Positions 1 to 64,000 of a DNA stretch of 64,000 nucleotides are shown here, piece by piece (positions within the stretch are counted from its first letter, which is position 1; each line of letters starts with the position of its first letter). The notes under the pieces were generated by a model. The model did no database searches. It saw nothing but the letters and a program-made list of their open reading frames with translations, and was not told where the DNA came from. Made by a program: the position numbers and the translations under genes. This DNA is from Vibrio tapetis subsp. tapetis (lineage in GTDB: Bacteria; Pseudomonadota; Gammaproteobacteria; Enterobacterales; Vibrionaceae), in NCBI RefSeq assembly GCF_900233005.1, contig NZ_LT960612.1:1791154-1855153 (forward strand), read 5' to 3'.

Positions 1-129
1 CTACTATTGTTATTCGGTTGAGCCTTCAACCAGCGTTCTCTTCCGCGGGCTGATTATCGTCAACTTATTACTGCTATAAACTACAATTAACTGATTGATA
101 GCAAAGACGCTATCACAGGAGAACACCTT

Positions 130-768
130 TTGTTAAAAGATCTGGTCATTCAAGGATTGAACGCCTTTCAAACCGATTGTTTGTTGTTGTGTCAAAGCCA
201 TTACCCTACCGTACATAATAAAGGCATGAGTAATCATCATTTAGGTCTCGCTTTTGCACGTAGAATGTCGAGCCAATTTACTCACTTTGATCATCGGAAT
301 TACTTTGAAGCCATAGATAGTGGTCATGGGGAAACCCAGCCAAGTCATTTCCGTGTGAGCTCCGAGCTCGGAACGGTATGGGTGCATAGCCATCATTTAA
401 TTAATGCAAGTAAGAGCTGCAGAAAAAATATTTTAGAAGATATTAACCTGTGGCAAGCGGAATACGGATATTCGATTCAACCTAATGATTTACTCGTGGT
501 CATCAGCGATCACTGGTTCAGTCGCAATAAAGCGAGCCGCGAGCTATTTTCTTGGTGGAATGAATCTATCCCTGACGACAATCACCTTTATATACAGCAA
601 GGTATCAACCATTCTGAATGTGCTGCAAGCTTACGTACCGATTTAGAACGGCACTTTGATCTCACTCCCTGTTACATAAAGTACAGCCATCCTCTGCTCA
701 AACCACAAAGCAAAAACTCGGTAAAAAAATACATTCAACTTTACTCAATAATTGAATGGCAGGGCTAA
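130..768 (+). CDS. Hypothetical protein, 212 aa
   Basis: I do not recognise the family. The start is a TTG preceded by an AGGAG ribosome site about 8 bases upstream. The protein has no signal peptide, no hydrophobic segment long enough for a membrane helix and no motif I can name. It is rich in His, Ser and Trp, for example the HSHH near residue 86 and the W-rich stretch DHWFSRNKASRELFSWWNES. It is probably soluble and cytoplasmic. It stands alone, followed by about 295 AT-rich bases with no gene before the next EAL gene. Codon use looks like the surrounding chromosome. The length and clean frame make it likely to be real, but the function is unknown. Confidence 0.6.
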   Translation: MLKDLVIQGLNAFQTDCLLLCQSHYPTVHNKGMSNHHLGLAFARRMSSQFTHFDHRNYFEAIDSGHGETQPSHFRVSSELGTVWVHSHHLINASKSCRKNILEDINLWQAEYGYSIQPNDLLVVISDHWFSRNKASRELFSWWNESIPDDNHLYIQQGINHSECAASLRTDLERHFDLTPCYIKYSHPLLKPQSKNSVKKYIQLYSIIEWQG

Positions 769-1063
769 GTTATTGTTTTATTAATTATGCATATTAAATT
801 AAACAGATCTAAAGAGCTTAAAACGAAAATAAGCCTCGCTACATATTCAGAAACAATCTATTATTAGACATTAAATTAACATGCTTAATTTATATATATT
901 ACCTTGTGATTATTATTTTTTATATATCAAGAAAACAACGTAAGCCATTGATTTTGTAAATATAAAAATAAGAACCCGCAAACACTTGACAAATAAATGA
1001 TTCAAGTCAAAATTGCCACCCAAATTCGTTTTATAATTCAATCTTTGATTTTCGTAAATAACC

Positions 1064-1867
1064 ATGATTCTATCAAGCATTAATAAGATTAATAATTGCA
1101 TCCTACGGAAAAGTGATGGCGAGCATTACGCTCGCTTTTCCGGTTTAATGCTCAGAAGTGTTTTCCAACCCATATTCACAGCTGATGAAAATATTATCGG
1201 CTTAGAAGCATTATTGAGAATTCAATCTGAAGATGGAAGAACGATACGCCCAGACGATTTTTTTCATACTGATCTTTACTCAAATGAACTAAAAACCTCA
1301 ATTGAAGCACTCAGCCGTGCAATCCATATCCTTAACTTTGCGCAGTCCGAATACAGCGATAAAAAGCTATTTCTTAACATACTGCCTGATCCGAAGTTTA
1401 ATCAATTGGACGTTCATAAGAGCTCCGAGATACGTGAACACCTTGAAGCACTAGATCTTCAAAGTAACCAAATCGTGATGGAGTTTGTTGAACTCGAAGT
1501 CAAAGATAAAGTGTTACTCTCCCGAGTAAAGACCGTCATAGAGAAAAGTGGCTGCGCTATTGCCGTTGACGACTATGGCAGTAACGCCTCAAATAAAGAA
1601 CGCGTTACCCTATTGAACCCAGAAATCGTCAAAATTGACCGCGGAATTTTGACCGCTTTTATGAACGGTCTTGTTGCCCCCCTAAATTCAGCATTGAAGG
1701 TTGCAGCTGAAGTTGGAGCAAAAACGGTTATTGAGGGTATCGAAACCAGAGAGCAGTTTGAACAAATGGTTCAACTTAAAATAGATATGTTCCAAGGTTA
1801 TCATTTGGCGCAACCTGAACCGATTAGCATTCGAGCCAACCCCACGATTAACGGTATGGTTGGCTAG
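1064..1867 (+). CDS. Stand-alone EAL-domain c-di-GMP phosphodiesterase
   Basis: Predicted cytoplasmic phosphodiesterase that linearises c-di-GMP to pGpG. The whole 267-residue chain is one EAL domain without a sensor or membrane part. Family-critical residues are visible: E48 in EALLR, N105 in FLNILP, E140/E143 in EFVE, D169-D170 in DDYG (a Tyr variant of the usual DDFG), K190 in KIDRG, E224 in VIEGIE and Q244 in FQGYHLAQP. It should therefore be catalytically competent. It is a paralogue of the protein at 10815-11609: the two share architecture, the SVFQPIF start of the domain and the KIDRG...AYM/AFM region. The 3' end overlaps the convergent uhpC gene by 4 bases. The substrate is a family-level inference; what input controls it is not visible. 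Confidence 0.85.
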   Translation: MILSSINKINNCILRKSDGEHYARFSGLMLRSVFQPIFTADENIIGLEALLRIQSEDGRTIRPDDFFHTDLYSNELKTSIEALSRAIHILNFAQSEYSDKKLFLNILPDPKFNQLDVHKSSEIREHLEALDLQSNQIVMEFVELEVKDKVLLSRVKTVIEKSGCAIAVDDYGSNASNKERVTLLNPEIVKIDRGILTAFMNGLVAPLNSALKVAAEVGAKTVIEGIETREQFEQMVQLKIDMFQGYHLAQPEPISIRANPTINGMVG

Positions 1868-3195
1868 AAGGTTTTGAGTGTGTCATTGGGCGTTTGCGCT
1901 TTCAAAAATGGTAGCAATAACAAACCCACGACAGCTGAAGCCGATGCGATAACAATAAAGAACCCATTCCACTGATATTGCTCCATGATCAAGGCTAAAG
2001 GATATCCTGCTAGCGCAGCCCCCATATAAGCAAATAGGCCGACAAACCCGGTGGCCGCCCCGACCGAATCTTTGTGAGAACATTCAGCCGCCGCCATGCC
2101 AATTAACATCTGCGGGCCAAAAACGAAAAAACCGACCGAAAATAGTGCCGCCGCGTGAAAAACAAAACCCGTAATGGGCATTAACCAAAGCGCTGCAACC
2201 GACAAAAATATTCCCATGGCAAAAATGAGATTCATTGGCCCTCGGTTGCCACCAAATAATTTATCTGATCCCCAACCCGCCACTAGTGACCCAACGAACC
2301 CACCAATTTCGAACAAAGATAAAGCGCCATTCGCACGAATCAAATCGTAATGATGTTGCTCTGTTAAGTATAAATTTCCCCAGTCATTTATTGCGGTGCG
2401 TACTATGTAGACCAACACATAACTAAAGGCCAGCAGCCATATGTATTTATTGCGTAACACATACTTGCGTAAAATTTCTTTAGAACTCATGCCGAGCCCT
2501 TCATTTTCTTGTGCGAGCTCTAAGTGATCATGCCGCCAACGACCAACGGTTGGTAGCCCCATACTGGTTGGCTTATCTCTTAAACGCCAACACAAGTACA
2601 GACCAACCAGTACGCCTAAGCCTCCGGTCACGACAAATCCATGCCGCCAACTATAATGTAACGTAAGGTACCCTATGAGCAACGGAATGATCGCCCCGCC
2701 GACATTGTGGGCTGTATTCCACAATGCCCACCAAAAACCCCTTTCCGAACGCGAATACCAGGTGGTTAGTAACTTAGAACAGGAAGGCCAGCCCCACCCT
2801 TGAAACCATGCATTGAGCACCCAGAGCCCAGTGAACATTACGACGGAACTCGATAAACCAAAGACGACGTTGATGATCCCCGTGGCGATGAGACCAACCC
2901 CCATAAAATAACGAGGGTTTGAGCGATCCGAGATGATCCCAGAGAAAAACTTAGAGAAACCGTAAGTAATATAAAATAGAGTTCCTATCAGGCCAATGTC
3001 TGCTTTATCCAACCCCAGATCGGCAATCATTGCGGGCATAGCATAATTAAAGCTTTTACGTGTTAAGTAGAAAACAGCGTAGCCTAAATACATGGTTAAC
3101 ATTATGTGGAAACGCCAATAAGCGTACTGTTTACCGACCTCTTCACGAGAGTAATCATGTTGTACGATGGGAGAAGATTTAAGAAAACCGAGCAT
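1864..3195 (-). CDS. uhpC: UhpC, membrane sensor of external hexose phosphate
   Basis: 443-residue major facilitator superfamily protein of the organophosphate:phosphate antiporter group, with about 12 hydrophobic segments. In the Uhp system UhpC binds external glucose 6-phosphate and activates the kinase UhpB instead of acting mainly as a transporter. The YLTRKSFNYAMPAM segment after the first helix corresponds to the substrate-binding Arg region of UhpT. The second half carries YIVRTAINDWGNLYLTE, matching the second essential Arg region. Position immediately after uhpB (8-base gap) in an A-B-C order supports UhpC over UhpT. A separate, closer UhpT homologue lies upstream at 5533-6927. UhpC and UhpT are close paralogues, so the split rests on gene order as well as sequence. 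Confidence 0.88.
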   Translation of the reverse strand: MLGFLKSSPIVQHDYSREEVGKQYAYWRFHIMLTMYLGYAVFYLTRKSFNYAMPAMIADLGLDKADIGLIGTLFYITYGFSKFFSGIISDRSNPRYFMGVGLIATGIINVVFGLSSSVVMFTGLWVLNAWFQGWGWPSCSKLLTTWYSRSERGFWWALWNTAHNVGGAIIPLLIGYLTLHYSWRHGFVVTGGLGVLVGLYLCWRLRDKPTSMGLPTVGRWRHDHLELAQENEGLGMSSKEILRKYVLRNKYIWLLAFSYVLVYIVRTAINDWGNLYLTEQHHYDLIRANGALSLFEIGGFVGSLVAGWGSDKLFGGNRGPMNLIFAMGIFLSVAALWLMPITGFVFHAAALFSVGFFVFGPQMLIGMAAAECSHKDSVGAATGFVGLFAYMGAALAGYPLALIMEQYQWNGFFIVIASASAVVGLLLLPFLKAQTPNDTLKTF

Positions 3196-3203
3196 CAGAG
3201 AAC

Positions 3204-4763
3204 CTATAAAATTGGTAACAGGACAGACAAATGAGTGCCACTTAATTCAGAAGAGGAGATCGAACCTTCAGTCTGTTCACAACACGCACTTTGCAATTCT
3301 ATTTGCCCGCCTAGCGCCTGCACCCTTTCTCGAATTCCACGCAAGCCAAAGCCTTTAAGGTTATCCTGCGGCTTAAACCCTACACCGTTATCAATGATGG
3401 ACAGTTTCACCCAATCGTCCACATCAACACGGATGCTGACCTCGGTTGCTTTTGAGTACTTAACGACATTATTGAGCGCTTCCTGACAAATACGATACAC
3501 TGTCACGTTTGTCGCATCACTAAGCTCGGTTATCTTCCCGTGATTAAGTAATAAATTTGAGTCATCGGGAAGCCAAACCGTCGTTACTCGCATTCCATGC
3601 TCCTCAAACTCGAGATCTCTTACTAACTGTTCCACCGCTTCGCGTAAGCCAAAGTCATCCAGCGTTTTTGGCCTAAGCTTTGTAAGTAGCCCTTTAGTCG
3701 TATCATAGACATTTAATGATAAGCTCTCGATGAGGTCAGCACAGCGTTCCCCCATATTGGTTCTTTCCACTCGTTTTATGATGCTCGCTTGTGTTCTAAT
3801 CGCGGTAATATTTTGTCCAATTTCATCATGCAGCTCTCTAGCAATGTCTTTTCTTACAGACTCTTCCGCTTTGATCAATTGTCGTGATAGGTTTTGATTT
3901 CGGCTTAACTCATCACGTAACTGTACATTCAAATCTCGTTGTCTTTGAATCCCTATTCCGAGCAGAATCCCAGTTAAACTCTGGGCAGAAAGTGACAGCA
4001 ATAGATCCGTGACTTCCATATTTGAAACCCCACTTCTTGCTGCGATCAACGCAACACTATTCAATAGCGTTCCGAGTAACGCGCCTTGCCAACCATATCG
4101 AAACGCCAATAGAATAATGGGGATCGCCAAACAAAATGGCGCAAAACGACGAAGCTCTTCAGGTAATCCAACTTGCAATGCGATACTCAGCACGAACAAG
4201 ACGGCATAGAGAAATACATGCCGGGTTCGAAACTCAATGTGCCGAGAGACAAGATTCGCGGTGAGTGGTATCCAAGTACTTTGGAAAAGATAGCTCCACA
4301 CCAGATAACAACTCGGCACCAACATTAGGCCCCCGGTTATGCTGACTAAGAACACAAGCCCGATCGGATGACCATGACTTGCTATAAAAGCGGTATTGAG
4401 CAATGCGGTAAAAACAATCACCCCCGCCATGGTGCTTAAACGGCGCCACTGAGTACCTGCGTTGTATTTCTGGGCGTACCAAATGACAGGGATACTCGCA
4501 ACACTGGCTGCCAGCACCGTAAGCCACTGAGGCTGATCCAAAAGAATCGCCAATGATATCGTTAAAAACCACTCAGCGCTGTACACAGCAGGCCAATATT
4601 TTTTCGGGGCATGTAGACTAACTCCGAGTCGGAGCGCAAACGGAAACAGTAAAATCGCAAGCTCTGCATCCATGACAAAGTAGTAGCCGATGACCCAAAG
4701 ACAAAACCAGCTGGTTAGCATAAGGAACCAACCGCAAAGTGACATCACTACATAGTTTCGCAT
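3204..4763 (-). CDS. uhpB: UhpB, membrane histidine kinase
   Basis: 519-residue sensor kinase. Residues 1-270 hold about eight hydrophobic segments (MASE1-like membrane part). A short coiled linker follows, then a HisKA_3 dimerisation domain with H312 in ARELHDEIGQ, very close to the known E. coli UhpB H313. The ATPase end has the N box (CQEALNNVVKYS) and glycine boxes (DNGVGF, GFGLRGIRERV). It phosphorylates UhpA when UhpC senses sugar phosphate. The start codon shares one base with the uhpA stop (TGATG), a sign of translational coupling, and uhpC follows after 8 bases. Domain order and context agree, so the assignment is strong. Confidence 0.92.
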   Translation of the reverse strand: MRNYVVMSLCGWFLMLTSWFCLWVIGYYFVMDAELAILLFPFALRLGVSLHAPKKYWPAVYSAEWFLTISLAILLDQPQWLTVLAASVASIPVIWYAQKYNAGTQWRRLSTMAGVIVFTALLNTAFIASHGHPIGLVFLVSITGGLMLVPSCYLVWSYLFQSTWIPLTANLVSRHIEFRTRHVFLYAVLFVLSIALQVGLPEELRRFAPFCLAIPIILLAFRYGWQGALLGTLLNSVALIAARSGVSNMEVTDLLLSLSAQSLTGILLGIGIQRQRDLNVQLRDELSRNQNLSRQLIKAEESVRKDIARELHDEIGQNITAIRTQASIIKRVERTNMGERCADLIESLSLNVYDTTKGLLTKLRPKTLDDFGLREAVEQLVRDLEFEEHGMRVTTVWLPDDSNLLLNHGKITELSDATNVTVYRICQEALNNVVKYSKATEVSIRVDVDDWVKLSIIDNGVGFKPQDNLKGFGLRGIRERVQALGGQIELQSACCEQTEGSISSSELSGTHLSVLLPIL

Positions 4764-5371
4764 CAGATGCCATCACCTTGAAAATGCTTACATAGACCCA
4801 CATTATTTTTGACGTTGAGTTTGTCCATCGCGTTAGCGCGGTGCACGTGTACCGTTTTGTGGCTTAAACCCAGTTCCAACGCGACCGATTTTACATCTAA
4901 GCCTGATGCGAGCATTTCACCAATCTGACGTTCACGTTTGGTGAGCTTATTCAAGCAACCAGCCTCTCTTCCACCAGACGCCAGCTTTAAAGCAACATCG
5001 GGCGTTAAATAGCATCCTCCAGCTGAAGCGGTGCGCACAGCTTGTATCAACTCGTCTGGACTACAACGCTTGCTAAGGTAACCTTTAGCGCCAGCCTCAA
5101 GCGCTTTTTCTACCATGGCCGCCGTATCGTGAACACTGAGCATGACGCACGCAATGGAAGACGGTATGTCTTTAAGAAGATCCAACCCACTTTCGTCGGG
5201 CATAGAAATATCGACGATACACACCATAGGCAGCGTTATAGGCAGACCCGCCCTCGCTTCTTTAGCGCTACCATACTCTCCGACTACATCAATATCGGAT
5301 TCCAACGACAATAGCTGGGCAAACCCAGAGCGCACGATCATATGATCGTCAATCAGCGCAACTTTGATCAT
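4763..5371 (-). CDS. uhpA: UhpA, NarL/FixJ-type response regulator
   Basis: 202-residue response regulator. The receiver domain spans residues 1-115 with acidic pocket D8-D9, phospho-acceptor D54 in VDISMPD, T/S switch in MLSVHD and K101 in YLSK. The LuxR-type helix-turn-helix spans about 137-195 ([21 protein letters not shown], then SHKTVHVHR). In the characterised E. coli system phosphorylated UhpA activates uhpT. The gene is translationally coupled to uhpB. It is separated from uhpT by about 160 bases containing a terminator for uhpT, so it probably has its own promoter in 5372-5480. Gene order differs from E. coli, where uhpT lies downstream of uhpC. Here uhpT lies upstream of uhpA on the same strand. 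Confidence 0.92.
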
Positions 5372-5477
5372 GGATGATTCTACCTATGTTTAAAAACGGG
5401 CTAAATTACTCTCAAACCTCTCGGTACGCAAGCAATTGGAGTCACGCAAGCAATGTAAGCCGTGCAATCTATAAAAC

Positions 5478-5516
5478 CAAAAATGCCACCGTGAACTTAC
5501 GCTCATGGTGGCATTC
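5478..5516 (-). terminator. Rho-independent terminator of uhpT
   Basis: On the minus strand a 13-base stem (AATGCCACCATGA with TCACGGTGGCATT, one mismatch) with an 8-base loop is followed by TTTTTGG. It lies 17 bases past the uhpT stop codon and separates uhpT from uhpABC. Confidence 0.8.
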
Positions 5517-5532
5517 ATTCTGTCACCCGACG

Positions 5533-6927
5533 TTATATCGCGTCAGATGCAGCCAGCAATTTCTTCGCTTGGCGTATCTTTTTCTCTTCGGCAATCGCAA
5601 CAAACAAAAGTAATCCGATACAAATCACCGCAGAGGTGTCTAACGCTGCAAACGTACCAGCCCAACCTGTTAGACCAAAAATTGGCGTACCATCGGCAAT
5701 CATACCCAAGCCAAGTTTTGCAAAACTGTCACCAATTAGGTACGCAAATGTGCCTTTTACGCCATCGGCTACACTGATGGCTTTTTTAGGAACGAAACCG
5801 ACAGCAGCAACACCTATCAATAATTGTGGACCAAAGACCAAGAAACCTAAGATGAACAATGACCCTAAGTACATGTACTCGTTGGTCGCATGTTGATAAA
5901 ATTCTAGGGCAAATATGATCAATACCAACGAAACACAAGCTACAAGCGCACGGCGACCATTGGCCAAATCGGATAGGTATCCCCACATCAATGTACCAAC
6001 CAAGGCACCAACTTCAAACAACGTAAAACCTGAAATTGCTGTTTCTTTAGATAAACCCAACTCTTGATATGCGTAAACAGTTGACCACTGATCAATACCA
6101 ATACGAACGATGTATAAGAAAATGTTCGCAAAGCACAATAGCCAAATTACTTTGTTTTTCAGCACGTATTCCATGAAGATTTCGCGCTTAGTCATCTGGT
6201 TTTCTTCAGTATCGATGTCTTCTTGGCTCAACTCTTCGTCAAACAGTTCCTCCACCTTACCTAGGCCATAAGCTTCTGGTGAGTCATTACCAAAACGTAG
6301 GCCAAAGAAACCCACAACAATCGCAATGATCGATGGGAAAACAAACATGCCAATCACATGGCCGTCAAACAGGTAGTTCGCACCAAATAACGCGACGCCC
6401 GCAGCACCTGCACCACCGACATTGTGTGACATATTCCATAAGCCTAAGTAACTGCCTCGTTTGTTGCGCGGCGTCCACTTGGTAATCGTAGAATAGCTAG
6501 AAGGACCACCCGTACTTTGGAAGAAGCCACTCAAGCCGTAAAATGCAATCATTAGGAACAAGCTAATGCTCGACCCGCCCAAGCTCATGCTGAAGCCGAT
6601 CATTGCGATGCCTGAAAGAATCAACATGAAGGGTAGAAACTGTTTAGTGTTCTTTCCATCGGCATAATAAGAAACGACCGTTTTACCGATACCGTAAGTA
6701 ATCGAAAAACCAAGACCAATTAAACCCAAGTCTGTCATCGACAAACCATAGGTCGAGATCATGTCGTTTTGCGCAACATTAAAGTTTTTTCGAATCAAAT
6801 ACATGGTTAAGTAACCAATAAATACAACCAGATATGATTGTATAAATGGTTTGAACCACATTTTGCGTCGTTGTTCTACAGGTAAGTCTAGGGTTGGTTT
6901 TCTAACCTGTTCTAGCAGTTTTAACAT
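5533..6927 (-). CDS. uhpT: UhpT, hexose-phosphate:phosphate antiporter
   Basis: 464-residue inner-membrane transporter exchanging external sugar phosphates for internal phosphate. Twelve hydrophobic segments are apparent. The two arginines essential in E. coli UhpT, R46 and R275, fall at exactly those numbers here (YLIRKNFN and [11 protein letters not shown]). The central hydrophilic loop (about 222-250) is unusually acidic ([18 protein letters not shown]). The start is preceded by a GGAG ribosome site (GGAGATTTCACATG). It is transcribed alone toward uhpABC and ends in a strong terminator. A CRP-like site and a perfect palindrome lie in the 370-base upstream region, which fits catabolite and UhpA control. 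The same transporter type is the fosfomycin entry route in enterobacteria. Confidence 0.93.
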
Positions 6928-7297
6928 GTGAAATCTCCAGGATACTCACTAAAGTCCATCCATTTCGCGTGCTTTCCAAACAGAGTCATCACGCCAAACA
7001 GTCAAATTCATACTACGTCCCAAATTAAACGAACTATCGAGTGGTCAATTTATTGGTGCAGCTCTTATTGATGAAACTGATTGTAGAAATGATGACAGTG
7101 CCTGGCTTGAGAAACGGGCTTAACGTCATTAGGAAAAATTCCTAGATCGTTAGCTATGAAGAGGAAATCGTGAATAAGATCACAAACAAACAGTGTGAAC
7201 ATCGAGTAATAAAATGCATCTTTAGACAATACTTGGGTTAGAAGTCACTTTCTAACGAATAACCCTGTTCATTATTTGTATCGTTTTGTAAAATTAA
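6928..7297. promoter_or_regulatory. Divergent regulatory region uhpT / GGDEF-EAL gene
   Basis: 370 bases without a gene between two divergently read genes. At 7169-7184 there is a CRP-like site, CGTGA-N6-TCACA, one base off the consensus TGTGA-N6-TCACA. At 7130-7144 there is a perfect 6-3-6 palindrome (TAGGAA-AAA-TTCCTA). A CCTGGCTT motif sits at 7101-7108. In E. coli uhpT is activated by UhpA and CRP from upstream sites, so these are candidate operators. The CRP-like site is about 240 bases from the uhpT start codon, farther than usual, so it could instead serve the gene at 7298. I could not place a convincing -10/-35 pair. Confidence 0.5.
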
Positions 7298-9601
7298 ATG
7301 AACATACCATTTGAGCGCCGTATACTAGTGGAATATAACCCTCCCGACAGAAACAAGCGTAACAAGTCCGATCTTATTGTTGGCTCCGAATCGTCTCGTT
7401 CGCGTTCAGAGACCCAAGATACAGACCGATTTTTGAATACGATGCGTCGCGTAAATCAAGATTCTTGGGACTGGGATATACAAACCGATGACGTCCACTT
7501 TTCATCACATTGGAAAATCAGGCTCGGGTACGAAGAAGACGACACCGCCCCCCCATTAACCCTTGCCTCTGTTATGCAGCCTCAAGAATGGCAATCACTC
7601 ATCAGCGATGCCAAACAGTCCATCGTCACTCACTCAAATTCTTTTGAAGCCGAAATTCGATTACAACACAAAAGCGGCCATTATCTTTGGGTTCGCGCCA
7701 GTGCATTCACCCTGTTCACTCCAAACCAACGGCAGCACCTGATCGGTTCTCTTGTCGACATCAACGCGAAAAAAGAGCACGAAGCATTCAATACAAAAAA
7801 CGCTCAGATTCTTGAGATGATCGCCATCGGTAAACAAGCGTCCGATGTGTACACTGAGATCGCAAAAATGTATGAAAGCAGGCATCAGGGGATGCGATGC
7901 TCAATGCTGGAATTAAAAGGCGACACCTTACTTCATGGGGGTGCACCAAGCTTACCAGATGAATACTGCAAGGCGGTGCACGGTCTAAAAAATGGCCCTA
8001 ATATTGGGTCTTGCGGTACATCGACATACACCGGGAAACGCGTCTTAGTTGAAGACATCAGTACCGACCACAAATGGGCAAATATCAAACATGTCGCCCT
8101 ACCCCATGGTTTACGCAGTTGCTGGTCTGAACCGATTAAAAGCTCGACGGGAAAAGTCCTTGGAGCCTTTGGTACGTACTATAACCATCCCGCTTTGCCA
8201 ACGGAGCAAGAATCTAACGATTTAACATCCGCCGCTATGCTCGCCGGTATTTTGATGGAGCGAGACCAAAATCAGCAACGCATCCAAGAATTGGCTTTTA
8301 CTGATCAACTCACCGGCTTTTCCAGCCGGGCGAGTTTGTATATAGAACTTCAAAAGCTCATTACTCATTCATCAAGCAATAAAAAATTCGCTTTGCTCTA
8401 TCTCGATCTCGATAATTTTAAAGACATCAACGACAGCTTGGGTCACGACTTTGGTGATCGTCACCTACAAACCATTGCTCGTCATATCGAATCTGCGGGC
8501 TTTTCTTCGCACTTCCTAGCTAGGCTAGGTGGTGATGAATTTTGTATTGTCGTTGAAGAGGCTGATGATACTCACACGGCCGCAGAAATCGCGACTCAGT
8601 ACCTTAATGCCATTTCTCAAACCTGTTACTTGTCAGGAAGAAAACACACCCAAACCAGCAGTATCGGCGTTGCTTTTTATCCGCAAGACGGCCATGACCT
8701 ACAAAGTCTATTAAAAGCGGCGGATACAGCGATGTACACAGCCAAAGAGCGTGGTAAGAACCAATTTTCTTTTTACAGCCAGTCACTGACCGAAAAAGCA
8801 AAATATCGTCTTAAAGTTGAACAGTACCTTCGTGAAGCAATCGAACAGCAAAAGCTGTCTTTAGTCTACCAACCACAAATCAACCTAGAAAATGATCAAT
8901 ACGTGGGGCTAGAAGCTCTATCTCGCTGGCAACACCCAGAACTTGGCCAAGTCTCTCCATGTGACTTTATTGCCACAGCAGAACGCATAGGGATGATAAA
9001 GCCACTCACTGAACTGGTTCTTAAAACAGCCTGTCGCCAATTTATGATATGGCAGAAACAAGGCCTTGATCCAAAACGGATTGCTGTCAATATCTCGCCA
9101 AATCACTTTATAGACCCCGACTTCATCCCTTTGATTAAGCGCGTTATTACTGAAACGGGAATTCTTGCATCAAATTTGGAGCTGGAAGTGATCGAAACGG
9201 TCGTTCAAACAGAACATAAAAATCTGCCCGTATTCGAAGAGCTAAACAAGCTCGGAATTATCCTGTCAATTGATGACTTCGGTACCGGTTATTCCTCTTT
9301 CGCTTCACTTAAACACCTCAAGCTAGACTGTATTAAAATTGATAAGTATTTCATTGATGATCTTCTCACCGATAAAAAAACACGCCTACTGGTTGGCTCA
9401 ATGATCGAAATGGCGCATAACCTCGGTTGTGACGTTATTGCTGAGGGCATAGAACACCCAGAACAAGTTGGCGTACTAAAAGAATTAAAATGCGACATTG
9501 CTCAGGGGTTTCTGTTTAGCAGGCCGACGCACGCGAATGGCATTTCAACACTGCTTAATAACGGCACGAATGGTTTGTATTCTCCTGATTCACATGGCTA
9601 G
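7298..9601 (+). CDS. PAS-GAF-GGDEF-EAL c-di-GMP protein
   Basis: 767-residue soluble bifunctional protein. A PAS domain (about 46-160, with WDWDI and the HKSGHYLWVRA segment typical of PAS_3) is followed by a GAF domain (about 165-325, with GSCGTSTYTGKRVLVEDI and a GLRSCWSEPI segment). A diguanylate cyclase domain carries intact GGDEF at 411-415, and an EAL domain starts at 539 (GLEALSRW). EAL catalytic signatures are present: DDFGTGYSSF, KIDKYF, EGIEHPEQ and QGFLFSRP. Both activities are possible; which dominates cannot be read from sequence. No membrane segment is seen, so the input is probably a cytoplasmic ligand or redox signal. The ribosome site before the ATG is weak. The gene is divergent from uhpT. 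Confidence 0.9.
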   Translation: MNIPFERRILVEYNPPDRNKRNKSDLIVGSESSRSRSETQDTDRFLNTMRRVNQDSWDWDIQTDDVHFSSHWKIRLGYEEDDTAPPLTLASVMQPQEWQSLISDAKQSIVTHSNSFEAEIRLQHKSGHYLWVRASAFTLFTPNQRQHLIGSLVDINAKKEHEAFNTKNAQILEMIAIGKQASDVYTEIAKMYESRHQGMRCSMLELKGDTLLHGGAPSLPDEYCKAVHGLKNGPNIGSCGTSTYTGKRVLVEDISTDHKWANIKHVALPHGLRSCWSEPIKSSTGKVLGAFGTYYNHPALPTEQESNDLTSAAMLAGILMERDQNQQRIQELAFTDQLTGFSSRASLYIELQKLITHSSSNKKFALLYLDLDNFKDINDSLGHDFGDRHLQTIARHIESAGFSSHFLARLGGDEFCIVVEEADDTHTAAEIATQYLNAISQTCYLSGRKHTQTSSIGVAFYPQDGHDLQSLLKAADTAMYTAKERGKNQFSFYSQSLTEKAKYRLKVEQYLREAIEQQKLSLVYQPQINLENDQYVGLEALSRWQHPELGQVSPCDFIATAERIGMIKPLTELVLKTACRQFMIWQKQGLDPKRIAVNISPNHFIDPDFIPLIKRVITETGILASNLELEVIETVVQTEHKNLPVFEELNKLGIILSIDDFGTGYSSFASLKHLKLDCIKIDKYFIDDLLTDKKTRLLVGSMIEMAHNLGCDVIAEGIEHPEQVGVLKELKCDIAQGFLFSRPTHANGISTLLNNGTNGLYSPDSHG

Positions 9602-9707
9602 CAGCCTAGTCTCACGTGAATTCTCGGTTTCTGCTAATAAAAGCCTTTACCCTCTCGCATAAGCCATTACAATTGGCAGCAAGTTTAGTTATACAAGGTT
9701 TATCTCA

Positions 9708-10643
9708 ATGTCTATCCAATGGTTTCCGGGACACATGCACAAAGCCCGTAAAGAAATCGAAGAAGTTATCCCTCAAGTAGATGTCATCATTGAAGTTCTC
9801 GATGCTCGCATTCCTTTTAGCAGCGAAAATCCAATGATCTCTACTTTGCGTGGCGATAAGCCTTGTGTGAAAGTGCTGAACAAACGCGACCTTGCGGATC
9901 CTGAGTTGACAGAGCTGTGGATCAAGCACCTAGAAAAAGAACAAGGTGTGAAGGCAATGGCGGTAACAACGTCTAATCCTTCCGAAATTCAGCAAATCAT
10001 GGATACGGTACGTAAACTTGCTCCTCACCGTGAGCAGTTGGGCAAAAACATACGTACGATGATCATGGGAATCCCTAACGTTGGTAAGTCGACCATCATT
10101 AACTCGCTTGCAGGCCGTACTATTGCAGTAACGGGCAACCAACCAGCGGTTACACGTCGTCAGCAACGTATTAATCTACAAAATGGTGTTGTGCTGTCTG
10201 ATACTCCAGGGATTCTGTGGCCAAAAGTTGAAAACCCACATAGTGGTTTCCGCCTTGCGGCAACGGGCGCGGTTAAAGACACAGCGATGGAATACGATGA
10301 AGTTGCATTCTATACCGTTGAATACCTTGCTCAGCAATACCCTCAATTGCTTAAAGAGCGCTATCAAATTGACGAGCTTCCAGAGTCTGACGTTGAGTTA
10401 ATGGAAGCTATCGGCCGTAAGCGCGGTGCCCTGCGCTCTGGTGGTCGCATTGATTTACATAAATCATCTGAGATTCTGCTACATGAACTTCGAAACGGGA
10501 CTTTAGGCCAAGTCACCCTCGAGCTTCCAGAGATGATTACAAAAGAACTGGTCGAAGTTGAAGCGGCAGCAGAGAAGAAAGCAGAAGAACAAATTAAGAA
10601 GAAAGAAGAGCGCCGTAAGCGTTATCTCAGAAATAAGAGATAA
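9708..10643 (+). CDS. ylqF: YlqF/RbgA-family ribosome-assembly GTPase
   Basis: 311-residue circularly permuted GTPase. The G4 motif NKRD (58-61) precedes G1 GIPNVGKST (121-129) and G3 DTPG (165-168), the order typical of the YlqF/YawG group. The N-terminal WFPGHMHKA matches RbgA, which acts in late 50S subunit maturation in Bacillus subtilis. The C-terminal part (about 200-311) ends in a strongly basic and acidic helix (EEQIKKKEERRKRYLRNKR) suited to rRNA contact. It is monocistronic and followed by a clear terminator. Family assignment is firm; the role in Vibrio ribosome assembly is inferred from the family. Confidence 0.92.
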   Translation: MSIQWFPGHMHKARKEIEEVIPQVDVIIEVLDARIPFSSENPMISTLRGDKPCVKVLNKRDLADPELTELWIKHLEKEQGVKAMAVTTSNPSEIQQIMDTVRKLAPHREQLGKNIRTMIMGIPNVGKSTIINSLAGRTIAVTGNQPAVTRRQQRINLQNGVVLSDTPGILWPKVENPHSGFRLAATGAVKDTAMEYDEVAFYTVEYLAQQYPQLLKERYQIDELPESDVELMEAIGRKRGALRSGGRIDLHKSSEILLHELRNGTLGQVTLELPEMITKELVEVEAAAEKKAEEQIKKKEERRKRYLRNKR

Positions 10644-10667
10644 ACGAAACATTATTGATAAAATACT

Positions 10668-10694
10668 AAAATGGGGACGTCGCTCCCCATTTTT
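10668..10694 (+). terminator. Rho-independent terminator of ylqF
   Basis: Stem AAATGGGGA / TCCCCATTT with a short loop (CGTCGC region), followed by a T run, 25 bases after the ylqF stop codon. Confidence 0.85.
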
Positions 10695-10814
10695 ACATTT
10701 ATTATTTTGGCATTAACTCAGTAATGGTACTTTGTCTTGTAACGTGTATCATGCTTTCACATTGGTAGAATAAGCACAACTGACCACCTAATTTGGTCGA
10801 GGTAAGAGCCCGAA

Positions 10815-11609
10815 ATGATTTTCTCATCCCGCTCCGATTTCAGCAATCGGTGTAGAATCCACGAAGATACGAAATTACACTACGCTCATTATAAAGATTG
10901 GTTGCTCGATAGCGTCTTCCAACCTATCTTCGATCAATCAAATGATGTCATCGGGTACGAAGCGCTATTGCGAATTACGTGTGCCATTAACGGAAACCCA
11001 ATACCGCCCTCAGACATTTTTGCGTTGGACTCAATATCAAACGAAGATAAAATCAACGTTGACCAATTAAGCCAAGCAGTACACATCAGAAATTTTGCTC
11101 AAACCGAGCAATCGCATTTAAAACTGTTCCTCAATACTTTACCCATTTCAAATGAACATCGAGTCAATGCACTTAAGAACAACTCACTATTGCTCACTCG
11201 CCTCAACGAGCTTGATTTAAAACCTGATCAACTCGTTCAGGAAATCATTGAAAGCGAGTCTACCGATGATATAGCTTTGAGCATTGCGGTCAGAGAACTC
11301 AAAGACAATGGGTTTCATGTTGCAATTGATGACTTTGGCAGCCTTTCTTCAAACTTACAACGTGTCGCGTTAATCAAACCGAATGTCTTGAAAATCGATC
11401 GGGGATTATTGTTGGCTTACATGTCTGGTGACAAGCAGCCTCTTTACGATACGTTACTATTAGGTAATAGTTTGCATGCGCCTACGGTTATTGAAGGGAT
11501 TGAAACCAGTGAACAGCTAGAGGAAATGGCGAAGCTCAATATCGAATTCTATCAAGGCTTCTATCTTGCAAAGCCGACTCCGTTGGCAAAAGCCAATGCT
11601 CACTCCTAA
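10815..11609 (+). CDS. Stand-alone EAL-domain c-di-GMP phosphodiesterase (paralogue)
   Basis: 264-residue cytoplasmic EAL protein, paralogous to the one at 1064-1867. E49 in YEALLR, N in FLNTLP, the EIIESE segment, DDFGS, LKIDRG, VIEGIE and YQGFYLAKP are all present, so catalysis of c-di-GMP hydrolysis is predicted. As in its paralogue there is no sensor domain. The N-terminal 30 residues carry a short non-conserved lead. It sits downstream of the ylqF terminator with its own promoter region (10695-10814). The nearest ribosome-site-like element is GAGGTAAGAG, close to the ATG. A function in c-di-GMP turnover is established for the family; the partner or input is unknown. Confidence 0.85.
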   Translation: MIFSSRSDFSNRCRIHEDTKLHYAHYKDWLLDSVFQPIFDQSNDVIGYEALLRITCAINGNPIPPSDIFALDSISNEDKINVDQLSQAVHIRNFAQTEQSHLKLFLNTLPISNEHRVNALKNNSLLLTRLNELDLKPDQLVQEIIESESTDDIALSIAVRELKDNGFHVAIDDFGSLSSNLQRVALIKPNVLKIDRGLLLAYMSGDKQPLYDTLLLGNSLHAPTVIEGIETSEQLEEMAKLNIEFYQGFYLAKPTPLAKANAHS

Positions 11610-11664
11610 CTATAATGAGGCAGTACCTCACTATATAGCCAAGAGCGAGACTCTTTATTATTGG

Positions 11665-12651
11665 TTACGTCGCAATGCCACCTATGTGTAACAGCGCCGC
11701 TTCTAATTGATCCCAGCCCAGTAACTGGCTATCAATCACTTCCATTCTTGTTTCAAAACCGTCCAAACTCATTTCGTTCACGGAAAGTACACCATTGGCT
11801 AAGTTAAATGAATAGCAACCATTTGTGGTATTCACAACCGCTTTAACTCGTTCTGCGGTAAGCGCATTTAGCATGCTAAACATCAGGTCAAAATCGAAAA
11901 TATGTTCGGCTCCAAATAACCAACCACAACTGAAGTGACCCTGCCCTTTGTTTTCTTTTCGTACAAACGATTGACCCGGTTGCAACATGAATTGCGGTTC
12001 TAAATCGGCGTGTTCGTGATGATGGGCATGTAACTTGGTCGATTCAATGCCTTGAAGTCGCTCAATATCAAGCAGCTCTAATGGGATGTCTCCATGACTG
12101 ACCACATTATGAAGTTTGCCGCGAGCACTTGAAGTCTCTAACCATTGCTGAAATTGCTCAATGTCACTCTCGGCACATTGATCGGCCTTATTGGCTATGA
12201 TGACATCAGCGCTATCAAGTTGATCATTAAAGTTGCTATTTGACGTGTATTTCTCGTCACTGAGATTTCTAGGATCGACCAACGCAATCGTTGCTTTTAA
12301 ATCAACACTTGTTTGATATTGTTCAGAGGTGAGAACGGCAACGACTTGTTTAGGGTGACCTAGTCCTGTTGGCTCTATGATCAAACGATCAGGTTTTTGA
12401 CGCAAAAGAGCGTTAATTCCGACTGACATAGGAACACCTGCTGTACAGCACATACACCCACCCGGAACTTGTTTAATCATTGCACCATGTTCAGACATTA
12501 AAGCGCCATCGATACCGATTTCACCAAATTCATTAACAAGAACAGCCCAGTTTTCTGACTCAGGTTTATTTTTAAGTAAATTAAGAATAGCGGTGGTTTT
12601 ACCCACACCTAAAAATCCGGTGATAATATTGGTAGGTACAGCAGTGATCAT
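11665..12651 (-). CDS. CobW/COG0523-family metal-handling GTPase
   Basis: 328-residue G3E GTPase. Walker A is GFLGVGKTT (12-20). The metal-binding CxCC is C66-M-C-C69 inside GGCMCC. The base-recognition motif is NKAD (154-157). A histidine-rich segment, HAHHHEHAD (208-216), lies between the GTPase and the C-terminal CobW_C domain (about 225-320). COG0523 proteins act as metal chaperones or insertases, often for zinc. There is no cobalamin gene beside it, so a zinc or other metal role is more likely than cobalt, but this is inference. The start is preceded by a good AAGGAG site and a perfect palindrome GAGTATACTC (12675-12684) that also contains a TATACT -10-like hexamer on the minus strand. 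Confidence 0.85.
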   Translation of the reverse strand: MITAVPTNIITGFLGVGKTTAILNLLKNKPESENWAVLVNEFGEIGIDGALMSEHGAMIKQVPGGCMCCTAGVPMSVGINALLRQKPDRLIIEPTGLGHPKQVVAVLTSEQYQTSVDLKATIALVDPRNLSDEKYTSNSNFNDQLDSADVIIANKADQCAESDIEQFQQWLETSSARGKLHNVVSHGDIPLELLDIERLQGIESTKLHAHHHEHADLEPQFMLQPGQSFVRKENKGQGHFSCGWLFGAEHIFDFDLMFSMLNALTAERVKAVVNTTNGCYSFNLANGVLSVNEMSLDGFETRMEVIDSQLLGWDQLEAALLHIGGIAT

Positions 12652-13094
12652 AGATAAGCTCCTTTATTAACAAGGAGTATACTCGGTTTTGATGTAAGAC
12701 TTAAAGACAAAAGGCGTACTCTTTAAAGTACGCCTTTACCTCGAGACTCAATCGTGAGTTTGCGAATTAGGGCAAACGATGGCCCTAAACAATGTACGAG
12801 GAATTACAATTTTTTTCGATTCCATCCAAATTGTGAGTAAAGCGCCTTCTCCTCCATGTTGGTTCGAGTTACTTCGCCTTACACGTTAACTATGGTATAC
12901 ATCCGTGAGTTTGCAAGTATGCCAATCACTCAATATTCATTATGTGATGCTGCTTCAACTTTTGTACTCTTCATTTTTGAAATATGCACATACTATTTTT
13001 GCAATTGTAATTTTCATTCTTATGCCTGTTGCTCGTCTATAGATCCATTATAATCGCCAGATCTCTACTCCTCCTCACGCTAGGCAATGGCAAA
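12652..13094. other. Gene-free region with 10-bp inverted repeat (12711-12736)
   Basis: Between the CobW gene and clcA there is no gene I can defend. It holds a hairpin at 12711-12736 (AAGGCGTACT-CTTTAA-AGTACGCCTT). On the minus strand this is followed by TTTTGTCTTT, so it would terminate minus-strand transcripts, although no minus-strand gene is recognised upstream of it. It could be a terminator of an unrecognised small RNA or a transcript start region of the CobW gene. The stretch 12860-13060 is AT-rich and probably contains the clcA promoter. Confidence 0.45.
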
Positions 13095-14507
13095 ATGACA
13101 AGAAAAGAAAAGGTTAAGCAATCTTTGCTTGCACACTTCCCACGCGGTGCTATTAATCAATTTCTTTCTCGAGACACAACGCCTGTGTCTGTGCTTTTTC
13201 AGTCATGTATTGTCGGCATTCTTGCTGGGTTGCTTGGAACCTTGTTTGAACTTGGTGTCCATTTTGTTTCAGAAACCCGCACCGATTGGTTAAAAAATGA
13301 AATAGGTAACGCCATCCCGCTGTGGCTTGCCGCCTTTTTGATCAGTGCCGCATTGGCATTCATCGGGTATTTTTTGGTTCATAAATTTGCACCAGAAGCG
13401 GCAGGCTCCGGTATACCAGAGATCGAAGGTGCAATGGACAACATGCGCCCGGTTAGATGGTGGCGAGTTCTGCCGGTTAAATTCATTGGAGGACTTGGTG
13501 CTCTTGGTTCTGGCATGGTATTGGGGCGCGAAGGTCCAACCGTCCAAATGGGCGGCAACATTGGTCGTATGGTCTGCGATATATTCCGAGTAAAGAACGA
13601 TGATACTAAACATTCCTTACTGGCCTCGGGGGCTGCTGGTGGTCTTGCTGCCGCTTTCAATGCACCGTTAGCGGGGATCATGTTTGTCGTAGAAGAAATG
13701 CGCCCGCAATTTCGATATTCACTTATATCGATCAAGGCTGTTATCATTTCTGCTATCTCTGCAAACATTGTATTTCGTTCGATCAATGGACAACAAGCCG
13801 TCATTACCATGCCGCAGTATCAGGCTCCTGACCTTCAGGCATTATGGTTATTCTTATTACTTGGGGTTTTGTTTGGCCTATTCGGAGTGGTATTTAATAA
13901 GTTGGTGACTCTGTCCCAAGATGCATTTGTCGCGATTCATAGAAATGACCGTAAAAGGTATCTGATTACCGGCACCATTTTGGGCGGTAGCTTTGGTTTG
14001 TTATTGTTGTATGTACCAGAACTTACCGGCGGCGGTATTGGGCTGATACCGGCGGTAACAGAAGGTGAATATGGCACGAATATTCTACTGCTGCTGTTTC
14101 TAGGCCGCATCCTTACCACCCTTCTTTGCTTTGGCTCTGGTGCTCCCGGTGGCATATTTGCGCCTATGCTTGCTCTTGGTACCCTATTTGGCTATGCATT
14201 TGGCCTCATCGCGCAAACGATGTTGCCTGAGTTACCATTAGAGGCTGGAATGTTTGCGATTGCAGGCATGGGCGCTTTATTTGCTGCAACAGTGCGAGCA
14301 CCAATAACGGGAATACTGCTCGTGATCGAGATGACTAACAATTACTACCTCATCTTGCCACTGATTATTACTTGTTTAGGGGCAGTTATCATTGCTCAAT
14401 TATTTGGTGGACAGCCTATCTACAGCCAACTACTTCATCGCACATTAAAGAACGATAAACTCAGACAACAAGATTTGCCCACTCAACAAAATGAAACGGG
14501 TAAATAA
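13095..14507 (+). CDS. clcA: ClcA, H+/Cl- exchange transporter
   Basis: 470-residue ClC-family protein if started at the ATG of MTRKEKVKQSL. An earlier in-frame ATG at 13029 would add 22 hydrophobic residues not expected in the family. The chloride-filter motifs are present: GSGIPEIEG, the gating glutamate in GREGPTVQMGG, GSGAPGGIFAPML and the Tyr region (TNNYYLILPLI). A proton-path glutamate is seen in FVVEEMRPQFRY. About 18 helices are expected. E. coli ClcA acts in extreme acid resistance by exchanging two chloride for one proton; a similar role here is inference. It is monocistronic and upstream of an unrelated transporter gene. Confidence 0.92.
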   Translation: MTRKEKVKQSLLAHFPRGAINQFLSRDTTPVSVLFQSCIVGILAGLLGTLFELGVHFVSETRTDWLKNEIGNAIPLWLAAFLISAALAFIGYFLVHKFAPEAAGSGIPEIEGAMDNMRPVRWWRVLPVKFIGGLGALGSGMVLGREGPTVQMGGNIGRMVCDIFRVKNDDTKHSLLASGAAGGLAAAFNAPLAGIMFVVEEMRPQFRYSLISIKAVIISAISANIVFRSINGQQAVITMPQYQAPDLQALWLFLLLGVLFGLFGVVFNKLVTLSQDAFVAIHRNDRKRYLITGTILGGSFGLLLLYVPELTGGGIGLIPAVTEGEYGTNILLLLFLGRILTTLLCFGSGAPGGIFAPMLALGTLFGYAFGLIAQTMLPELPLEAGMFAIAGMGALFAATVRAPITGILLVIEMTNNYYLILPLIITCLGAVIIAQLFGGQPIYSQLLHRTLKNDKLRQQDLPTQQNETGK

Positions 14508-14622
14508 GATAACAATCCATCGCGAGAACAAGCATTTTTCAGTACAAATCGTGAGCGAATAACAAAGCAAGCGTATAGTCTTTTTGGTACACTATGCTCA
14601 AATTGACTATTAGGATTCCACG

Positions 14623-15567
14623 TTGAACATCGCGTTGCCAAATTTTCGCCGAGCGGTTCCATTATCTCTTGCTTCTCTTGCTCTTGGGGTTATCGGGCTG
14701 GGTCAAGCTTGGATGCTTTATGCTCCTTCTGTAGGTGTGTGGTTTCGTCCGTTCTGTGCGTTAGTTGGCGGTTCGCTGCTCGTTCCCGTAATTATTCAAT
14801 ACCTAACAAATTATCGCCGATTTATCACCGAAATACGTAACCCTCTAAATGGCAGTCTTATGGCTCCAATCAGCATGGGATTACTCATTTTATGCGATTA
14901 TCTCGCGACTATTGTGCCTAATGTAGCCTACTTTCTTTGGTTTTTAGCTTTAGGGTTACACATTGTCATGATGGTTTGTTTTTTCTACTTTCAGATTAAA
15001 AATTTCAAGTTATCTAACATAGTACCAAGTTGGTTCCTTTACCCTGTCGGACTAATTAGCAGCTCTCTTGCTGGTTCACAGCTTGGTCATACGCTCTATT
15101 CAGAAACCATTGCAGCAATTTGTATTACCATCTATTTCTTTATGTTGCCAGTGGTGTTGTATCGTTTGGTTTTTGCTGGCATGTTACCGCGACGAGCCCG
15201 CCCAACTTTAGCCATCATGGCCGCACCAATTAACTTAACGTTAGCGGCCTACCTCGTTAACTTTAAGGCACCTGATCCCATTTTAACGGGCGCGCTCGCA
15301 GGTATTGCCATTACGATGACTCTGCTGATCTACCTATGTTACATCCCGTTGCTGCGTTTGAAATTTCAGCCATCGATCGCCGCGGTGACATTCCCTTCAG
15401 TTATCAGCTCCATCGCCATGCATCATTTAACCGATTGGTTCCATTCCGATTACCCACAATGGTCTTGGTTGATGAGTTTCGGCCTGACAGAACTGCTCAT
15501 CGCGACATTTTTAGTTTGTTGGGTGTTTAAAAATTATGTCGTTCATTTCTTAAAACATCCCCACTAA
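14623..15567 (+). CDS. TDT-family (TehA/SLAC1-like) membrane transporter
   Basis: 314-residue integral membrane protein with about ten hydrophobic segments, the pattern of the tellurite-resistance/dicarboxylate transporter (TDT, voltage-dependent anion channel) family. Supporting segments are RRARPTLAIMAAPINLTLAAYL and the spaced Phe/Tyr-rich helices. The start is TTG, giving MNIALPNFRRAVPLSLASLALG, where the PLSLASLALGVIGLG helix begins as in TehA. TDT members carry small anions or dicarboxylates; the substrate here cannot be read from sequence. No tehB methyltransferase is adjacent. It is separated by 115 bases from clcA and lies 236 bases upstream of cqsA. Confidence 0.75.
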   Translation: MNIALPNFRRAVPLSLASLALGVIGLGQAWMLYAPSVGVWFRPFCALVGGSLLVPVIIQYLTNYRRFITEIRNPLNGSLMAPISMGLLILCDYLATIVPNVAYFLWFLALGLHIVMMVCFFYFQIKNFKLSNIVPSWFLYPVGLISSSLAGSQLGHTLYSETIAAICITIYFFMLPVVLYRLVFAGMLPRRARPTLAIMAAPINLTLAAYLVNFKAPDPILTGALAGIAITMTLLIYLCYIPLLRLKFQPSIAAVTFPSVISSIAMHHLTDWFHSDYPQWSWLMSFGLTELLIATFLVCWVFKNYVVHFLKHPH

Positions 15568-15739
15568 ATTGCGGATCAACTACATTAGAATATTTGAATT
15601 TTAAAACAACAAATAGCCCCTACTTACCTAAGGAATAGACCTCCAAAAGGGTAATTAGAATATTCAAATACAAAATATAGAATAGTTAATATTGTACACA
15701 ACTTCAAATTAATTACTTTCTCATGATGACAGTATTTAT

Positions 15740-15772
15740 TTATTGAGCAATAACTAGTTTTGTCAGCTGACA
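15740..15772. promoter_or_regulatory. Two palindromes upstream of cqsA
   Basis: 15740-15753 is the palindrome TTATTG-AG-CAATAA. Its half-sites resemble the ends of LuxR/HapR operators but with shorter spacing. 15761-15772 is the perfect 12-mer TGTCAGCTGACA. Both lie 30-63 bases upstream of the cqsA ATG, where promoter or operator elements are expected. A regulator cannot be assigned from sequence alone. Confidence 0.45.
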
Positions 15773-15802
15773 TTACATTATTCTTAAAATGAGTACTAAA
15801 AA

Positions 15803-16978
15803 ATGAATATTGAAAATAACCATTCAAAACCTTTGCCTTCTTTTATTAGTGACAGGCTAGATTCCTATCTTGACAATCATATTTTGTGCCGGAAAAATGC
15901 CAAACATTTAGTGCTTGGACTTGAACCTGACAATACAGGTATCGTATTAAGAAGTAACGATTATCTGGCTGTGTCTAATCATCCATCAATCAAACAAAGA
16001 CAAATAGATTCCATTCAAAATGCTGAAAAAGAAATCGTCATGTCTGCCGTATTTGAACAAACGGAAAAGAGTTCTAATACCTTCGAATACCAATTGAGTG
16101 AATTCACTCAGTTTTCTCAGTGCATCGTTGCTCAGTCAGGCTGGGCTGCAAACGTTGGCTTACTGCATACCATCGCTTCCGAAGACACGCCCATATATAT
16201 CGACTTTTATGCCCATATGTCGTTGTGGCATGGCGCACAAAACGCGAACAGCCCAATCTACTCTTTCATGCATAACAAAACCAAGCATCTACAGAAGCTG
16301 ATCGATCAACATGGCCCAGGCATTGTCATCGTAGATTCCGTTTACAGCACCGTTGGCACTGTTTCTCCACTTAAGGACATTGTAAACATTGCAAACGAAA
16401 GTGGCTGCGCAGTCATTGTTGATGAATCCCATTCATTAGGTACGCACGGTCCCAACGGAGCCGGTTTGCTGGTAGAGCTCGGTTTGACAGAACAAGTCGA
16501 CTTCATGACCCTTAGTTTGGCCAAAGCCTTCGCTTATCGTGCTGGTGCGATTTTGTGTCATTCAGAGATGAATCGTTGGCTACCATACACGTCTTTACCG
16601 GCAATTTTCAGTTCAGCAATCTTGCCTCATGAAATGGAAACGTTAAAGGCAACACTCGACCTCATTAAAGGTCGCGATAAAGAGCGAACACGCCTATTTG
16701 AACAGTCGGATAAACTGAGAAACGGATTAAGACAATTGGGGTATCGAATCCAGAGTCAGTCTCAAATTGTGTCAATTGAAACCGGGAGTGAAGAAAATAC
16801 AGAAGTCGTTCGAGATTATTTTGAGCAACACGGGTTATTTGGTTCCGTCTTTTGTCATCCAGCAACACCAAAAAACCGGAGCATTATCAGGTTATCTGTG
16901 AACAGTGATATTACCAACAGAGACATTGATCATGTTTTAACGGTATGCAGCGCTGCAAAATCCAATAATATAACTTAA
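15803..16978 (+). CDS. cqsA: CqsA, CAI-1 autoinducer synthase
   Basis: 391-residue PLP-dependent alpha-oxoamine synthase-like enzyme. In Vibrio it condenses S-adenosylmethionine (or 2-aminobutyrate) with an acyl-CoA to make the precursor of CAI-1-type hydroxyketone signals. The PLP Schiff-base lysine is K241 in LSLAKAF. The cofactor aspartate is D207 in VIVDESHSLGTHG. The Gly-rich N-terminal LRSNDYLAVSNHP matches the family. Partnership with the cognate receptor gene cqsS, which lies convergent only 41 bases away, makes the call secure. A hairpin between them can stop both transcripts. Length agrees with known Vibrio CqsA (about 390 aa). Confidence 0.96.
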   Translation: MNIENNHSKPLPSFISDRLDSYLDNHILCRKNAKHLVLGLEPDNTGIVLRSNDYLAVSNHPSIKQRQIDSIQNAEKEIVMSAVFEQTEKSSNTFEYQLSEFTQFSQCIVAQSGWAANVGLLHTIASEDTPIYIDFYAHMSLWHGAQNANSPIYSFMHNKTKHLQKLIDQHGPGIVIVDSVYSTVGTVSPLKDIVNIANESGCAVIVDESHSLGTHGPNGAGLLVELGLTEQVDFMTLSLAKAFAYRAGAILCHSEMNRWLPYTSLPAIFSSAILPHEMETLKATLDLIKGRDKERTRLFEQSDKLRNGLRQLGYRIQSQSQIVSIETGSEENTEVVRDYFEQHGLFGSVFCHPATPKNRSIIRLSVNSDITNRDIDHVLTVCSAAKSNNIT

Positions 16979-16993
16979 AGTTACAACTTATTA

Positions 16994-17021
16994 ATATAAA
17001 GAAAAGGTACCTTTCTTTATT
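16994..17021. terminator. Bidirectional terminator between cqsA and cqsS
   Basis: AT-rich stem (AATAAAGAAA..GGTACC..TTTCTTTATT, one bulged A) between the convergent genes. It has A/T-rich flanks on both sides and overlaps the last bases of the cqsS stop. Confidence 0.65.
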
Positions 17022-19077
17022 ATACCCAAGTTGCAACTTTATTAATTAGTATATCTTTCGAAGCCGGCTTAAGTATATAATCATTCATTCCACTTTCTGA
17101 AATGGCTTTTAATGTTCGCTCACATTTTTCACCGGTAAAGCATATAATTGGTATTTCCTTACCATTATATTCATAATTGATATCTCGAATTGCTTTTGTG
17201 GTTTCAATTCCATCCATCTCGGGCATTTCAAGATCCATCAAAATCAAATTGACTAAATTCGATTTCAATACTTGCAAGGCCGATTTACCATTTTCAGCTT
17301 GTAATACCTTATAACCTTGTCTCTCTAATAAAGTCGAAGAGTAAGTGCGAAGTGAGGCATTATCATCGACAATGAGCACCGTTGGTTGCGTAGGCGACGG
17401 TTTAGGCTTTGCATTTGAGCGAGGAGTCTGTTGGGAAATCTCGAAAAATAATTTGTCTAGCTTTACTGCTAGGTTTTGCCCAAAAGTACTGATCTCCATT
17501 AATTCATAAGGCAATATTCTATTCAGCTTAAAGCAGTCCAAAATATTACCAGCATATAGATAAACAATTTTGCCTTCATAATTGCATAGTTTGCGTTCTA
17601 ATGCCGAAAATGCCGCAATGTCATCCTTAAAAATGCTTAAGTCGATCAAAACAACGTCTTCAGTCAATTCAAACGAGTTAAGTTGAAAGTCATTACTATA
17701 TGCATGTAATTTGTAACCAGAGAAAAACGCATGAGACTGCAATGCGTTCAACGTAGCGTTCTTGTAGCCAATATAAATCAGAGATTTCGTTCTGATTAAT
17801 TCAGATTTAGCGTTTAATACAACATCTGAGTGATATTTCGGGAAATAAAGAGAGAACTTGGTTCCTGCTCCTGACTCACTTTCACAGGTGATTTTTCCGT
17901 TTAACGCTTTCATAACCTTTCGACAAAATGGTAAGCCAAGACCAAAGCCCCCTTTCTTACCCGATGTATAAAAATCGTCAAAAATATGCTCTCGAGCTTC
18001 AAGATCCATGCCTGGACCGCTGTCTTCGACGCTTATCACATTCCACTCTTCATCATCGACCCTAAGCTGAATATTGAGCTGGAATTTTGCTTTATACTTG
18101 TAGTAAAACGCATTTTTCAACAGGTTAAATATTACGTACCTCACCAGAACATCACTGCCAAAAAACTCCTCACTTTTACTAAATTCAAGGTGAATCTTGC
18201 TGCGATCAGACTTATCAGCGTAGTGAAAACTATTGATAGAAGCTTCTAATGTTTCACCAAGCGAGTATCGTTTAAAGCTCGATGTAGACAACTTATGCTC
18301 ATCAATGGATGTGAGTAACAGATTAATGGTCTCGTTGCCTTTCTCTATCACCGACATAGAATCATCTAAGATCAGGTTGATCTCATCTAAGTCTTTGGCA
18401 TCTAGATGATATTGATCCGACAAATGCTGCGCATTGCGATCTGGTAAGAGAAATTTAATGACTTCAATAGAACTGTAGACGGCACTGAGTGGGTTTCTCA
18501 TTTCATGGGCAATTCCCGCACCAAATGATTTGGCAAGCGATACCCGTTGTTCATGCTCTGCATGATTTCGATAGTGAAACAAGGTGCCAAACACATAAGT
18601 AAACACCAATATGGGAATGTAATTCCAATCTAAGGCGTAGAGCTCGTTGTTGCCCCCGCTAACATGCACGGCTGCGTAAGCTGCAACAAAAGCAACGACG
18701 CTTTGCAGAGCCACGATCTTTGAGTCATAAATAAGCAATATCTGCAAGAAAATCGCCGACATTAACGACATAACCCAAATGATAGACCAATCATTTTTAA
18801 GCAGCATAAAGAAGAAAAAGAAGGGTAAACACACACCTAACGCCACAATGTAATAAACATACAGTTGACGTTTAAAAGCGTAGGGAATTTTGTGCCTAAG
18901 CAAAATTGGGATCAGAAAGGCACCGCAGGCTAAACGAAGCCCGAGATTCTCATACCCGCCAGGTACTAAGAACTGCCATATGTAGTAATACGCGGGAAAT
19001 CCGACAATCCCCATAATCGCAACTATGGTTAGGTTCGGTTCTGCATATTCGTAGATTTTCTTCGCTCTATCAAACAT
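17020..19077 (-). CDS. cqsS: CqsS, hybrid sensor kinase for CAI-1
   Basis: 685-residue membrane receptor. Six hydrophobic segments occupy residues 15-170. H191 (AGIAHEMRNPLSAV) is the autophosphorylation site. ATPase boxes follow (NLLKNAFYY; DSGPGM; GGFGLGLPFC). The receiver domain (about 570-685) has D615 in LMDLEMPEMDG and K in YILKP. In V. cholerae these residues are H194 and D618, a constant offset of three. CqsS feeds phosphate through LuxU to LuxO at low cell density and acts as a phosphatase when CAI-1 binds. With the same offset, the residue matching V. cholerae C170 is F167, which resembles the V. harveyi receptor. Upstream lies a large inverted repeat (19092-19156). Confidence 0.95.
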   Translation of the reverse strand: MFDRAKKIYEYAEPNLTIVAIMGIVGFPAYYYIWQFLVPGGYENLGLRLACGAFLIPILLRHKIPYAFKRQLYVYYIVALGVCLPFFFFFMLLKNDWSIIWVMSLMSAIFLQILLIYDSKIVALQSVVAFVAAYAAVHVSGGNNELYALDWNYIPILVFTYVFGTLFHYRNHAEHEQRVSLAKSFGAGIAHEMRNPLSAVYSSIEVIKFLLPDRNAQHLSDQYHLDAKDLDEINLILDDSMSVIEKGNETINLLLTSIDEHKLSTSSFKRYSLGETLEASINSFHYADKSDRSKIHLEFSKSEEFFGSDVLVRYVIFNLLKNAFYYKYKAKFQLNIQLRVDDEEWNVISVEDSGPGMDLEAREHIFDDFYTSGKKGGFGLGLPFCRKVMKALNGKITCESESGAGTKFSLYFPKYHSDVVLNAKSELIRTKSLIYIGYKNATLNALQSHAFFSGYKLHAYSNDFQLNSFELTEDVVLIDLSIFKDDIAAFSALERKLCNYEGKIVYLYAGNILDCFKLNRILPYELMEISTFGQNLAVKLDKLFFEISQQTPRSNAKPKPSPTQPTVLIVDDNASLRTYSSTLLERQGYKVLQAENGKSALQVLKSNLVNLILMDLEMPEMDGIETTKAIRDINYEYNGKEIPIICFTGEKCERTLKAISESGMNDYILKPASKDILINKVATWV

Positions 19078-19091
19078 TTATGAGTTTAGCC

Positions 19092-19156
19092 AATGTCGTT
19101 GTTATTATATTTACTGCATATACTTATATATAGCACAAATAACAACCTAAGACATT
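19092..19156. repeat. Long imperfect inverted repeat upstream of cqsS
   Basis: The arms are AATGTC+GTTGTTATT (19092-19106) and AATAACAAC+(CTAA)+GACATT (19138-19156): 15 paired bases with a 4-base bulge and a 31-base loop. The loop contains TATATATAG-like promoter sequence. It could be an operator pair or a 5' leader structure of cqsS. Confidence 0.5.
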
Positions 19157-19204
19157 TAGCTAGCTCACGCCTCCAGCACTTGATAACGCAATTTCATCGA
19201 GTAG

Positions 19205-19266
19205 GGTGAGGCGTCTCCGCCTCATCCCTCTCACAGAACCGTACGTACGGACCTCGTATACGGCTC
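19205..19266 (-). ncRNA. Group II intron domains V and VI
   Basis: Domain V reads GAGCCGTATACGAGGTCCGT and continues to TACGGTTC. The AGC of the catalytic triad lies in GAGCCG. Domain VI follows as a GC-rich stem (GAGGCG / CGCCTC) with the branch region CTACTCGAT. Domain V begins on the last bases of the maturase stop codon. Confidence 0.85.
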
Positions 19267-20548
19267 ATGCACATTTCCATTCAGCATAATGGCTGAACAC
19301 ATATCCTGTCCTAACGTGTTCAAGATTCACTAATCCAAGGTCGTTAAACCATTGATTTGGCATCGAGTAACTGGCTAATGGACTCGCAGCATTTCTCCAA
19401 CTATCCATACAGATATACCTGAATGACCCTTCGTAACCTAGCTGTCTTAGCCTGCGGTGGAGTCGGGTCGGTTTTTTCCATAATCGTAATTGGACGCTGC
19501 GAAGTCTTCGCCTTAACCACGCGGCCAGTTTCTTAAACTCCCTGTTGGCATTCGCTATTCGAAAGTACTGGCTGAACCCTCTCAGAAGTGGATTCAGTTG
19601 TTTAATGACTTCTAACAATGGCTTACCGCCATTGCGTCTTGTCACTCGCTTCAACTTTCCTTTGAACGTCGACATTTTCTTTGGCTGAATACGGCTATAA
19701 TGGCTACCGATTTCTATTCCAAGGAATTTCACACCTTCGCCGCTGTGCGCTATGTGTGATTTGGTTTCGTTCACCGTTAACTTGAGCTGTTTTTCCAGGA
19801 CCTTCGTTGCCTGTACTTGCGCATTTTCTGCACCTTTACGGCTGCGACAGAAGATCAGTATGTCGTCGGCATAACGGACTATTCGATGTCCTCGCTTTCG
19901 CATCTCTTGATCAAACGCATCCAGATAGATGTTCGCTATCAGTGGGCTTATTACTCCACCTTGCGGACTACCTATCTCGGTATGCTGCCACTCTCCATCA
20001 ACTATTACGCCACTTTTCAGGAACTGTTTGATGAGCTCCAGTACGCTACTGTCTGTGACTCGTTTCTTAATGCTTTTTAGAATAAGCTCATGATCGAGCT
20101 TATCGAAGCACTTCGATAAGTCCATATCTACGACGTGTTGCATTCCGTATCGACGGATGAACATCGTCGCTTTGTTTATAGCATCGTGACAACTTCGATT
20201 CGGTCTATACCCAAAGCTGGATGGGTGAAACTGCTCTTCGAAGATTGGGGTTAATAGATCATTTAGAGCTTGTTGGACAACTCTATCCCGTACTGTTGGG
20301 ATCCCAAGTAATCGCACCCCACCATCATCTTTCGGTATTTCAACCCGTCTGACGGGTTGAGGGGTGTATCGCTTGGTTTTGAGTTCCAGAAGAAGTTGAT
20401 CTAGGTTATCACTCAGATTTTGGGCGTAGTCGCTTAGGCTCTGCCTATCTATTCCGGCCGCGCCTTTCGCTTTCCACACTTTTTTAAATCCTTTATAGAG
20501 TCGCTCTTTGTGGAGCAAGTGACCATATAAACTGTAGTAAACTCTCAA
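19265..20548 (-). CDS. ltrA: Group II intron reverse transcriptase/maturase
   Basis: 427-residue intron-encoded protein. The reverse-transcriptase core is intact: RT1-2 around VRLLGIPTVRDRVVQQAL, RT3 with the catalytic aspartate in VVDMDLSKCFD (D141), RT4 EIGSPQGGVISPLIANIYLD, and RT5 YADD (226-229). The X/maturase domain follows (LLRGFSQYFR, LRRRLRSVQLRLWKKP, LGYEGSF). There is no HNH endonuclease domain at the C-terminus, so mobility would rely on single-stranded or replication-fork targets. Length and architecture fit endonuclease-less bacterial maturases. No frameshift is seen, so it could be active for splicing and retrohoming. Confidence 0.94.
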   Translation of the reverse strand: MRVYYSLYGHLLHKERLYKGFKKVWKAKGAAGIDRQSLSDYAQNLSDNLDQLLLELKTKRYTPQPVRRVEIPKDDGGVRLLGIPTVRDRVVQQALNDLLTPIFEEQFHPSSFGYRPNRSCHDAINKATMFIRRYGMQHVVDMDLSKCFDKLDHELILKSIKKRVTDSSVLELIKQFLKSGVIVDGEWQHTEIGSPQGGVISPLIANIYLDAFDQEMRKRGHRIVRYADDILIFCRSRKGAENAQVQATKVLEKQLKLTVNETKSHIAHSGEGVKFLGIEIGSHYSRIQPKKMSTFKGKLKRVTRRNGGKPLLEVIKQLNPLLRGFSQYFRIANANREFKKLAAWLRRRLRSVQLRLWKKPTRLHRRLRQLGYEGSFRYICMDSWRNAASPLASYSMPNQWFNDLGLVNLEHVRTGYVFSHYAEWKCA

Positions 20549-21292
20549 CTTTTTCCTTTAGATTGTGTGCCGTGTGGGGACAAATGCTCTCTCACAGTGT
20601 TGGTGTATTTCACTCCACTCTCTAGCCTTCTAGCTCAATGGCAATTTACTAGAGTGAGTCAGAGTTACTCCCTTGTACGGTTTCTCGCTTCAGTGCTTTG
20701 CTTTCACAAAGACCGAGACGGAATACCTCGATAGCTAATCAACTTGTATACCACTGAAAAAAAAACATCTGCTCATCACAGACTTAAAATGTACTTCATC
20801 CCTTCGCAACACCAGATTGCTTTTGGCAAAATGTTGTCCCATCAGACGTGTTACTGATGGTCAGCTCAGTTTTATCCTCCACACCATTACTGGGCTTCAC
20901 CGGCCGAGCTTTACTCACTACTACGGATTCATCTGCCACCTCGCACCAACATAGATCTTGGCTCTCGCCTTGAGTTTATGCTTCCGACGTTTGCTCGGAT
21001 GTGGTGTCAGGCTTCCCCAGTTACTGCACTGGCTCCCTGTTAACAATGCCACCCTCAAGCACAATCTAGGTCTGATTGAGTATCGGGCTTCACGCTATTT
21101 TGCACGCTTACCCACCTAAATTGCCGAATCAGGTTCACTTTCGTTGTGTACTGTTAACTTCCTATCGCTTCCTTCAAACCCTGCCGTTGGCCAGCAACGC
21201 CCTTGCGATTCGGATTATCTTCCCCTCAATCAGGGTGATTTAGGCTTCTTTCAGCCTAATGGGTTTGCCAGCTTCGCTGGGCAAACAAAAAA

Positions 21293-21317
21293 AACCGCCA
21301 GCAAAACTGGCGGTTTA
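21293..21317 (-). terminator. Rho-independent terminator of ackA (intron target)
   Basis: Stem AAACCGCCAG / CTGGCGGTTT with a TTTTG loop on the minus strand, followed by eight T residues (21287-21294). It lies 27 bases after the ackA stop codon. The group II intron begins at the very end of the T run. Confidence 0.9.
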
Positions 21318-21343
21318 ATCAAATCTAGTGCTTGAAGCGCTGA

Positions 21344-22537
21344 TTAAATAAGTTCTACAGACTGTTGTGCAATTACGAATTCTTCATTGGTTGGAATAAC
21401 CATGGCGACCGCGTCAAGCATTTCTGACTTAGCAATAACACCTTCAGCGCCAAAGCGAGCGGCTTCGTTTCCGGCTTCGTCTTCAACAAAACCAAGTAGT
21501 TTAAGATTTTTTAAGATTTCACGACGAATCGGTAGTGCGTTCTCACCAATACCGCCAGTAAAGATAATACCATCCAGTGAATCTAGCGCTGCTAGATAAG
21601 AGGCGATGTATTTAGCCACACGGTAAGTAAATACTTGGAACGCTAATGTCGCGCCTTCATGGCCTTCTTCCATTGCTTCGAGAATGCCGCGAGCATCGCT
21701 TGTCAAACCGGACACACCTAGGAAGCCTGATTTTTTGTTCAATGAGTCAAATACCTGCTCTTGCGACCAGCCTTTCTTAAGAAGGTACTCAATGATGCCA
21801 GGATCAAGGTCACCACAACGTGTACCCATCATTAGGCCAGAAAGTGGCGTGAACCCCATGCTTGTATCAACACTGTTACCATCTTTGATAGCACATACTG
21901 ATGCACCATTACCTAGGTGAACAGAAATGAAGCTCGATTCTTCAACGGGTTTGTTAACCATCTTCGCAGCTTCACGGCTAACAAAGTAGTGACTTGTACC
22001 GTGGAAACCGTAGCGACGCACGCCAAAGTCCGTGTATAGCTCTTTCGCGATGGCACCAGTAAATGCGCGCTCAGGCATTGTTTGATGGAAAGCAGTATCG
22101 AATACAGCGAATTGAGGAAGTGCTGGGAACGCTTCCATTGCTGCTCGAATACCAACAGCACCTGCTGGGTTATGCAGCGGAGCAAGGTCTGCAAGGCTTT
22201 CGATCTCAGTTGTTACTTCTTCAGTAATGCGAACCGTTTTAGTAAACTTTTCACCACCATGTACAATACGATGACCCACCGCTACAAGGTCTTTATTGAA
22301 GCCATACTCACTGACTAAATCAACCAGACGGTTAATCGCTAGTTGGTGGTGATTACCCTCACCCTCAACGGCTACTTCTGACTTCTCACCTTGGTATTTC
22401 CAGCTCATGCGCGCATCATCAAGGCCAAAACATTCACCTAGACCGCTTAAAATTGCGTCGCCGCTTACAGAATCGATAACTGCAAACTTCATGGAAGAAC
22501 TGCCAGAATTGATTACGAGTACATATGCGTTTTGCAT
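21344..22537 (-). CDS. ackA: Acetate kinase
   Basis: 397-residue ASKHA-fold kinase that interconverts acetate plus ATP with acetyl phosphate plus ADP. Visible signatures are VLVINSGSSSMKFAV (phosphate 1 motif), GHRIVHGGEKF, FDTAFHQTMP (catalytic Asp), RRYGFHGTSHYFVS (catalytic His), and the ADP-binding GIGENALPIRREI segment. The ribosome site is AGGAA before the ATG. No pta gene is adjacent, so this may be a second, stand-alone acetate kinase; vibrios often carry one on each chromosome. In a cell with CqsS/LuxO signalling, acetyl phosphate could affect response regulators, but nothing here shows that. Confidence 0.95.
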   Translation of the reverse strand: MQNAYVLVINSGSSSMKFAVIDSVSGDAILSGLGECFGLDDARMSWKYQGEKSEVAVEGEGNHHQLAINRLVDLVSEYGFNKDLVAVGHRIVHGGEKFTKTVRITEEVTTEIESLADLAPLHNPAGAVGIRAAMEAFPALPQFAVFDTAFHQTMPERAFTGAIAKELYTDFGVRRYGFHGTSHYFVSREAAKMVNKPVEESSFISVHLGNGASVCAIKDGNSVDTSMGFTPLSGLMMGTRCGDLDPGIIEYLLKKGWSQEQVFDSLNKKSGFLGVSGLTSDARGILEAMEEGHEGATLAFQVFTYRVAKYIASYLAALDSLDGIIFTGGIGENALPIRREILKNLKLLGFVEDEAGNEAARFGAEGVIAKSEMLDAVAMVIPTNEEFVIAQQSVELI

Positions 22538-22888
22538 GGGGTAGAATTCCTATTGGTACTAATAAATGAGCTGAAACATAAACTCAACAAAAGGTGTAAC
22601 CCTATTATTCAATATATTTTGAATCATTCAACTTTATTTTGGCTTTTTGTTCATTTAATCGTGTTTTTTCTTGATCTAAAGCATAAATCGATTTTATTTA
22701 TTGCTCAAATTATCAAAACCTCATTAACAACATCAATTCACTCAACTATTTTTGAGTCCATTCGTTATGAAATCAGTTTATTCGTAAGTCTAATACCGAT
22801 TCTCAGAAATTTTGCTAACCTTATAGAGAGATTGCAATCAGAAGAAGACTTATATGCACGCTTACAATCAATCTAGTCACCGTTATTT
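22538..22888. other. AT-rich intergenic region, no supported gene
   Basis: 350 bases between divergent ackA and a GGDEF-EAL gene. It is strongly AT-rich and should contain both promoters. An open frame across it on the plus strand starts inside ackA and looks like chance coding. No clear CRP, Fur or palindromic site was seen. Confidence 0.5.
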
Positions 22889-24487
22889 ATGCTGATTTTT
22901 GCTGATTTCCTTATGATTGTGGCAATTGGGCTCCTACTACTCTCTGTTAAGCCAGCACTCATCATTTGCATGAAAACAGAAGAGCCCGGATGGAAGCTCC
23001 TGTTGGGGCTGATTGTCGCATTCTCGATAGCTTATGTTGCCTACTTAGCTTATCTGTTAGGAAAAAGAGACGCTAATTATGTCGATATTGGGATGACGTC
23101 GATTCTGTTCGGAGGCAGTATCTTTGTGTCTATCGTCCTTAGGTTTAGTTTGAGTACTATTCTTAAAATCGAGCGAATTGCCAAAAGTGAACGACACAAT
23201 GCCCTACACGATTCATTGACCGGGCTTCCTAATCGAGCTTATTGCTCCAAAGCGATGACAGAGCGACTCACAGCCCAAACACCCTTCTCTGTTTTGCTCT
23301 TCGACATCAACAATTTTAAAAACGTTAATGACGCGATGGGCCATCAAACAGGAGATCTATTGCTCGTTAACATCGCCAAGCGGATATCTGTGGTCGTCCC
23401 TCCCGATGCGTTTTATTCTCGAATTGGCGGAGACGAATTTGTCATTATATTGAACACCAACAGTAAACAGCGCATTGACTCTTACTGCACTGAAATAGCA
23501 GAACAGCTCAGCCCACGGTTCCAACTAGAGCAATACAATCTTCCAGTGTCAGCCAGCATCGGTGTAAGTATTTTTCCTGATTTTGGTTCTAGCCAAGATG
23601 AATTATTGAAACAAGCAGATTCTGCGATGTACGACGCAAAAAGAAAAGGGCTCAGCGTTTCATTTTATTCTGATGCGTTAGAAGTTAAGGCAAAACAGCA
23701 ACTCGATATCGCCAGTCGCATCACAACCGCATTGCATAATCAGGAATTTAGGCTGTATTACCAACCCATTGTTAACACACTTAAACAAACCTTATACGGT
23801 TACGAAGCACTGATACGATGGCCTCAAGAAGACGGCAGCTTTATCTCTCCTGAACTGTTCATTCCTATCGCAGAACAAACCCATCTGATAAGAGATATCA
23901 CCGATTGGGTGATCAATCAGGTTATGCTCGACTTACATATTTTTAATAATGCAGGTATAGAGGCCAGTATTCACCTAAATTTATCCGCTCATGACCTCAC
24001 CAGTAGCGCCCTACTCGACAACTTGAAACAGCTTGCGCAAAGTGAACAATTAGACTCATCGCAAGTTGTGCTAGAAGTGACTGAAAGTGACATGCTTAAA
24101 AACATAGGAAATACTAAGATCGTACTGGAAGAGCTTCGTCTCATGGGGTTTAAAATTAGCCTAGATGACTTTGGGACGGGCTATTCATCATTAACACTGT
24201 TACGTGAACTGCCTATCGATCAGATAAAAATCGACCGTTCTTTTGTATCGAGTATGCACATAAGCAGTGCCGATCACGCTATCGTAACCAGTTCTATATC
24301 ATTAGCTCATGGCTTGAATTGCACCGTTATTGCGGAAGGAGTAGAAGAACAAGAATTAATTGGTTTACTGAACACGGCAAAATGTGACTACGTGCAAGGC
24401 TTTATAAATGGTAAAGCACTCTCTCTTGATGAGATCATTTATTGGACAGAACAACATCATTTAATCATGGCTTCAAACTCGGCTTGA
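22889..24487 (+). CDS. Membrane-anchored GGDEF-EAL protein
   Basis: 532 residues. Two or three hydrophobic segments occupy residues 1-90 (MLIFADFLMIVAIGLLLLSV; LLLGLIVAFSIAYVAYLAYLL; SILFGGSIFVSIVLRF). They anchor a diguanylate cyclase domain with intact GGDEF (180-184) and an EAL domain starting at E306 (YGYEALIRW). The EAL catalytic motifs DDFGTGYSSLTLL, KIDRSFV, EGVEEQEL and YVQGFINGKAL are present. There is no recognisable periplasmic sensor domain. It may act as synthase, phosphodiesterase or both. It is the fourth EAL protein within 24 kb of this chromosome segment. Confidence 0.9.
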   Translation: MLIFADFLMIVAIGLLLLSVKPALIICMKTEEPGWKLLLGLIVAFSIAYVAYLAYLLGKRDANYVDIGMTSILFGGSIFVSIVLRFSLSTILKIERIAKSERHNALHDSLTGLPNRAYCSKAMTERLTAQTPFSVLLFDINNFKNVNDAMGHQTGDLLLVNIAKRISVVVPPDAFYSRIGGDEFVIILNTNSKQRIDSYCTEIAEQLSPRFQLEQYNLPVSASIGVSIFPDFGSSQDELLKQADSAMYDAKRKGLSVSFYSDALEVKAKQQLDIASRITTALHNQEFRLYYQPIVNTLKQTLYGYEALIRWPQEDGSFISPELFIPIAEQTHLIRDITDWVINQVMLDLHIFNNAGIEASIHLNLSAHDLTSSALLDNLKQLAQSEQLDSSQVVLEVTESDMLKNIGNTKIVLEELRLMGFKISLDDFGTGYSSLTLLRELPIDQIKIDRSFVSSMHISSADHAIVTSSISLAHGLNCTVIAEGVEEQELIGLLNTAKCDYVQGFINGKALSLDEIIYWTEQHHLIMASNSA

Positions 24488-24536
24488 AACCATGCGATAT
24501 CATGAACTAAGGCAGTTTTTTCATTTAAGCCAAAAG

Positions 24537-25177
24537 CTAGAAACGGTATCCTGCTGTTGCAAACAAACCGTACAGATCAGCTTTACCCGAACGTTCGTCA
24601 TTATCAACATTTAGATGACTTGAACGAAATTCTGCGCCAAATTCAAAATTGTTATCGAGTTCATAACGAGCGCCAAAGCCCCATAAGTAACCCCAACCGG
24701 TGACTGCATCTCTCTCAGACGCTAATGAACCCGGTGTCTTTTTATAATCTTGTTCTTTCAATGCGCCGTACGAAACTCCGGCATAAGCAAATAAAGCCGT
24801 TTGTTGTGTGACCATGTAACTCAATTTTGGTGCGAAGCTACCGATCAAACTGCTCACTTCTTCAACTTGATAAACTGCTTGATTGTCTGCTTTTTTCTTT
24901 GAGTTGTAGTGGACATCTAATGAAGCAAGGTAACCAAGATAGACGTTTTTATTGTCAGTCCATTTGTTAGATTCAGAAGTATAGTCAAAAGCAAGAGAGC
25001 GCCCATATAGCTCAAAATTCTTATCGCCAGTTACGTCAGTTTTTAGCTTAGAACCACCAAACTTAATCGTAAATGCGCGCTCTTTTTGGTTTTTCTGCTC
25101 TTGTTGCCCACTTTCTGCATGACTAGAAAATGAGACCAATAGTGCCGAGCTTATCAATACTGCTAGTGTTTTTTCAC
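24537..25177 (-). pseudogene. Outer-membrane beta-barrel protein, start frameshifted
   Basis: The body (206 residues open from a TTG at 25157) ends in the typical outer-membrane C-terminus with a terminal Phe (LFATAGYRF). It has alternating amphipathic strands such as FGARYELDNNFEFGAEFRSSHLNV, as in OmpA/Opa-type small barrels. The open frame starts in the middle of a signal peptide (ISSALLVSFSSHAES). The missing n-region is found one base out of frame: GTG AAA AAA at 25177 followed by CACTAG. One more A in the A6 run (25169-25174) would give VKKTLAVLISSALLV..., a textbook signal sequence. So the gene is either frameshifted by a deletion in a homopolymer or misread there. Function is unknown; a surface porin-like role is inferred. 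Confidence 0.75.
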
Positions 25178-25411
25178 TGAAAAATATCCATTTATTAACA
25201 ACTGTGTTTTATCTCAGCTGAGACGCTGGAGCAAAAATCACAAATATAAGATTAATTTTAGTTTCATTAAGTGTACCCCAATGACCATTCCATCAAGAGC
25301 ATTAATTTTGCCAAACCCATTAACGCAATCTATAGAAGTTGACACAGCTCACACATTTCTCCACAAAACCGGCAAACTTATAAATGGCGTTAGTCGCTCG
25401 CACCAGTCACT

Positions 25412-25429
25412 TGTAAAGGATATGTTACA
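25412..25429 (+). promoter_or_regulatory. TyrR/PhhR-type box upstream of phhA
   Basis: TGTAAA-GGATAT-GTTACA matches the TyrR/PhhR consensus TGTAAA-N6-TTTACA with one mismatch, about 105 bases upstream of the phhA ATG. PhhR, a TyrR homologue, is the known activator of phenylalanine hydroxylase genes in Pseudomonas. Confidence 0.65.
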
Positions 25430-25533
25430 GGTGCATTTTCTTTCGATGTTCCCTAGAAGTCGACAAATCTCCAGTCCCCATTAATAGTTAAATTAATACC
25501 ATCCGCCCGCGCGCTGATTCGGAGGCAATTACA

Positions 25534-26265
25534 ATGGCTGCCAATACTCTGTACGTTGCAAAGAAACCTGATACGCAAGGCTCGTTTCACTGGACAAAAG
25601 ATGAGAATCAAACCTGGAAACAATTAGTCACGCGCCAGATACATAATGTCCAAAATAAGGCTTGTGATGAATATTTGTCGGGCCTAGAGATGCTCAATTT
25701 ACCCGTCGACCGAGTACCTCAATTACACGATATTAATCGAGTTCTTGAGCCTTGCACGGGTTGGCGTTGCAAAGGTGTACCGGCACTCATTAGCTTTGAT
25801 ACATTCTTTGAGTTATTGGCCAGTAAGCAGTTTCCGGTCGCTACATTCATTCGCAGTAAAAATGAGATGGATTACCTTCAAGAACCCGATATTTTCCACG
25901 AAATTTTTTGCCACTGCGCTATGCTAACTCACCCCGCTTTTGCTGATTTCACCCAAAAATATGGCCAACTGGGTTTACACGCTAGTCATGAAGATCGTGT
26001 ATTTTTAGCACGGCTCTACTGGTTTACTGTGGAATTTGGACTGTTGACCTCAAAAAATGGTTATAAGATTTATGGCGGCGGAATCTTGTCGAGCCCAGAA
26101 GAAACGGAATATGCTTATTCAAATCAACCACAGATTAAGCCATTTGATGTGGTCGAAGTACTAAGAACCCCTTACCGCATTGATATCATTCAGCCGATAT
26201 ATTTTGTGATTGATACCATTGATACACTGTTCTCACTAACAAAAATCGACTTAATGGAAAGATAA
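25534..26265 (+). CDS. phhA: Phenylalanine-4-hydroxylase
   Basis: 243-residue bacterial aromatic amino acid hydroxylase converting phenylalanine to tyrosine with tetrahydropterin and oxygen. The iron ligands are visible: H122 and H127 in the HEIFCH motif and E167 in WFTVEFGLL. The usual HExFGH glycine is Cys126 here, an unusual substitution. The pterin-binding region (GVPALISFDTFFELLASKQFPVATFIR) and YGGGILSSPEET segment match the family. The ribosome site GGAGG precedes the ATG. phhB follows after 65 bases, forming the usual phhAB pair, with a TyrR-type box upstream. Other uses, such as supply of tyrosine for pigment, are possible. Confidence 0.95.
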   Translation: MAANTLYVAKKPDTQGSFHWTKDENQTWKQLVTRQIHNVQNKACDEYLSGLEMLNLPVDRVPQLHDINRVLEPCTGWRCKGVPALISFDTFFELLASKQFPVATFIRSKNEMDYLQEPDIFHEIFCHCAMLTHPAFADFTQKYGQLGLHASHEDRVFLARLYWFTVEFGLLTSKNGYKIYGGGILSSPEETEYAYSNQPQIKPFDVVEVLRTPYRIDIIQPIYFVIDTIDTLFSLTKIDLMER

Positions 26266-26330
26266 ACCAAGCAAAATCCTTAGGATTACGCTCTCCTAGC
26301 TACCCATTAAAGGCTTAAATAGGATAAACA

Positions 26331-26678
26331 ATGAATAACAAACCATTAGCTGATCTTGAATGCGAAGCCTGCAAAGTAGGCGCACCTCAAGTGGAAAAAG
26401 AAGACATAGCATCATTAATGATGGCACTTCCTAATTGGGAAGTCATAGAGGTAGACGGGATATTACGGCTTACTCAAACGTTCAAATTCCGAAACTTTAA
26501 GCTCGCTTTGGCTTTTACTAACCGCGTGGGCGAAATGGCTGAAGCGCAGGGACATCACCCTGCACTTCTTACCGAATGGGGGCAAGTTAACGTCACCTGG
26601 TGGAGCCATTCAATCAAAGGCCTTCATCAAAACGACTTTGTGTGCGCAGCCAAAACTGACGCACTGTTAACAAGCTAG
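26331..26678 (+). CDS. phhB: Pterin-4a-carbinolamine dehydratase
   Basis: 115 residues. It dehydrates the 4a-hydroxytetrahydropterin made by PhhA so that the cofactor can be recycled. The catalytic histidines are H75-H76 in EAQGHHPALLTEW and H93 in TWWSHSIKGL, followed by the GLHQNDF segment typical of the family. It is co-transcribed with phhA. The short Cys-containing N-terminus (LECEACKVGAPQV) is common in gammaproteobacterial members. The gene ends 7 bases before the convergent ABC exporter gene. Confidence 0.93.
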   Translation: MNNKPLADLECEACKVGAPQVEKEDIASLMMALPNWEVIEVDGILRLTQTFKFRNFKLALAFTNRVGEMAEAQGHHPALLTEWGQVNVTWWSHSIKGLHQNDFVCAAKTDALLTS

Positions 26679-26685
26679 ATCAGCC

Positions 26686-28473
26686 TTAATGGACTTGGAG
26701 TGTGCCATACAAGGTTTGGTACAATCCTCTTTCGTTCACTAAATCATGATGAGTCCCTGATTGCACCACTTTGCCATCTTCAAGTACATAAATTAAATCC
26801 GCTTGTTTTACGGCGGATAAGCGGTGCGCAACGATAAGCGTTGTCTTGCCGTTTAGGAATTCATCTAAGGCTTCGTGCAACGCGGCTTCTGTTGCCGTAT
26901 CGAGTGCTGATGTTGCTTCATCTAATATCACAAAATCTGGATTTGAGAGCACCATACGGGCAATAGCAAGCCTCTGTCTCTGCCCTCCTGACAATCGCAC
27001 CCCCTGCCGCCCTAGTTGGGATTCTAATCCTTCGGGAAGCGTCGCTAATAGGTCGTTCAACTGGGCAATACTTAATGCCTGATGAAGTGCGTCGTCAGAA
27101 TAATCTTGCCCTAAGGTCAAGTTCTGCCTCATGGTATCGTTAAAAATCATCGGTTGTTGCAATACGGTCGCAAGCTTAGAGCGCAACTGGTCGTAACCCA
27201 CGCTTTCTATTGGAGAGCCATTAATTAAAATGTCGCCACTCTCTTTGTGGTAAATGCCGAGTAACAATTGAATTAATGTCGACTTACCGCCACCGGATGC
27301 ACCAACTAACGCCACGCGTTTGCCTTTTGGAATACGCAAATTCAAGCCTTTCAATACGTTTCGTTCGTCGTTGTAAGAAAAGCTGACATTACGAATGTCC
27401 ACATCGAATGATTCATTTTTTATGAAAGGATTAACGGTTGCGGTTGGGCGATATTCTTCTTCCAGATCGAGAATCGCGTTCAAGCGCTTCATCGCGGCAG
27501 ACGCACTAAACCAAGAATACTGAATACTAAGTAAATCTTGGATCGGCGAGAGCATAAACCAGAGGTAACCAAAGATCGCAAAGATTTGCCCAACGGTTAG
27601 ATCGCCCATTAAAACCAACACAATCGCGGCTGCTCTGAAAATCTCGAACCCAACGAGGAACATTAGGAACGACACTCTATTGGCGGCATCCGTTTGCCAA
27701 GCGTAATTGTCTGCATCGACACGAATTGAGTCTGAATCTTTTTTAAGACGATCTAAGTACTCTTTCTCACGATTTGCAGCGCGCAGCTGATAAAGGCCAT
27801 CTAACGTTTCAACCAACCGTTGTTGAAAGCGTTCAAAGGATTGGTTTTCTCTCTTTTTAAGATGCTTTACTTTCTGCCCCATCAGACGTGACAAATAGAC
27901 AATCACAGGGTTAAGTAGCACGATAAACAGAGCCAGTTTCCAATCTAACCAGAATAACACCGCCGCAATACCGATAATACTCAAGATGGATACGACAAAT
28001 CGGCTCAAGGTATTGCCGATGAAACTGTCGATCGTCTCTATATCCGTCACAAGATGTGACGTTAGAGCACCACTGCCTTTTTCTTCATATTGACGCATGC
28101 TAATGCGGCCAAGCTTATCAAGCAACTTCTGGCGCATGTAACAAGTTAGAGATTTTGATATGAGTGTAAACTGACGAGTTTGGTAAATGTTGAGTGCTTG
28201 GCTTCCCATTCGCATAAACACGACCAAAAACGTCACCATTGCAATGTAGCCCATTGGCGTCTGCCAAGAATCCAACATCGCATGGTTAAGTAATTCAATG
28301 CCACCAGCGGGGTTACTGAGCAGCACTTCATCCACTAGCAACGGCATTAATAAGGGAATTGGAACACTCAGAGCTGCCGCAAATATCGCAATGACGTTCG
28401 CAATAACAAGTTTCTTTTTGTGGCGGCCAGCTTGTTGAAGTAGCCAAGTTTTGTTGATATTTAAAGTCGTCAA
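26686..28473 (-). CDS. ABC exporter, fused permease and ATPase (MsbA/MdlB-like)
   Basis: 595 residues. The membrane part (1-320) has about six helices, and the ATPase domain (about 350-590) carries Walker A GASGGGKST, signature LSGGQRQR, Walker B FVILDEATSALD and the switch His in AHRLS. It would work as a homodimer or with a partner half-transporter. The substrate is unknown; family members export lipids, peptides or drugs. It lies downstream of the haem receptor gene but behind that gene's terminator, so it is not clearly part of the haem operon. The C-terminal domain is complete. Confidence 0.88.
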   Translation of the reverse strand: MTTLNINKTWLLQQAGRHKKKLVIANVIAIFAAALSVPIPLLMPLLVDEVLLSNPAGGIELLNHAMLDSWQTPMGYIAMVTFLVVFMRMGSQALNIYQTRQFTLISKSLTCYMRQKLLDKLGRISMRQYEEKGSGALTSHLVTDIETIDSFIGNTLSRFVVSILSIIGIAAVLFWLDWKLALFIVLLNPVIVYLSRLMGQKVKHLKKRENQSFERFQQRLVETLDGLYQLRAANREKEYLDRLKKDSDSIRVDADNYAWQTDAANRVSFLMFLVGFEIFRAAAIVLVLMGDLTVGQIFAIFGYLWFMLSPIQDLLSIQYSWFSASAAMKRLNAILDLEEEYRPTATVNPFIKNESFDVDIRNVSFSYNDERNVLKGLNLRIPKGKRVALVGASGGGKSTLIQLLLGIYHKESGDILINGSPIESVGYDQLRSKLATVLQQPMIFNDTMRQNLTLGQDYSDDALHQALSIAQLNDLLATLPEGLESQLGRQGVRLSGGQRQRLAIARMVLSNPDFVILDEATSALDTATEAALHEALDEFLNGKTTLIVAHRLSAVKQADLIYVLEDGKVVQSGTHHDLVNERGLYQTLYGTLQVH

Positions 28474-28493
28474 ATTTCACTCTGCCTTTGTAC

Positions 28494-28524
28494 AAAAAAA
28501 GCCGCTTTTCCAATGAAAAGCGGC
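28494..28524 (-). terminator. Rho-independent terminator of hutA
   Basis: Minus strand: GCCGCTTTTC-ATTG-GAAAAGCGGC followed by seven T residues, 24 bases beyond the hutA stop codon. The stem is perfect. Confidence 0.9.
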
Positions 28525-28548
28525 CTGTTCATTTAATGGAAACGATGA

Positions 28549-30680
28549 TTAGAAATCGTATTTTGCTGATATTCCGAAGTTTCTGCCCGCTTGTGTGTAG
28601 AATTTGTCTTCTTCTTGTCTCCCACGAACATCACTCCAATTGTAGTATTCTGCATCCGTTAAGTTGAAGATACCGGCACGCAATGTCAGATCTTTCATAG
28701 GGATGTAATAGGCCGTTAAATCGACCACCGTCGAGCTACCCGGAGCAAACACGGGTTGATCTTGGCCTGCACGGTTCTTGGTTGGCGTTATGTCTTCCTG
28801 CTTTTTGCCCGCAGTGTAAGACACCTTCAAAGATGAGCCCCATAGCGTTGATGGTGCGTCATAATTCAACCCTACCACTGCATTCCATGGATTAACACTG
28901 TTCAATGGATTACCTTCGTGATCTTTACCTTCAGTGTAGGCGGCAGAGAGTAAAGTCGTCATGCCTTTGGGAGCACCCACCAATTCGTGCCAATTCAAGG
29001 TATTGGTGAGCTCGGCACCTTTGATCGTCGCTTGATCGATGTTTACGTATTGGTTTTGCTGAATTCGACCACGGTATCCCACGTCCTTCATTTCAATGAA
29101 ATCATCGTATTGACTATAAAATACGGCAAATTCCGTTGATGATGCGCTTACGTCATGGCGCCAGCCTAGCTCATAGGATAGGCTCTTTTCTGCTTTCAGG
29201 TTCGGGTTTGGAATACTTTCATAGCCATGTGCCGGATTACCAAACGAATAGAACAGTTCTTGGAAGTCTGGCGCTCGGAATCCTTGACTCACTTGAGCGA
29301 AAACTTTATTGCTGTCATTTACGCTATAAAGCGCACCAAGTCGACCAGTAAAAGCTGAGTCTTGGTAGTCTTTATACAAGGATTTATCGACCGTACTGCC
29401 TTCTGGAAAATTATTCCCTGGTTTGGTTTCAAATGAGTCGTACGAATACCAGGGGTTAAGATCAATTTTCCAATGGTGATTTCATCTTGTACAAATAAAC
29501 CATAACGACGTTCACTTGCCTCTGGCATATAAAACACTTGTGTGTCCGGCTTGAGCGAGTTGAACTCATCGTTAACATTTTCAATGTCTTTATCACTGAA
29601 CGACGCGCCATACACGACGAAATGTTCAGAATTGCCAAAGGTGAAGAATTTGTCTAGCTGAATATCACCTTGGAACCCTTTGTCATTGTAGATGTAATCT
29701 TTAGTTTGAACGTTGCCTGCGGGTGTACCACGGCTTGCCTTTAGGTACGTTCGATTGGTCACACCATTTGTTTTTTTAGACATATAGTCCAACTGCCACT
29801 CAACTTTATCAGCATACGCAGCCTTTGTGTTCCAAATGTGCTTAATCCCAACTCGAGTACGATCACTTGTATCTTTACCCGTGTAGTTTTTATAGTCGCT
29901 GTCATTGAAAACGGTGTCTGTCTTGCCTTTCACCATTTCGCCAGTAAATTCGATGCGGTGTTCTTGGTTTAACTGATATTGAAGTTTTACCAGCAAGTTA
30001 TCTGCTTTAGTTTCTTGCTCTCTATCATTACCGAAGTTATTCAATTCCTCAGCATTTTTATGAGTATATGCCACTAAAGTTTCTAAATCCTCGAAACGGT
30101 TCGCCAATGCAACGGATTGAGAAAACGTCTTGTCTGCAGAAGAATAGTTAAGTTTGGCGTGACCACCAATGTCTTTACCACCCTTAAGAAAATCACTTGG
30201 ATCTTTCGTTTCAAAAGCGACAATACCACCAATCGCATCACTGCCTTGCAATGAAGATGCCGCGCCCTTTACCACTTCAACGGACTTAATCATATCGATA
30301 TCGAGATCTACACGACCGGAGTTAATAAAGGATTAGTTGTTTTTGAATTGATTTGGTTGGGAAACACCGTCAATTAAGATCTTCACGCGGTTGCCTTCCA
30401 TACCGCGAATATTGATGCTCTGCACCCCTTGGCGTGAATCCGTCTGGACATCAACACCCGGCGTATAATCAAACAAGTCGGATACGCTGTTCGTCATATT
30501 CTCTTCAATCGCTTGATCAGAAATGACTTTGACAGAAGCTGACGTATCTTGGATGGTTTGGTTTGTTCGAGTAGCCGAGACGACCACTTCATCAAGTGAA
30601 TACACTTGATCGTCAGCAACAACATTATTTGAAGCTAGAATTGCGGTAATCACCACCGCTAAAGGTTTTTTGATAAACAT
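28549..30680 (-). pseudogene. hutA: HutA, TonB-dependent haem receptor, broken twice
   Basis: Outer-membrane receptor for haem/haemoglobin, about 710 codons in total. The signal peptide and plug are in 30680-30333 (MFIKKPLAVVITAILAS; TonB-box-like DEVVVSATR; NIRGMEGNRVKILIDG). An in-frame TAA then interrupts after QPNQFKNN. The same frame resumes (SFINSGRVDLDMIKSVEVVKGAASSLQGSDAIGG) to about 29440, where a one-base loss shifts the frame. In the CGTACGAC region, restoring one T gives CGT TAC GAC TCA and joins LILTPGIR to YDSFETKPGNNFPEG. The barrel continues to the terminal FGISAKYDF. Two independent lesions suggest a real pseudogene, or errors in a draft sequence. Haem transport would depend on TonB1 encoded nearby. 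Confidence 0.85.
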
Positions 30681-30810
30681 AATCTATTCCATTTAAAATA
30701 TTTTGAGCGCAGCAATCCTTCAGCCAATTCATAAGATTGGCTGATTTTATTAGAATGGGATTGAGCTAAAGTTTGATTAAATTAAATCATAAGGTACGTG
30801 CTCTATACCG
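30681..30810. promoter_or_regulatory. hutZ-hutA intergenic region with inverted repeat
   Basis: 130 AT-rich bases. 30721-30743 contains CAGCCAAT-TCATAAG-ATTGGCTG, an 8-base perfect stem without a following T run. This leaves read-through, attenuation or an operator as options. No convincing Fur box was found directly before hutA. Confidence 0.4.
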
Positions 30811-31338
30811 TTATGCTGGATTGGGTTCTTTTCTATGCCCTTCATCTAGATGAACAAAACTAAGTAAGTCATCACCTGACACGTCAAACGCCTGTCCAAA
30901 TCCTTTTACATAACGCCCTTTTTCCGGTGTAAGTTGATACAAATTGAAATCTGCTAACGAGCTTAAACTTTCCACAATATCGCCAAACCTTGCTTTTAAA
31001 CACGCAATGGCTGCAATACCGGTTTCTGATTGTTTGTCGATGCATTCAGCTTGAGTGTCAAAACCTAAACGACGTCTAGCGTAAATGGTTTTCGCCGCCG
31101 ATTCGTCTTCGATCATCATGATAGAAACTGATTTAGCCGTTTTCAGGTTCTGGCCATGCTGAGCAATGTCACTGACTAAAATAAAGTACCCTTGCTCGTT
31201 ATGAGCAAATGGCGCATAACTTACATGTGGTATGGCACCGTTGAGTGTTGCCAACTGTAGCGTTTGACATCCATCTCTGAATTCTTGAATTTCTGGACCG
31301 ATACGATTTTGAAGTCTTTCTAATTTCACGCTGCTCAT
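30811..31338 (-). CDS. hutZ: HutZ, haem-utilisation/haem-degrading protein
   Basis: 175-residue split-barrel protein of the pyridoxamine-oxidase-like fold used by HutZ/HugZ. In V. cholerae, HutZ is needed for haem use and degrades haem. The N-terminal half carries QTLQLATLNGAIPHVSYAPFAHNEQGYFILVSDIAQHGQNL. The C-terminal tail FVHLDEGHRKE holds the histidines (H163, H168) in the region where the haem ligand lies in the family. The start codon overlaps the hutX stop (TAATG), so the two are translationally coupled. The frame is intact, unlike its neighbours hutW and hutA. Confidence 0.9.
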   Translation of the reverse strand: MSSVKLERLQNRIGPEIQEFRDGCQTLQLATLNGAIPHVSYAPFAHNEQGYFILVSDIAQHGQNLKTAKSVSIMMIEDESAAKTIYARRRLGFDTQAECIDKQSETGIAAIACLKARFGDIVESLSSLADFNLYQLTPEKGRYVKGFGQAFDVSGDDLLSFVHLDEGHRKEPNPA

Positions 31339-31853
31339 TACGCCAATTTTCCTTTTAATTCTTTAAATGCGATCACTTGTTCAGGTAAAAGAACTCGTGC
31401 TTTGTCTCTGCCTACATACACTTTAAATACACAGTGACCTTGGGCATCGAAAAACCCAATATAATAACTTTCCATGCCTCTAAAAGGTTTACTAACAAAT
31501 GCAACGTGTTCTATGACGTCGATAAGTAGGTGACCATGCAAGCCTTCTTTGCCCATAATATTATAGTAACCATGGGACACCTTCCCCTTTGGGAACGGGT
31601 TTTTGAACTCAAAAATTGAGCCAAATGAATGAACAATTGTCGTCACTGGCCCCCACTCGGGTAACAATGACAAAATGGATTCCGTGTGAATACCCGCGAT
31701 TACGGATACTTGATCCGAGGGCAAAGCAAACGTTACTTCGCCTTCTGTCAAGTTAAGCTGCTCGGCGAGTGTAGATACTGGAATCCCTGTGTCTTTTTCT
31801 AGCGCGCTGCTTACTAAAACTTTCACGTCATCGTACGAAGTTTGCGAAAACAT
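31338..31853 (-). CDS. hutX: HutX, intracellular haem transfer protein
   Basis: 171-residue cytoplasmic protein of the HutX/ChuX family that binds haem and passes it to HutZ. Segments typical of the fold are visible: GPVTTIVHSFGSIFEFKNPFP, SHGYYNIMGKEGLHGHLLID and ESYYIGFFDAQGHCVFKVYVGRD. It lies 10 bases downstream of the hutW reading frame and is coupled to hutZ. The complete frame suggests that haem handling inside the cell could still function even though hutA and hutW are interrupted. Confidence 0.9.
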   Translation of the reverse strand: MFSQTSYDDVKVLVSSALEKDTGIPVSTLAEQLNLTEGEVTFALPSDQVSVIAGIHTESILSLLPEWGPVTTIVHSFGSIFEFKNPFPKGKVSHGYYNIMGKEGLHGHLLIDVIEHVAFVSKPFRGMESYYIGFFDAQGHCVFKVYVGRDKARVLLPEQVIAFKELKGKLA

Positions 31854-31863
31854 CTTTTCTCCT

Positions 31864-33277
31864 TTAAGCCAAAACGGCTTTTATTTTATTGTTATTCGGT
31901 GACTGATTTTTGGATGTCGAGCTTTTATCCGGTTCTGTTGTCATCGCCCCACTTTGAATCACCTGAATCAAGTTCTGTGCAAGTGTTGTTGCCCAAAACT
32001 CACCCGCTAATGTTAGCTCTACATAATCGTCACTGAGCTTAGTTAAGCCATTATTTTGCCAAGCAACAAACAACGGCAGTAGCATTTCAAACATGCCAAA
32101 ACCTGCACACATATTCAGTGTTTTTTTGGTTATTACCCCGCGATCCATCGCAGACTTAACAAAACTTGTAATAGCGCGATCTGGCGCACTACGCATGACG
32201 AAAATGCTGTTGCTGAATGGCTTCTATGTACTTGTCCATGTCTCGATGCTGCATCATATTAAGCCCTGCCACATTACCACCAGCCCCCGCGCCTATTGGC
32301 AGCACTTCGGCGGTTGTTTTAGCAAGGCTGTTGTAGATACTGCGTTCACGGTTAGTCGACGCCCAGTGGTTCACACTTAAACGTCTTTGGTGGTGCTTGG
32401 CCATGAACTCCACCCCCATCTTAAACATAGAAGCTTTTGTTGGTGTATCGGCTGGGTAGGGTAACTTTCCTTGTGCAACGGCCCTTTCCATCGGCAGCCC
32501 TTTCATCTCGATCAGTTGATAAAGGTCAACGCCATCAACACCTACTTCCAAATAGGTTTCTAGATCGGCTTGCCAGTTGTCTAGATTTTGGTAAGGCAAT
32601 CCATACAGCAAGTCGATTACGATTGGTGCCGCGTTATACGACATCATGCGCTGCAACGCTTCTATGACGTGATCTCCGTCATCTAAACGTTTTGCACTTC
32701 GCCTTACTAAGTTGTCAAAACTCTGAACACCAAATGAAAAACGATTAAAGCCACCTTCTAGTGCCGACTCAAACTTATCCTCTCCGAAACGATTTACCCG
32801 TCCTTCGAGGGTGATTTCGCAGTCTGATGTAAGTGGAAAGTGTGCTCGAATCGCCTTGCCTAGTTGCTCTAACTGCAGTGCCGACAAATCTGTTGGAGTT
32901 CCGCCACCTACGTATACCGCTTGAAATGGCTGAGCTTGAGTCCATGCCATAGACGCCTTCCAACGAATTTCCATCATTAAAGCGTCAAAATACGATGCCA
33001 TTAGTTGCTTTGAAGACGCGTATTGAAAAAAGTTGCAATACGTACACCTTACTCGACAAAACGGTATGTGAATGTAGAGGCAACGTGAAGCTACCGTGAC
33101 TGACGAGGACGAATTACCTGCTAGTACATCCGTTAAACTCTGCTGCACTAAAGGCGGTGGCACCATGTCCAACTTCCCCCCTGCGTGAGCCGAGCGTTTT
33201 CGGCTAAATGCAAAGCGCAGAGGGTCTGGTGTTGAAAGTCCTACGATATCCGTATTTTTAGTATCGATCTCAAACAT
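31864..33277 (-). pseudogene. hutW: HutW, radical SAM haem-utilisation protein, frameshifted
   Basis: Radical SAM protein of the HemN-like group. The Fe-S motif is C74-X3-C78-X2-C81 (PFCRVRCTYCNFF), followed by YVGGGTPTDLS and GVQSFDNLVRRSAKR. The first frame stops at 32189 after QQQHFRHA. The rest of the protein (MRSAPDRAITSFVKSAMDRG to KAVLA) continues in another frame from 32196 to 31864. Together they give about 470 residues, the expected length for HutW. The frames overlap as ATGCGTAG, so a coupled two-protein arrangement is conceivable, but a one-base loss near CATTTTCGTC is simpler. It is the first gene of the hutWXZ operon, with a Fur box upstream. Confidence 0.8.
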
Positions 33278-33348
33278 AGCTGTCTAATAATTCACGAATT
33301 GGATTTGGGTAACTGAGCTGCATAGTACATATTTGACTTGATAATATA

Positions 33349-33367
33349 AATAATAATTGATCTCATT
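33349..33367. promoter_or_regulatory. Fur box between hutW and tonB
   Basis: AATAATAATTGATCTCATT matches the Vibrio-type Fur consensus AATGANAATNATTNTCATT at 13 of its 16 defined positions. It lies midway between the divergent hutWXZ and tonB-exbBD-hutBCD operons, where one site could repress both under iron-rich conditions. Confidence 0.7.
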
Positions 33368-33422
33368 CGCAATTAGTGGATAATTATACAATACGCTATT
33401 ACTTATCGTTATTGAGGTCAAA

Positions 33423-34271
33423 ATGGAGTTGAAAAGGTATTTGGTTTTTGCGGGGATTTCACTCATTATTCATGGTGTTGCATTCTCTGCGAATTATAAG
33501 CCAATGACTATTGCGCCTATCTCTGAGAACGTTGGTAGCTCGGTAAGTATTCAGTTAATACAGCGCTCATCCACTCAACCGAATCAGCAATCCGTTTCGG
33601 AAGCTAAACCCTTTTCCAAGACACAACCGGAACCAGCGCGTAACCCAAAACCAGAAAAAGCGACAGGCTATGCAAAAGATACGAAACGAAACACGATAAC
33701 TAAACCGAGAAAGCAACTAAAGACGCTCAAGCCAACTGAGCCAATTAATAAAGAATTAGTCACAAACAAAGCAGCGACCAAGAAGGTTCCACGTAATACC
33801 AGGAAAGCTAAAACTGCGAAGGATAACGTAAAAACTGTTGAGACGAACAAAGCCGACACAGTCCAAGTTAAAAAACAAGCCGTAACCTTTCCAGAGAAGG
33901 TCGATAAACCAATAGTTGATCAAGTGTTATCAAAAACTTCGGCTCAAGAGGATACAGCCCAGCCGCAACAACAAGTACCTCCGTCGGCACCAAAAATGGT
34001 CAAGAAACCAAGCTTTAGTGCTAAGCCGACACCCATTAACTATCCACGTAACGCTAAACGCCGAAATATAGAGGGTTTGGTGTTGGTTGAAATATGGATT
34101 GATGAACAAGGAAAACAAACCAAGCAAATAGTCGTCGACTCATCAGGTTATCCAATGCTAGATCAAGCCGCTCTAAACGCCATCACACAATGGCAATTTA
34201 AGAGCTACCGCGACAAAGGTCAGCTCATTGCACACAGGGTTCAAGTCCCTATTTCATTCGAGTTAAATTAA
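33423..34271 (+). CDS. tonB: TonB (TonB1-type energy transducer)
   Basis: 282 residues. There is one N-terminal membrane anchor (about 5-25, YLVFAGISLIIHGVAFS). A long Lys/Pro/Thr-rich periplasmic spacer (45-200) follows, then the TonB C-terminal domain (about 205-282) with YPRNAKRRNIEGLVLVEIWIDEQG, SSGYPMLDQAALNAITQWQF and the closing VQVPISFELN. It couples proton motive force from ExbBD to outer-membrane receptors. It is the first gene of a run tonB-exbB-exbD-hutB-hutC-hutD with gaps of 1-5 bases or overlaps. This matches the TonB1 haem operon of V. cholerae. A Fur box lies 56 bases upstream. Confidence 0.93.
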   Translation: MELKRYLVFAGISLIIHGVAFSANYKPMTIAPISENVGSSVSIQLIQRSSTQPNQQSVSEAKPFSKTQPEPARNPKPEKATGYAKDTKRNTITKPRKQLKTLKPTEPINKELVTNKAATKKVPRNTRKAKTAKDNVKTVETNKADTVQVKKQAVTFPEKVDKPIVDQVLSKTSAQEDTAQPQQQVPPSAPKMVKKPSFSAKPTPINYPRNAKRRNIEGLVLVEIWIDEQGKQTKQIVVDSSGYPMLDQAALNAITQWQFKSYRDKGQLIAHRVQVPISFELN

Positions 34272-34273
34272 TC

Positions 34274-34975
34274 ATGCAAATTCTCCAATCTATCCAGTCT
34301 CAACTTGGGCTGATGACTTGGCCTCTGGCGGTCATGTCTTTTATTACATTAATGATCTTATTAGAGCGAACACTATTTCTAGCCTTTAATACTCGAACCA
34401 AGAGTAAAAACCTATTGGTTCAGCTTCGCACGCTTGACCTAACAGATTCACAAAAGACAGAGGCACTAATCGAACAACTAAACGAAGCAAAGGTCACCGT
34501 ATTTCAAGGTGCTGGAATGTTGTTGTCTCATCGACGTTTTGAAAAAACACTACGAGAAGAAACCGTTTCTATTTGGCTACAGAGAAAACGCCAAACCTAT
34601 ACCTCTGGCCTTCGCATCCTTTCGATTATTGGCATGATTTCGCCGTTAGTCGGGTTGCTTGGCACTGTGATCGGTCTTATTGAAATGTTCAAAAGCCTTG
34701 CGACGACGTCTGGCTCAATTGAGCCGTCTCAACTCGCTGACGGGCTCGGTTTAGCTATGTCTACTACAGCAGCAGGCCTCCTCATTGCGCTGCCTGCTAT
34801 TATGGGGGCTCAGTTGTTTCATATGTGGGCCGATAATACACTCGCCAAGATAGAGCACGCGCTTAACCACTGTAATTTGTTTATCGAAGGGATAACAGCC
34901 GATTTAAATTCTTCAAAGACGCAACATAAACAAGCGACACAAGATGATTCAACAAGTTGGAAACAACCAGCATGA
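34274..34975 (+). CDS. exbB: ExbB, TonB-complex motor protein
   Basis: 233 residues of the MotA/TolQ/ExbB family. Three membrane helices are seen, at about 13-35, 110-135 and 160-190. The conserved core GMISPLVGLLGTVIGLIEMFK is followed by ADGLGLAMSTTAAGLLIALPA. With ExbD it forms the inner-membrane proton channel that powers TonB. It starts two bases after the tonB stop codon and overlaps exbD by four bases. The hydrophilic C-terminal tail is rich in Lys, Gln and Asp. It acts with TonB1. Confidence 0.93.
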   Translation: MQILQSIQSQLGLMTWPLAVMSFITLMILLERTLFLAFNTRTKSKNLLVQLRTLDLTDSQKTEALIEQLNEAKVTVFQGAGMLLSHRRFEKTLREETVSIWLQRKRQTYTSGLRILSIIGMISPLVGLLGTVIGLIEMFKSLATTSGSIEPSQLADGLGLAMSTTAAGLLIALPAIMGAQLFHMWADNTLAKIEHALNHCNLFIEGITADLNSSKTQHKQATQDDSTSWKQPA

Positions 34976-35388
34976 TCCGTTCGAGTACTCAATCATCCGC
35001 TTCCGACTTCAAACCAGACCTAACCCCTCTGCTTGATATCATATTTATCGTCATGGTTTTTTTGTTATTAACAGCAAACATCAATATAAAGACCATGCAG
35101 TTAGACATACCAACGACTGACCAAACTCAAGTTTTATCCGAACCTGTTAGTCAGGTTATTGCAATCAACATTCTTGAAAAGTCACCCCATTGGGCGATCG
35201 ACCAAACCAGCTATAAAACGTGGGCCGATTTTTCTGCCGCCCTCGTTGAAGCTAAAAACCAGTTCCCTAAAAGAGAAGTCATTATTGGGTCTGACAAGTC
35301 AGTTCCTGTAGAAAAAATGCTTCAATTACTCGCATTTATGCAACAAAACAAAATCGATGCTACGAGCATCATGATGGAAGAAAAATAA
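34972..35388 (+). CDS. exbD: ExbD, TonB-complex motor protein
   Basis: 138 residues from the ATG at 34972, which overlaps the exbB stop as ATGA. An upstream ATG at 34957 would add five residues and is less likely. The single membrane helix holds the conserved proton-carrying Asp (DLTPLLDIIFIVMVFLLLTA). The periplasmic domain ends with the usual SDKSVPVEKMLQLLAFMQQN. It pairs with ExbB. Spacing to hutB is one base, so translation is probably coupled along the operon. Confidence 0.92.
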   Translation: MIRSSTQSSASDFKPDLTPLLDIIFIVMVFLLLTANINIKTMQLDIPTTDQTQVLSEPVSQVIAINILEKSPHWAIDQTSYKTWADFSAALVEAKNQFPKREVIIGSDKSVPVEKMLQLLAFMQQNKIDATSIMMEEK

Positions 35389-35389
35389 T

Positions 35390-36253
35390 ATGAAGAACAC
35401 ATTCAATCCCCTTTCAAAAGCCTCATTAGTGCTCGCAACCTTGGCGCTGACTTCAGTATCAATTTCTGTTAACGCACAAGAGCGTATCATCAGTGCTGGA
35501 GCCAACATTACCGAGCTGTTTTTCGCACTTGAGGCACAAGATCAACTGGTGGCCGTGGATGTAACAAGTAAAAGTTACGTGGCTGGAACAGCAATCACTC
35601 AGGTCGGCTACCATCGTCAACTCTCCGCCGAAGGGCTCATGGCACTCAACCCTACTCGCTTAATTGGCTCAGATGAAATGGGGCCAGATACCACATTAGA
35701 TTTATTGGCAGCAAGTGAAGTTGAGGTTATGACGATGCCAGCTGGTAACTCTATTGAAGCGCTAAACCAACGAATTGATATCATTGCTGGCATCGTAGAC
35801 AAACCAAGCCAAGCAGAAAAGATCAAACAAAAAGTCGTACAAGATATCGCTAACCTAAAAAACAGCCCATTAAGCGTGAAACCAAAAGTCATGTTTTTGA
35901 TGATTAATGAAGATAGGCCTGCCACGGCCGCTGGTTCAAATACGCCTATTGATAAAATAATTTCGTTATCTGGTGCCGTTAACCCTGCAGCAAAAGAGAT
36001 GGAGTCTTATAAGCCGCTATCTTATGAAGCTATCATCAATATGCAGCCAGACTACATTTTAGTCAGTGACCGTGCATGGCACAAATTTGGCGGTGCGGAT
36101 CAAATACTGCAAAAACTACCACTCCTTGCGGCTACGCCAGCGGGAACAAACGGTGGGATTGTATCCGTTCCTAGCCGTGCGTTAGTCGGGGGGTTCGGTC
36201 TACAAAGTCTCGAGTTGGCTAAAACGCTCAACACCCAATTTGCATCTCATTAG
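35390..36253 (+). CDS. hutB: HutB, periplasmic haem-binding protein
   Basis: 287 residues. The signal peptide is visible (about 1-30, ending SISVNA-QE). The mature part is a cluster-A/III substrate-binding protein with ERIISAGANITELFFALEAQDQLVAVD, the linking helix region and a C-terminal PSRALVGGFGLQSLELAKTL. In V. cholerae and Yersinia this type hands haem to the HutCD permease. No lipobox is present, so it is soluble in the periplasm. It follows exbD by one base and precedes hutC by five. Confidence 0.93.
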   Translation: MKNTFNPLSKASLVLATLALTSVSISVNAQERIISAGANITELFFALEAQDQLVAVDVTSKSYVAGTAITQVGYHRQLSAEGLMALNPTRLIGSDEMGPDTTLDLLAASEVEVMTMPAGNSIEALNQRIDIIAGIVDKPSQAEKIKQKVVQDIANLKNSPLSVKPKVMFLMINEDRPATAAGSNTPIDKIISLSGAVNPAAKEMESYKPLSYEAIINMQPDYILVSDRAWHKFGGADQILQKLPLLAATPAGTNGGIVSVPSRALVGGFGLQSLELAKTLNTQFASH

Positions 36254-36258
36254 TATCG

Positions 36259-37317
36259 ATGACCATGACTGTATTACCTATCAATCATGTAAAAACCAAG
36301 AGCCTGATCTTCATTGCATTGATAGCGCTATACGCCGCTATCATCAGCTCTGTAGCATTAGGGCCGATGGATATTACTTTGAGCCAAAGCATTAATGCGC
36401 TATTGCCTGATGGGCTAAGAAGCCATGATATTCCGAACCACATCGCGTTGGTTATTCAGCAAATTCGTTTGCCACGGACATTATTGGCCATTGCTGTTGG
36501 TGCTATTTTGGCAATATGCGGAACCGTCATGCAAGGCCTATTCAGGAATCCTCTTGCTGACCCCGGTATCATCGGCGTAAGTGCTGGTGCCTCACTGGGT
36601 GCGGCCATCGCGATTGTGTTATTTGGGTCATTAGCTGAAAGCTATCCCAATATTTTGCTATTTGGAACGGTTCCGATCTTCTCATTCTTGGGAGGGGCGA
36701 TTACAACAGTATTAGTTTACAAATTAGGGACAGGATCCAATGGAACTTCAGTCACCATGATGCTGCTGGCTGGTGTTGCTATCGGTGCCCTTGCCGGCGC
36801 AGGCCTTGGCCTAATGAATTACTTCGCAGATGATCAAGCTCTGCGTGATTTGTCTTTATGGACGATGGGCTCATTAGCTGGAGCAAATTGGGGAGGCTTA
36901 GGGTTAGCCTTTGCCACTCTGATCATTTTAGTTTCTTTGTTTTATCGATACGCCGAATCACTAAATGCTCTATTACTCGGGGAATCTGAAGCGAAGCATC
37001 TCGGTATCGAAGTGCAAAGCTTGAAGCGGAAGTTAATTCTACTGACTGCGGCGGGCGTTGGCGTAACGGTTGCGCTAGCAGGAATGATCGGCTTTATTGG
37101 GCTTATTGTACCGCATGTGGGCCGAATGCTGATTGGTCCTAATCATAAATCTCTATTACCCATTTCCATGATGATCGGCGCCCTACTTCTTCTCGTCGCC
37201 GATATGATTGCACGCACAGCCGTCGCCCCACTCGACATGCCGGTAGGCATCGTGACAGCACTGCTTGGGGCACCTTTTTTCATGTGGCTTCTAATTAAAC
37301 AAAAAGGTCGTTTGTAA
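36259..37317 (+). CDS. hutC: HutC, haem ABC transporter permease
   Basis: 352 residues, FecCD/BtuC family permease with about ten hydrophobic helices. Family segments include RLPRTLLAIAVGAILAICGTVMQ, FRNPLADPGIIGVSAGASLGA, LLLGESEAKHLGIEV (ATPase-contact loop) and GFIGLIVPHVGRMLIGPNHK. It forms the inner-membrane channel for haem with HutD. The stop codon overlaps the hutD start (TAATG). The frame is complete. Confidence 0.94.
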   Translation: MTMTVLPINHVKTKSLIFIALIALYAAIISSVALGPMDITLSQSINALLPDGLRSHDIPNHIALVIQQIRLPRTLLAIAVGAILAICGTVMQGLFRNPLADPGIIGVSAGASLGAAIAIVLFGSLAESYPNILLFGTVPIFSFLGGAITTVLVYKLGTGSNGTSVTMMLLAGVAIGALAGAGLGLMNYFADDQALRDLSLWTMGSLAGANWGGLGLAFATLIILVSLFYRYAESLNALLLGESEAKHLGIEVQSLKRKLILLTAAGVGVTVALAGMIGFIGLIVPHVGRMLIGPNHKSLLPISMMIGALLLLVADMIARTAVAPLDMPVGIVTALLGAPFFMWLLIKQKGRL

Positions 37318-38144
37318 TGAGCCGAGTCGCAACCCACCCCACCGAACTAAAATCGTCGGTCATTCATTTAAAGAATTTAAGCTTATCATTTGGTAAACGC
37401 ACCATTTTAAAAGGCATCAATGCCGATTTCAAAGCTGGTGAGTTAACGATATTACTAGGCCCTAACGGAACGGGAAAAAGCTCGTTATTAAAGCTAATAA
37501 CCCAAGAGTACCCGAGCAGTGGTGAAATCCACTTTTTTGGCGACCACGTTAAAAGCTGGAAATCGAAATCGCTAGCAAAGCACTTAGGCGTTCTTCCGCA
37601 GACAAGTAGCCTTACGTTCAATTTTTCAGTTAAAGAAGTGGTAGAGCTAGGGGGCATTCCACTTGAAGGTTCCACGGAAAGTATTCAAGCTATTGCCAGA
37701 CAGAATATGACCGACACCGATGTTTATCATTTAGCCGAGCGATCTTACCCGAGCCTTTCTGGAGGGGAAAAACAACGAGTTCATTTTGCGAGAGTTTTGA
37801 CACAGCTTGCGCAAAGTAACGGTAAAAAAATACTGCTGTTAGATGAGCCAACCTCTGCCTTAGATCTTTCGCATCAGCATCAGACTTTACGCCTTGCTAC
37901 GCGCCTAGTTAGCGAAGGTGCAGCGGTGATCATTGTCATGCATGACCTTAACCTCGCCGCGCAGTACGCCGACAGAATCATGATATTAAATGAGGGAACC
38001 ATCGTGGCCGACGGTTCACCATGGGAGGTCCTGACGCAAGAGAACATCGAAGCCATCTATAACTGGAAGGTTCAGATCATTCCTCACCCAACGGACCAAT
38101 ATCCACTGGTGATTAACACGTCTTCTTCGTGCAATCACCAATAA
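37317..38144 (+). CDS. hutD: HutD, haem ABC transporter ATPase
   Basis: 275 residues. Walker A is LLGPNGTGKSSLL, the signature SLSGGEKQRVHFARVL, Walker B ILLLDEPTSALD and the switch His in VIIVMHDLN. This is the FepC/HmuV type. It energises haem import through HutC. It is the last gene of the tonB operon; manA converges 27 bases later. A short AT-rich stretch with no strong hairpin lies between them. Confidence 0.94.
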   Translation: MSRVATHPTELKSSVIHLKNLSLSFGKRTILKGINADFKAGELTILLGPNGTGKSSLLKLITQEYPSSGEIHFFGDHVKSWKSKSLAKHLGVLPQTSSLTFNFSVKEVVELGGIPLEGSTESIQAIARQNMTDTDVYHLAERSYPSLSGGEKQRVHFARVLTQLAQSNGKKILLLDEPTSALDLSHQHQTLRLATRLVSEGAAVIIVMHDLNLAAQYADRIMILNEGTIVADGSPWEVLTQENIEAIYNWKVQIIPHPTDQYPLVINTSSSCNHQ

Positions 38145-38171
38145 GATCCCTCTCAAGATAACAAACCAAGG

Positions 38172-39365
38172 TTAATTGAATGCTCTCGCTAGCGTTCCGT
38201 TGCCTTGGTATTGGTACACTTTTGCATCATGACATATAAACGCCGATTCCCCTGCCTCCAATTTAAGCGATTGGTCTCCCGATTCAAGCAACACGCTGCC
38301 TTTAATGCAAAATACGATTTCCGCACCTCTAACATATTGAGAAACGATGCTGTCGGTTGATTCAATCACCTCAAAACCAAAATCGTCAACAGGAATTGGA
38401 AAGCCAATTTTATTGTCCATTTTATAAGCATCTAACTTGATGTCTTGTTCTAAAACGCTTTCAAAGGTTGTATTCGCCATTAATTCATCTACATCCATGA
38501 ATTTAGGCGTTAAGCCAGCGCGAAGTACGTTATCTGAATTCGCCATGATTTCAAGGCCCGTGCCTTCAACGTAGGCATGAGGTGTTTCAGCATGTAAGAA
38601 CATTGCCTCGCCTGGAGCCAGTTCAACAACGTTTAATAGTAATGGCGAAAACAGACCAATGTCGTCGGGGTAATCTTGGTAAAATTCACTCACCAGTTGG
38701 AACGCACTTCTTGCCATCATCGTGGTCGGTGTTACTAATACAGCCTGTTTTAATTCTGATAGCGCCGCTTGTTTCTTTTCTCCTGATAACGTCATTACGT
38801 CAGAGAAAAACTGCCCAAGCCCAATCGCATTTGGCGTGCATTTCAAGCTGGCAAGCTCATCCTCAAGAGAGCGGATATTTGCTGCCTCAAACAAAGCAAT
38901 AATATGCTCTATTTCCCTGAAACCATTCATCGCCTTATAAAACGTTAATGCATAAACTAATTCAGGTTTATGATTCGCGTCTTTGTAATTGCGGTTCGGT
39001 GCATCCAGAGCAATGCCTTGTTCGTTTTCTTTGGCAAATCCTACCTGAGCTTTTTCACGACTAGGATGAACTTGTACCGAAAGAGGCTTAGCCGCCGACA
39101 GTACTTTAAACAAGTAAGGCAGTTCACCGTAACGCTGTGTTGTGTATTCACCAAGTATGGCAGTTGGATTGCTCTGAATAAGCTCTGACAGCAACTGACC
39201 GGTTTTCGCTACCTTAGAGCAGCCATTTGGGTGAGCACCCATCCAAATTTCGGCTTGTGGTTCGTTGGTTGGGTTTTCAATACCAAACAGATCGCCAATG
39301 GCACTTTTACTTCCCCAAATGTAGTTTTGAATCACGTTATCAAGTTTGAAAATGGTATCGTTCAT
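38172..39365 (-). CDS. manA: Mannose-6-phosphate isomerase, class I
   Basis: 397 residues from the ATG that follows AGAGAAACGTTA; an upstream ATG at 39398 would add 11 polar residues. It interconverts mannose 6-phosphate and fructose 6-phosphate. Zinc-site motifs are visible: VQVHPSREKAQ (Gln/His), HKPELVYAL (Glu), and HAETPHAYVEGTGLEIMANSDNVLRAGLTPK (His and catalytic Arg region). The C-terminal cupin part ends EAGESAFICHDAKVYQYQGNG. It stands alone. It may serve mannose use or supply GDP-mannose for polysaccharide; no neighbour decides this. Confidence 0.94.
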   Translation of the reverse strand: MNDTIFKLDNVIQNYIWGSKSAIGDLFGIENPTNEPQAEIWMGAHPNGCSKVAKTGQLLSELIQSNPTAILGEYTTQRYGELPYLFKVLSAAKPLSVQVHPSREKAQVGFAKENEQGIALDAPNRNYKDANHKPELVYALTFYKAMNGFREIEHIIALFEAANIRSLEDELASLKCTPNAIGLGQFFSDVMTLSGEKKQAALSELKQAVLVTPTTMMARSAFQLVSEFYQDYPDDIGLFSPLLLNVVELAPGEAMFLHAETPHAYVEGTGLEIMANSDNVLRAGLTPKFMDVDELMANTTFESVLEQDIKLDAYKMDNKIGFPIPVDDFGFEVIESTDSIVSQYVRGAEIVFCIKGSVLLESGDQSLKLEAGESAFICHDAKVYQYQGNGTLARAFN

Positions 39366-39610
39366 TAACGTTTCTCTTTCAATTTTCTTTGAATGCAAGC
39401 TTATTAAAATGGTAAATTTTGACCGAGTTTCAATGTGGCGCGATATTTCTAGCGGTGTGAGTGAGATTTTTTAATATTGCTCTTTCCCGCTCTTGTGAAG
39501 CGATGAATCCGATAACAGGTTAGCCCCTTCACAAGCGACATCAAATTTACCCTTTGTGCATTGATAGTGCAAATGAGTTAAATCAATTGAATACAAGTTA
39601 GATAACTGAA

Positions 39611-41359
39611 TTAAAACTCTGCAGGCACTTCAAACTCCACCACTTCGTTAGTGATGGGGTGGGTAAACTTTAAGTAACCTGCGTGTAAGTGCAACCTGCT
39701 GTCTTTAAAACCGTATAGGTCGTCTCCTACAATCGGAATATTTAACCCAGCTTGGTGAGCACAATGAACTCGTAACTGATGAGTTCGACCGGTTTTAGGG
39801 TACAAATAGACTTTGGTACGGTTGTTACTCACTTCTCGCACTTGATATTTCGTTGCTGATTTTTGGCCCAGTTGCTGACAAACCATTTGCCTTGGCCTGT
39901 CTTCCATATCACCACGGATGGGCAATGTAATTTCTCCGCTCAACGCCTTACCGTCGGTCTCGGCAATCACCCCTTCCAAAAGTGCCGTATAGCGCTTCTC
40001 TACCGTCCGCTGAATAAATTGCCTCTGGACGTGCTTATTGGTTTCTGCGGTAAGCGTTAAGACTAACAACCCGGACGTAGACATGTCTAAACGGTGAACA
40101 ATCAACGGACCGGTTGCGTTTGGATAAAGAGCCCGAATGCGAGCATGGACAGAATCACTGATGTATTTGCCTGACACAGAAAGGAACTCTGCAGGTTTAT
40201 TCACAACCACCAGCACATCGTCTTCATAGACGATCTCTAACGCCTTATCAAAAGACGGCGTTTGCTCTAACGGGCTTTCGTCCATTCTTATGCCGTCTAA
40301 CATATGTTCTAGAATTTCGAAGCATTTACTTTGGCATACTGGGTATAAGTTTTCGTGTTGACGAATTGAGTCATAAGGCGCACAACCCCACCAAAATTCA
40401 CCTAAGGCCACCGGCTTATAATGATGAGTAAATGCAGCCTGCAACAGCTTAGGCAAATTCTGCTCACTAGAGTGTGGGATCGCTTCACCGTGCTCAAACA
40501 GCTCGTGAAGACTTTTAAGTTCGCCTGCTTGATTCAAAAACTGGCACGCTTTATTTAATGCCGTGTCCATGTCAGTAACCAGATGATTACAAGCCTCTTG
40601 CTGTTGTTGTATTTGAGAGTGGCTAAGAGTTACCCTTGCGCTCAATTCCGTTAAGGATATCTGCCATTGCTGCTTAAGCGCTTTGAGTTTTCTTTTCTCT
40701 CGGCTGCTTTCATCGCCAAGCGTTTTAATCAGCAAATCCAACTCGTCTTGTGAGAGTGATAAACCCAACCGAGATTCAGCTTCCTTTCTTAGTTGCTTGC
40801 GTCGCTTCTTTCCTTCCGACATTGACTGCGCAAGCTCTTTTAATTCTTGTTCAGATTGACTTGTTTTTGTTGTCAATTCATCGATACGTGAACTAATGTC
40901 CAGCGACCGTTGCAATTCAACCAGTTGCGCTCTCGCCTCGTCTAGTTCCCGTTGAATAGGAGCAAGTTCTGCGTGATGTACCTCGATGTCGAAAACTGCA
41001 TTCACAAAGTTATCTGACGTAGTCAGCCACTCGGGCGTATCCGACTCTTTGCCCGCATACGATGATAAATACCCTAATTGCCCCTGTTCATTCTCTACTA
41101 CGAGAACGGCAAACATATTGCCTGACTCAAGAGGTTTATCTTCCGTTTCTTTCCAATCATGCCGATTTTGCAGCAACGTTAAATGCGCTTGCAATTGCTT
41201 CATGGCGGCAGTAGCAAGAGGATGTGGAGTGTAGTAATACGGGAAGGTAAATAATTCAGGCAAAGCGTGCTGTTTTACATCCGCTATAAAAGGGGTAAAA
41301 CAAGACGCAGGCACGTTGAAGGTTGAGCTGTTATTCGGTGTCATTTGGGACTCTAGCAT
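39611..41359 (-). CDS. RluA-family pseudouridine synthase with coiled-coil N-terminus
   Basis: 582 residues. The C-terminal half (about 370-582) is an RluA-type catalytic domain with the active-site Asp in VHRLDMSTSGLLVLT, the ENGxALLEG-type segment KRYTALLEGVI, and KTGRTHQLRVHCAH. It isomerises uridine in RNA. The N-terminal 350 residues are unusual. After an unknown domain with WLTTSDNFVNAVFDIEVHH comes a long charged coiled coil (about 145-260), then a Cys-containing segment (YPVCQSKCFEILEHML). This longer form is typical of a Vibrio/Shewanella subgroup. The target RNA is unknown. Confidence 0.88.
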   Translation of the reverse strand: MLESQMTPNNSSTFNVPASCFTPFIADVKQHALPELFTFPYYYTPHPLATAAMKQLQAHLTLLQNRHDWKETEDKPLESGNMFAVLVVENEQGQLGYLSSYAGKESDTPEWLTTSDNFVNAVFDIEVHHAELAPIQRELDEARAQLVELQRSLDISSRIDELTTKTSQSEQELKELAQSMSEGKKRRKQLRKEAESRLGLSLSQDELDLLIKTLGDESSREKRKLKALKQQWQISLTELSARVTLSHSQIQQQQEACNHLVTDMDTALNKACQFLNQAGELKSLHELFEHGEAIPHSSEQNLPKLLQAAFTHHYKPVALGEFWWGCAPYDSIRQHENLYPVCQSKCFEILEHMLDGIRMDESPLEQTPSFDKALEIVYEDDVLVVVNKPAEFLSVSGKYISDSVHARIRALYPNATGPLIVHRLDMSTSGLLVLTLTAETNKHVQRQFIQRTVEKRYTALLEGVIAETDGKALSGEITLPIRGDMEDRPRQMVCQQLGQKSATKYQVREVSNNRTKVYLYPKTGRTHQLRVHCAHQAGLNIPIVGDDLYGFKDSRLHLHAGYLKFTHPITNEVVEFEVPAEF

Positions 41360-41450
41360 ATATTAACATCGGCACTATGCTCCCTTTAGATAAGGTAATC
41401 AACCTCGATTCAAGAGTGCCCTCAGTGATGGGTTATAAATGATTAAAAAC

Positions 41451-42242
41451 TCACGAGAGCAACAATAGCACGAGATAACAGATAACTTCCGACATCTGCT
41501 GAACGGCACCCAGTGCATCACCAGTGTAGCCGCCAACTTGTTTCACCATCCAACGACTAAACCATAGACGAGCAATAAACAAAACAGACACAAGAATTAA
41601 GGCCGATTTCATTGGCAGCGCAATCAGCACCACCAACGTAGCGATGACGATTAACGTGATGGCATCAGATTTGCTGTTGGCGCTTTTAGCTATCTGCAAC
41701 TTAGATTGTTCGACCTGACGAACATAGCCGTGCGTATGCACGAAGCTGACTGATAGAGTCCGACTTAACACGTGTGCGACGATCAGCGCGATAGGAACTT
41801 GTGTTAAAGAAACCAACGTGGTGTATTTGAGCAGAATTAGCATGACCATACCCAATAATGCGTAGGCACCAATTCGCGAGTCTTTCATTATTGCCAGTTT
41901 ACGCTCAGCGGTAAAACCGCCACCGAATCCATCACATGTGTCGGCAAATCCATCCTCATGAAAAGCCCCAGTGGCATAAATGCTGAATGACATAGATAAC
42001 ACAACGGCGACGTCTACCGGCCAGATCAGTTGGCACACAAAATACACCAAGGCCGTCAGCGAGCCGATGAGCAGACCAACCAAGCCACAGTATTTATATG
42101 ATTCGTTCTTGCGCTCTTCACTGTATGGCACTGAAGCAGAAATCGGGATCCGTGTGAATATCGCGACAGACAATAGAAAAACCTGCCACTCTCTTGTTAG
42201 TTTATCAATCATTGCTCTTGAGTTCTCTGTTACGTAGGCCAA
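41451..42242 (-). CDS. cobS: CobS, adenosylcobinamide-GDP ribazoletransferase
   Basis: Up to 263 residues; MIDKLTREWQVFLLS at 42212 is an alternative and perhaps better start, since the longer form overlaps cobC by 13 bases. It is an integral membrane enzyme joining alpha-ribazole to adenosylcobinamide-GDP in the last steps of cobalamin assembly. The hallmark acidic motif FHEDGFADTCDGFGGGF (about residues 94-110) and KDSRIGAYALLG are present with several hydrophobic helices. cobC lies directly upstream. cobU and cobT are not in the window. It is followed by a 90-base gap to the RluA gene. Confidence 0.93.
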   Translation of the reverse strand: MAYVTENSRAMIDKLTREWQVFLLSVAIFTRIPISASVPYSEERKNESYKYCGLVGLLIGSLTALVYFVCQLIWPVDVAVVLSMSFSIYATGAFHEDGFADTCDGFGGGFTAERKLAIMKDSRIGAYALLGMVMLILLKYTTLVSLTQVPIALIVAHVLSRTLSVSFVHTHGYVRQVEQSKLQIAKSANSKSDAITLIVIATLVVLIALPMKSALILVSVLFIARLWFSRWMVKQVGGYTGDALGAVQQMSEVICYLVLLLLS

Positions 42243-42832
42243 TGCAGTTCAGGCCAAAGCTTGCCGTCGCTATCATGATAAACGGTTATCTTTATTTTTG
42301 CAGCGTACGGTATGGTAAGCCGCTGCAAATAAACTTCATTTTTGGCCAGTTGAAGTACTTGCCTGATGATTTGTTTCATCACCCCACCATGAGTCACAAG
42401 TAAAATCTTTTTACCTTTATGTTCTTCCAACATAGCAGCCCAAGCACTTTCAATTCGCTGATCGTAACTCTCGACCGTTTCTCCGTTAGGTGGTGTATTT
42501 TGCCATGGGGATGCCCAAAATTGGGTTAACGCTTCTTGCTGAGTATCCCAAATTTCTTGTTTTGGCTTGCCATCCCAATCACCAAAATGGATTTCTTTAA
42601 AATCGGCATTCATCACAAGGGGACAACCGCTTTGCTCACTGTATTCTAAAGCAAACTTCCGGCAACGCAGCAAAGGTGAACTCAGCACCACATCGGGTAA
42701 CTCACCACCATTAACGGCAGATCGCATTTGGTTTAGCCCTTCTGCTGTTAACAAAAAGTCGGTATGTCCACGAAAACACGCTTCTCCTTCAGGAAGACCG
42801 TGCCTGAGTAGCTCAATGTGCGTTGTTGTCAC
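42230..42832 (-). CDS. cobC: CobC, alpha-ribazole phosphatase (histidine phosphatase family)
   Basis: 200 residues with a GTG start that follows a TAA by one codon position (TAAGTG). The catalytic motif is LLRHG (R10-H11), with the second catalytic His in VTHGG and the acid Glu in the PPNGETVESYDQR segment. In cobalamin synthesis it removes phosphate from alpha-ribazole phosphate or adenosylcobalamin phosphate. Pairing with cobS supports this over other histidine phosphatases. A 23-codon ATG frame directly upstream (42835-42906), with an AGGATAACG ribosome-site-like element, might be a leader peptide coupled to cobC. Confidence 0.88.
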   Translation of the reverse strand: MTTTHIELLRHGLPEGEACFRGHTDFLLTAEGLNQMRSAVNGGELPDVVLSSPLLRCRKFALEYSEQSGCPLVMNADFKEIHFGDWDGKPKQEIWDTQQEALTQFWASPWQNTPPNGETVESYDQRIESAWAAMLEEHKGKKILLVTHGGVMKQIIRQVLQLAKNEVYLQRLTIPYAAKIKITVYHDSDGKLWPELHWPT

Positions 42833-42980
42833 TTAGTTTACCCTTTCGGTAGGAATATCATAAGATAATGCTTTGATTTCAGTTTGATAAGCTGTATCAC
42901 TCATTTTTCGTTATCCTGATGATTAGAAGAGAAAGTACTTCCATTCATTACATTCCCCGATGGTTAGCAACGAATTGGTT

Positions 42981-43008
42981 AAAAAAGAGCCACTCTATTT
43001 AGTGGCTC
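42981..43008 (-). terminator. Rho-independent terminator of guaC
   Basis: Minus strand: perfect stem GAGCCACT / AGTGGCTC with a 6-base loop and six T residues, just past the guaC stop codon. Confidence 0.9.
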
Positions 43009-43039
43009 GTGTTTGTTACCTAATCGTGAGAACTAACCG

Positions 43040-43306
43040 CTACTCTTTACCGAATACGTTATTCTCTTGCTCTTGCACACGGATGAAAGTCGTACGCTTA
43101 GTTAGCTCTTTAAGCTTTGCGGCGCCTACGTATGTACACGTTGAACGTACGCCGCCAAGGATGTCTGAAATAGTGTCGTGCACGCTACCACGGAATGGCA
43201 ATAATACTGTTTTACCTTCAGCTGCACGGTATTTAGCTACGCCACCAGAGTGTTTCGCCATTGCGCTTTCTGAAGACATGCCGTAGAACTTAGCAAAAAT
43301 TGGCAT
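43040..43306 (-). pseudogene. guaC: GMP reductase, 3' fragment only
   Basis: About 84 residues match the C-terminal quarter of GuaC, which reduces GMP to IMP. The segments are [70 protein letters not shown] complete enzyme is about 347 residues. Upstream of the AAG TTC TAC GGC ATG codons the sequence no longer resembles guaC: the expected ENGEKFM is replaced by MPIFA. The natural terminator follows the stop, so this is the native 3' end, cut at about 43296. The rest of the gene is not in the window. Element integration or a contig join explains it. Confidence 0.85.
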
Positions 43307-44209
43307 TAATCATTTAAAATCAAAAAGTTAAATAAATGAAACTGTATATACCAACAGCAGTAATGAGCGATTTACACCTATAAATAACGCTATTTTACAA
43401 TGTATGCCGCCATTTTTGCCGCCACTTTTGCGAGCCAACCAAGCCGCTTAATTACTGAGCATTTACACAGCAAATACATAGCGAGTAGAATATTTACTTA
43501 CACCTAACCCAAACGCCTTTGCTTGCTGCGTCTGGATAGGTCAAGTTCGGGGGGAACTTGCCTCCCTATCTTCAATACGGGCTCTAGCGGGGTGATTTGG
43601 CTAACACTATACCAGTAACTCAAGAGATGGTGCTTGAGTAAGAGCATGCCGAAAACGATAAAGCTTTAGATTTTAACGAGTATGACCTCGATGCTTTTGG
43701 AAAAATAAAGGTGTCCTATATGAATTAAGAAAGACTTATGTGGGTGATGAAGATCTTACATAATGCCGGCAGAGCGAAAAACCTGATGCTTAACAAGCTA
43801 CATTTTTATGTAAAGTCTAACTGTAAAATGAGTTTTGAATAATTCAACAAATGACCATTTGTGCTATAGCCTCTTGCACAAATGAGTTAACGCACCTTTT
43901 CCCCATTGTTTGTTGATGCAATTACTTAGAGGCAGCTCATGTAATTGGGATGACAGTACCCATGTTTATGGTTAAAAGAGGCATTAAACGAAAGGATACT
44001 AAATAAATAAGCAAAGCGAATTTCAGGGTGTATTGGCATAGTTAATCGACGCGGGGGAAGTTAACATTTGCAGGCCTTTAATACTGGAGCGTTCGCTTAA
44101 TACTAGATTTCCTGGTTTTTCATGAAAGCGCAGCTCGGCTTGTACCTCACCAACGATAGATAACCCAATACCTCCTACTGCCCATCGTTCATAGTATTTA
44201 TGAAACGCC
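43307..44209. other. Junction region with remnants, no intact gene
   Basis: About 900 bases with no gene I can support. It contains a 12-base tandem repeat (TGCCGCCATTTT, TGCCGCCACTTT) at 43405-43428. A bulged hairpin lies at 43533-43570 (GATAGG..CAAGTTC-GGGGG-GAACTTG..CCTATC). An inverted repeat ATTTGTGC...GCACAAAT lies at 43857-43883. Minus-strand reading across the tandem repeat gives LAKVAAKMAAYIVK and a stop, which could be the tail of an integrase, but no catalytic part is present. This is where an attachment site or the end of an element would be expected. Confidence 0.4.
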
Positions 44210-44291
44210 ACCCAAATCCTGAAGTGGCTAAATTGGTACAAAACATCAATACCGCGTCGAGCTGTAACGTTATTGCTAAGTTCAGATTAAA
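44210..44291 (+). repeat. 82-base coding-like repeat, copy 1
   Basis: Direct repeat of 44635-44716, 71 of 82 bases equal. In the plus-strand frame it reads NPNPEVAKLVQNINTASSC and continues NVIAKFRL before a stop. Most of the base differences are synonymous, which points to the 3' ends of two related genes. No start or upstream body is left for this copy. Confidence 0.7.
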
Positions 44292-44294
44292 GTG

Positions 44295-44610
44295 TTACTG
44301 CTGATCCATTAACTTGCGTCCTTCTTCAATCGCACTAATTAGGCTATTTTGCAAGATAGGAAAGCAAAGCTCACTAAACCATTTGTGTTCAGGATCACGG
44401 TGGCTTTTGCTATGCCATAACAAATAGTATTGGTGTGGTACTAGTGTTATTTGAATGGGCTTGAGCACCAAGTCGAACTGCTTCGCATAGTCGATACTAA
44501 TATGCAGAGGGGCGGTCATAAGAGCATCAGTATTGGTAAGTATTCGAGAAGCAGACAAGAATGAGGCTGTTCTTGCGAGTATTTGCCTTTGCTTGTTGCT
44601 TCTGAACGCG
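44295..44610 (-). pseudogene. LysR-family regulator, C-terminal fragment
   Basis: Roughly the last 100 residues of a LysR-type transcription regulator: QRQILARTASFLSASRILTN, TDALMTAPLHISIDYAKQFD and WHSKSHRDPEHKWFSELCFP belong to the substrate-binding domain. The N-terminal helix-turn-helix and first subdomain are missing. The frame runs into a stop just upstream (about 44620), where a different coding remnant begins on the other strand. It is flanked on both sides by the 82-base repeat. This is a decayed or rearranged gene. The regulator's target is unknown. Confidence 0.7.
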
Positions 44611-44634
44611 TGTTAGTTTTAGTACGTCAATGCA

Positions 44635-44716
44635 ACCCAAATCCTGAAGTGGCTAAGCTGGTTCAAAATATTAATACCGCGCCAGGCTGCAACGTTATTG
44701 CTAAATTCAAATTAAA
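44635..44716 (+). repeat. 82-base coding-like repeat, copy 2
   Basis: Second copy of the repeat at 44210-44291. Here the open frame extends further upstream (YLPLLVASERVLVLVRQCNP, from about 44580) and ends FKLN-stop at 44720. It is thus a 3' gene remnant of about 45 codons. I do not recognise the family. Confidence 0.7.
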
Positions 44717-44720
44717 CTAG

Positions 44721-45208
44721 TTCACTGCCCTACCGATTCAAAGACAACCAAACACCAAAAAGGCAGCGTATTAACCGCTACCTTTTGCCATGTGACGTTA
44801 TCACTACGAGATTGCCTAATGTTCTTCTAAGTTATTGTACAATAAGAGATCACGAAAAAGCTCCACCGACAATAGCGCCAGGGAGAAAATGGAAACAGAT
44901 ATTCAGAACTCCTGACAATACTGAGAATTAATTTTACGTGAATGATTTTATTGACTTTTTAATTTATAAAATTCACCTACTCACCGCAACCCTATGAGAT
45001 TGGAACTTTATCTATCAATTTGCTTTTGAGCTAAAATTCTTGTTCAGTATCAGAACCGATCTCTAGTAGAGCTATACCAATAAGAAGCGGTTGAGGAAGT
45101 TCACATCGATTAAATCTTACGAAGTAAAATACTACACACTTTGTGACTCATAGTCCGTAGACCTTTACGTATCATCGCGAGATAATATGACTAAAGGAGA
45201 CCTTTATT
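44721..45208. other. Gene-free stretch
   Basis: About 490 AT-rich bases without a supported gene or clear repeat. The last part (AAAGGAGACCTTTATT, about 45194-45209) gives the ribosome site of the next small gene. Confidence 0.5.
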
Positions 45209-45424
45209 ATGATAATTGATCATTACCCAGAATTTTACTATGAAGAGGAGTACAGAGGATACACTCTGTACGTTGAAAATAATCCTGACCAGTATAATGA
45301 GGGTTATGAATACTCTATTTCTGACGGAACGAGCATTTTAGAGCAAGGGCTAACTTTTGATGCTCAAGAAGCAATAAAAAGCGCCCAAATTTTCGTTGAT
45401 TCTCTCGTCAAATCTAGCTCTTAA
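45209..45424 (+). CDS. Small acidic hypothetical protein, 71 aa
   Basis: The start has a strong AAAGGAGA ribosome site about 9 bases upstream. The protein is acidic and Tyr-rich (YYEEEYRGYTLYVENNPDQY), with no signal peptide or membrane segment. It ends in an amphipathic helix (AQEAIKSAQIFVDSLVKSS). I do not recognise the family. Its last 11 bases overlap the convergent HTH gene. The two could be related in function or merely neighbours. The gene looks intact in an otherwise decayed region. Confidence 0.6.
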   Translation: MIIDHYPEFYYEEEYRGYTLYVENNPDQYNEGYEYSISDGTSILEQGLTFDAQEAIKSAQIFVDSLVKSSS

Positions 45425-45644
45425 TCTGAGATAAACGTATAAGAAAATCCGCTGAGTCTATTTGCAGAGCTCCCAATAACTTTTCGAGCGTATCTAAAGT
45501 GACATTACGTTGGTTACGCTCCACTCCAGAAATGAAGGTCCTATCAATACCTGATTTTTTTGCCAATTTATCCTGGCTAAGTCCAGACTCGATGCGTATT
45601 TCACGTAGTAGTAATGCGGTGTTTTTTCGAAGTGAATGATTCAT
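45414..45644 (-). CDS. XRE-family helix-turn-helix regulator
   Basis: 76 residues, almost entirely one Cro/C1-type HTH domain. It has ALLLREIRIESGLSQDKLAK for helices 1-2, the recognition region KSGIDRTFISGVERNQRNVT and the closing LDTLEKLLGALQ. Small single-domain proteins of this size act as dimers. They include restriction-modification controllers, antitoxins and element repressors. No methylase or toxin gene is adjacent, so the role is open; control of the mobile region is plausible. It converges on the 71-residue gene with an 11-base overlap. Confidence 0.85.
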   Translation of the reverse strand: MNHSLRKNTALLLREIRIESGLSQDKLAKKSGIDRTFISGVERNQRNVTLDTLEKLLGALQIDSADFLIRLSQIKS

Positions 45645-46224
45645 ATATAGCCAATTACCGATTTAAGTCACTTTAGTGTAATAAAAACAAATTATAAGAC
45701 CACTGACTATAAGTCACATAAGCTTACTTACAAGCCAGATGTTGTGGCATAGGTCAAAATAGACCTCACGGCCTAATTAGGCGCTTCGATGACCAGCTAC
45801 CACTCACGCTTGGTTCGTTACTTTCCTTTGCCTAGTAATATGCTTGGGTGGGAGTGACTTACAACATGTCAGCTAATTCTTTAACCACTAACATCAATTC
45901 GCTTAGTCAGTTGAGTACGTGCTCATGCTGGCCTCATCCCATGTCTTTAGCGCTTGCAGTCTATCTGGTGCAGATCATAAATACTCAACCGACACATTTT
46001 AGCGACATACTAATCAAATCCCGTCCCTACCAAAACTAACTGAACAGAAACCAACAAACTTGTGCGCCCAATTAGATAACAAACATTGTTTAGCGTTTTA
46101 ACCTGAATTAAATTGCCTGTATGTCAATCGGTTTTACTTTGTATACCCGTAACTTGAAATAGTGTGCGACTAAACCATGGATATGTGAATTCAGATTTTT
46201 ATATAAACCAAATAGGACAAACCT
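45645..46224. other. Mostly non-coding stretch with a weak small ORF
   Basis: 580 bases. A 57-codon frame at 45866-46039 (MSANSLTTNINSLSQLSTCS...) has GGGAG about 11 bases upstream and is only weakly supported. A run at 45750-45775 (GGTCAAAATAGACCTC) contains GGTC..GACC. The XRE gene promoter should lie at 45645-45720. Confidence 0.4.
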
Positions 46225-46410
46225 GTGCCTGAACAATCAAAGTCCATTAACGTAACTGTTGCAGTGCATGAGCACAACAATCGACTTTTAACCGCATCTG
46301 CAAAGAAGAATAGACGAGTAAAATTACGCGAAGCAGAAGCAAGGCTTGCGCATCATTTACACTTGTTTGGTGCTGATTGGGCGCAAGCCCAAATGCCCCA
46401 TAAAAATTAG
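46225..46410 (+). CDS. Small basic hypothetical protein, 61 aa
   Basis: GTG start after AGGAC at a good distance. The protein reads as a short beta segment (SINVTVAVHEHNNRLLTASA), then a basic helix (KKNRRVKLREAEARLAHHL). It is small and basic enough to bind nucleic acid. I do not recognise it. It lies upstream of the conjugation operon, in the position where F-type plasmids carry small regulators or relaxosome proteins such as TraM or TraY, but no similarity to those is visible to me. Treat a DNA-binding role as speculation. Confidence 0.5.
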   Translation: MPEQSKSINVTVAVHEHNNRLLTASAKKNRRVKLREAEARLAHHLHLFGADWAQAQMPHKN

Positions 46411-46701
46411 TTTTATTGTCGGGAATAGATTATTTCCGGCTCGATAACCAATGTATTCTCTATGGTTAACAATATTCCTTGAGCGCTAAGAAGGGCGCGG
46501 GCTGGAATCAAAACGAGTCCAAGAAATGCGTGCGAAACATCAAATTGGCTCAACCATAGAGACTCGCTGCTCTAGCCAAGTAGTATGAATTGTGTTCATA
46601 CATAAGCAAAGAAACACAACACGGGTATTGAAAGGTACCCGCCTAATTTTAAGTGCAGATACTGCCTGCGCGTTAAAGTCAGCTGTTTAGGAATCCACCT
46701 C
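46411..46701. other. Inverted-repeat-rich intergenic region upstream of the tra genes
   Basis: Contains CTCTATGGTT (46458-46467) and its perfect complement AACCATAGAG (46552-46561), separated by 84 bases. A hairpin GTATGAA-TTGTG-TTCATAC lies at 46583-46601. A third stem (GGGTA..TACCC) lies near 46622-46639. Such density is typical of an origin of transfer or a complex promoter. No nic site can be assigned without the relaxase. Confidence 0.45.
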
Positions 46702-47205
46702 ATGCTTAGGATCATGTACGGCATACTCCCTTTGGACAGCCAGTTAATGCTCGGCGACATGACAGAGAAAAAACAATGCAAAAACCTAGTGGGCTTTTCT
46801 TTTCAAGATAACGCCATCATCAATGTCAAATTCATTGCAGATACGGCCGAAGGACTCATTTTTGCCGCGTTGATTGTTCCTAATAGCAGAGTAAATTCGC
46901 CATCGTTTCATGGAAGGATTGAATCCATACAAATAGATGATCGGCAGTGCCGCTTTTCTACCGTCCGTAGCCAACTAGCCATACATTTAAACCGCATACC
47001 GATAACACGGCGCAAACCAACCCGTAAATCAAATCGTATAAAAGGTGAAACTCAATGGCGGAGCAACTCAGGAAAGAAACGATTCCGAAAAGAAAAAAAC
47101 CTCACGTTAAGCAAGAGAAACTGGAAGCAATTTGTACGTAAACGTAAATCCGTGGTCAGCCTATACCTAAAAAATAAGGCAATGATAAGCACAGCCTCCG
47201 TTTAA
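46702..47205 (+). CDS. Hypothetical protein, 167 aa
   Basis: The first 100 residues look like a real folded domain (NLVGFSFQDNAIINVKFIADTAEG, IESIQIDDRQCRFSTVRSQL). The last 60 are extremely basic and low in complexity (RRKPTRKSNRIKGE, KKRFRKEKNLTLSKRNWKQF). In the +1 frame an ATG at 47055 with a good AAAGGTGA ribosome site opens a 28-codon frame, MAEQLRKETIPKRKKPHVKQ..., also lysine-rich. So the true gene end may be near 47055, with a second short gene or a frameshift. The family is unknown. It precedes the pilin gene by 325 bases. Confidence 0.45.
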   Translation: MLRIMYGILPLDSQLMLGDMTEKKQCKNLVGFSFQDNAIINVKFIADTAEGLIFAALIVPNSRVNSPSFHGRIESIQIDDRQCRFSTVRSQLAIHLNRIPITRRKPTRKSNRIKGETQWRSNSGKKRFRKEKNLTLSKRNWKQFVRKRKSVVSLYLKNKAMISTASV

Positions 47206-47530
47206 AAATCAAATTACGTATACAAAGCGACGACCGGTAGAAATGTAGCCTCTGTTATTGGCGCTTCCACAATAAGGGGGATCCATGTCGTTCGAGTGAG
47301 TACCCCGAATTCGGATAACGTACTTCTTTTGCCTCTGCATGATGTCTTTTTATCGTGTCGAGACAAAAGGAACGCCGAAAAAGTGAATCTCTTGTCCTTT
47401 TGGCCACCTATGAACACAACGACTCACGCATATCGCCACCTGGCGGGGGTAAGAAAGGACTGGCAACCTTTTAATGCACCCCTTCGCCACGTTACTTCAT
47501 GACGTTTACTCATAAAAAGGAAATCATCCA
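47206..47530. promoter_or_regulatory. Leader region of the tra operon
   Basis: 325 bases without a supported gene immediately before traA. Base composition shifts here from AT-rich to GC-rich. The traA ribosome site is AAAAAGGAAATC. The tra operon promoter is expected here, but I cannot place -10/-35 boxes with confidence. Confidence 0.4.
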
Positions 47531-47818
47531 ATGAAATGTAACTCACAACGCGCTCTGGCTGTTGGCGTGGCCGTCGGGCTTGGCGCCCTCTTGGTCACTC
47601 AACCCACGCTCGCCGCCGATTTGTTTGCCGGTGGCAAGCAAGCGGTCAAAGACACCGCCGGAAAAGGCTCTCTAGTCGAAACCGCCATGCTCGGCACTGG
47701 CCTACTTGGCGCCGTGGTCACCGGACTCATGACGCGTAACTGGTTCGCCGCCCTCGGCGGATTTGCCGGAGGCTCCATCTTATGGAACGTCGGCGCCCCA
47801 ATGGTCGGACTCGGCTAA
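47531..47818 (+). CDS. traA: TraA-type conjugative pilin precursor
   Basis: 95 residues. A long signal sequence ends at about residue 28 (TQPTLA-AD). The mature part is a short hydrophilic segment (FAGGKQAVKDTAGKGS) followed by two hydrophobic helices with a positive turn between them (MLGTGLLGAVVTGLMTRNWFAALGGFAGGSILW). This is the plan of F-type pilin, which is processed and inserted in the inner membrane before assembly. It lies first in the order traA-L-E-K, nine bases before traL. No separate traX or traQ was found. Confidence 0.85.
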   Translation: MKCNSQRALAVGVAVGLGALLVTQPTLAADLFAGGKQAVKDTAGKGSLVETAMLGTGLLGAVVTGLMTRNWFAALGGFAGGSILWNVGAPMVGLG

Positions 47819-47827
47819 GGAGATCTC

Positions 47828-48130
47828 ATGGAAGATCCTCATCAGTTTTTTGCGGTCCCCAAACACATGAACAAAGGACGCCGCCTCGTCGGCTTCCCCA
47901 TGGATGAAGTGCTGCCAGCGTTTGTCACCTTTGGCCTCGCGTTTTGGCTTGGACACGAAATGATTGGCATGGTGATAGCCATGGCGTGGTTCGGGGGATT
48001 GCGCTACATCAAATCCCAATACGGGGATCACATCATCGCGCAAGCCAGCTATTGGTGGGGGGCTTCCTTTATGAAGCGCGTGTTATTCACGCGCACCCCC
48101 GCCGCCTCCAAACGCTACTGGATATATTAA
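47828..48130 (+). CDS. traL: TraL, conjugative pilus assembly protein
   Basis: 100-residue small inner-membrane protein of the F-type T4SS (VirB3-like). RRLVGFPMDEVLPAFVTFGLAFWLGHEMIG and FGGLRYIKSQYG, followed by the amphipathic end RVLFTRTPAASKRYW, are typical of TraL. The hydrophobic core contains one or two membrane passes. The ribosome site AAGGAGATC precedes the ATG. It is followed by traE after nine bases. Confidence 0.9.
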   Translation: MEDPHQFFAVPKHMNKGRRLVGFPMDEVLPAFVTFGLAFWLGHEMIGMVIAMAWFGGLRYIKSQYGDHIIAQASYWWGASFMKRVLFTRTPAASKRYWIY

Positions 48131-48139
48131 AGGCCGTTT

Positions 48140-48715
48140 ATGGACAGTTTCATCAAACAAGACAAACTGGCGATAAAAAGCCTGCTCAATCTTTTTTTGA
48201 GCCTCGGCTTTCTTGCCATGCTCCTCACCAATCTGGTGCTCGGTTTTTCGGTGTACCAAGCCCTCACCCATAAAAGCCGCACCCTTGTGCCCCCGGTGAT
48301 ATCAAAAGCCTTCTCTTTGTCGGACTCCCAAGTGGATGCGCCCTACTTAGAGCAAATGGCCGATTACTTTTTGTATCTCAAACTCAACGTCACCCCAGGC
48401 AACGTCGGTCGGCAATACGGCCAACTGCTGGAATACGTAGACGAAGGCAGTTGGGCCACCTTTCAACCCAATCTGCTGCGAGAAGCGGGCGCCATCAAAA
48501 AGGGCAACATCAGCAGCCAGTTCGCTGCAAGCACGTTCACGATTAACCTTGATGAGTTGAAAGTGCACGTAAAAGGAACGCTAACCAAACACGTAGGCAC
48601 GCGCACGCTGCCCGCGGAGAGTAAATGGTATCAAGTCAACCTGACCTACCACCATGGCGTACTCGCCCTTCAATCCATCCAAACTCTAGAGGCCACCGAC
48701 CATGCATCGCCCTAA
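48140..48715 (+). CDS. traE: TraE, conjugative pilus assembly protein
   Basis: 191 residues, F-type TraE (VirB5/VirB8-like position in the operon). An N-terminal membrane helix (about 15-38, LLNLFLSLGFLAMLLTNLVLGFSVYQAL) is followed by a periplasmic domain with LEQMADYFLYLKLNVTPGNV and LKVHVKGTLTKHVGTRTLP. It acts in pilus assembly at the inner membrane. The stop overlaps the traK start by 14 bases, showing coupling. Confidence 0.9.
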   Translation: MDSFIKQDKLAIKSLLNLFLSLGFLAMLLTNLVLGFSVYQALTHKSRTLVPPVISKAFSLSDSQVDAPYLEQMADYFLYLKLNVTPGNVGRQYGQLLEYVDEGSWATFQPNLLREAGAIKKGNISSQFAASTFTINLDELKVHVKGTLTKHVGTRTLPAESKWYQVNLTYHHGVLALQSIQTLEATDHASP

Positions 48716-49493
48716 TGTCTTTCCCCCAACGCGCACTCGGTTTTATCCCCCGTTTTACACACGGTTGTGCTTACTGCTCTTTCTCTTGAGCACTCCACTC
48801 ATGGCGCAAGCCCAAAACGCAGAAAAAGTGACTTACCCCTTTAGTAATGGCGACACCATCCCTTTATCTCTGTCTTCCATTAACCTCAACCGGCTCGTGG
48901 TGGCCAATGACCGAATTTTATCCATCGTGTGCCCGCAAGGCTTTTGCACCTCATCGGGCAACCAAAAAGACGCCTCCGGCTCCATCACCTTAAAAATCAA
49001 CATTGCTCTGCCCTTTACCGCGCATTTGACCACCGAAAAAGGGCGCTTGTTCGCGCTGTTCATCAGCCCCAAAGCCACCCCGGGCTTCGTGTCCGAATTT
49101 ACGTGGGCGCAGTCTCATTTAGAGCAAGACAGTGTCATGCAAACCAGCGCCGATTACCCCAAGGGCCTGACACGACTCACCAAGGCCATGATGCGCTTTG
49201 TCCATGACAAAGCGCCGATTGAGGGATTTAGCCAGCACCCGGTAGATCCCGCCACGTTACCAGACGATGACGCAGCGCTGGCCGTCATCCCCACCACCGT
49301 GTTTGTCGGCCGCGATTACTCGGGCATCATTTACACCCTGCGCAACCAAACCCAAACCCTTATGACGCTCACCACCGCGCAATTTTACAGCGATTCCGCG
49401 CGCAGTGCGGCGCTTGAAGCTTACGAGCTGGCTCCTGGAGCCAGCACCACCTTATACCTCATCACCGGGGGAGGCGCCGCGCATGTTCGATAA
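48702..49493 (+). CDS. traK: TraK, outer-membrane core component (secretin-like)
   Basis: 263 residues with a signal peptide (about 1-38, CLLLFLLSTPLMAQAQ). TraK in F is the VirB9-like ring protein that works with TraV and TraB to span the envelope. Segments seen are NGDTIPLSLSSINLNRLVVANDRI, SGSITLKINIALPFTAHLTTEKG and the C-terminal VFVGRDYSGIIYTLRNQT. The gene overlaps traB by 11 bases. The long N-terminal extension before the hydrophobic core (MHRPNVFPPTRTRFYPPFYTR) suggests a later true start, but no better ribosome site was seen. Confidence 0.88.
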   Translation: MHRPNVFPPTRTRFYPPFYTRLCLLLFLLSTPLMAQAQNAEKVTYPFSNGDTIPLSLSSINLNRLVVANDRILSIVCPQGFCTSSGNQKDASGSITLKINIALPFTAHLTTEKGRLFALFISPKATPGFVSEFTWAQSHLEQDSVMQTSADYPKGLTRLTKAMMRFVHDKAPIEGFSQHPVDPATLPDDDAALAVIPTTVFVGRDYSGIIYTLRNQTQTLMTLTTAQFYSDSARSAALEAYELAPGASTTLYLITGGGAAHVR

Positions 49494-50991
49494 CACCAAA
49501 GACCGATTAAGCCGCGTGGGACGCACCTTCTTTAAAGACCGTGACGGGGACTTTGACCAAGGCGAGCGCATCAACCAAGCCACGCACTCCCGCAACCTCA
49601 TCATCACTGTGGTTATCTTGGCGGCGCTCGCCTTAGCGGGCGCGCTGGTCTGGCAAATGACGCGAGAGGCCACCTCGGTTGAGCCCGTCACCCAAGTGGG
49701 CTTTGGCGCCGTGGTCGGTGACGACTTCACCGAAAAAGACAACCAATCCGCCCTCACCGCGCAGCAGCTTAAAATCAACCAGCTAGAGCAATCCCTGATT
49801 AAGTTTGAAAGTACGCTGGGGCGCTTTGGCGACAGTCTCACCGCAGAGCTTAAAAACATCGAGCAGGCGAGCGCGCGCAATCAAAGCTCGACCTTGAGTG
49901 AGCTTGAGCGAAAAATGCAAGACAAACTGGCGGAAATCGACGCCCTCAAAACGCAACTCACCACGCAGTGGCAAGAGGCGAAGAAACCGGCAGGCCAAGG
50001 CGCGTCAGCCGACGTCTATTCTGGCCGAAATTTTGGGGAGTATGCCCTGCCCCCTCGCCCGTCGGTTCGTGATGGGCAAAACAACTCGAACATGGCGGAC
50101 TTTCAATACCAAGGCAAAGACAACGTCGCGTTTGCCGCGCAAGGCTTTGACAGTTTCGAGTTCACCTGGGCGGCCAGTGAGCAAGAACGCGCCCCTCGGC
50201 GCACCGTTGATAACTACGTGCCAACCAGCACCTTTGTGACCGCGGTGGTCACCGGGGGCGCGGATGCGAACGCCGGTGTCTTAGGCCAAGGCGATACGGC
50301 GCCGCTGGTTTTCCAAACCCTGAACGCCGGCATTTTGCCAAACGGTAAACCGTCAAAATTACGCGACTGCACCGTAACAGGTTCCGTTTATGGGGAAATC
50401 TCGTCCAGTCGCGGCATTGTTCGCACCCACCGTTTGAGCTGCATCCAGCCCAGCGGCGACATCTTAGACGTGCCCGTCAAGGCCACCGCGTTTAACTTTG
50501 GTCGCAACGGCATTCGAGGCACGACGATATTGAAAAACGGTCAAATCGTTAAAATGGCCGGGATATCAGGCATCCTTGAAGGATTAGGCGGCGCCGGCAA
50601 AGCCCTGTCACAAACCACTACCCCGACCGCGTTAGGGCCAAGCAGCAGCGTCAGCACCGACAAAATCGGCCTGAACTTACTGGGCAGTGCCACCCAAAGC
50701 GTCGGCAGCAAACTGGCTGACTATTACATCCAATTGGCGGAGTTGTATCACCCCATCGTGGAAGTCAACCCGGGCGCCATCGTGAACCTGGTGTTCTTGG
50801 AAGGCTTCCCGCTTGACCCCGTCTTGGCCCAAGCCTACGAAACCGAACTGGAAGAAAAAGCGCACGCCGCTTCCAATACCAACCACATCATGGACGTCAT
50901 CACCAATGCGCCGACGAGCGCCATCAACCCCCTCGCCGATAAGCTCACTCAACAAGGGCTTAACCAAACCGGCTTTGGACGACAGGAGTAA
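49483..50991 (+). CDS. traB: TraB, VirB10-like envelope-spanning protein
   Basis: 502 residues from the ATG at 49483 (MFDNTKDRLSRVG). Farther-upstream in-frame starts lie inside traK and lack a family N-terminus. Plan: cytoplasmic N-terminus, membrane helix (about 40-58, LIITVVILAALALAGALVW), periplasmic coiled coil (about 85-165), then the TrbI/VirB10 barrel domain (from about 235) with VTAVVTGGADANAG, TVTGSVYGEISSSRGIVRTHRLSCI and a C-terminal AELYHPIVEVNPGAIVNLVFLEGF. It links inner membrane and TraK/TraV ring. traV begins three bases later. Confidence 0.93.
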   Translation: MFDNTKDRLSRVGRTFFKDRDGDFDQGERINQATHSRNLIITVVILAALALAGALVWQMTREATSVEPVTQVGFGAVVGDDFTEKDNQSALTAQQLKINQLEQSLIKFESTLGRFGDSLTAELKNIEQASARNQSSTLSELERKMQDKLAEIDALKTQLTTQWQEAKKPAGQGASADVYSGRNFGEYALPPRPSVRDGQNNSNMADFQYQGKDNVAFAAQGFDSFEFTWAASEQERAPRRTVDNYVPTSTFVTAVVTGGADANAGVLGQGDTAPLVFQTLNAGILPNGKPSKLRDCTVTGSVYGEISSSRGIVRTHRLSCIQPSGDILDVPVKATAFNFGRNGIRGTTILKNGQIVKMAGISGILEGLGGAGKALSQTTTPTALGPSSSVSTDKIGLNLLGSATQSVGSKLADYYIQLAELYHPIVEVNPGAIVNLVFLEGFPLDPVLAQAYETELEEKAHAASNTNHIMDVITNAPTSAINPLADKLTQQGLNQTGFGRQE

Positions 50992-50994
50992 CAC

Positions 50995-51375
50995 ATGAAG
51001 CGCATCATAATCAGCCTCACTTTGCTGACCTTATCCGGCTGCGCCGCCGGATTGGATGGCGACTACGGCTGCAAAAAAATAGGCGGCACATCGAGCTGTA
51101 CCACCATGGACGACATTAGAAACAACCCTTACGGTCATGCCGGTCAAGAGCATGGCGACGCCATCTTGACCCCCACCGCGCCCGCCTCTTTTACGCTGCT
51201 GCCAAGGCGAGACCGACATGGCCAGCCGACACGAAGCCGTGAGCGAGTCAAAAAGGTGACCATTTTTCCTTTTAAAGACCAAGATAACGACTACGTTGAC
51301 ACCATGGATGTGTATTTCGTGCTCGATGACAGCCAATGGTCAGGGCGCCCCGCCCCGGCCATTTGGCAAGATTAA
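50995..51375 (+). CDS. traV: TraV, outer-membrane lipoprotein of the T4SS core
   Basis: 126 residues. The lipobox LSGC places the lipidated cysteine at C16. The TraV signature follows: GDYGCKKIGGTSSCTTMDDI, with paired cysteines. The C-terminal half (VKKVTIFPFKDQDNDYVDTMDVYFVLDDSQW) matches the end of TraV. It is shorter than F TraV (about 170 aa), with a compressed middle. It anchors the TraB-TraK core in the outer membrane. Confidence 0.9.
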   Translation: MKRIIISLTLLTLSGCAAGLDGDYGCKKIGGTSSCTTMDDIRNNPYGHAGQEHGDAILTPTAPASFTLLPRRDRHGQPTRSRERVKKVTIFPFKDQDNDYVDTMDVYFVLDDSQWSGRPAPAIWQD

Positions 51376-51388
51376 AAGGAGAAAAGAA

Positions 51389-51713
51389 TGCAATCCTTCA
51401 TAAAAAAGGCGTTCATTGTCGCCACTTGGGCTAAGGCGCTCTGTTAATGAGCGCCTTAGCCCAAGTGGCGCAGTACGTGCTCAGCACGAACTCGGCCAGA
51501 GCCCACACCTATACGGTCTACCTTGAGCATCAACCGTGGCCTCATCAACGCCTTATTGACGCTTTACGCGAGCTAGAGCGGTGCGAACTCGGGCAACCTA
51601 TCAGCGAAGACGCCACACACCCAATCATCAAACCCGTTAACCTCTACGAGTGCCTGAAAAAACAGGCTTCAATGAACTCTCGGCCGCCATTAAGCGCTCC
51701 GATGAGGCCATGA
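51389..51713 (+). pseudogene. Small exported protein gene between traV and traC, frame interrupted
   Basis: An ATG after AAAAGGAGAAAAGA opens MQSFIKKAFIVATWAKALC, then stops at TAA. The next frame, starting MSALAQVAQYVLSTNSARAH, continues to 51713. Together they read as a signal peptide plus a small mature protein of about 75 residues (YTVYLEHQPWPHQRLIDALRELERCELGQP..VNLYECLKKQ). One added base near 51440-51443 would fuse them. The break falls exactly at a perfect 20-base inverted repeat. The mature part is not recognised. Alternatively the second frame alone is the gene, starting at 51447. Confidence 0.5.
51421..51469. repeat. Perfect 20-base inverted repeat, 9-base loop
   Basis: GCCACTTGGGCTAAGGCGCT at 51421-51440 is exactly complemented by 51450-51469. 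The loop is CTGTTAATG and holds the ATG of the second frame. There is no following T run, so it is not a standard terminator. The stem would hide the translation start in RNA. Confidence 0.85.
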
Positions 51714-51763
51714 TGCCCGTCAGTTGGCCCTTATCCCTTTTCTGGTAACCCCACGGAGTCTCC

Positions 51764-54318
51764 ATGTTTTCTCAATCCACCTCCGGCTTATCCCGCCTCT
51801 TTACCGAGGCCAAAAAAGCGCAAAACCACCTACACCATGAACTGCCGTATCGAGAGCATGACGCCATTGACCGCGTTTTTCGCAATCAACATGCTCAAGG
51901 CTTTGGCTTTCGCCTCAGCATTCTGGGCGGCGCCAATGACACCATCATTCAATCGCTCAACAAATTGGTGGCCGATTTACCGCAAGGCGACAAATGGGAC
52001 TATCAATTGCAACTGTTTGGCCACAATCGAGTGGCGCATTATCTGGAAAGCAACGAAGCCTTACTCAGTAAACGCGGCGGCGTGTGCGCGAAAATGGCAA
52101 GAGATGACGCGATTTACGCGAATTACGCTGCCCAAGCCGGCTTTTTTCATCGACAAAAAAACAGCCATTTCGATTTACGCGATTATGATGCGTTTATGTT
52201 TGTCTCAACCTGCGAAGACGAACCCCAAGCCTTGCTGGATGCGCGCATCACGCTGGAGACCGGGTTGATGCAATTGGGGTTTGATTTGCAACCGCTGACC
52301 CCGGAGGCGCTGCTCACTCACGTGGGCGATGTGCTTAATTTTGATCCCAATCAAGACCGCCCACAGCTCAAGTCTTATCACCCTTTGGAGTCACTGCACC
52401 GCCAAGCGCTCGCCCCTGACACGGAAATGATGACGCACCGTGAGTACATTGATACGCGCCACACCAACGACAAGGGCGAAGAAACTCGCGGACGCATTGT
52501 GAACATGGGCTTATCCAAACTGCCCGGAGACTATCGTCTGTACGCGCTGCCAGAGTGTTTTTCGTCGTTAAGAAACGTCTCCCGCTCCATCAAATGCCCC
52601 CATATGCTGACGCTCAACTTTCGTCATGAGCCCACCGGGAAACAAAACGCCAGTAATGATGCCAAAATCAAAGATTTGACCAAAACGGTGGAGTCAAAAA
52701 TGGCCCTACTGGCGCCCACCGCCAAAGACGAGCTGGCCGAGCGCAAAGCCATTCAAGCGGGATTGCTGGGTAAATCTTTCACCATCGCCAGCATGGTCTT
52801 GACCGTCACGCTGTTCACCAACCGCAAGGAAGGAAAACAGCACACCCAAGCGGCCAGAGAAGCGTTCAGTAACGCCGGTCTCGATATCGCCCCCCTCAAA
52901 ATGCTCCAGCCTCAAGCCTTGCTCAGCATCCTGCCCTTCATGATGAGCGAAGGGCTTTGGGAGGATTGCAAGCGAGTCGGCCGCACTCGCACCGTGAAAA
53001 GCTCCAATCTGGTGAACTTTTTCCCGGTGGTGCTGGATTTTCGCCAGCTCAAAGGCGGCATGCTGCTTCCGACCATGCGACAGCAGATCTCATTTTTTAA
53101 CCCCTTTACCTGTGGCAGTGATAACCAGAACATTGCCCTGACGGGCGGCTCAGGGGCGGGCAAAAGCTTCTTTGTCCAAGAGATGGCCGAGAACGTGTAC
53201 GCCATGGGGGGCAAAGTGTGGATCCTCGATAAAGGCGCCAGCTACAAAAAGCTCACCTTGAGTTTGGGCGGCACCTACATGACCCACAACAACATTTACT
53301 TAAACCCGTTCACTCACTTAGGGAAAATGGCCGACGCCCAATTTGAGTTTGTGGACGACGACGGCACCGCGGTGGATCCGATGATGGAAGCGCTGGACAA
53401 CATCACGGCTTTATTCGCCACCATCGCCTCGCCTTATGCGCCCCTGTCCACGTTCCAACAAAGCGTTTTGGGCGACGCCATTGTCCAAGCGTGGGAAGCC
53501 AAAGGCGTAGACACCTTGGTGGATGATGTCAGGGATGCCCTCATCGACATTGCCGGCGAAGAGCAAGACCGCCGCATCAAAGACATTGCGGTGCAACTGA
53601 AAAAGTATGGCACCGATGGCACGTATAGTGATGTGTTTAACAAGCCGTCCATGCTCGATCCTAAAGTGGAATTCACCACCTTGGAGCTCGATGGCTTTCC
53701 GCCTGCGGTGTTAAGACCGGTGATTTTCGCGCTCATGGTGTCGATTAATCAGCAAATGTACTTATCCGGCTCTCGCTCTACCCCGAAGCTGTGCATCATT
53801 GAAGAAGCGTGGAGCTTGTTGAGTGGCGCCAACGAGCAGGCGCGCGAGTTCATTAACACCGGCTATCGCACCGCTCGAAAATTCGGTGGCGCGTTTTGCA
53901 CCGTCACGCAAGGCATTGAGGATTTCTTTAGTAGCGAAGAAGCCAAGGCAAGCTACAACAATTCCGACATTCATATCTTATTACGACAAGGAGCCGGCTT
54001 TGATAACTACCTCACCGACAACCCCAACGTGTTCTCCTCCTTTGACCAAGCCATCATCAAGGGGTTTGAGAAATCCAGCGAAGCGGGCTACAGCTGCGCG
54101 CGCATCAAAGCGGGTGGACACGTTACCTACCACCGCTTTTCGCCTCCCCCGTCAAACGCGCCATGCTCTCCACGGAGCCTCACGAGTTTGAGTATTGTGA
54201 AAACTTGGTGCAAGCAGGCCACGCTTTGGAGTCGGCCATTGAGCAAACGTCCATGCACTTTTACGGCGATGAAATCCACGCCTTCCAGCAAGCCATCCAT
54301 CAAACGGGCGGTGCCTAG
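51764..54318 (+). CDS. traC: TraC, T4SS assembly ATPase (VirB4-like), 3' frameshift
   Basis: About 850 residues. Walker A is LTGGSGAGKSFF (from T460), Walker B LCIIEEAW (E680-E681), with the TraC/VirB4 segments FFNPFTCGSDNQNIAL, VWILDKGASYKKL and NTGYRTARKFGGAFCTVTQGIEDFF. It powers pilus assembly. The native end (FASPVKRAMLSTEPHEFEYC.. to IHQTGGA-TAG at 54318) lies one base out of frame with the main body. At 54136-54143 CGCTTTTCGCC should probably read with one more T. As written, the frame runs on into traW to 55036 and would give a 1090-residue fusion. A homopolymer sequencing error is the simplest explanation. Confidence 0.85.
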
Positions 54319-55036
54319 CAAACATCGCGGTAACACGTGGCTTTTGGCCGCAATTTGGGTAAGTTGGCTCTGGGTGGGGGTAACTACTCACAGTCAGGCC
54401 AAGGATTTTGGCCGGGTTGCCCCCGCCTTTCCCATTGGGGAAATCGACATGCTGGACTGGATAGAGCACCGATTAAAACAATTTGAGGCCAACGGAAAGA
54501 TGGCCGACCTACAAGACACGTTCACCCAACGGGTCAAAGCCAGCATCCAAACCCCCACGCCCGTCCAAGGGCTGTTAACCACCACCTCGCCGCGCACCTT
54601 TTATGTGGATCCCAGCGTGACGTTAACCAAAGACTTACTCGTTCCCAATACGGGCCAGCGCATTGCCAAGGCGGGCACGCGCATCAACCCGTTCGATCCG
54701 ACAACGTGGCCAGCCATTGAGGGTCAATCGGTCTTACCCAATTTTGAACTCAGTAAAGTCTTGGTGTTCTTTGATGCCCGCGATGCCAAGCAGCGGCGGT
54801 TTGCCAGTCAATACACCCACACCAAACCGATAAAATGGGTGCTCACTGGGGGCAGCCCTAACGCCATGGCCGCCTTAACCGGTCAGCAATACTATTTTGC
54901 GCAGCAAGGGTTTCTCACCAAGCAATTGCACATCACTCACCTTCCCGCGATAGCCTATCAAGAGGGCACGCGCTGGCGCATCGACGAAGTGGATGTCTCT
55001 GGCTTGATGCGTTTGGAGAAGACACCTTCCCCTTGA
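54311..55036 (+). CDS. traW: TraW, conjugative pilus assembly protein
   Basis: 241 residues from a GTG at 54311 that overlaps the true traC stop (GTGCCTAG). A signal-like hydrophobic segment (TWLLAAIWVSWLWVGVTTHSQA) leads to the TraW domain: FGRVAPAFPIGEIDMLDWIEHRL, PRTFYVDPSVTLTKDLLVPNTGQRIAKAGTRINPFD, and VFFDARDAKQRRFA with a periplasmic end. F TraW acts with TraU and TrbC in pilus assembly. In F, trbI lies between traC and traW; here the two genes overlap and no trbI is present. Confidence 0.88.
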   Translation: MPSKHRGNTWLLAAIWVSWLWVGVTTHSQAKDFGRVAPAFPIGEIDMLDWIEHRLKQFEANGKMADLQDTFTQRVKASIQTPTPVQGLLTTTSPRTFYVDPSVTLTKDLLVPNTGQRIAKAGTRINPFDPTTWPAIEGQSVLPNFELSKVLVFFDARDAKQRRFASQYTHTKPIKWVLTGGSPNAMAALTGQQYYFAQQGFLTKQLHITHLPAIAYQEGTRWRIDEVDVSGLMRLEKTPSP

Positions 55037-55160
55037 TTATGCTTCCACTGCGACCCTTTTTTCTATCAACTAAGCTCGCTTTTGGCTGCGATAATGAGGC
55101 AACGCCTCTTGTTGAGACAAAAGGAGCACCACGCGCAGCGTGGATACTAAGGACACGCCT
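55037..55160. repeat. traW-traU gap with two short hairpins
   Basis: GAGGC-AAC-GCCTC at 55096-55108 and CCACGC-GCA-GCGTGG at 55129-55143, both perfect, within a 124-base gap in an otherwise packed operon. No T run follows either. AAGGACACGCCT gives the traU ribosome site. Confidence 0.6.
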
Positions 55161-56171
55161 ATGCACCGCTTACTGTTGCGCTCAACACTTGCCCTCCTAC
55201 TCGTGTTAAGCGCCCCCTCTACGCTCGCCGCCGGCCCCGCCTGCAAGAGTCGTTTTATCAACCCCATTACCGATATTTGCTGGGACTGCTTGTTTCCGAT
55301 GACGATTGGCGCCGCCACCGTATTGCCTTCCAAATACCCCGACACCCGCAACCCGTCTTTTCCGATTTCCTTTTGCCCCAAGCCGCCGCCGATATTCATG
55401 CAAGTGGGCATCAACATCGGTTATTGGGAGCCTTATGCGTTAACGGACATCACGCGCGTCCCTTATTGCATGGTCAACATGGGCATTGAAATGGGGGGCG
55501 CCAATAAGCAAAAAATAGGAGGACGCATCACCGCGCGCGAAAGCGACAGCAGCGATGGCGGTTTTTATCACGCCCATTGGTACAAATACCCGCTCATTTA
55601 CTGGTTACAACTGATGCAATCGGCCGCGTGCATGGCGACCGATAGTTTTGATGTGGCTTATCTCACCGAAATTGACCCCATTTGGGACGACGATGAGCTG
55701 GCCCTGGTGCTCAACCCCGAAGCGTTATTGTTTGGTAATGTGGTGGCGCAGCTTGCGTGCGTGCCAGAGGCCATGCTCACCTCGACCAATTCATCCTTGC
55801 CCATTGATGCCCTGTTTTGGTGTTTGGGCTCCCAAGGCAGTGCCTATCCGTTAACGGGCACAACGAACTATCGAGACACGCCCATCCAAGCGGCCACCCT
55901 GCTGATGGAAAGGCTCAATTACAAATTGCACCGCCAAGGCATGGTGTGGGAAACGCGTGGTGAAAGCGGGGCGATTTGTTACCAATATCCAGACCCACTG
56001 CTGCCCAAGTCTCGATACCGCTATCAAATGTCCGCGCCCATTGCGGACGCACAATGGTGTCACCCTTACACGACCACCACCACGCTGTGGGAGGCCGGTC
56101 ATGATAACCCCGTCACCGGGGATAATTTTGGCTTTGTTCAATGGCGAAAACGCAATTGCGTCTTTTTATAG
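55161..56171 (+). CDS. traU: TraU, conjugative transfer protein
   Basis: 336 residues from MHRLLLRSTLALLLVL, which begins a clear signal peptide (cleavage near TLAA-GP); an ATG 21 bases upstream lacks this shape. TraU is a periplasmic, cysteine-rich protein needed for DNA transfer. Typical segments are FINPITDICWDCLFPMTIGA, ISFCPKPPPIFMQVGINIGYWEP, VYLTEIDPIWDDDELALVLNPEA and a C-terminal GFVQWRKRNCVFL. About twelve cysteines are present, matching the presence of TrbB as a disulfide catalyst. It is complete and intact. Confidence 0.93.
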   Translation: MHRLLLRSTLALLLVLSAPSTLAAGPACKSRFINPITDICWDCLFPMTIGAATVLPSKYPDTRNPSFPISFCPKPPPIFMQVGINIGYWEPYALTDITRVPYCMVNMGIEMGGANKQKIGGRITARESDSSDGGFYHAHWYKYPLIYWLQLMQSAACMATDSFDVAYLTEIDPIWDDDELALVLNPEALLFGNVVAQLACVPEAMLTSTNSSLPIDALFWCLGSQGSAYPLTGTTNYRDTPIQAATLLMERLNYKLHRQGMVWETRGESGAICYQYPDPLLPKSRYRYQMSAPIADAQWCHPYTTTTTLWEAGHDNPVTGDNFGFVQWRKRNCVFL

Positions 56172-56219
56172 CGACTATACTTAATTGTTTTCGTTAAAAG
56201 CCCAACCAAGGAGCACAAC

Positions 56220-56444
56220 ATGAGCACCATCGGTCTTGATGAACACACCCTGTTCATTGCCAGTAGCCTTGACTCTTTAGATGATTTTTTAAAAACCTCT
56301 CTGTCAGAGCAAAAACACGTGTATTGCAACTTTCCCTCGGCGTACTTCAATTACATGCTCAGCCGAGAGCTTATGGCACGGCAGATATTGTCCATCAGTT
56401 TTCAGGACGCTCGCACGTTTTACCCGCCTTTTGACCCCAATTAA
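56220..56444 (+). CDS. Small hypothetical protein in the tra operon, 74 aa
   Basis: Ribosome site CAAGGAGCAC before the ATG. Soluble, no signal peptide, no membrane helix (STIGLDEHTLFIASSLDSLDDFLKTS; VYCNFPSAYFNYMLSRELMA). I do not recognise it. It lies between traU (48-base gap) and trbC (18-base gap) in the same orientation with the same GC-rich codon use, so it is probably co-transcribed. F carries no gene at this place with this character. It may be a regulator or an exclusion or accessory factor, but nothing shows which. Confidence 0.65.
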   Translation: MSTIGLDEHTLFIASSLDSLDDFLKTSLSEQKHVYCNFPSAYFNYMLSRELMARQILSISFQDARTFYPPFDPN

Positions 56445-56462
56445 CCGCATCAGGAGACACTC

Positions 56463-57170
56463 ATGCGCCCTCGACTCTTACGCAAAGCCTGTCGCTTTGC
56501 GCTGTGGGCCTGCGCGCTCACAAGCCCGCTCACCCACGCGTACACAAAAGAAGAACTCCAAGCCTTTCAGGACATCGAAAGGCGCCTAGCGGAGCGCCCC
56601 GACGACGCCATCATGGCGCAATCCAAAACCTTACATGACCAAGCCAACGCATTCCAATATGACGCGCAACAAGCCAGTAAGGCCGCGGGGCGCAAGCTTA
56701 ACCCGCAATCGCTCTCCCCCTTACTGGATACCCCATCCGCTCAGACCAATCCAGAGCAAGCGCCCAAAGGCGTGATGGTGTTTGTGTCATTAACCATGCC
56801 AGACACCGCCCTCACTCAATTGCTCAAACAAAGCGAGCGCACCGGTATCCCCTTGGTGATACGCGGCGTCCTGCCACAAGGCTTTACCGCGACCGTAACG
56901 CGCATTCAAACCCTCATCAATCAAGGCAACCGCCCAGCCATTCGCAGCGGTTTCTCCATCAGCCCAGATTGGTTTCGGCAATTTGATATCCAGCAAGTGC
57001 CCACGTTCGTGTCCATCAAACCCGGACAATGCCAACCCAAACAATCTTGCCTGCCCACCGATTATGATGTGGTCACGGGCAATATTTCGTTGTATCAAGC
57101 CTTAGAGACGCTAGCGCAAGGCGACACCCAACAGGAGGTGGCGACGCTGCTGCGCGCACTCGAGCATTAA
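56463..57170 (+). CDS. trbC: TrbC (F-type), periplasmic pilus assembly protein
   Basis: 235 residues with a signal peptide (LRKACRFALWACALTSPLTHAY). After a coiled, Gln-rich region (25-85) comes the TrbC_Ftype domain with a thioredoxin-like fold: GVMVFVSLTMPDTALTQLLKQSE, GIPLVIRGVLPQGF, and IQQVPTFVSIKPG. There is no CxxC, so it is not an oxidoreductase. In F, TrbC interacts with TraW and TraU. It is spaced 13 bases from traN. Confidence 0.9.
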   Translation: MRPRLLRKACRFALWACALTSPLTHAYTKEELQAFQDIERRLAERPDDAIMAQSKTLHDQANAFQYDAQQASKAAGRKLNPQSLSPLLDTPSAQTNPEQAPKGVMVFVSLTMPDTALTQLLKQSERTGIPLVIRGVLPQGFTATVTRIQTLINQGNRPAIRSGFSISPDWFRQFDIQQVPTFVSIKPGQCQPKQSCLPTDYDVVTGNISLYQALETLAQGDTQQEVATLLRALEH

Positions 57171-57183
57171 AAAAGGAGCGCTC

Positions 57184-58914
57184 ATGCGCACATTCTTGCC
57201 CCGCTTCATCACACTATTATGCCTTTGCTCTCCCATGCTCACTCACGCCAATCAAGCGCAAACCTATAACGACAGCGCCCAATGGGCGAAACACACGGCC
57301 AACCAAACGCTCACCCCAAGTGCGTTGCCCTTAAACGCCAAAGACTATTGCAAGGACGCCGCCTGTAAAAGCGGTGTGGATAACCCCAAAGAGTCCCAAC
57401 TCGATGACAGCACTATCAATAGCCAAAAGGCGCACGCCTTTGCCACCAATGACATCGCGCAAGACATCACCCACAACTTTAACCAAGGTCGGCCTGACAT
57501 TAAAAATGACCCCGCCATGAGATTTGCGCTGCTTGGCCAAGAGAACGCCTTTGAGGTAACGCACGGCATCTCCAATGCCTACGTGGATTGCAAGAGCGGC
57601 TCTCAATGCGTCATCGACCCTGTCCCAAGGCAATGCAATCAACCCACACGAAAACAGGTTCCTTGCGAGAAAGTCCCCATTGCCTCTGTGACCGTGAGTC
57701 CCGTCATTTTCATTTGCCCTCAAGGTTGGACGAATCAAGGACGAGACTGCACGAGGCAAATCACACAATGCCGTTATGACGCTCGCAACTCTGTCTCCGC
57801 TAGCGGAGGCAACTGCGGGAGACTTGGGGGCGAATGGATGATATGGGATGGGCGTCGCGTTCAGAGCGGAAAATGGAAAGGGAAAGAAAAATCGGATCGA
57901 AACTATGATTGTCGAGGAGGCCGGCACAGCGGCTGGTCAACCACTTGGGAGATTTGTGGGCTGGTTAATGAAACCATGCCCGCCACGCTCACCTGCCAAA
58001 CAGGCTTCTCTCTTTCAGGCGGTAATTGCATCAAAAACACCTTCAGTTGGTCACCGCAATGCACGTTAATTAAAGCCTGCAAACCCATCAGTGAAACCTG
58101 CATTGAGGGGGAAGAAACACGGATAGTCAATGGGATCCCCACCACGTTGCCTTGTTGGAAGTACCAAATTAACCATGAATGCAACACGACAGATACTTGC
58201 AAGCCACTGCCCAACGACTGCACAACCACAGAGAAACGATGCAGCTTGAAGCAAAATGGCGTTTGTGTCGAAGAGGAAGTGCAAAAAAGCTGCCCTGAAA
58301 AAACCTGCCATACCACGGCACTCGAATGCGGTGAGCAGTCTTTTTGCTTGGATGGGGATTGCTACCAAGAAACGCCGAAGCTTAATGTCAACTTCGATAA
58401 ATCCGTGGCCGCGCTCGCAGGCCTTGCCGAAGCGGTCAAAGACGTGGGCTCACCGCCCAAAATCTTCACAGGAAAACCGATGCAATGTGAAAAGAAAATC
58501 GCCGGCTTTAATGACTGCTGCAGCGATTCAGGTTGGGGGCAAGGCTTAGGCGCGAAATGCAGTGAGCAAGAGAAAGCCTTGGGCAAAGCCAAAGGAAAAG
58601 GGCTCACGCTGTATGTCGGCGAGTTTTGCGCAAAAAAAATCCTCGGCGCTTGCTTACGACACAAGCGCAGTTACTTCGTTTACGACAGTAAGTTGGCCAA
58701 AATCATCCAACAACAAGGGGCCATGAGTCAGCTTGGTAAAGGACTAGGCTCTTCAGAGCGCCCCACTTGCGCGCCATTAACCCCCGAAGAGCTCGGTCAA
58801 ATCAATTTTGAACACATTGACTTTGCCGAGTTTTATCCAGAGATGAAAGGCAACACAAACTTACCCAACTTTGATGAAATCAAAAACCGACTTCAAAGTG
58901 CCACGGGCGGATAA
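57184..58914 (+). CDS. traN: TraN, mating-pair stabilisation outer-membrane protein
   Basis: 576 residues, signal peptide 1-22 (LLCLCSPMLTHA). It is cysteine-rich throughout, about two dozen, as expected for TraN, which contacts outer-membrane proteins of recipient cells. The conserved C-terminal half has NVNFDKSVAALAGLAEAVKD, GFNDCCSDSGWGQGLGAKC, and YVGEFCAKKILGACLRHKRSYFVYDSKLAKIIQQQG. The middle (about 200-270, SASGGNCGRLGGEWMIWDGR) is the part that varies between TraN types and sets receptor preference in enterobacteria. This version does not resemble a type I can name. It is slightly shorter than F TraN (602). Confidence 0.92.
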   Translation: MRTFLPRFITLLCLCSPMLTHANQAQTYNDSAQWAKHTANQTLTPSALPLNAKDYCKDAACKSGVDNPKESQLDDSTINSQKAHAFATNDIAQDITHNFNQGRPDIKNDPAMRFALLGQENAFEVTHGISNAYVDCKSGSQCVIDPVPRQCNQPTRKQVPCEKVPIASVTVSPVIFICPQGWTNQGRDCTRQITQCRYDARNSVSASGGNCGRLGGEWMIWDGRRVQSGKWKGKEKSDRNYDCRGGRHSGWSTTWEICGLVNETMPATLTCQTGFSLSGGNCIKNTFSWSPQCTLIKACKPISETCIEGEETRIVNGIPTTLPCWKYQINHECNTTDTCKPLPNDCTTTEKRCSLKQNGVCVEEEVQKSCPEKTCHTTALECGEQSFCLDGDCYQETPKLNVNFDKSVAALAGLAEAVKDVGSPPKIFTGKPMQCEKKIAGFNDCCSDSGWGQGLGAKCSEQEKALGKAKGKGLTLYVGEFCAKKILGACLRHKRSYFVYDSKLAKIIQQQGAMSQLGKGLGSSERPTCAPLTPEELGQINFEHIDFAEFYPEMKGNTNLPNFDEIKNRLQSATGG

Positions 58915-58961
58915 ACCGCCCTTCCATCCACGCCATGCTCCCATCCGTTTAACCAAGGTCT

Positions 58962-59747
58962 ATGATGATGAAAAAACACCTGATGGCTATCATTACCCTA
59001 ACGCTGCTTGTTCATGGCCAGTCCGCTCTCGCCAATGACGCCCCGTTAGGGTGGCGATGGTATAACGAACCAAAAGCAATCACCGAAACCCCCAAACCCA
59101 AGCCACTGCCAAGCAATACCCAAACCACGGTGTCACCGCCGAGCCCCCTCTCAGCCACGCAGCAAATGGACTGGTTCCATACCATGCACGATGAAGCCAA
59201 AAACGACGCGTTCATTCACCCAAAAGACAAAGAGAAACTGGCGCACTTCTTAGCCCTGAACCGTTTCATCACCGCTCAAACCGATGAGATTGGCATGACC
59301 TTTAAAGCGGTCCTACTTGACAAGCCTGAGCTGTCTTACACCAAAGACCACCCAACAGAGCAAGCGGCCAGACAGCCCTATCTTGCCCTTGAAACACAAA
59401 AGAAGACGGACGCCGTCAAGCAAATGCAACAGGAGGGATGGGGTTTCTTCTTTGTCTACGAAGGCCGCGATGCCCTTACCCAAAAATTAGCGCCCTCCAT
59501 TCAAGCCTTTGCCGACGAGCATCACTTCGATTTGCTGGGCATAAGCACCGACCAGACCTTCATCACCAACCTAAAAGAAAACCGGCACAACCAAGGAAAA
59601 GTGACCGTGCCCTTTACGCCGGCTTTGATTTTGGTGCACCCGGAGACGGGGGAGATGAAGCCATTGGCCTATGGCTGGATAAGCCAAACCGACCTTCTTG
59701 GGCGGTTTTACAACGTGGCCACCGACTTTAAAGCCTCCGACTTTTAA
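58962..59747 (+). CDS. traF: TraF, periplasmic pilus assembly protein
   Basis: 261 residues with a signal peptide (MAIITLTLLVHGQSALA-ND). N-terminal GWRWYNEP is a TraF hallmark. The C-terminal part is a thioredoxin fold without cysteines (GWGFFFVYEGRDALTQKLAPSIQAFADEHHFDLLGIS; PALILVHPETGEMKPLAYGWIS), exactly as in F TraF. It works with TraH, TraW, TraU and TrbC in pilus extension and retraction. The start is MMMKK; the second or third ATG may be used. Confidence 0.9.
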   Translation: MMMKKHLMAIITLTLLVHGQSALANDAPLGWRWYNEPKAITETPKPKPLPSNTQTTVSPPSPLSATQQMDWFHTMHDEAKNDAFIHPKDKEKLAHFLALNRFITAQTDEIGMTFKAVLLDKPELSYTKDHPTEQAARQPYLALETQKKTDAVKQMQQEGWGFFFVYEGRDALTQKLAPSIQAFADEHHFDLLGISTDQTFITNLKENRHNQGKVTVPFTPALILVHPETGEMKPLAYGWISQTDLLGRFYNVATDFKASDF

Positions 59748-59759
59748 CAACGAGAATGT

Positions 59760-59857
59760 TTAATCCACTAAAAGTAACCACAGTCCAACAAACACCAACA
59801 ACGCGACGCAAAAGCCCACACCGATTATCACGTTCACCACAAAAAACCGCTGTCCAT
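59760..59857 (-). other. Possible antisense membrane micro-protein, frame off by one base
   Basis: On the minus strand an ATG at 59857 has a good AAAGGGATTTAAA ribosome site. It opens MDSGFLW and stops. One more T in the T6 run (59841-59846) gives MDSGFFVVNVIIGVGFCVAL then LVFVGLWLLLVD, a single membrane helix ending at TAA (59760). This would be a 32-residue hydrophobic peptide opposite to the operon, filling the 148-base traF-trbB gap. Similar one-base homopolymer losses are seen elsewhere in the window. Chance remains possible. Confidence 0.35.
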
Positions 59858-59895
59858 TTTAAATCCCTTTTGTTTATTTTCATCTTGGAGTCTTC

Positions 59896-60309
59896 ATGAA
59901 TGTTATTCGCCCTATCCTGCTGGCGCTCCTACTGAGCGTCAATAGCGCGCACGCCGCCATGCAAAACCAATACGCCCTGGTGTTCTTTTTTGATAGTACC
60001 TGCATCTACTGCCATCGACTGACCCCCAAAGTCCAACAAGCCAGCCTCGACTTTGCGCTGCCAATCTACGCTTTTTCCGTGAACGGCCAAGGCATTCCAG
60101 GCTTTGAGGTACCCATTCCCGTCACGCATGACATCGCCACCACCTTTTTCCCGCAAACCACCAAGCCGGTGATGCCCGCGACGTTCTTACTCAACGTCAA
60201 CAGTCGTAAGTTCGCCAAACTCAGCATTGGCGATGTCGCTCAAAGCCAGCTCAATCAAAGCATACAGCAAGTGCTCAGCGATCCCACCATTCAAAAGGCC
60301 CTACAATGA
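59896..60309 (+). CDS. trbB: TrbB-like periplasmic thiol-disulfide isomerase
   Basis: 137 residues. Signal peptide (IRPILLALLLSVNSAHA), then a thioredoxin fold with active site CIYC in FFFDSTCIYCHRLTPKVQQ and the cis-Pro region KPVMPATFLLNV. In F, TrbB is a disulfide isomerase that helps fold cysteine-rich Tra proteins such as TraU, TraN and TraH. It overlaps traH by four bases (ATGA). It is somewhat shorter than F TrbB (about 180), mainly at the N-terminus. Confidence 0.88.
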   Translation: MNVIRPILLALLLSVNSAHAAMQNQYALVFFFDSTCIYCHRLTPKVQQASLDFALPIYAFSVNGQGIPGFEVPIPVTHDIATTFFPQTTKPVMPATFLLNVNSRKFAKLSIGDVAQSQLNQSIQQVLSDPTIQKALQ

Positions 60310-61715
60310 TGCGCTCATTTACTCACCGCTTATGCACATTTTATGTGCATAAGCGCCTCTTTTCTTTATTATTCTTAAGCTTAGCTGCCCCCGTTACTTG
60401 GGCCGACACCAATAACGCGTTGGCGCGCTTTTTTGATGCCACCAGTTATCAAGCCAACGTCAGCAACCCCACCGCGTATCAAGGCCAAGCGGCAAACTAC
60501 TACAGTGGGGGCAGTCTTTTCGTGCGCACGAAGATTGTTGATGCGCAATTGGTCAGCGTCACCGTGCCCGCCATCAGTGCCGGTTGCTCAGGCATTGACA
60601 TGTTCATGGGCGGGTTTTCTCACATCAAATCCGACCAATTGGTGAAGCTGGGCAAAGCCATCATTCACAATGCCCCGCCTTTTGTCGTGAATTTGGCCCT
60701 GCAAACCTGGGCGCCGCAGCTCAAGCAAAACCTTGACCAGTTGCAAGCGACCCTCGACAAATACCTCAACCAATCGGTGAACTCCTGCCAAGCCGCGCAA
60801 GCGGCCATTGGGGGACTGGCGGCGTTTGCCGCGCCCGCCACCAAAAAACACGTCTGCGCCACCTTAGGCACGCAAAACAACGCCTTTTCAGATTGGGTGG
60901 AAGCGCAGCACCAATGCGGCGCCGGAGGACAAGCGGCGGGGCAACTGGCGAGCGCCAAAGGCGATGCCAGCTTAAAAGACATGACCAAAACCAATCACAA
61001 CGTGATTTGGTCCGCCATCATGACCAACCCCTTCTTAGCCGCAGACACAAAACTGGCCGAATTCATGATGAGCCTGTCGGGCACTTACGTGTACGACCAA
61101 AACGGCAAGCCCCACTACTACCCAAGCTTGCTCACGGACAACAATAACCTCATTCAAACGCTGCTTGAGGGCGGAAAAGGCGACATTTACCAATGCAAGA
61201 ACACGGGCAAAGACGCCTGCGTCACTCTGACCAAGACAACCGCCCTCACCATCAGCAAAACCCATGGCATTGAACGCCGCATTCGCGCGATATTAGAAGG
61301 GCTACTGCGCACCATCCACAACGACCAAGCCTTGACGAGCCAGCAAAAGGGCTTTTTGGAGTTCACCCAAACCCCGGTGCTGAAATTTTTCATTGATGCG
61401 ACCGCCACCCAACAAACCCCGGATTTGGGGCACTACGCGCGCATGATGTCGGTCGAGCTGTTAAACCAATACTTAACCAACATGCTCGCCATTGCCCGGC
61501 AGTCTCTCCACAACACCAACAATGACCTAAAAGACATCGAACGCATTACCCACGACATCGATAACGCCAAGCGTTTCACCGATGGGTTGGCGGACAAGGC
61601 CATTCACGCCTTGCTGAACAAGAATGCGCTCATTGCCTCAGAAAAAGAGACGCCGAAAGAAACGCGAAAAGCAATTCAAAAGCAGACCCCACCCACATCA
61701 ACCTATGGACAATAG
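60306..61715 (+). CDS. traH: TraH, conjugative pilus assembly protein
   Basis: 469 residues. The signal peptide is long (about 1-33, ending LSLAAPVTWA-DT) because a 27-base palindromic stretch encoding LCTFYVHKR sits in its n-region. Without it the leader would read MMRSFTHRLFSLLFLSLAAP. The TraH domain follows: DATSYQANVSNPTAYQGQAANYYSGGSLFVR, VPAISAGCSGIDMFMGGFSHI, and a C-terminal coiled segment. It acts in the periplasm or outer membrane with TraF, TraU and TraW. It is coupled to trbB and separated from traG by two bases. Confidence 0.92.
   Translation: MMRSFTHRLCTFYVHKRLFSLLFLSLAAPVTWADTNNALARFFDATSYQANVSNPTAYQGQAANYYSGGSLFVRTKIVDAQLVSVTVPAISAGCSGIDMFMGGFSHIKSDQLVKLGKAIIHNAPPFVVNLALQTWAPQLKQNLDQLQATLDKYLNQSVNSCQAAQAAIGGLAAFAAPATKKHVCATLGTQNNAFSDWVEAQHQCGAGGQAAGQLASAKGDASLKDMTKTNHNVIWSAIMTNPFLAADTKLAEFMMSLSGTYVYDQNGKPHYYPSLLTDNNNLIQTLLEGGKGDIYQCKNTGKDACVTLTKTTALTISKTHGIERRIRAILEGLLRTIHNDQALTSQQKGFLEFTQTPVLKFFIDATATQQTPDLGHYARMMSVELLNQYLTNMLAIARQSLHNTNNDLKDIERITHDIDNAKRFTDGLADKAIHALLNKNALIASEKETPKETRKAIQKQTPPTSTYGQ
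60327..60355. repeat. Perfect 13-base inverted repeat, 3-base loop, in the traH leader
   Basis: CGCTTATGCACAT, loop TTT, ATGTGCATAAGCG. It starts 22 bases after the traH ATG and lies inside the signal-peptide codons without breaking the frame. A hairpin this tight next to the start could slow translation. Confidence 0.85.
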
Positions 61716-61717
61716 CC

Positions 61718-63478
61718 ATGAGAACCCTGGAATATTACACCTACACCGGCTCTGAGGTCGTGGCCAAGGCGCTGAACGCCTTAGCCACGTTTTTTACCAC
61801 CGCCACTTTTGGCAGCTTCTTACAAATCTGTTTGGGACTGGGGCTCATCAGCAGCTTGTTCATGTTCATGCTCAGCCGTAACCCCAAAGATTTGATTAAA
61901 TGGGGCGCGGTGTTTTTTCTGGTGCCGTTATTGCTCATCAACATGAAAGCGCGGGTCCTGGTGATAGACAAAACCGAGCCGGGCAAGTTTTTCACCGTGG
62001 ATAATGTGCCTTATCTGGTTGCGCTGCCCACCTATTTCTTTTCTACCGTCATGGTGGGCATGGCCGAAGGGGTCGAGGCGATTTTCACCACCTCCGATGA
62101 TGAGCGCTATGGCCGCACGGGCATGATGTTTGGCTCTGAGCTGTATCAGCTTTCCAGACAATCCACCGTACAAGAAGTGGCGTTAAAGAAAATCTGGAAC
62201 GACTACTTTGATAACTGCATGATTGGCGATGTGCAAATCAACAACAAGTACAGTTGGGATACCCTTTTTTCCAGCCCTGACATTTTTGCGATGTTAGACA
62301 CCGTAAGACAAAGCCCTCTACGGGCGGTCTTTTTAGACGAAGGCGCGGGTAAGATGAGCTTTAAAACCTGCGCGCAAGTCTACCCCATCGTCAGAAAACG
62401 CTTCACTGACGCCGCCGGAGGCAACCTCACGGCGCTGGCGCATCACCTGTTAGGGAAAAATGCCGCCAAGTACAAGCCTCAAATCGCGCTGTCGCTTAAA
62501 CGCAGCTACGATAAGTACGTCAACATTTCCACCTCAGCGTCCAACAACATCAGACAAAACATGGTGATGAACGAAGTTCGTTATAACCTTGACCGCCTTG
62601 ATCCGACGCAAAGCGCGCTCAACTACGCCTACACCCAAAACAAACTGCAAACCACGTCCATGTGGGCCTCGCTTGGTCTCATGGCTCGCGAATACCTCCC
62701 GATGCTGCACACCCTGATTTTCATGCTGTTTGCCTGCTTGGGTTTCTTTATTGCGGGCGCGGCGGTCATCCCCGGACTGACCGCGCTGGTCTTAAAGAAT
62801 TACGTGTCCACCTTCGCGTACTTATCCACGTGGCCGACCTTGTTTGCCATCATTAATGCGCTGCAATTGTGGGGATTGGAATCCTTGTCCACCGATGTGT
62901 CTGGGCGCTTTGGGGGGCTGGTGCTCTCCAACGCGAACGCCATGGATGAGCTTCACAGCCGCTTTGCTTGGATGACGGGCATTCTCATGATAAGCGTCCC
63001 GGCCATTGCTGGCGGCCTTCTCAAAGGAGGTCAAGCGGTCATGTCCAGCATGAACTACCAACTGGCGGGCATGATCAACTCAACCAACGCCCGCGCAAGC
63101 GCCGCGGCGGCCAGTGGCAATTTGGATTTTGGTAACATGCAGATGGACAACCACAGCATGAACAACACCAACGCCAACAAATTTGATGACAACACCTTAA
63201 CCAACACCGGGCACACCTACACGCAAAAAGGCGATGGCTCCGTGAGTACCCAACACGCCGATGGCCGCATGACCTATGACAGCAGCCAAACAACCAGCCG
63301 GGGCAACATCAGCGCCAACACCCCAAGCCTGGTGCAAGAAACGGTGCAAAACGCGGGCAGCAGTACGCAACAATCGCTAGACCAAACTACCAGGCATCTG
63401 GGCCAAACTCTGAAAGCGGGGATGGAGCTTATTGAGCGCTGGAATGACCGCCTCCAACAGAACCTTTTTTATAGGTGA
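61718..63478 (+). CDS. traG: TraG, mating-pair stabilisation protein, 3' end lost
   Basis: 586 residues readable of an expected 900 or more. The N-terminal membrane domain has several helices at 25-90, 325-390 and 430-450 (MLFACLGFFIAGAAVIPGLTALVL; ATFFTTATFGSFLQICLGLGLISSLF), the TraG_N arrangement used in pilus assembly. A Ser/Thr/Asn-rich periplasmic region begins near 455 (NSTNARASAAAASGNLDF). The frame ends at TAG 63478, where the sequence turns unreadable, so this is truncation by poor data and not a biological stop. The C-terminal part of F TraG functions in mating stabilisation and entry exclusion and is missing. Confidence 0.88.
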   Translation: MRTLEYYTYTGSEVVAKALNALATFFTTATFGSFLQICLGLGLISSLFMFMLSRNPKDLIKWGAVFFLVPLLLINMKARVLVIDKTEPGKFFTVDNVPYLVALPTYFFSTVMVGMAEGVEAIFTTSDDERYGRTGMMFGSELYQLSRQSTVQEVALKKIWNDYFDNCMIGDVQINNKYSWDTLFSSPDIFAMLDTVRQSPLRAVFLDEGAGKMSFKTCAQVYPIVRKRFTDAAGGNLTALAHHLLGKNAAKYKPQIALSLKRSYDKYVNISTSASNNIRQNMVMNEVRYNLDRLDPTQSALNYAYTQNKLQTTSMWASLGLMAREYLPMLHTLIFMLFACLGFFIAGAAVIPGLTALVLKNYVSTFAYLSTWPTLFAIINALQLWGLESLSTDVSGRFGGLVLSNANAMDELHSRFAWMTGILMISVPAIAGGLLKGGQAVMSSMNYQLAGMINSTNARASAAAASGNLDFGNMQMDNHSMNNTNANKFDDNTLTNTGHTYTQKGDGSVSTQHADGRMTYDSSQTTSRGNISANTPSLVQETVQNAGSSTQQSLDQTTRHLGQTLKAGMELIERWNDRLQQNLFYR

Positions 63479-64000
63479 AGGGGCGGTCGACGGGGGTAAA
63501 CCTTTCAAGGGGGGAGGAGGGGCAATGAAAAAAAAAGGAATTCGGCCATTTGGTAAACGTCCGCCCAAAAACAACCGGCGGGAACCAAAAAAACCAATTC
63601 TGGGGGGCGTATCTTTCAAAAGCGTTTACAAGTGCGGGCCGCGGAAAGGCCGGGTTTTTTGGCCGGGGGCGGGAAAAAAAGGCGGACGTGGTGGTGGCCC
63701 TTTACCCCCGTGTTGGAATTTTTGGGGGCGTTTAATGTGGGGGGGGGGGTGAAAAATTTCTTATAAAAAAACAAAAAAAGACGGGAAGTTGCCTTTATAC
63801 TACCAAAAAAACTAAGAGGTGGCCCATAAAAGCCACACCACCCTCGCGGGCGTGATTTTGTTGGATGGGCTAGGACTCCGCGTCCCGCGCGTCTGGCCTT
63901 GGTATTTTCGGGCTGGGCGGCGAACAGGGGGGGGGGTTTCCTCTCTTCCCATTTCCTTGGTTGGATTTGTGTGTGGTCGCTACATAAAGAATATGTGTGA
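63479..64000. other. Low-quality sequence at the window end
   Basis: Runs of G, C, A and T of 5-10 bases appear in nearly every line (for example around 63480-63545, 63645-63690, 63728-63740 and 63920-63935). Neither strand keeps a meaningful frame. It should continue traG. This looks like the degraded end of a contig; no feature is called in it. Confidence 0.8.

Follow-up and report, generated by a model that had tools for sequence, protein, structure and literature searches.

Why does guaC, the gene for GMP reductase, break off beside a block of conjugation genes on chromosome II of Vibrio tapetis, a clam pathogen, and where is its 5' part? The window that raised this question is a stretch of 64,000 nucleotides in which only the last 83 guaC codons and the stop codon remain, starting abruptly at AAG TTC TAC GGC ATG on the minus strand and followed by a terminator-like hairpin. 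The original prediction, made from the window alone, had counted about 84 codons with the native terminator behind them and proposed that a conjugative element had integrated in guaC. Both points agree with what we report here, the latter being borne out by an intact guaC and a 258-bp repeat at the far end, an adjoining integrase, and the same layout in independent genomes. Judged from sequence comparison, the locus is very probably one end of a ~68-kb integrative and conjugative element (ICE) that integrated site-specifically in the 3' part of guaC, and whose own tail rebuilds the gene.

The guaC repeat and the extent of the element

The V. tapetis genome is assembled in three contigs, and the window stops at the last base of contig C2 (1,855,153 bp). 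Across the contig ends, at C2:47509–48561, we found a full guaC of 350 amino acids (PF00478), and with it the missing 5' part at the other end of the element, where it had been predicted to lie. A repeat of the break-point bases had also been expected there; it is present but is not merely a few bases long, as the two guaC tails match at 95% identity (E 8e-117) up to a homology boundary at window position 43291. The hairpin likewise has a second copy on the element, beside the intact guaC. Between the two tails 12 of 252 bases differ and all 12 differences are synonymous, so that both look as if they had been selected in the past as parts of a GMP reductase, and the host 5' part joined to the displaced tail gives a single 350-aa reading frame. 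We therefore reject a loss of guaC in view of the intact copy; the gene is rebuilt by the element's own tail. Examined for an empty site, the nearest relative found (G167) has cobC and an intact guaC on separate contigs.

The transfer gene traG begins in the window and continues in its C-terminal part at C2:886–1653. When mapped on plasmid pVT1, the contig ends overlap by ~230 bp (the window side reaching 21037, the C2 side starting from 20806), in support of a circular chromosome. The window's final ~600 bases (~63420–64000) and C2:1–900 are noisy and rich in homopolymers, and traG is unreadable as a whole across these ends. The element runs from window position 43292 through the contig ends to about C2:47760, and a tyrosine integrase (PF00589) lies 130 bp from the intact guaC. 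An integrase and direct repeats at both chromosomal ends, as expected of an ICE, are thus present. The relaxase, coupling and mating-pair genes are represented by Pfam matches to TrwC/TraI, TraD, TraC and TraG_N and, for the other tra genes, by similarity to pVT1, with traG broken at the noisy contig ends.

Anatomy of the element and its proposed integration

The features on the window side are collected in Table 1. A match to the prophage of genome G236 spans the guaC tail and the left end up to 43583, at 82% overall. The following ~4 kb are decayed or foreign and largely unmatched in the six other elements compared, and searches of the 43.6–47.5 kb stretch against plasmids and phages returned short matches only. 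We observed that traC and traW homology falls in a single 1090-aa frame (51764–55036), while the two lie ~550 bp apart in G028 and G068.

Table 1. Window features at the guaC junction and in the transfer region (window coordinates).
Feature	Position	Strand	Basis
guaC terminator-like hairpin, 3' of the displaced tail	about 42977..43008	-	28/32 aligned positions identical between the copies
Displaced native guaC 3' end, codons 268–350 and stop	43040..43291	-	258-bp DNA match at 95% identity with the intact guaC tail
Conserved att core region, guaC coding strand TTCTACGGCATGTC, codons 269–273	43275..43288		conserved start of guaC tails
Element left end, like the far end of guaC-site P2-like phages	43292..43583		83–86% to V. 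cyclitrophicus phage PQ189285
Putative arm-type repeat TGYCGCCAC, left copy	43417..43425	+	conserved position in six elements
AT-rich stretch with small or decayed ORFs	43584..47500		LysR fragment 44295–44558, Cro/C1-type regulator 45414–45644 (Pfam)
traA, traL, traE, traK, traB	47531..50991	+	98% DNA identity to pVT1 and its annotation; weak TraA Pfam match
traV, traC and traW in one 1090-aa frame, traU	50995..56171	+	1090-aa frame with PF11130 and a P-loop TraG domain; tblastn to other elements; pVT1 annotation
trbC, traN, traF, 137-aa TraF-like protein, traH	56463..61715	+	96% DNA identity to pVT1 and its annotation
traG N-terminal part, continuing at C2:886 past the contig end	61718..63478	+	PF07916; C-terminal part at L003 886–1653

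Beyond the contig ends, Pfam matches identify traD and a TrwC-type TraI on C2. The cargo comprises an alanine-racemase-like gene, a DUF1611 gene, an HD-domain protein, a PIN-domain gene, MFS and LysE transporters, a C5 methylase, HNH and AAA proteins with PADLOC similarity, and ORFs judged by eye to be transposase-like. On the integrase side the order is a PF03090 replicase (Rep), CII, Cox, CI, a 126-aa protein, the integrase and guaC, with CI, Cox and CII assigned by Pfam and PHROGs. As judged by similarity, the integrase, CI, Cox, CII and both element ends are P2-like; the early module of a P2-like prophage is therefore present, while the P2 capsid (PF05125) has no match in the V. tapetis genome. 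G081, G156 and G061 each have a Rep homologue of 43–53% identity on their third contig; these contigs may be plasmids, which would suit a plasmid-type initiator.

We propose that the tyrosine integrase recombines a core of ~14 bp in guaC codons 269–273 with an identical core on the circular element, which would bring its own guaC tail of 83 codons, stop and terminator. Integration would then rebuild guaC as an intact chimera next to the integrase and displace the host's original tail to the opposite end, in the window. In 17 of 18 distinct guaC tails lacking the 5' part (two duplicate rows removed), the guaC alignment starts at residue 266–269, just ahead of the core or of a near variant, those of G248 and L176 differing by a few bases; the exception, L178, starts at residue 261. 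From this we infer a crossover in or beside the core. The element would thus combine a P2-like integration and control module with a PF03090 plasmid-type initiator, a MOBF relaxase and an F-type transfer system. The CI-type repressor probably keeps it silent and the Cox-like excisionase would promote its excision, after which replication of the circle by Rep and transfer by the tra genes may follow.

Recurrence in other genomes and alternative origins

Matches to the integrase at 1e-40 occur in 97 of 227 Vibrio genomes. Among 30 integrase loci that were fetched, 23 have a full guaC at 95–171 bp, one has a guaC tail at 93 bp and six are without guaC; in named genomes, the DNA fetched around 80 loci contains guaC or its tail in 24 cases, and the rest are nearly all integrases of ~48–53% identity. 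A MOBF (TrwC) relaxase lies within the guaC element in 4 of 25 genomes (V. tapetis, which is G000, and G248, G068 and G028, in the last of which the relaxase shares a contig with the displaced tail) and anywhere in the genome in 7 of 25. The same four carry the PF03090 Rep on the integrase side, and Rep occurs anywhere in 6 of 25. The order of displaced tail, tra, traI, Rep, CII, Cox, CI, integrase and guaC is repeated in G248 and G068, and over two contigs in G028.

The same site also holds phages. A P2 capsid lies between two guaC copies in 4 of 25 genomes (G236, G184, G201 and G164) and anywhere in 8 of 25; it probably belongs to the guaC element in G206 and G160 as well, capsid and integrase being on different contigs in G160, and the capsid matches of G197 and G094 are off the guaC element or on another contig. 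Both TrwC and the P2 capsid are absent genome-wide from G124, G235 and G090, whose guaC-flanked elements measure 94, 67 and 49 kb. Thus guaC represents one core-gene address that is used, and apparently traded, by phages and conjugative elements.

Some loci depart from the common layout. Vibrio sp. AND4 (L040, one of the six fetched loci without guaC; L067 / G184:C140:214434–215462) has a second guaC-type integrase of 86% identity without an adjoining guaC and with a guaC tail 12 kb away, possibly a tandem or rearranged insertion. In Photobacterium (L082, L083 and L084) the guaC-type integrase faces a guaC tail of opposite orientation to that in Vibrio, as if the integrase gene had switched sides of the attachment core. 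In Vibrio ouci (L056 / L086) the integrase is followed by a guaC tail running directly into left-end-like sequence, as in a circular or tandem junction.

We weighed several other origins against that of a guaC-site ICE, whose anatomy, repeats, recurrence in other species and shared module are supported by the data. The chief alternative raised by the original prediction was a contig chimera, in which the pVT1 tra region would have been misjoined to the chromosome beside a duplicated piece of guaC. Such an artifact would account for a traA-to-traG region 96–98% identical to that of pVT1, which is present in the same assembly, and for a contig that breaks within traG at noisy ends. However, pVT1 is assembled separately (C3, 82,266 bp, its first 40 kb identical to NC_010614), the chromosomal traA to traG differ from it by 2–4% and by more in places, and the whole gene order recurs in G248, G068 and, over two contigs, G028. 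With the same anatomy in these three independent genomes, a chimera is very unlikely and we reject it. A Tn7-like CRISPR-associated transposon also comes to mind, as PMC6360697 describes such elements at the guaC (IMPDH) locus of V. cholerae HE-45 and V. parahaemolyticus ISF-25-6. According to that text they insert downstream of the gene, with repeats usually of 5 bp; here, by contrast, the break is within the gene, the repeat is 258 bp long, a tyrosine integrase adjoins guaC, and the sole TnsA-type (PF08722) match in the genome is on C1, with none on C2. The intragenic break, the long repeat and the location of the TnsA-type match lead us to reject this origin, which is exceedingly improbable.

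Closer to the guaC-site ICE, and overlapping with it as to distant origin, is a nested composite in which a conjugative plasmid entered a P2-like prophage already resident in guaC, so that the whole is not one mobile unit. The P2-like nature of both ends and of CI, Cox and CII fits such a history, as do the P2-like prophages that occupy the guaC site in other species. Against it, the V. tapetis genome lacks a PF05125 capsid match, and the gene order Rep, 88-aa protein, CII, Cox, CI persists in G000, G248, G068, G005 and G093 despite their differing integrases, which argues for an early region that belongs permanently to the element; the 88-aa protein was not detected in G028. We regard a nested composite as unlikely.

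Mosaic integrases and change of target site

We compared integrases by counting residues identical to the V. tapetis protein over residues 1–66, which we take to be the arm-binding domain, and over residues 67–343. Integrases of guaC phages share 64–65 of 66 and 266–268 of 277 residues, and those of other guaC elements (V. amylolyticus, G248, V. atypicus and V. profundi) 45–58 of 66 and 217–226 of 277. Integrases at tdh share 56–59 of 66 and 110–116 of 270, and one at a Nudix gene 64 of 66 and 131 of 272. The tdh- and Nudix-site integrases are therefore 85–97% identical to that of V. tapetis over the first part and 41–48% beyond, and in the first domain most of them are closer to V. tapetis than the same-site integrases of G248, V. 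atypicus and V. profundi. A V. cyclitrophicus phage (PQ189364) that terminates in the last 44 codons of tdh has the same split (60/66 and 112/271), and its neighbouring 126-aa protein matches at 123 of 126 residues. At L088 11105–11656, a third integrase type adjoins a Nudix gene (PF00293). At the DNA level the tdh- and Nudix-site integrase genes are 76–96% identical over the first 200 bases and 38–46% over the next 100, and the drop lies close to the start of the Pfam Int_N match at residue 60.

Trees of the two integrase parts disagree: the tdh- and Nudix-site proteins stand far outside the guaC clade in the C-part tree, where long branches meet, and fall within the cluster of V. tapetis and the phages in the N-part tree, which has 69 columns and unsettled bootstrap values. 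With G160 and three IMG/VR contigs labelled as phage, the four ICE integrases need four label changes on the C-part tree, of which well-supported branches force at least three. This suggests that ICEs and phages exchanged integrases more than once.

The rest of the element is mixed in its affinities. Leaving pVT1 apart, each of the 17 labelled tra ORFs has a closer counterpart in the tdh-site ICE of G005 than in the guaC ICEs of G248, G068 and G028, for example traD (86% versus 67%), traI (79% versus 62–64%) and the N-terminal part of traG (75% versus 48–50%). The integrase shows the opposite, being 97% identical over 343 aa to that of the G236 phage and 51% to that of G005. Most simply, a tdh-type ICE would have acquired a guaC-type integrase from a phage. 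Because the tra block is nearly identical to that of pVT1, its closeness to G005 could also stem from exchange with a pVT1-like plasmid; Rep, at 81–82% to G005 versus 68–70% to the guaC ICEs, is independent support for the putative tdh-type origin. CI is about equally similar to both. Against a change of address, the guaC ICEs provide closer matches than G005 for ORF o30 and for the 119-aa protein that follows traI, and they contain the racemase-like and DUF1611 genes, which were not found in G005. Among six genomes with a Rep of 80–82% identity (G093, G010, G239, G005, G183 and G166), TraI lies near the integrase in G005 only. Adjacency to tdh was examined in G005, G093, L125, L128, L137 and L138, with G010 and G239 left out. 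G005 has a 46-codon tdh piece between the integrase and a full tdh, and the far tdh repeat of its ICE was not found in the 120 kb fetched.

The putative arm-type repeats bear on the same question. In G000, G248, G068, G028, G236 and G164, a single TGYCGCCAC lies ~120 bp in from the left end, with two to four copies beside the integrase; in V. tapetis three copies lie between integrase and guaC (L005:7388, 7413 and 7424), where 0.14 would be expected in the 20-kb locus. The 64-kb window holds three against 0.87 expected, one of them the left copy, which is therefore convincing only through its conserved position. At tdh and Nudix sites the repeat runs in reverse beside the integrase (L088, L137 and G005) or was not found there (G093, L125 and L128), and the arm sites are thus not simply constant.

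Taken together, these comparisons lead us to suggest, at roughly even confidence, lowered by the contrary affinities and the reversed repeats, that Vibrio P2-like phages and F-type ICEs share an exchangeable addressing cassette. In one lineage, the 126-aa protein and integrase residues 1–66 would stay constant while a swapped core-binding and catalytic part, together with the gene tail, re-addresses the element to guaC, tdh or a Nudix gene, and recombination with a guaC phage would have redirected a tdh-type ICE to guaC, giving the V. tapetis element. The 126-aa protein was not detected in G248, G028 or G164, which limits the constant cassette to one lineage. The mosaic integrases form a natural series in which one domain is constant and the putative site-choosing part varies, making the rules by which new target sites are gained directly testable.

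Relation to known systems

Five P2-like phages of V. cyclitrophicus (PQ189285, PQ189377, PQ189333, PQ189357 and PQ189370) have a guaC tail at one end and integrases 94–97% identical to that of V. tapetis. PQ189285 further resembles the ICE in CI, in the 126-aa protein next to the integrase and in its far end, which matches the ICE left end; it differs in its P2-type capsid, terminase and gpA replication genes, with no Rep or tra genes listed in the half examined. The paper that we believe to describe these phages is PMC11630473. By term counts, its main text makes no mention of guaC or GMP reductase. In the portions of the open-licence literature covered, we found no description of an ICE at guaC or tdh; guaC appears there as a locus downstream of which Tn7-like CRISPR transposons insert, and a V. 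sinaloensis island has its integrase at L-threonine 3-dehydrogenase (both in PMC6360697). We also reject identity with the published V. tapetis virulence T4SS, which PMC8116749 places on chromosome A and assigns to the VirB type.

For V. tapetis CECT 4600T, chromosomes of 3.7 and 1.8 Mb and an 88-kb pVT1 are given in PMC5825899. pVT1 and related Vibrio MOBF/MPF_F plasmids have the same order from traA to the post-traI genes as the ICE, with 96–98% DNA identity over most of the transfer region; in contrast, pVT1 is a separate replicon with partition genes and another replication protein, and the integrase end of the element finds no DNA match in it. We observed that the traG qPCR primers for pVT1 copy number (PMC3033894) fit both traG copies without mismatch (window 63209–63268, pVT1 20677–20736), and the assay would therefore count both. 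F-type transfer regions are present twice in V. tapetis, on pVT1 and, in nearly identical form, on the chromosome, and what looked like a broken gene is resolved as a clean integration site.

SXT/R391 ICEs of gammaproteobacteria integrate in prfC and combine an F-type transfer system with a phage-like repressor and a MOBH relaxase. The V. tapetis element resembles them in its F-type transfer, its phage-like repressor and its insertion in a housekeeping gene; it differs in its site in the 3' part of guaC, its TrwC/TraI relaxase, which is MOBF by Pfam and pVT1 typing, and its P2-like integrase, CI, Cox and CII. Phage 21 and e14 in the icd gene of Escherichia coli carry the 3' end of their target gene and rebuild it on integration. 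The V. tapetis element likewise carries its target's 3' end and rebuilds the gene, but its target is guaC and is used by both phages and conjugative elements. The mechanism therefore appears to be of a known kind, gene-rebuilding integration, and what is apparently new is guaC as a site for an ICE, a P2-like control module on an F-type element, and domain-mosaic integrases common to phages and ICEs.
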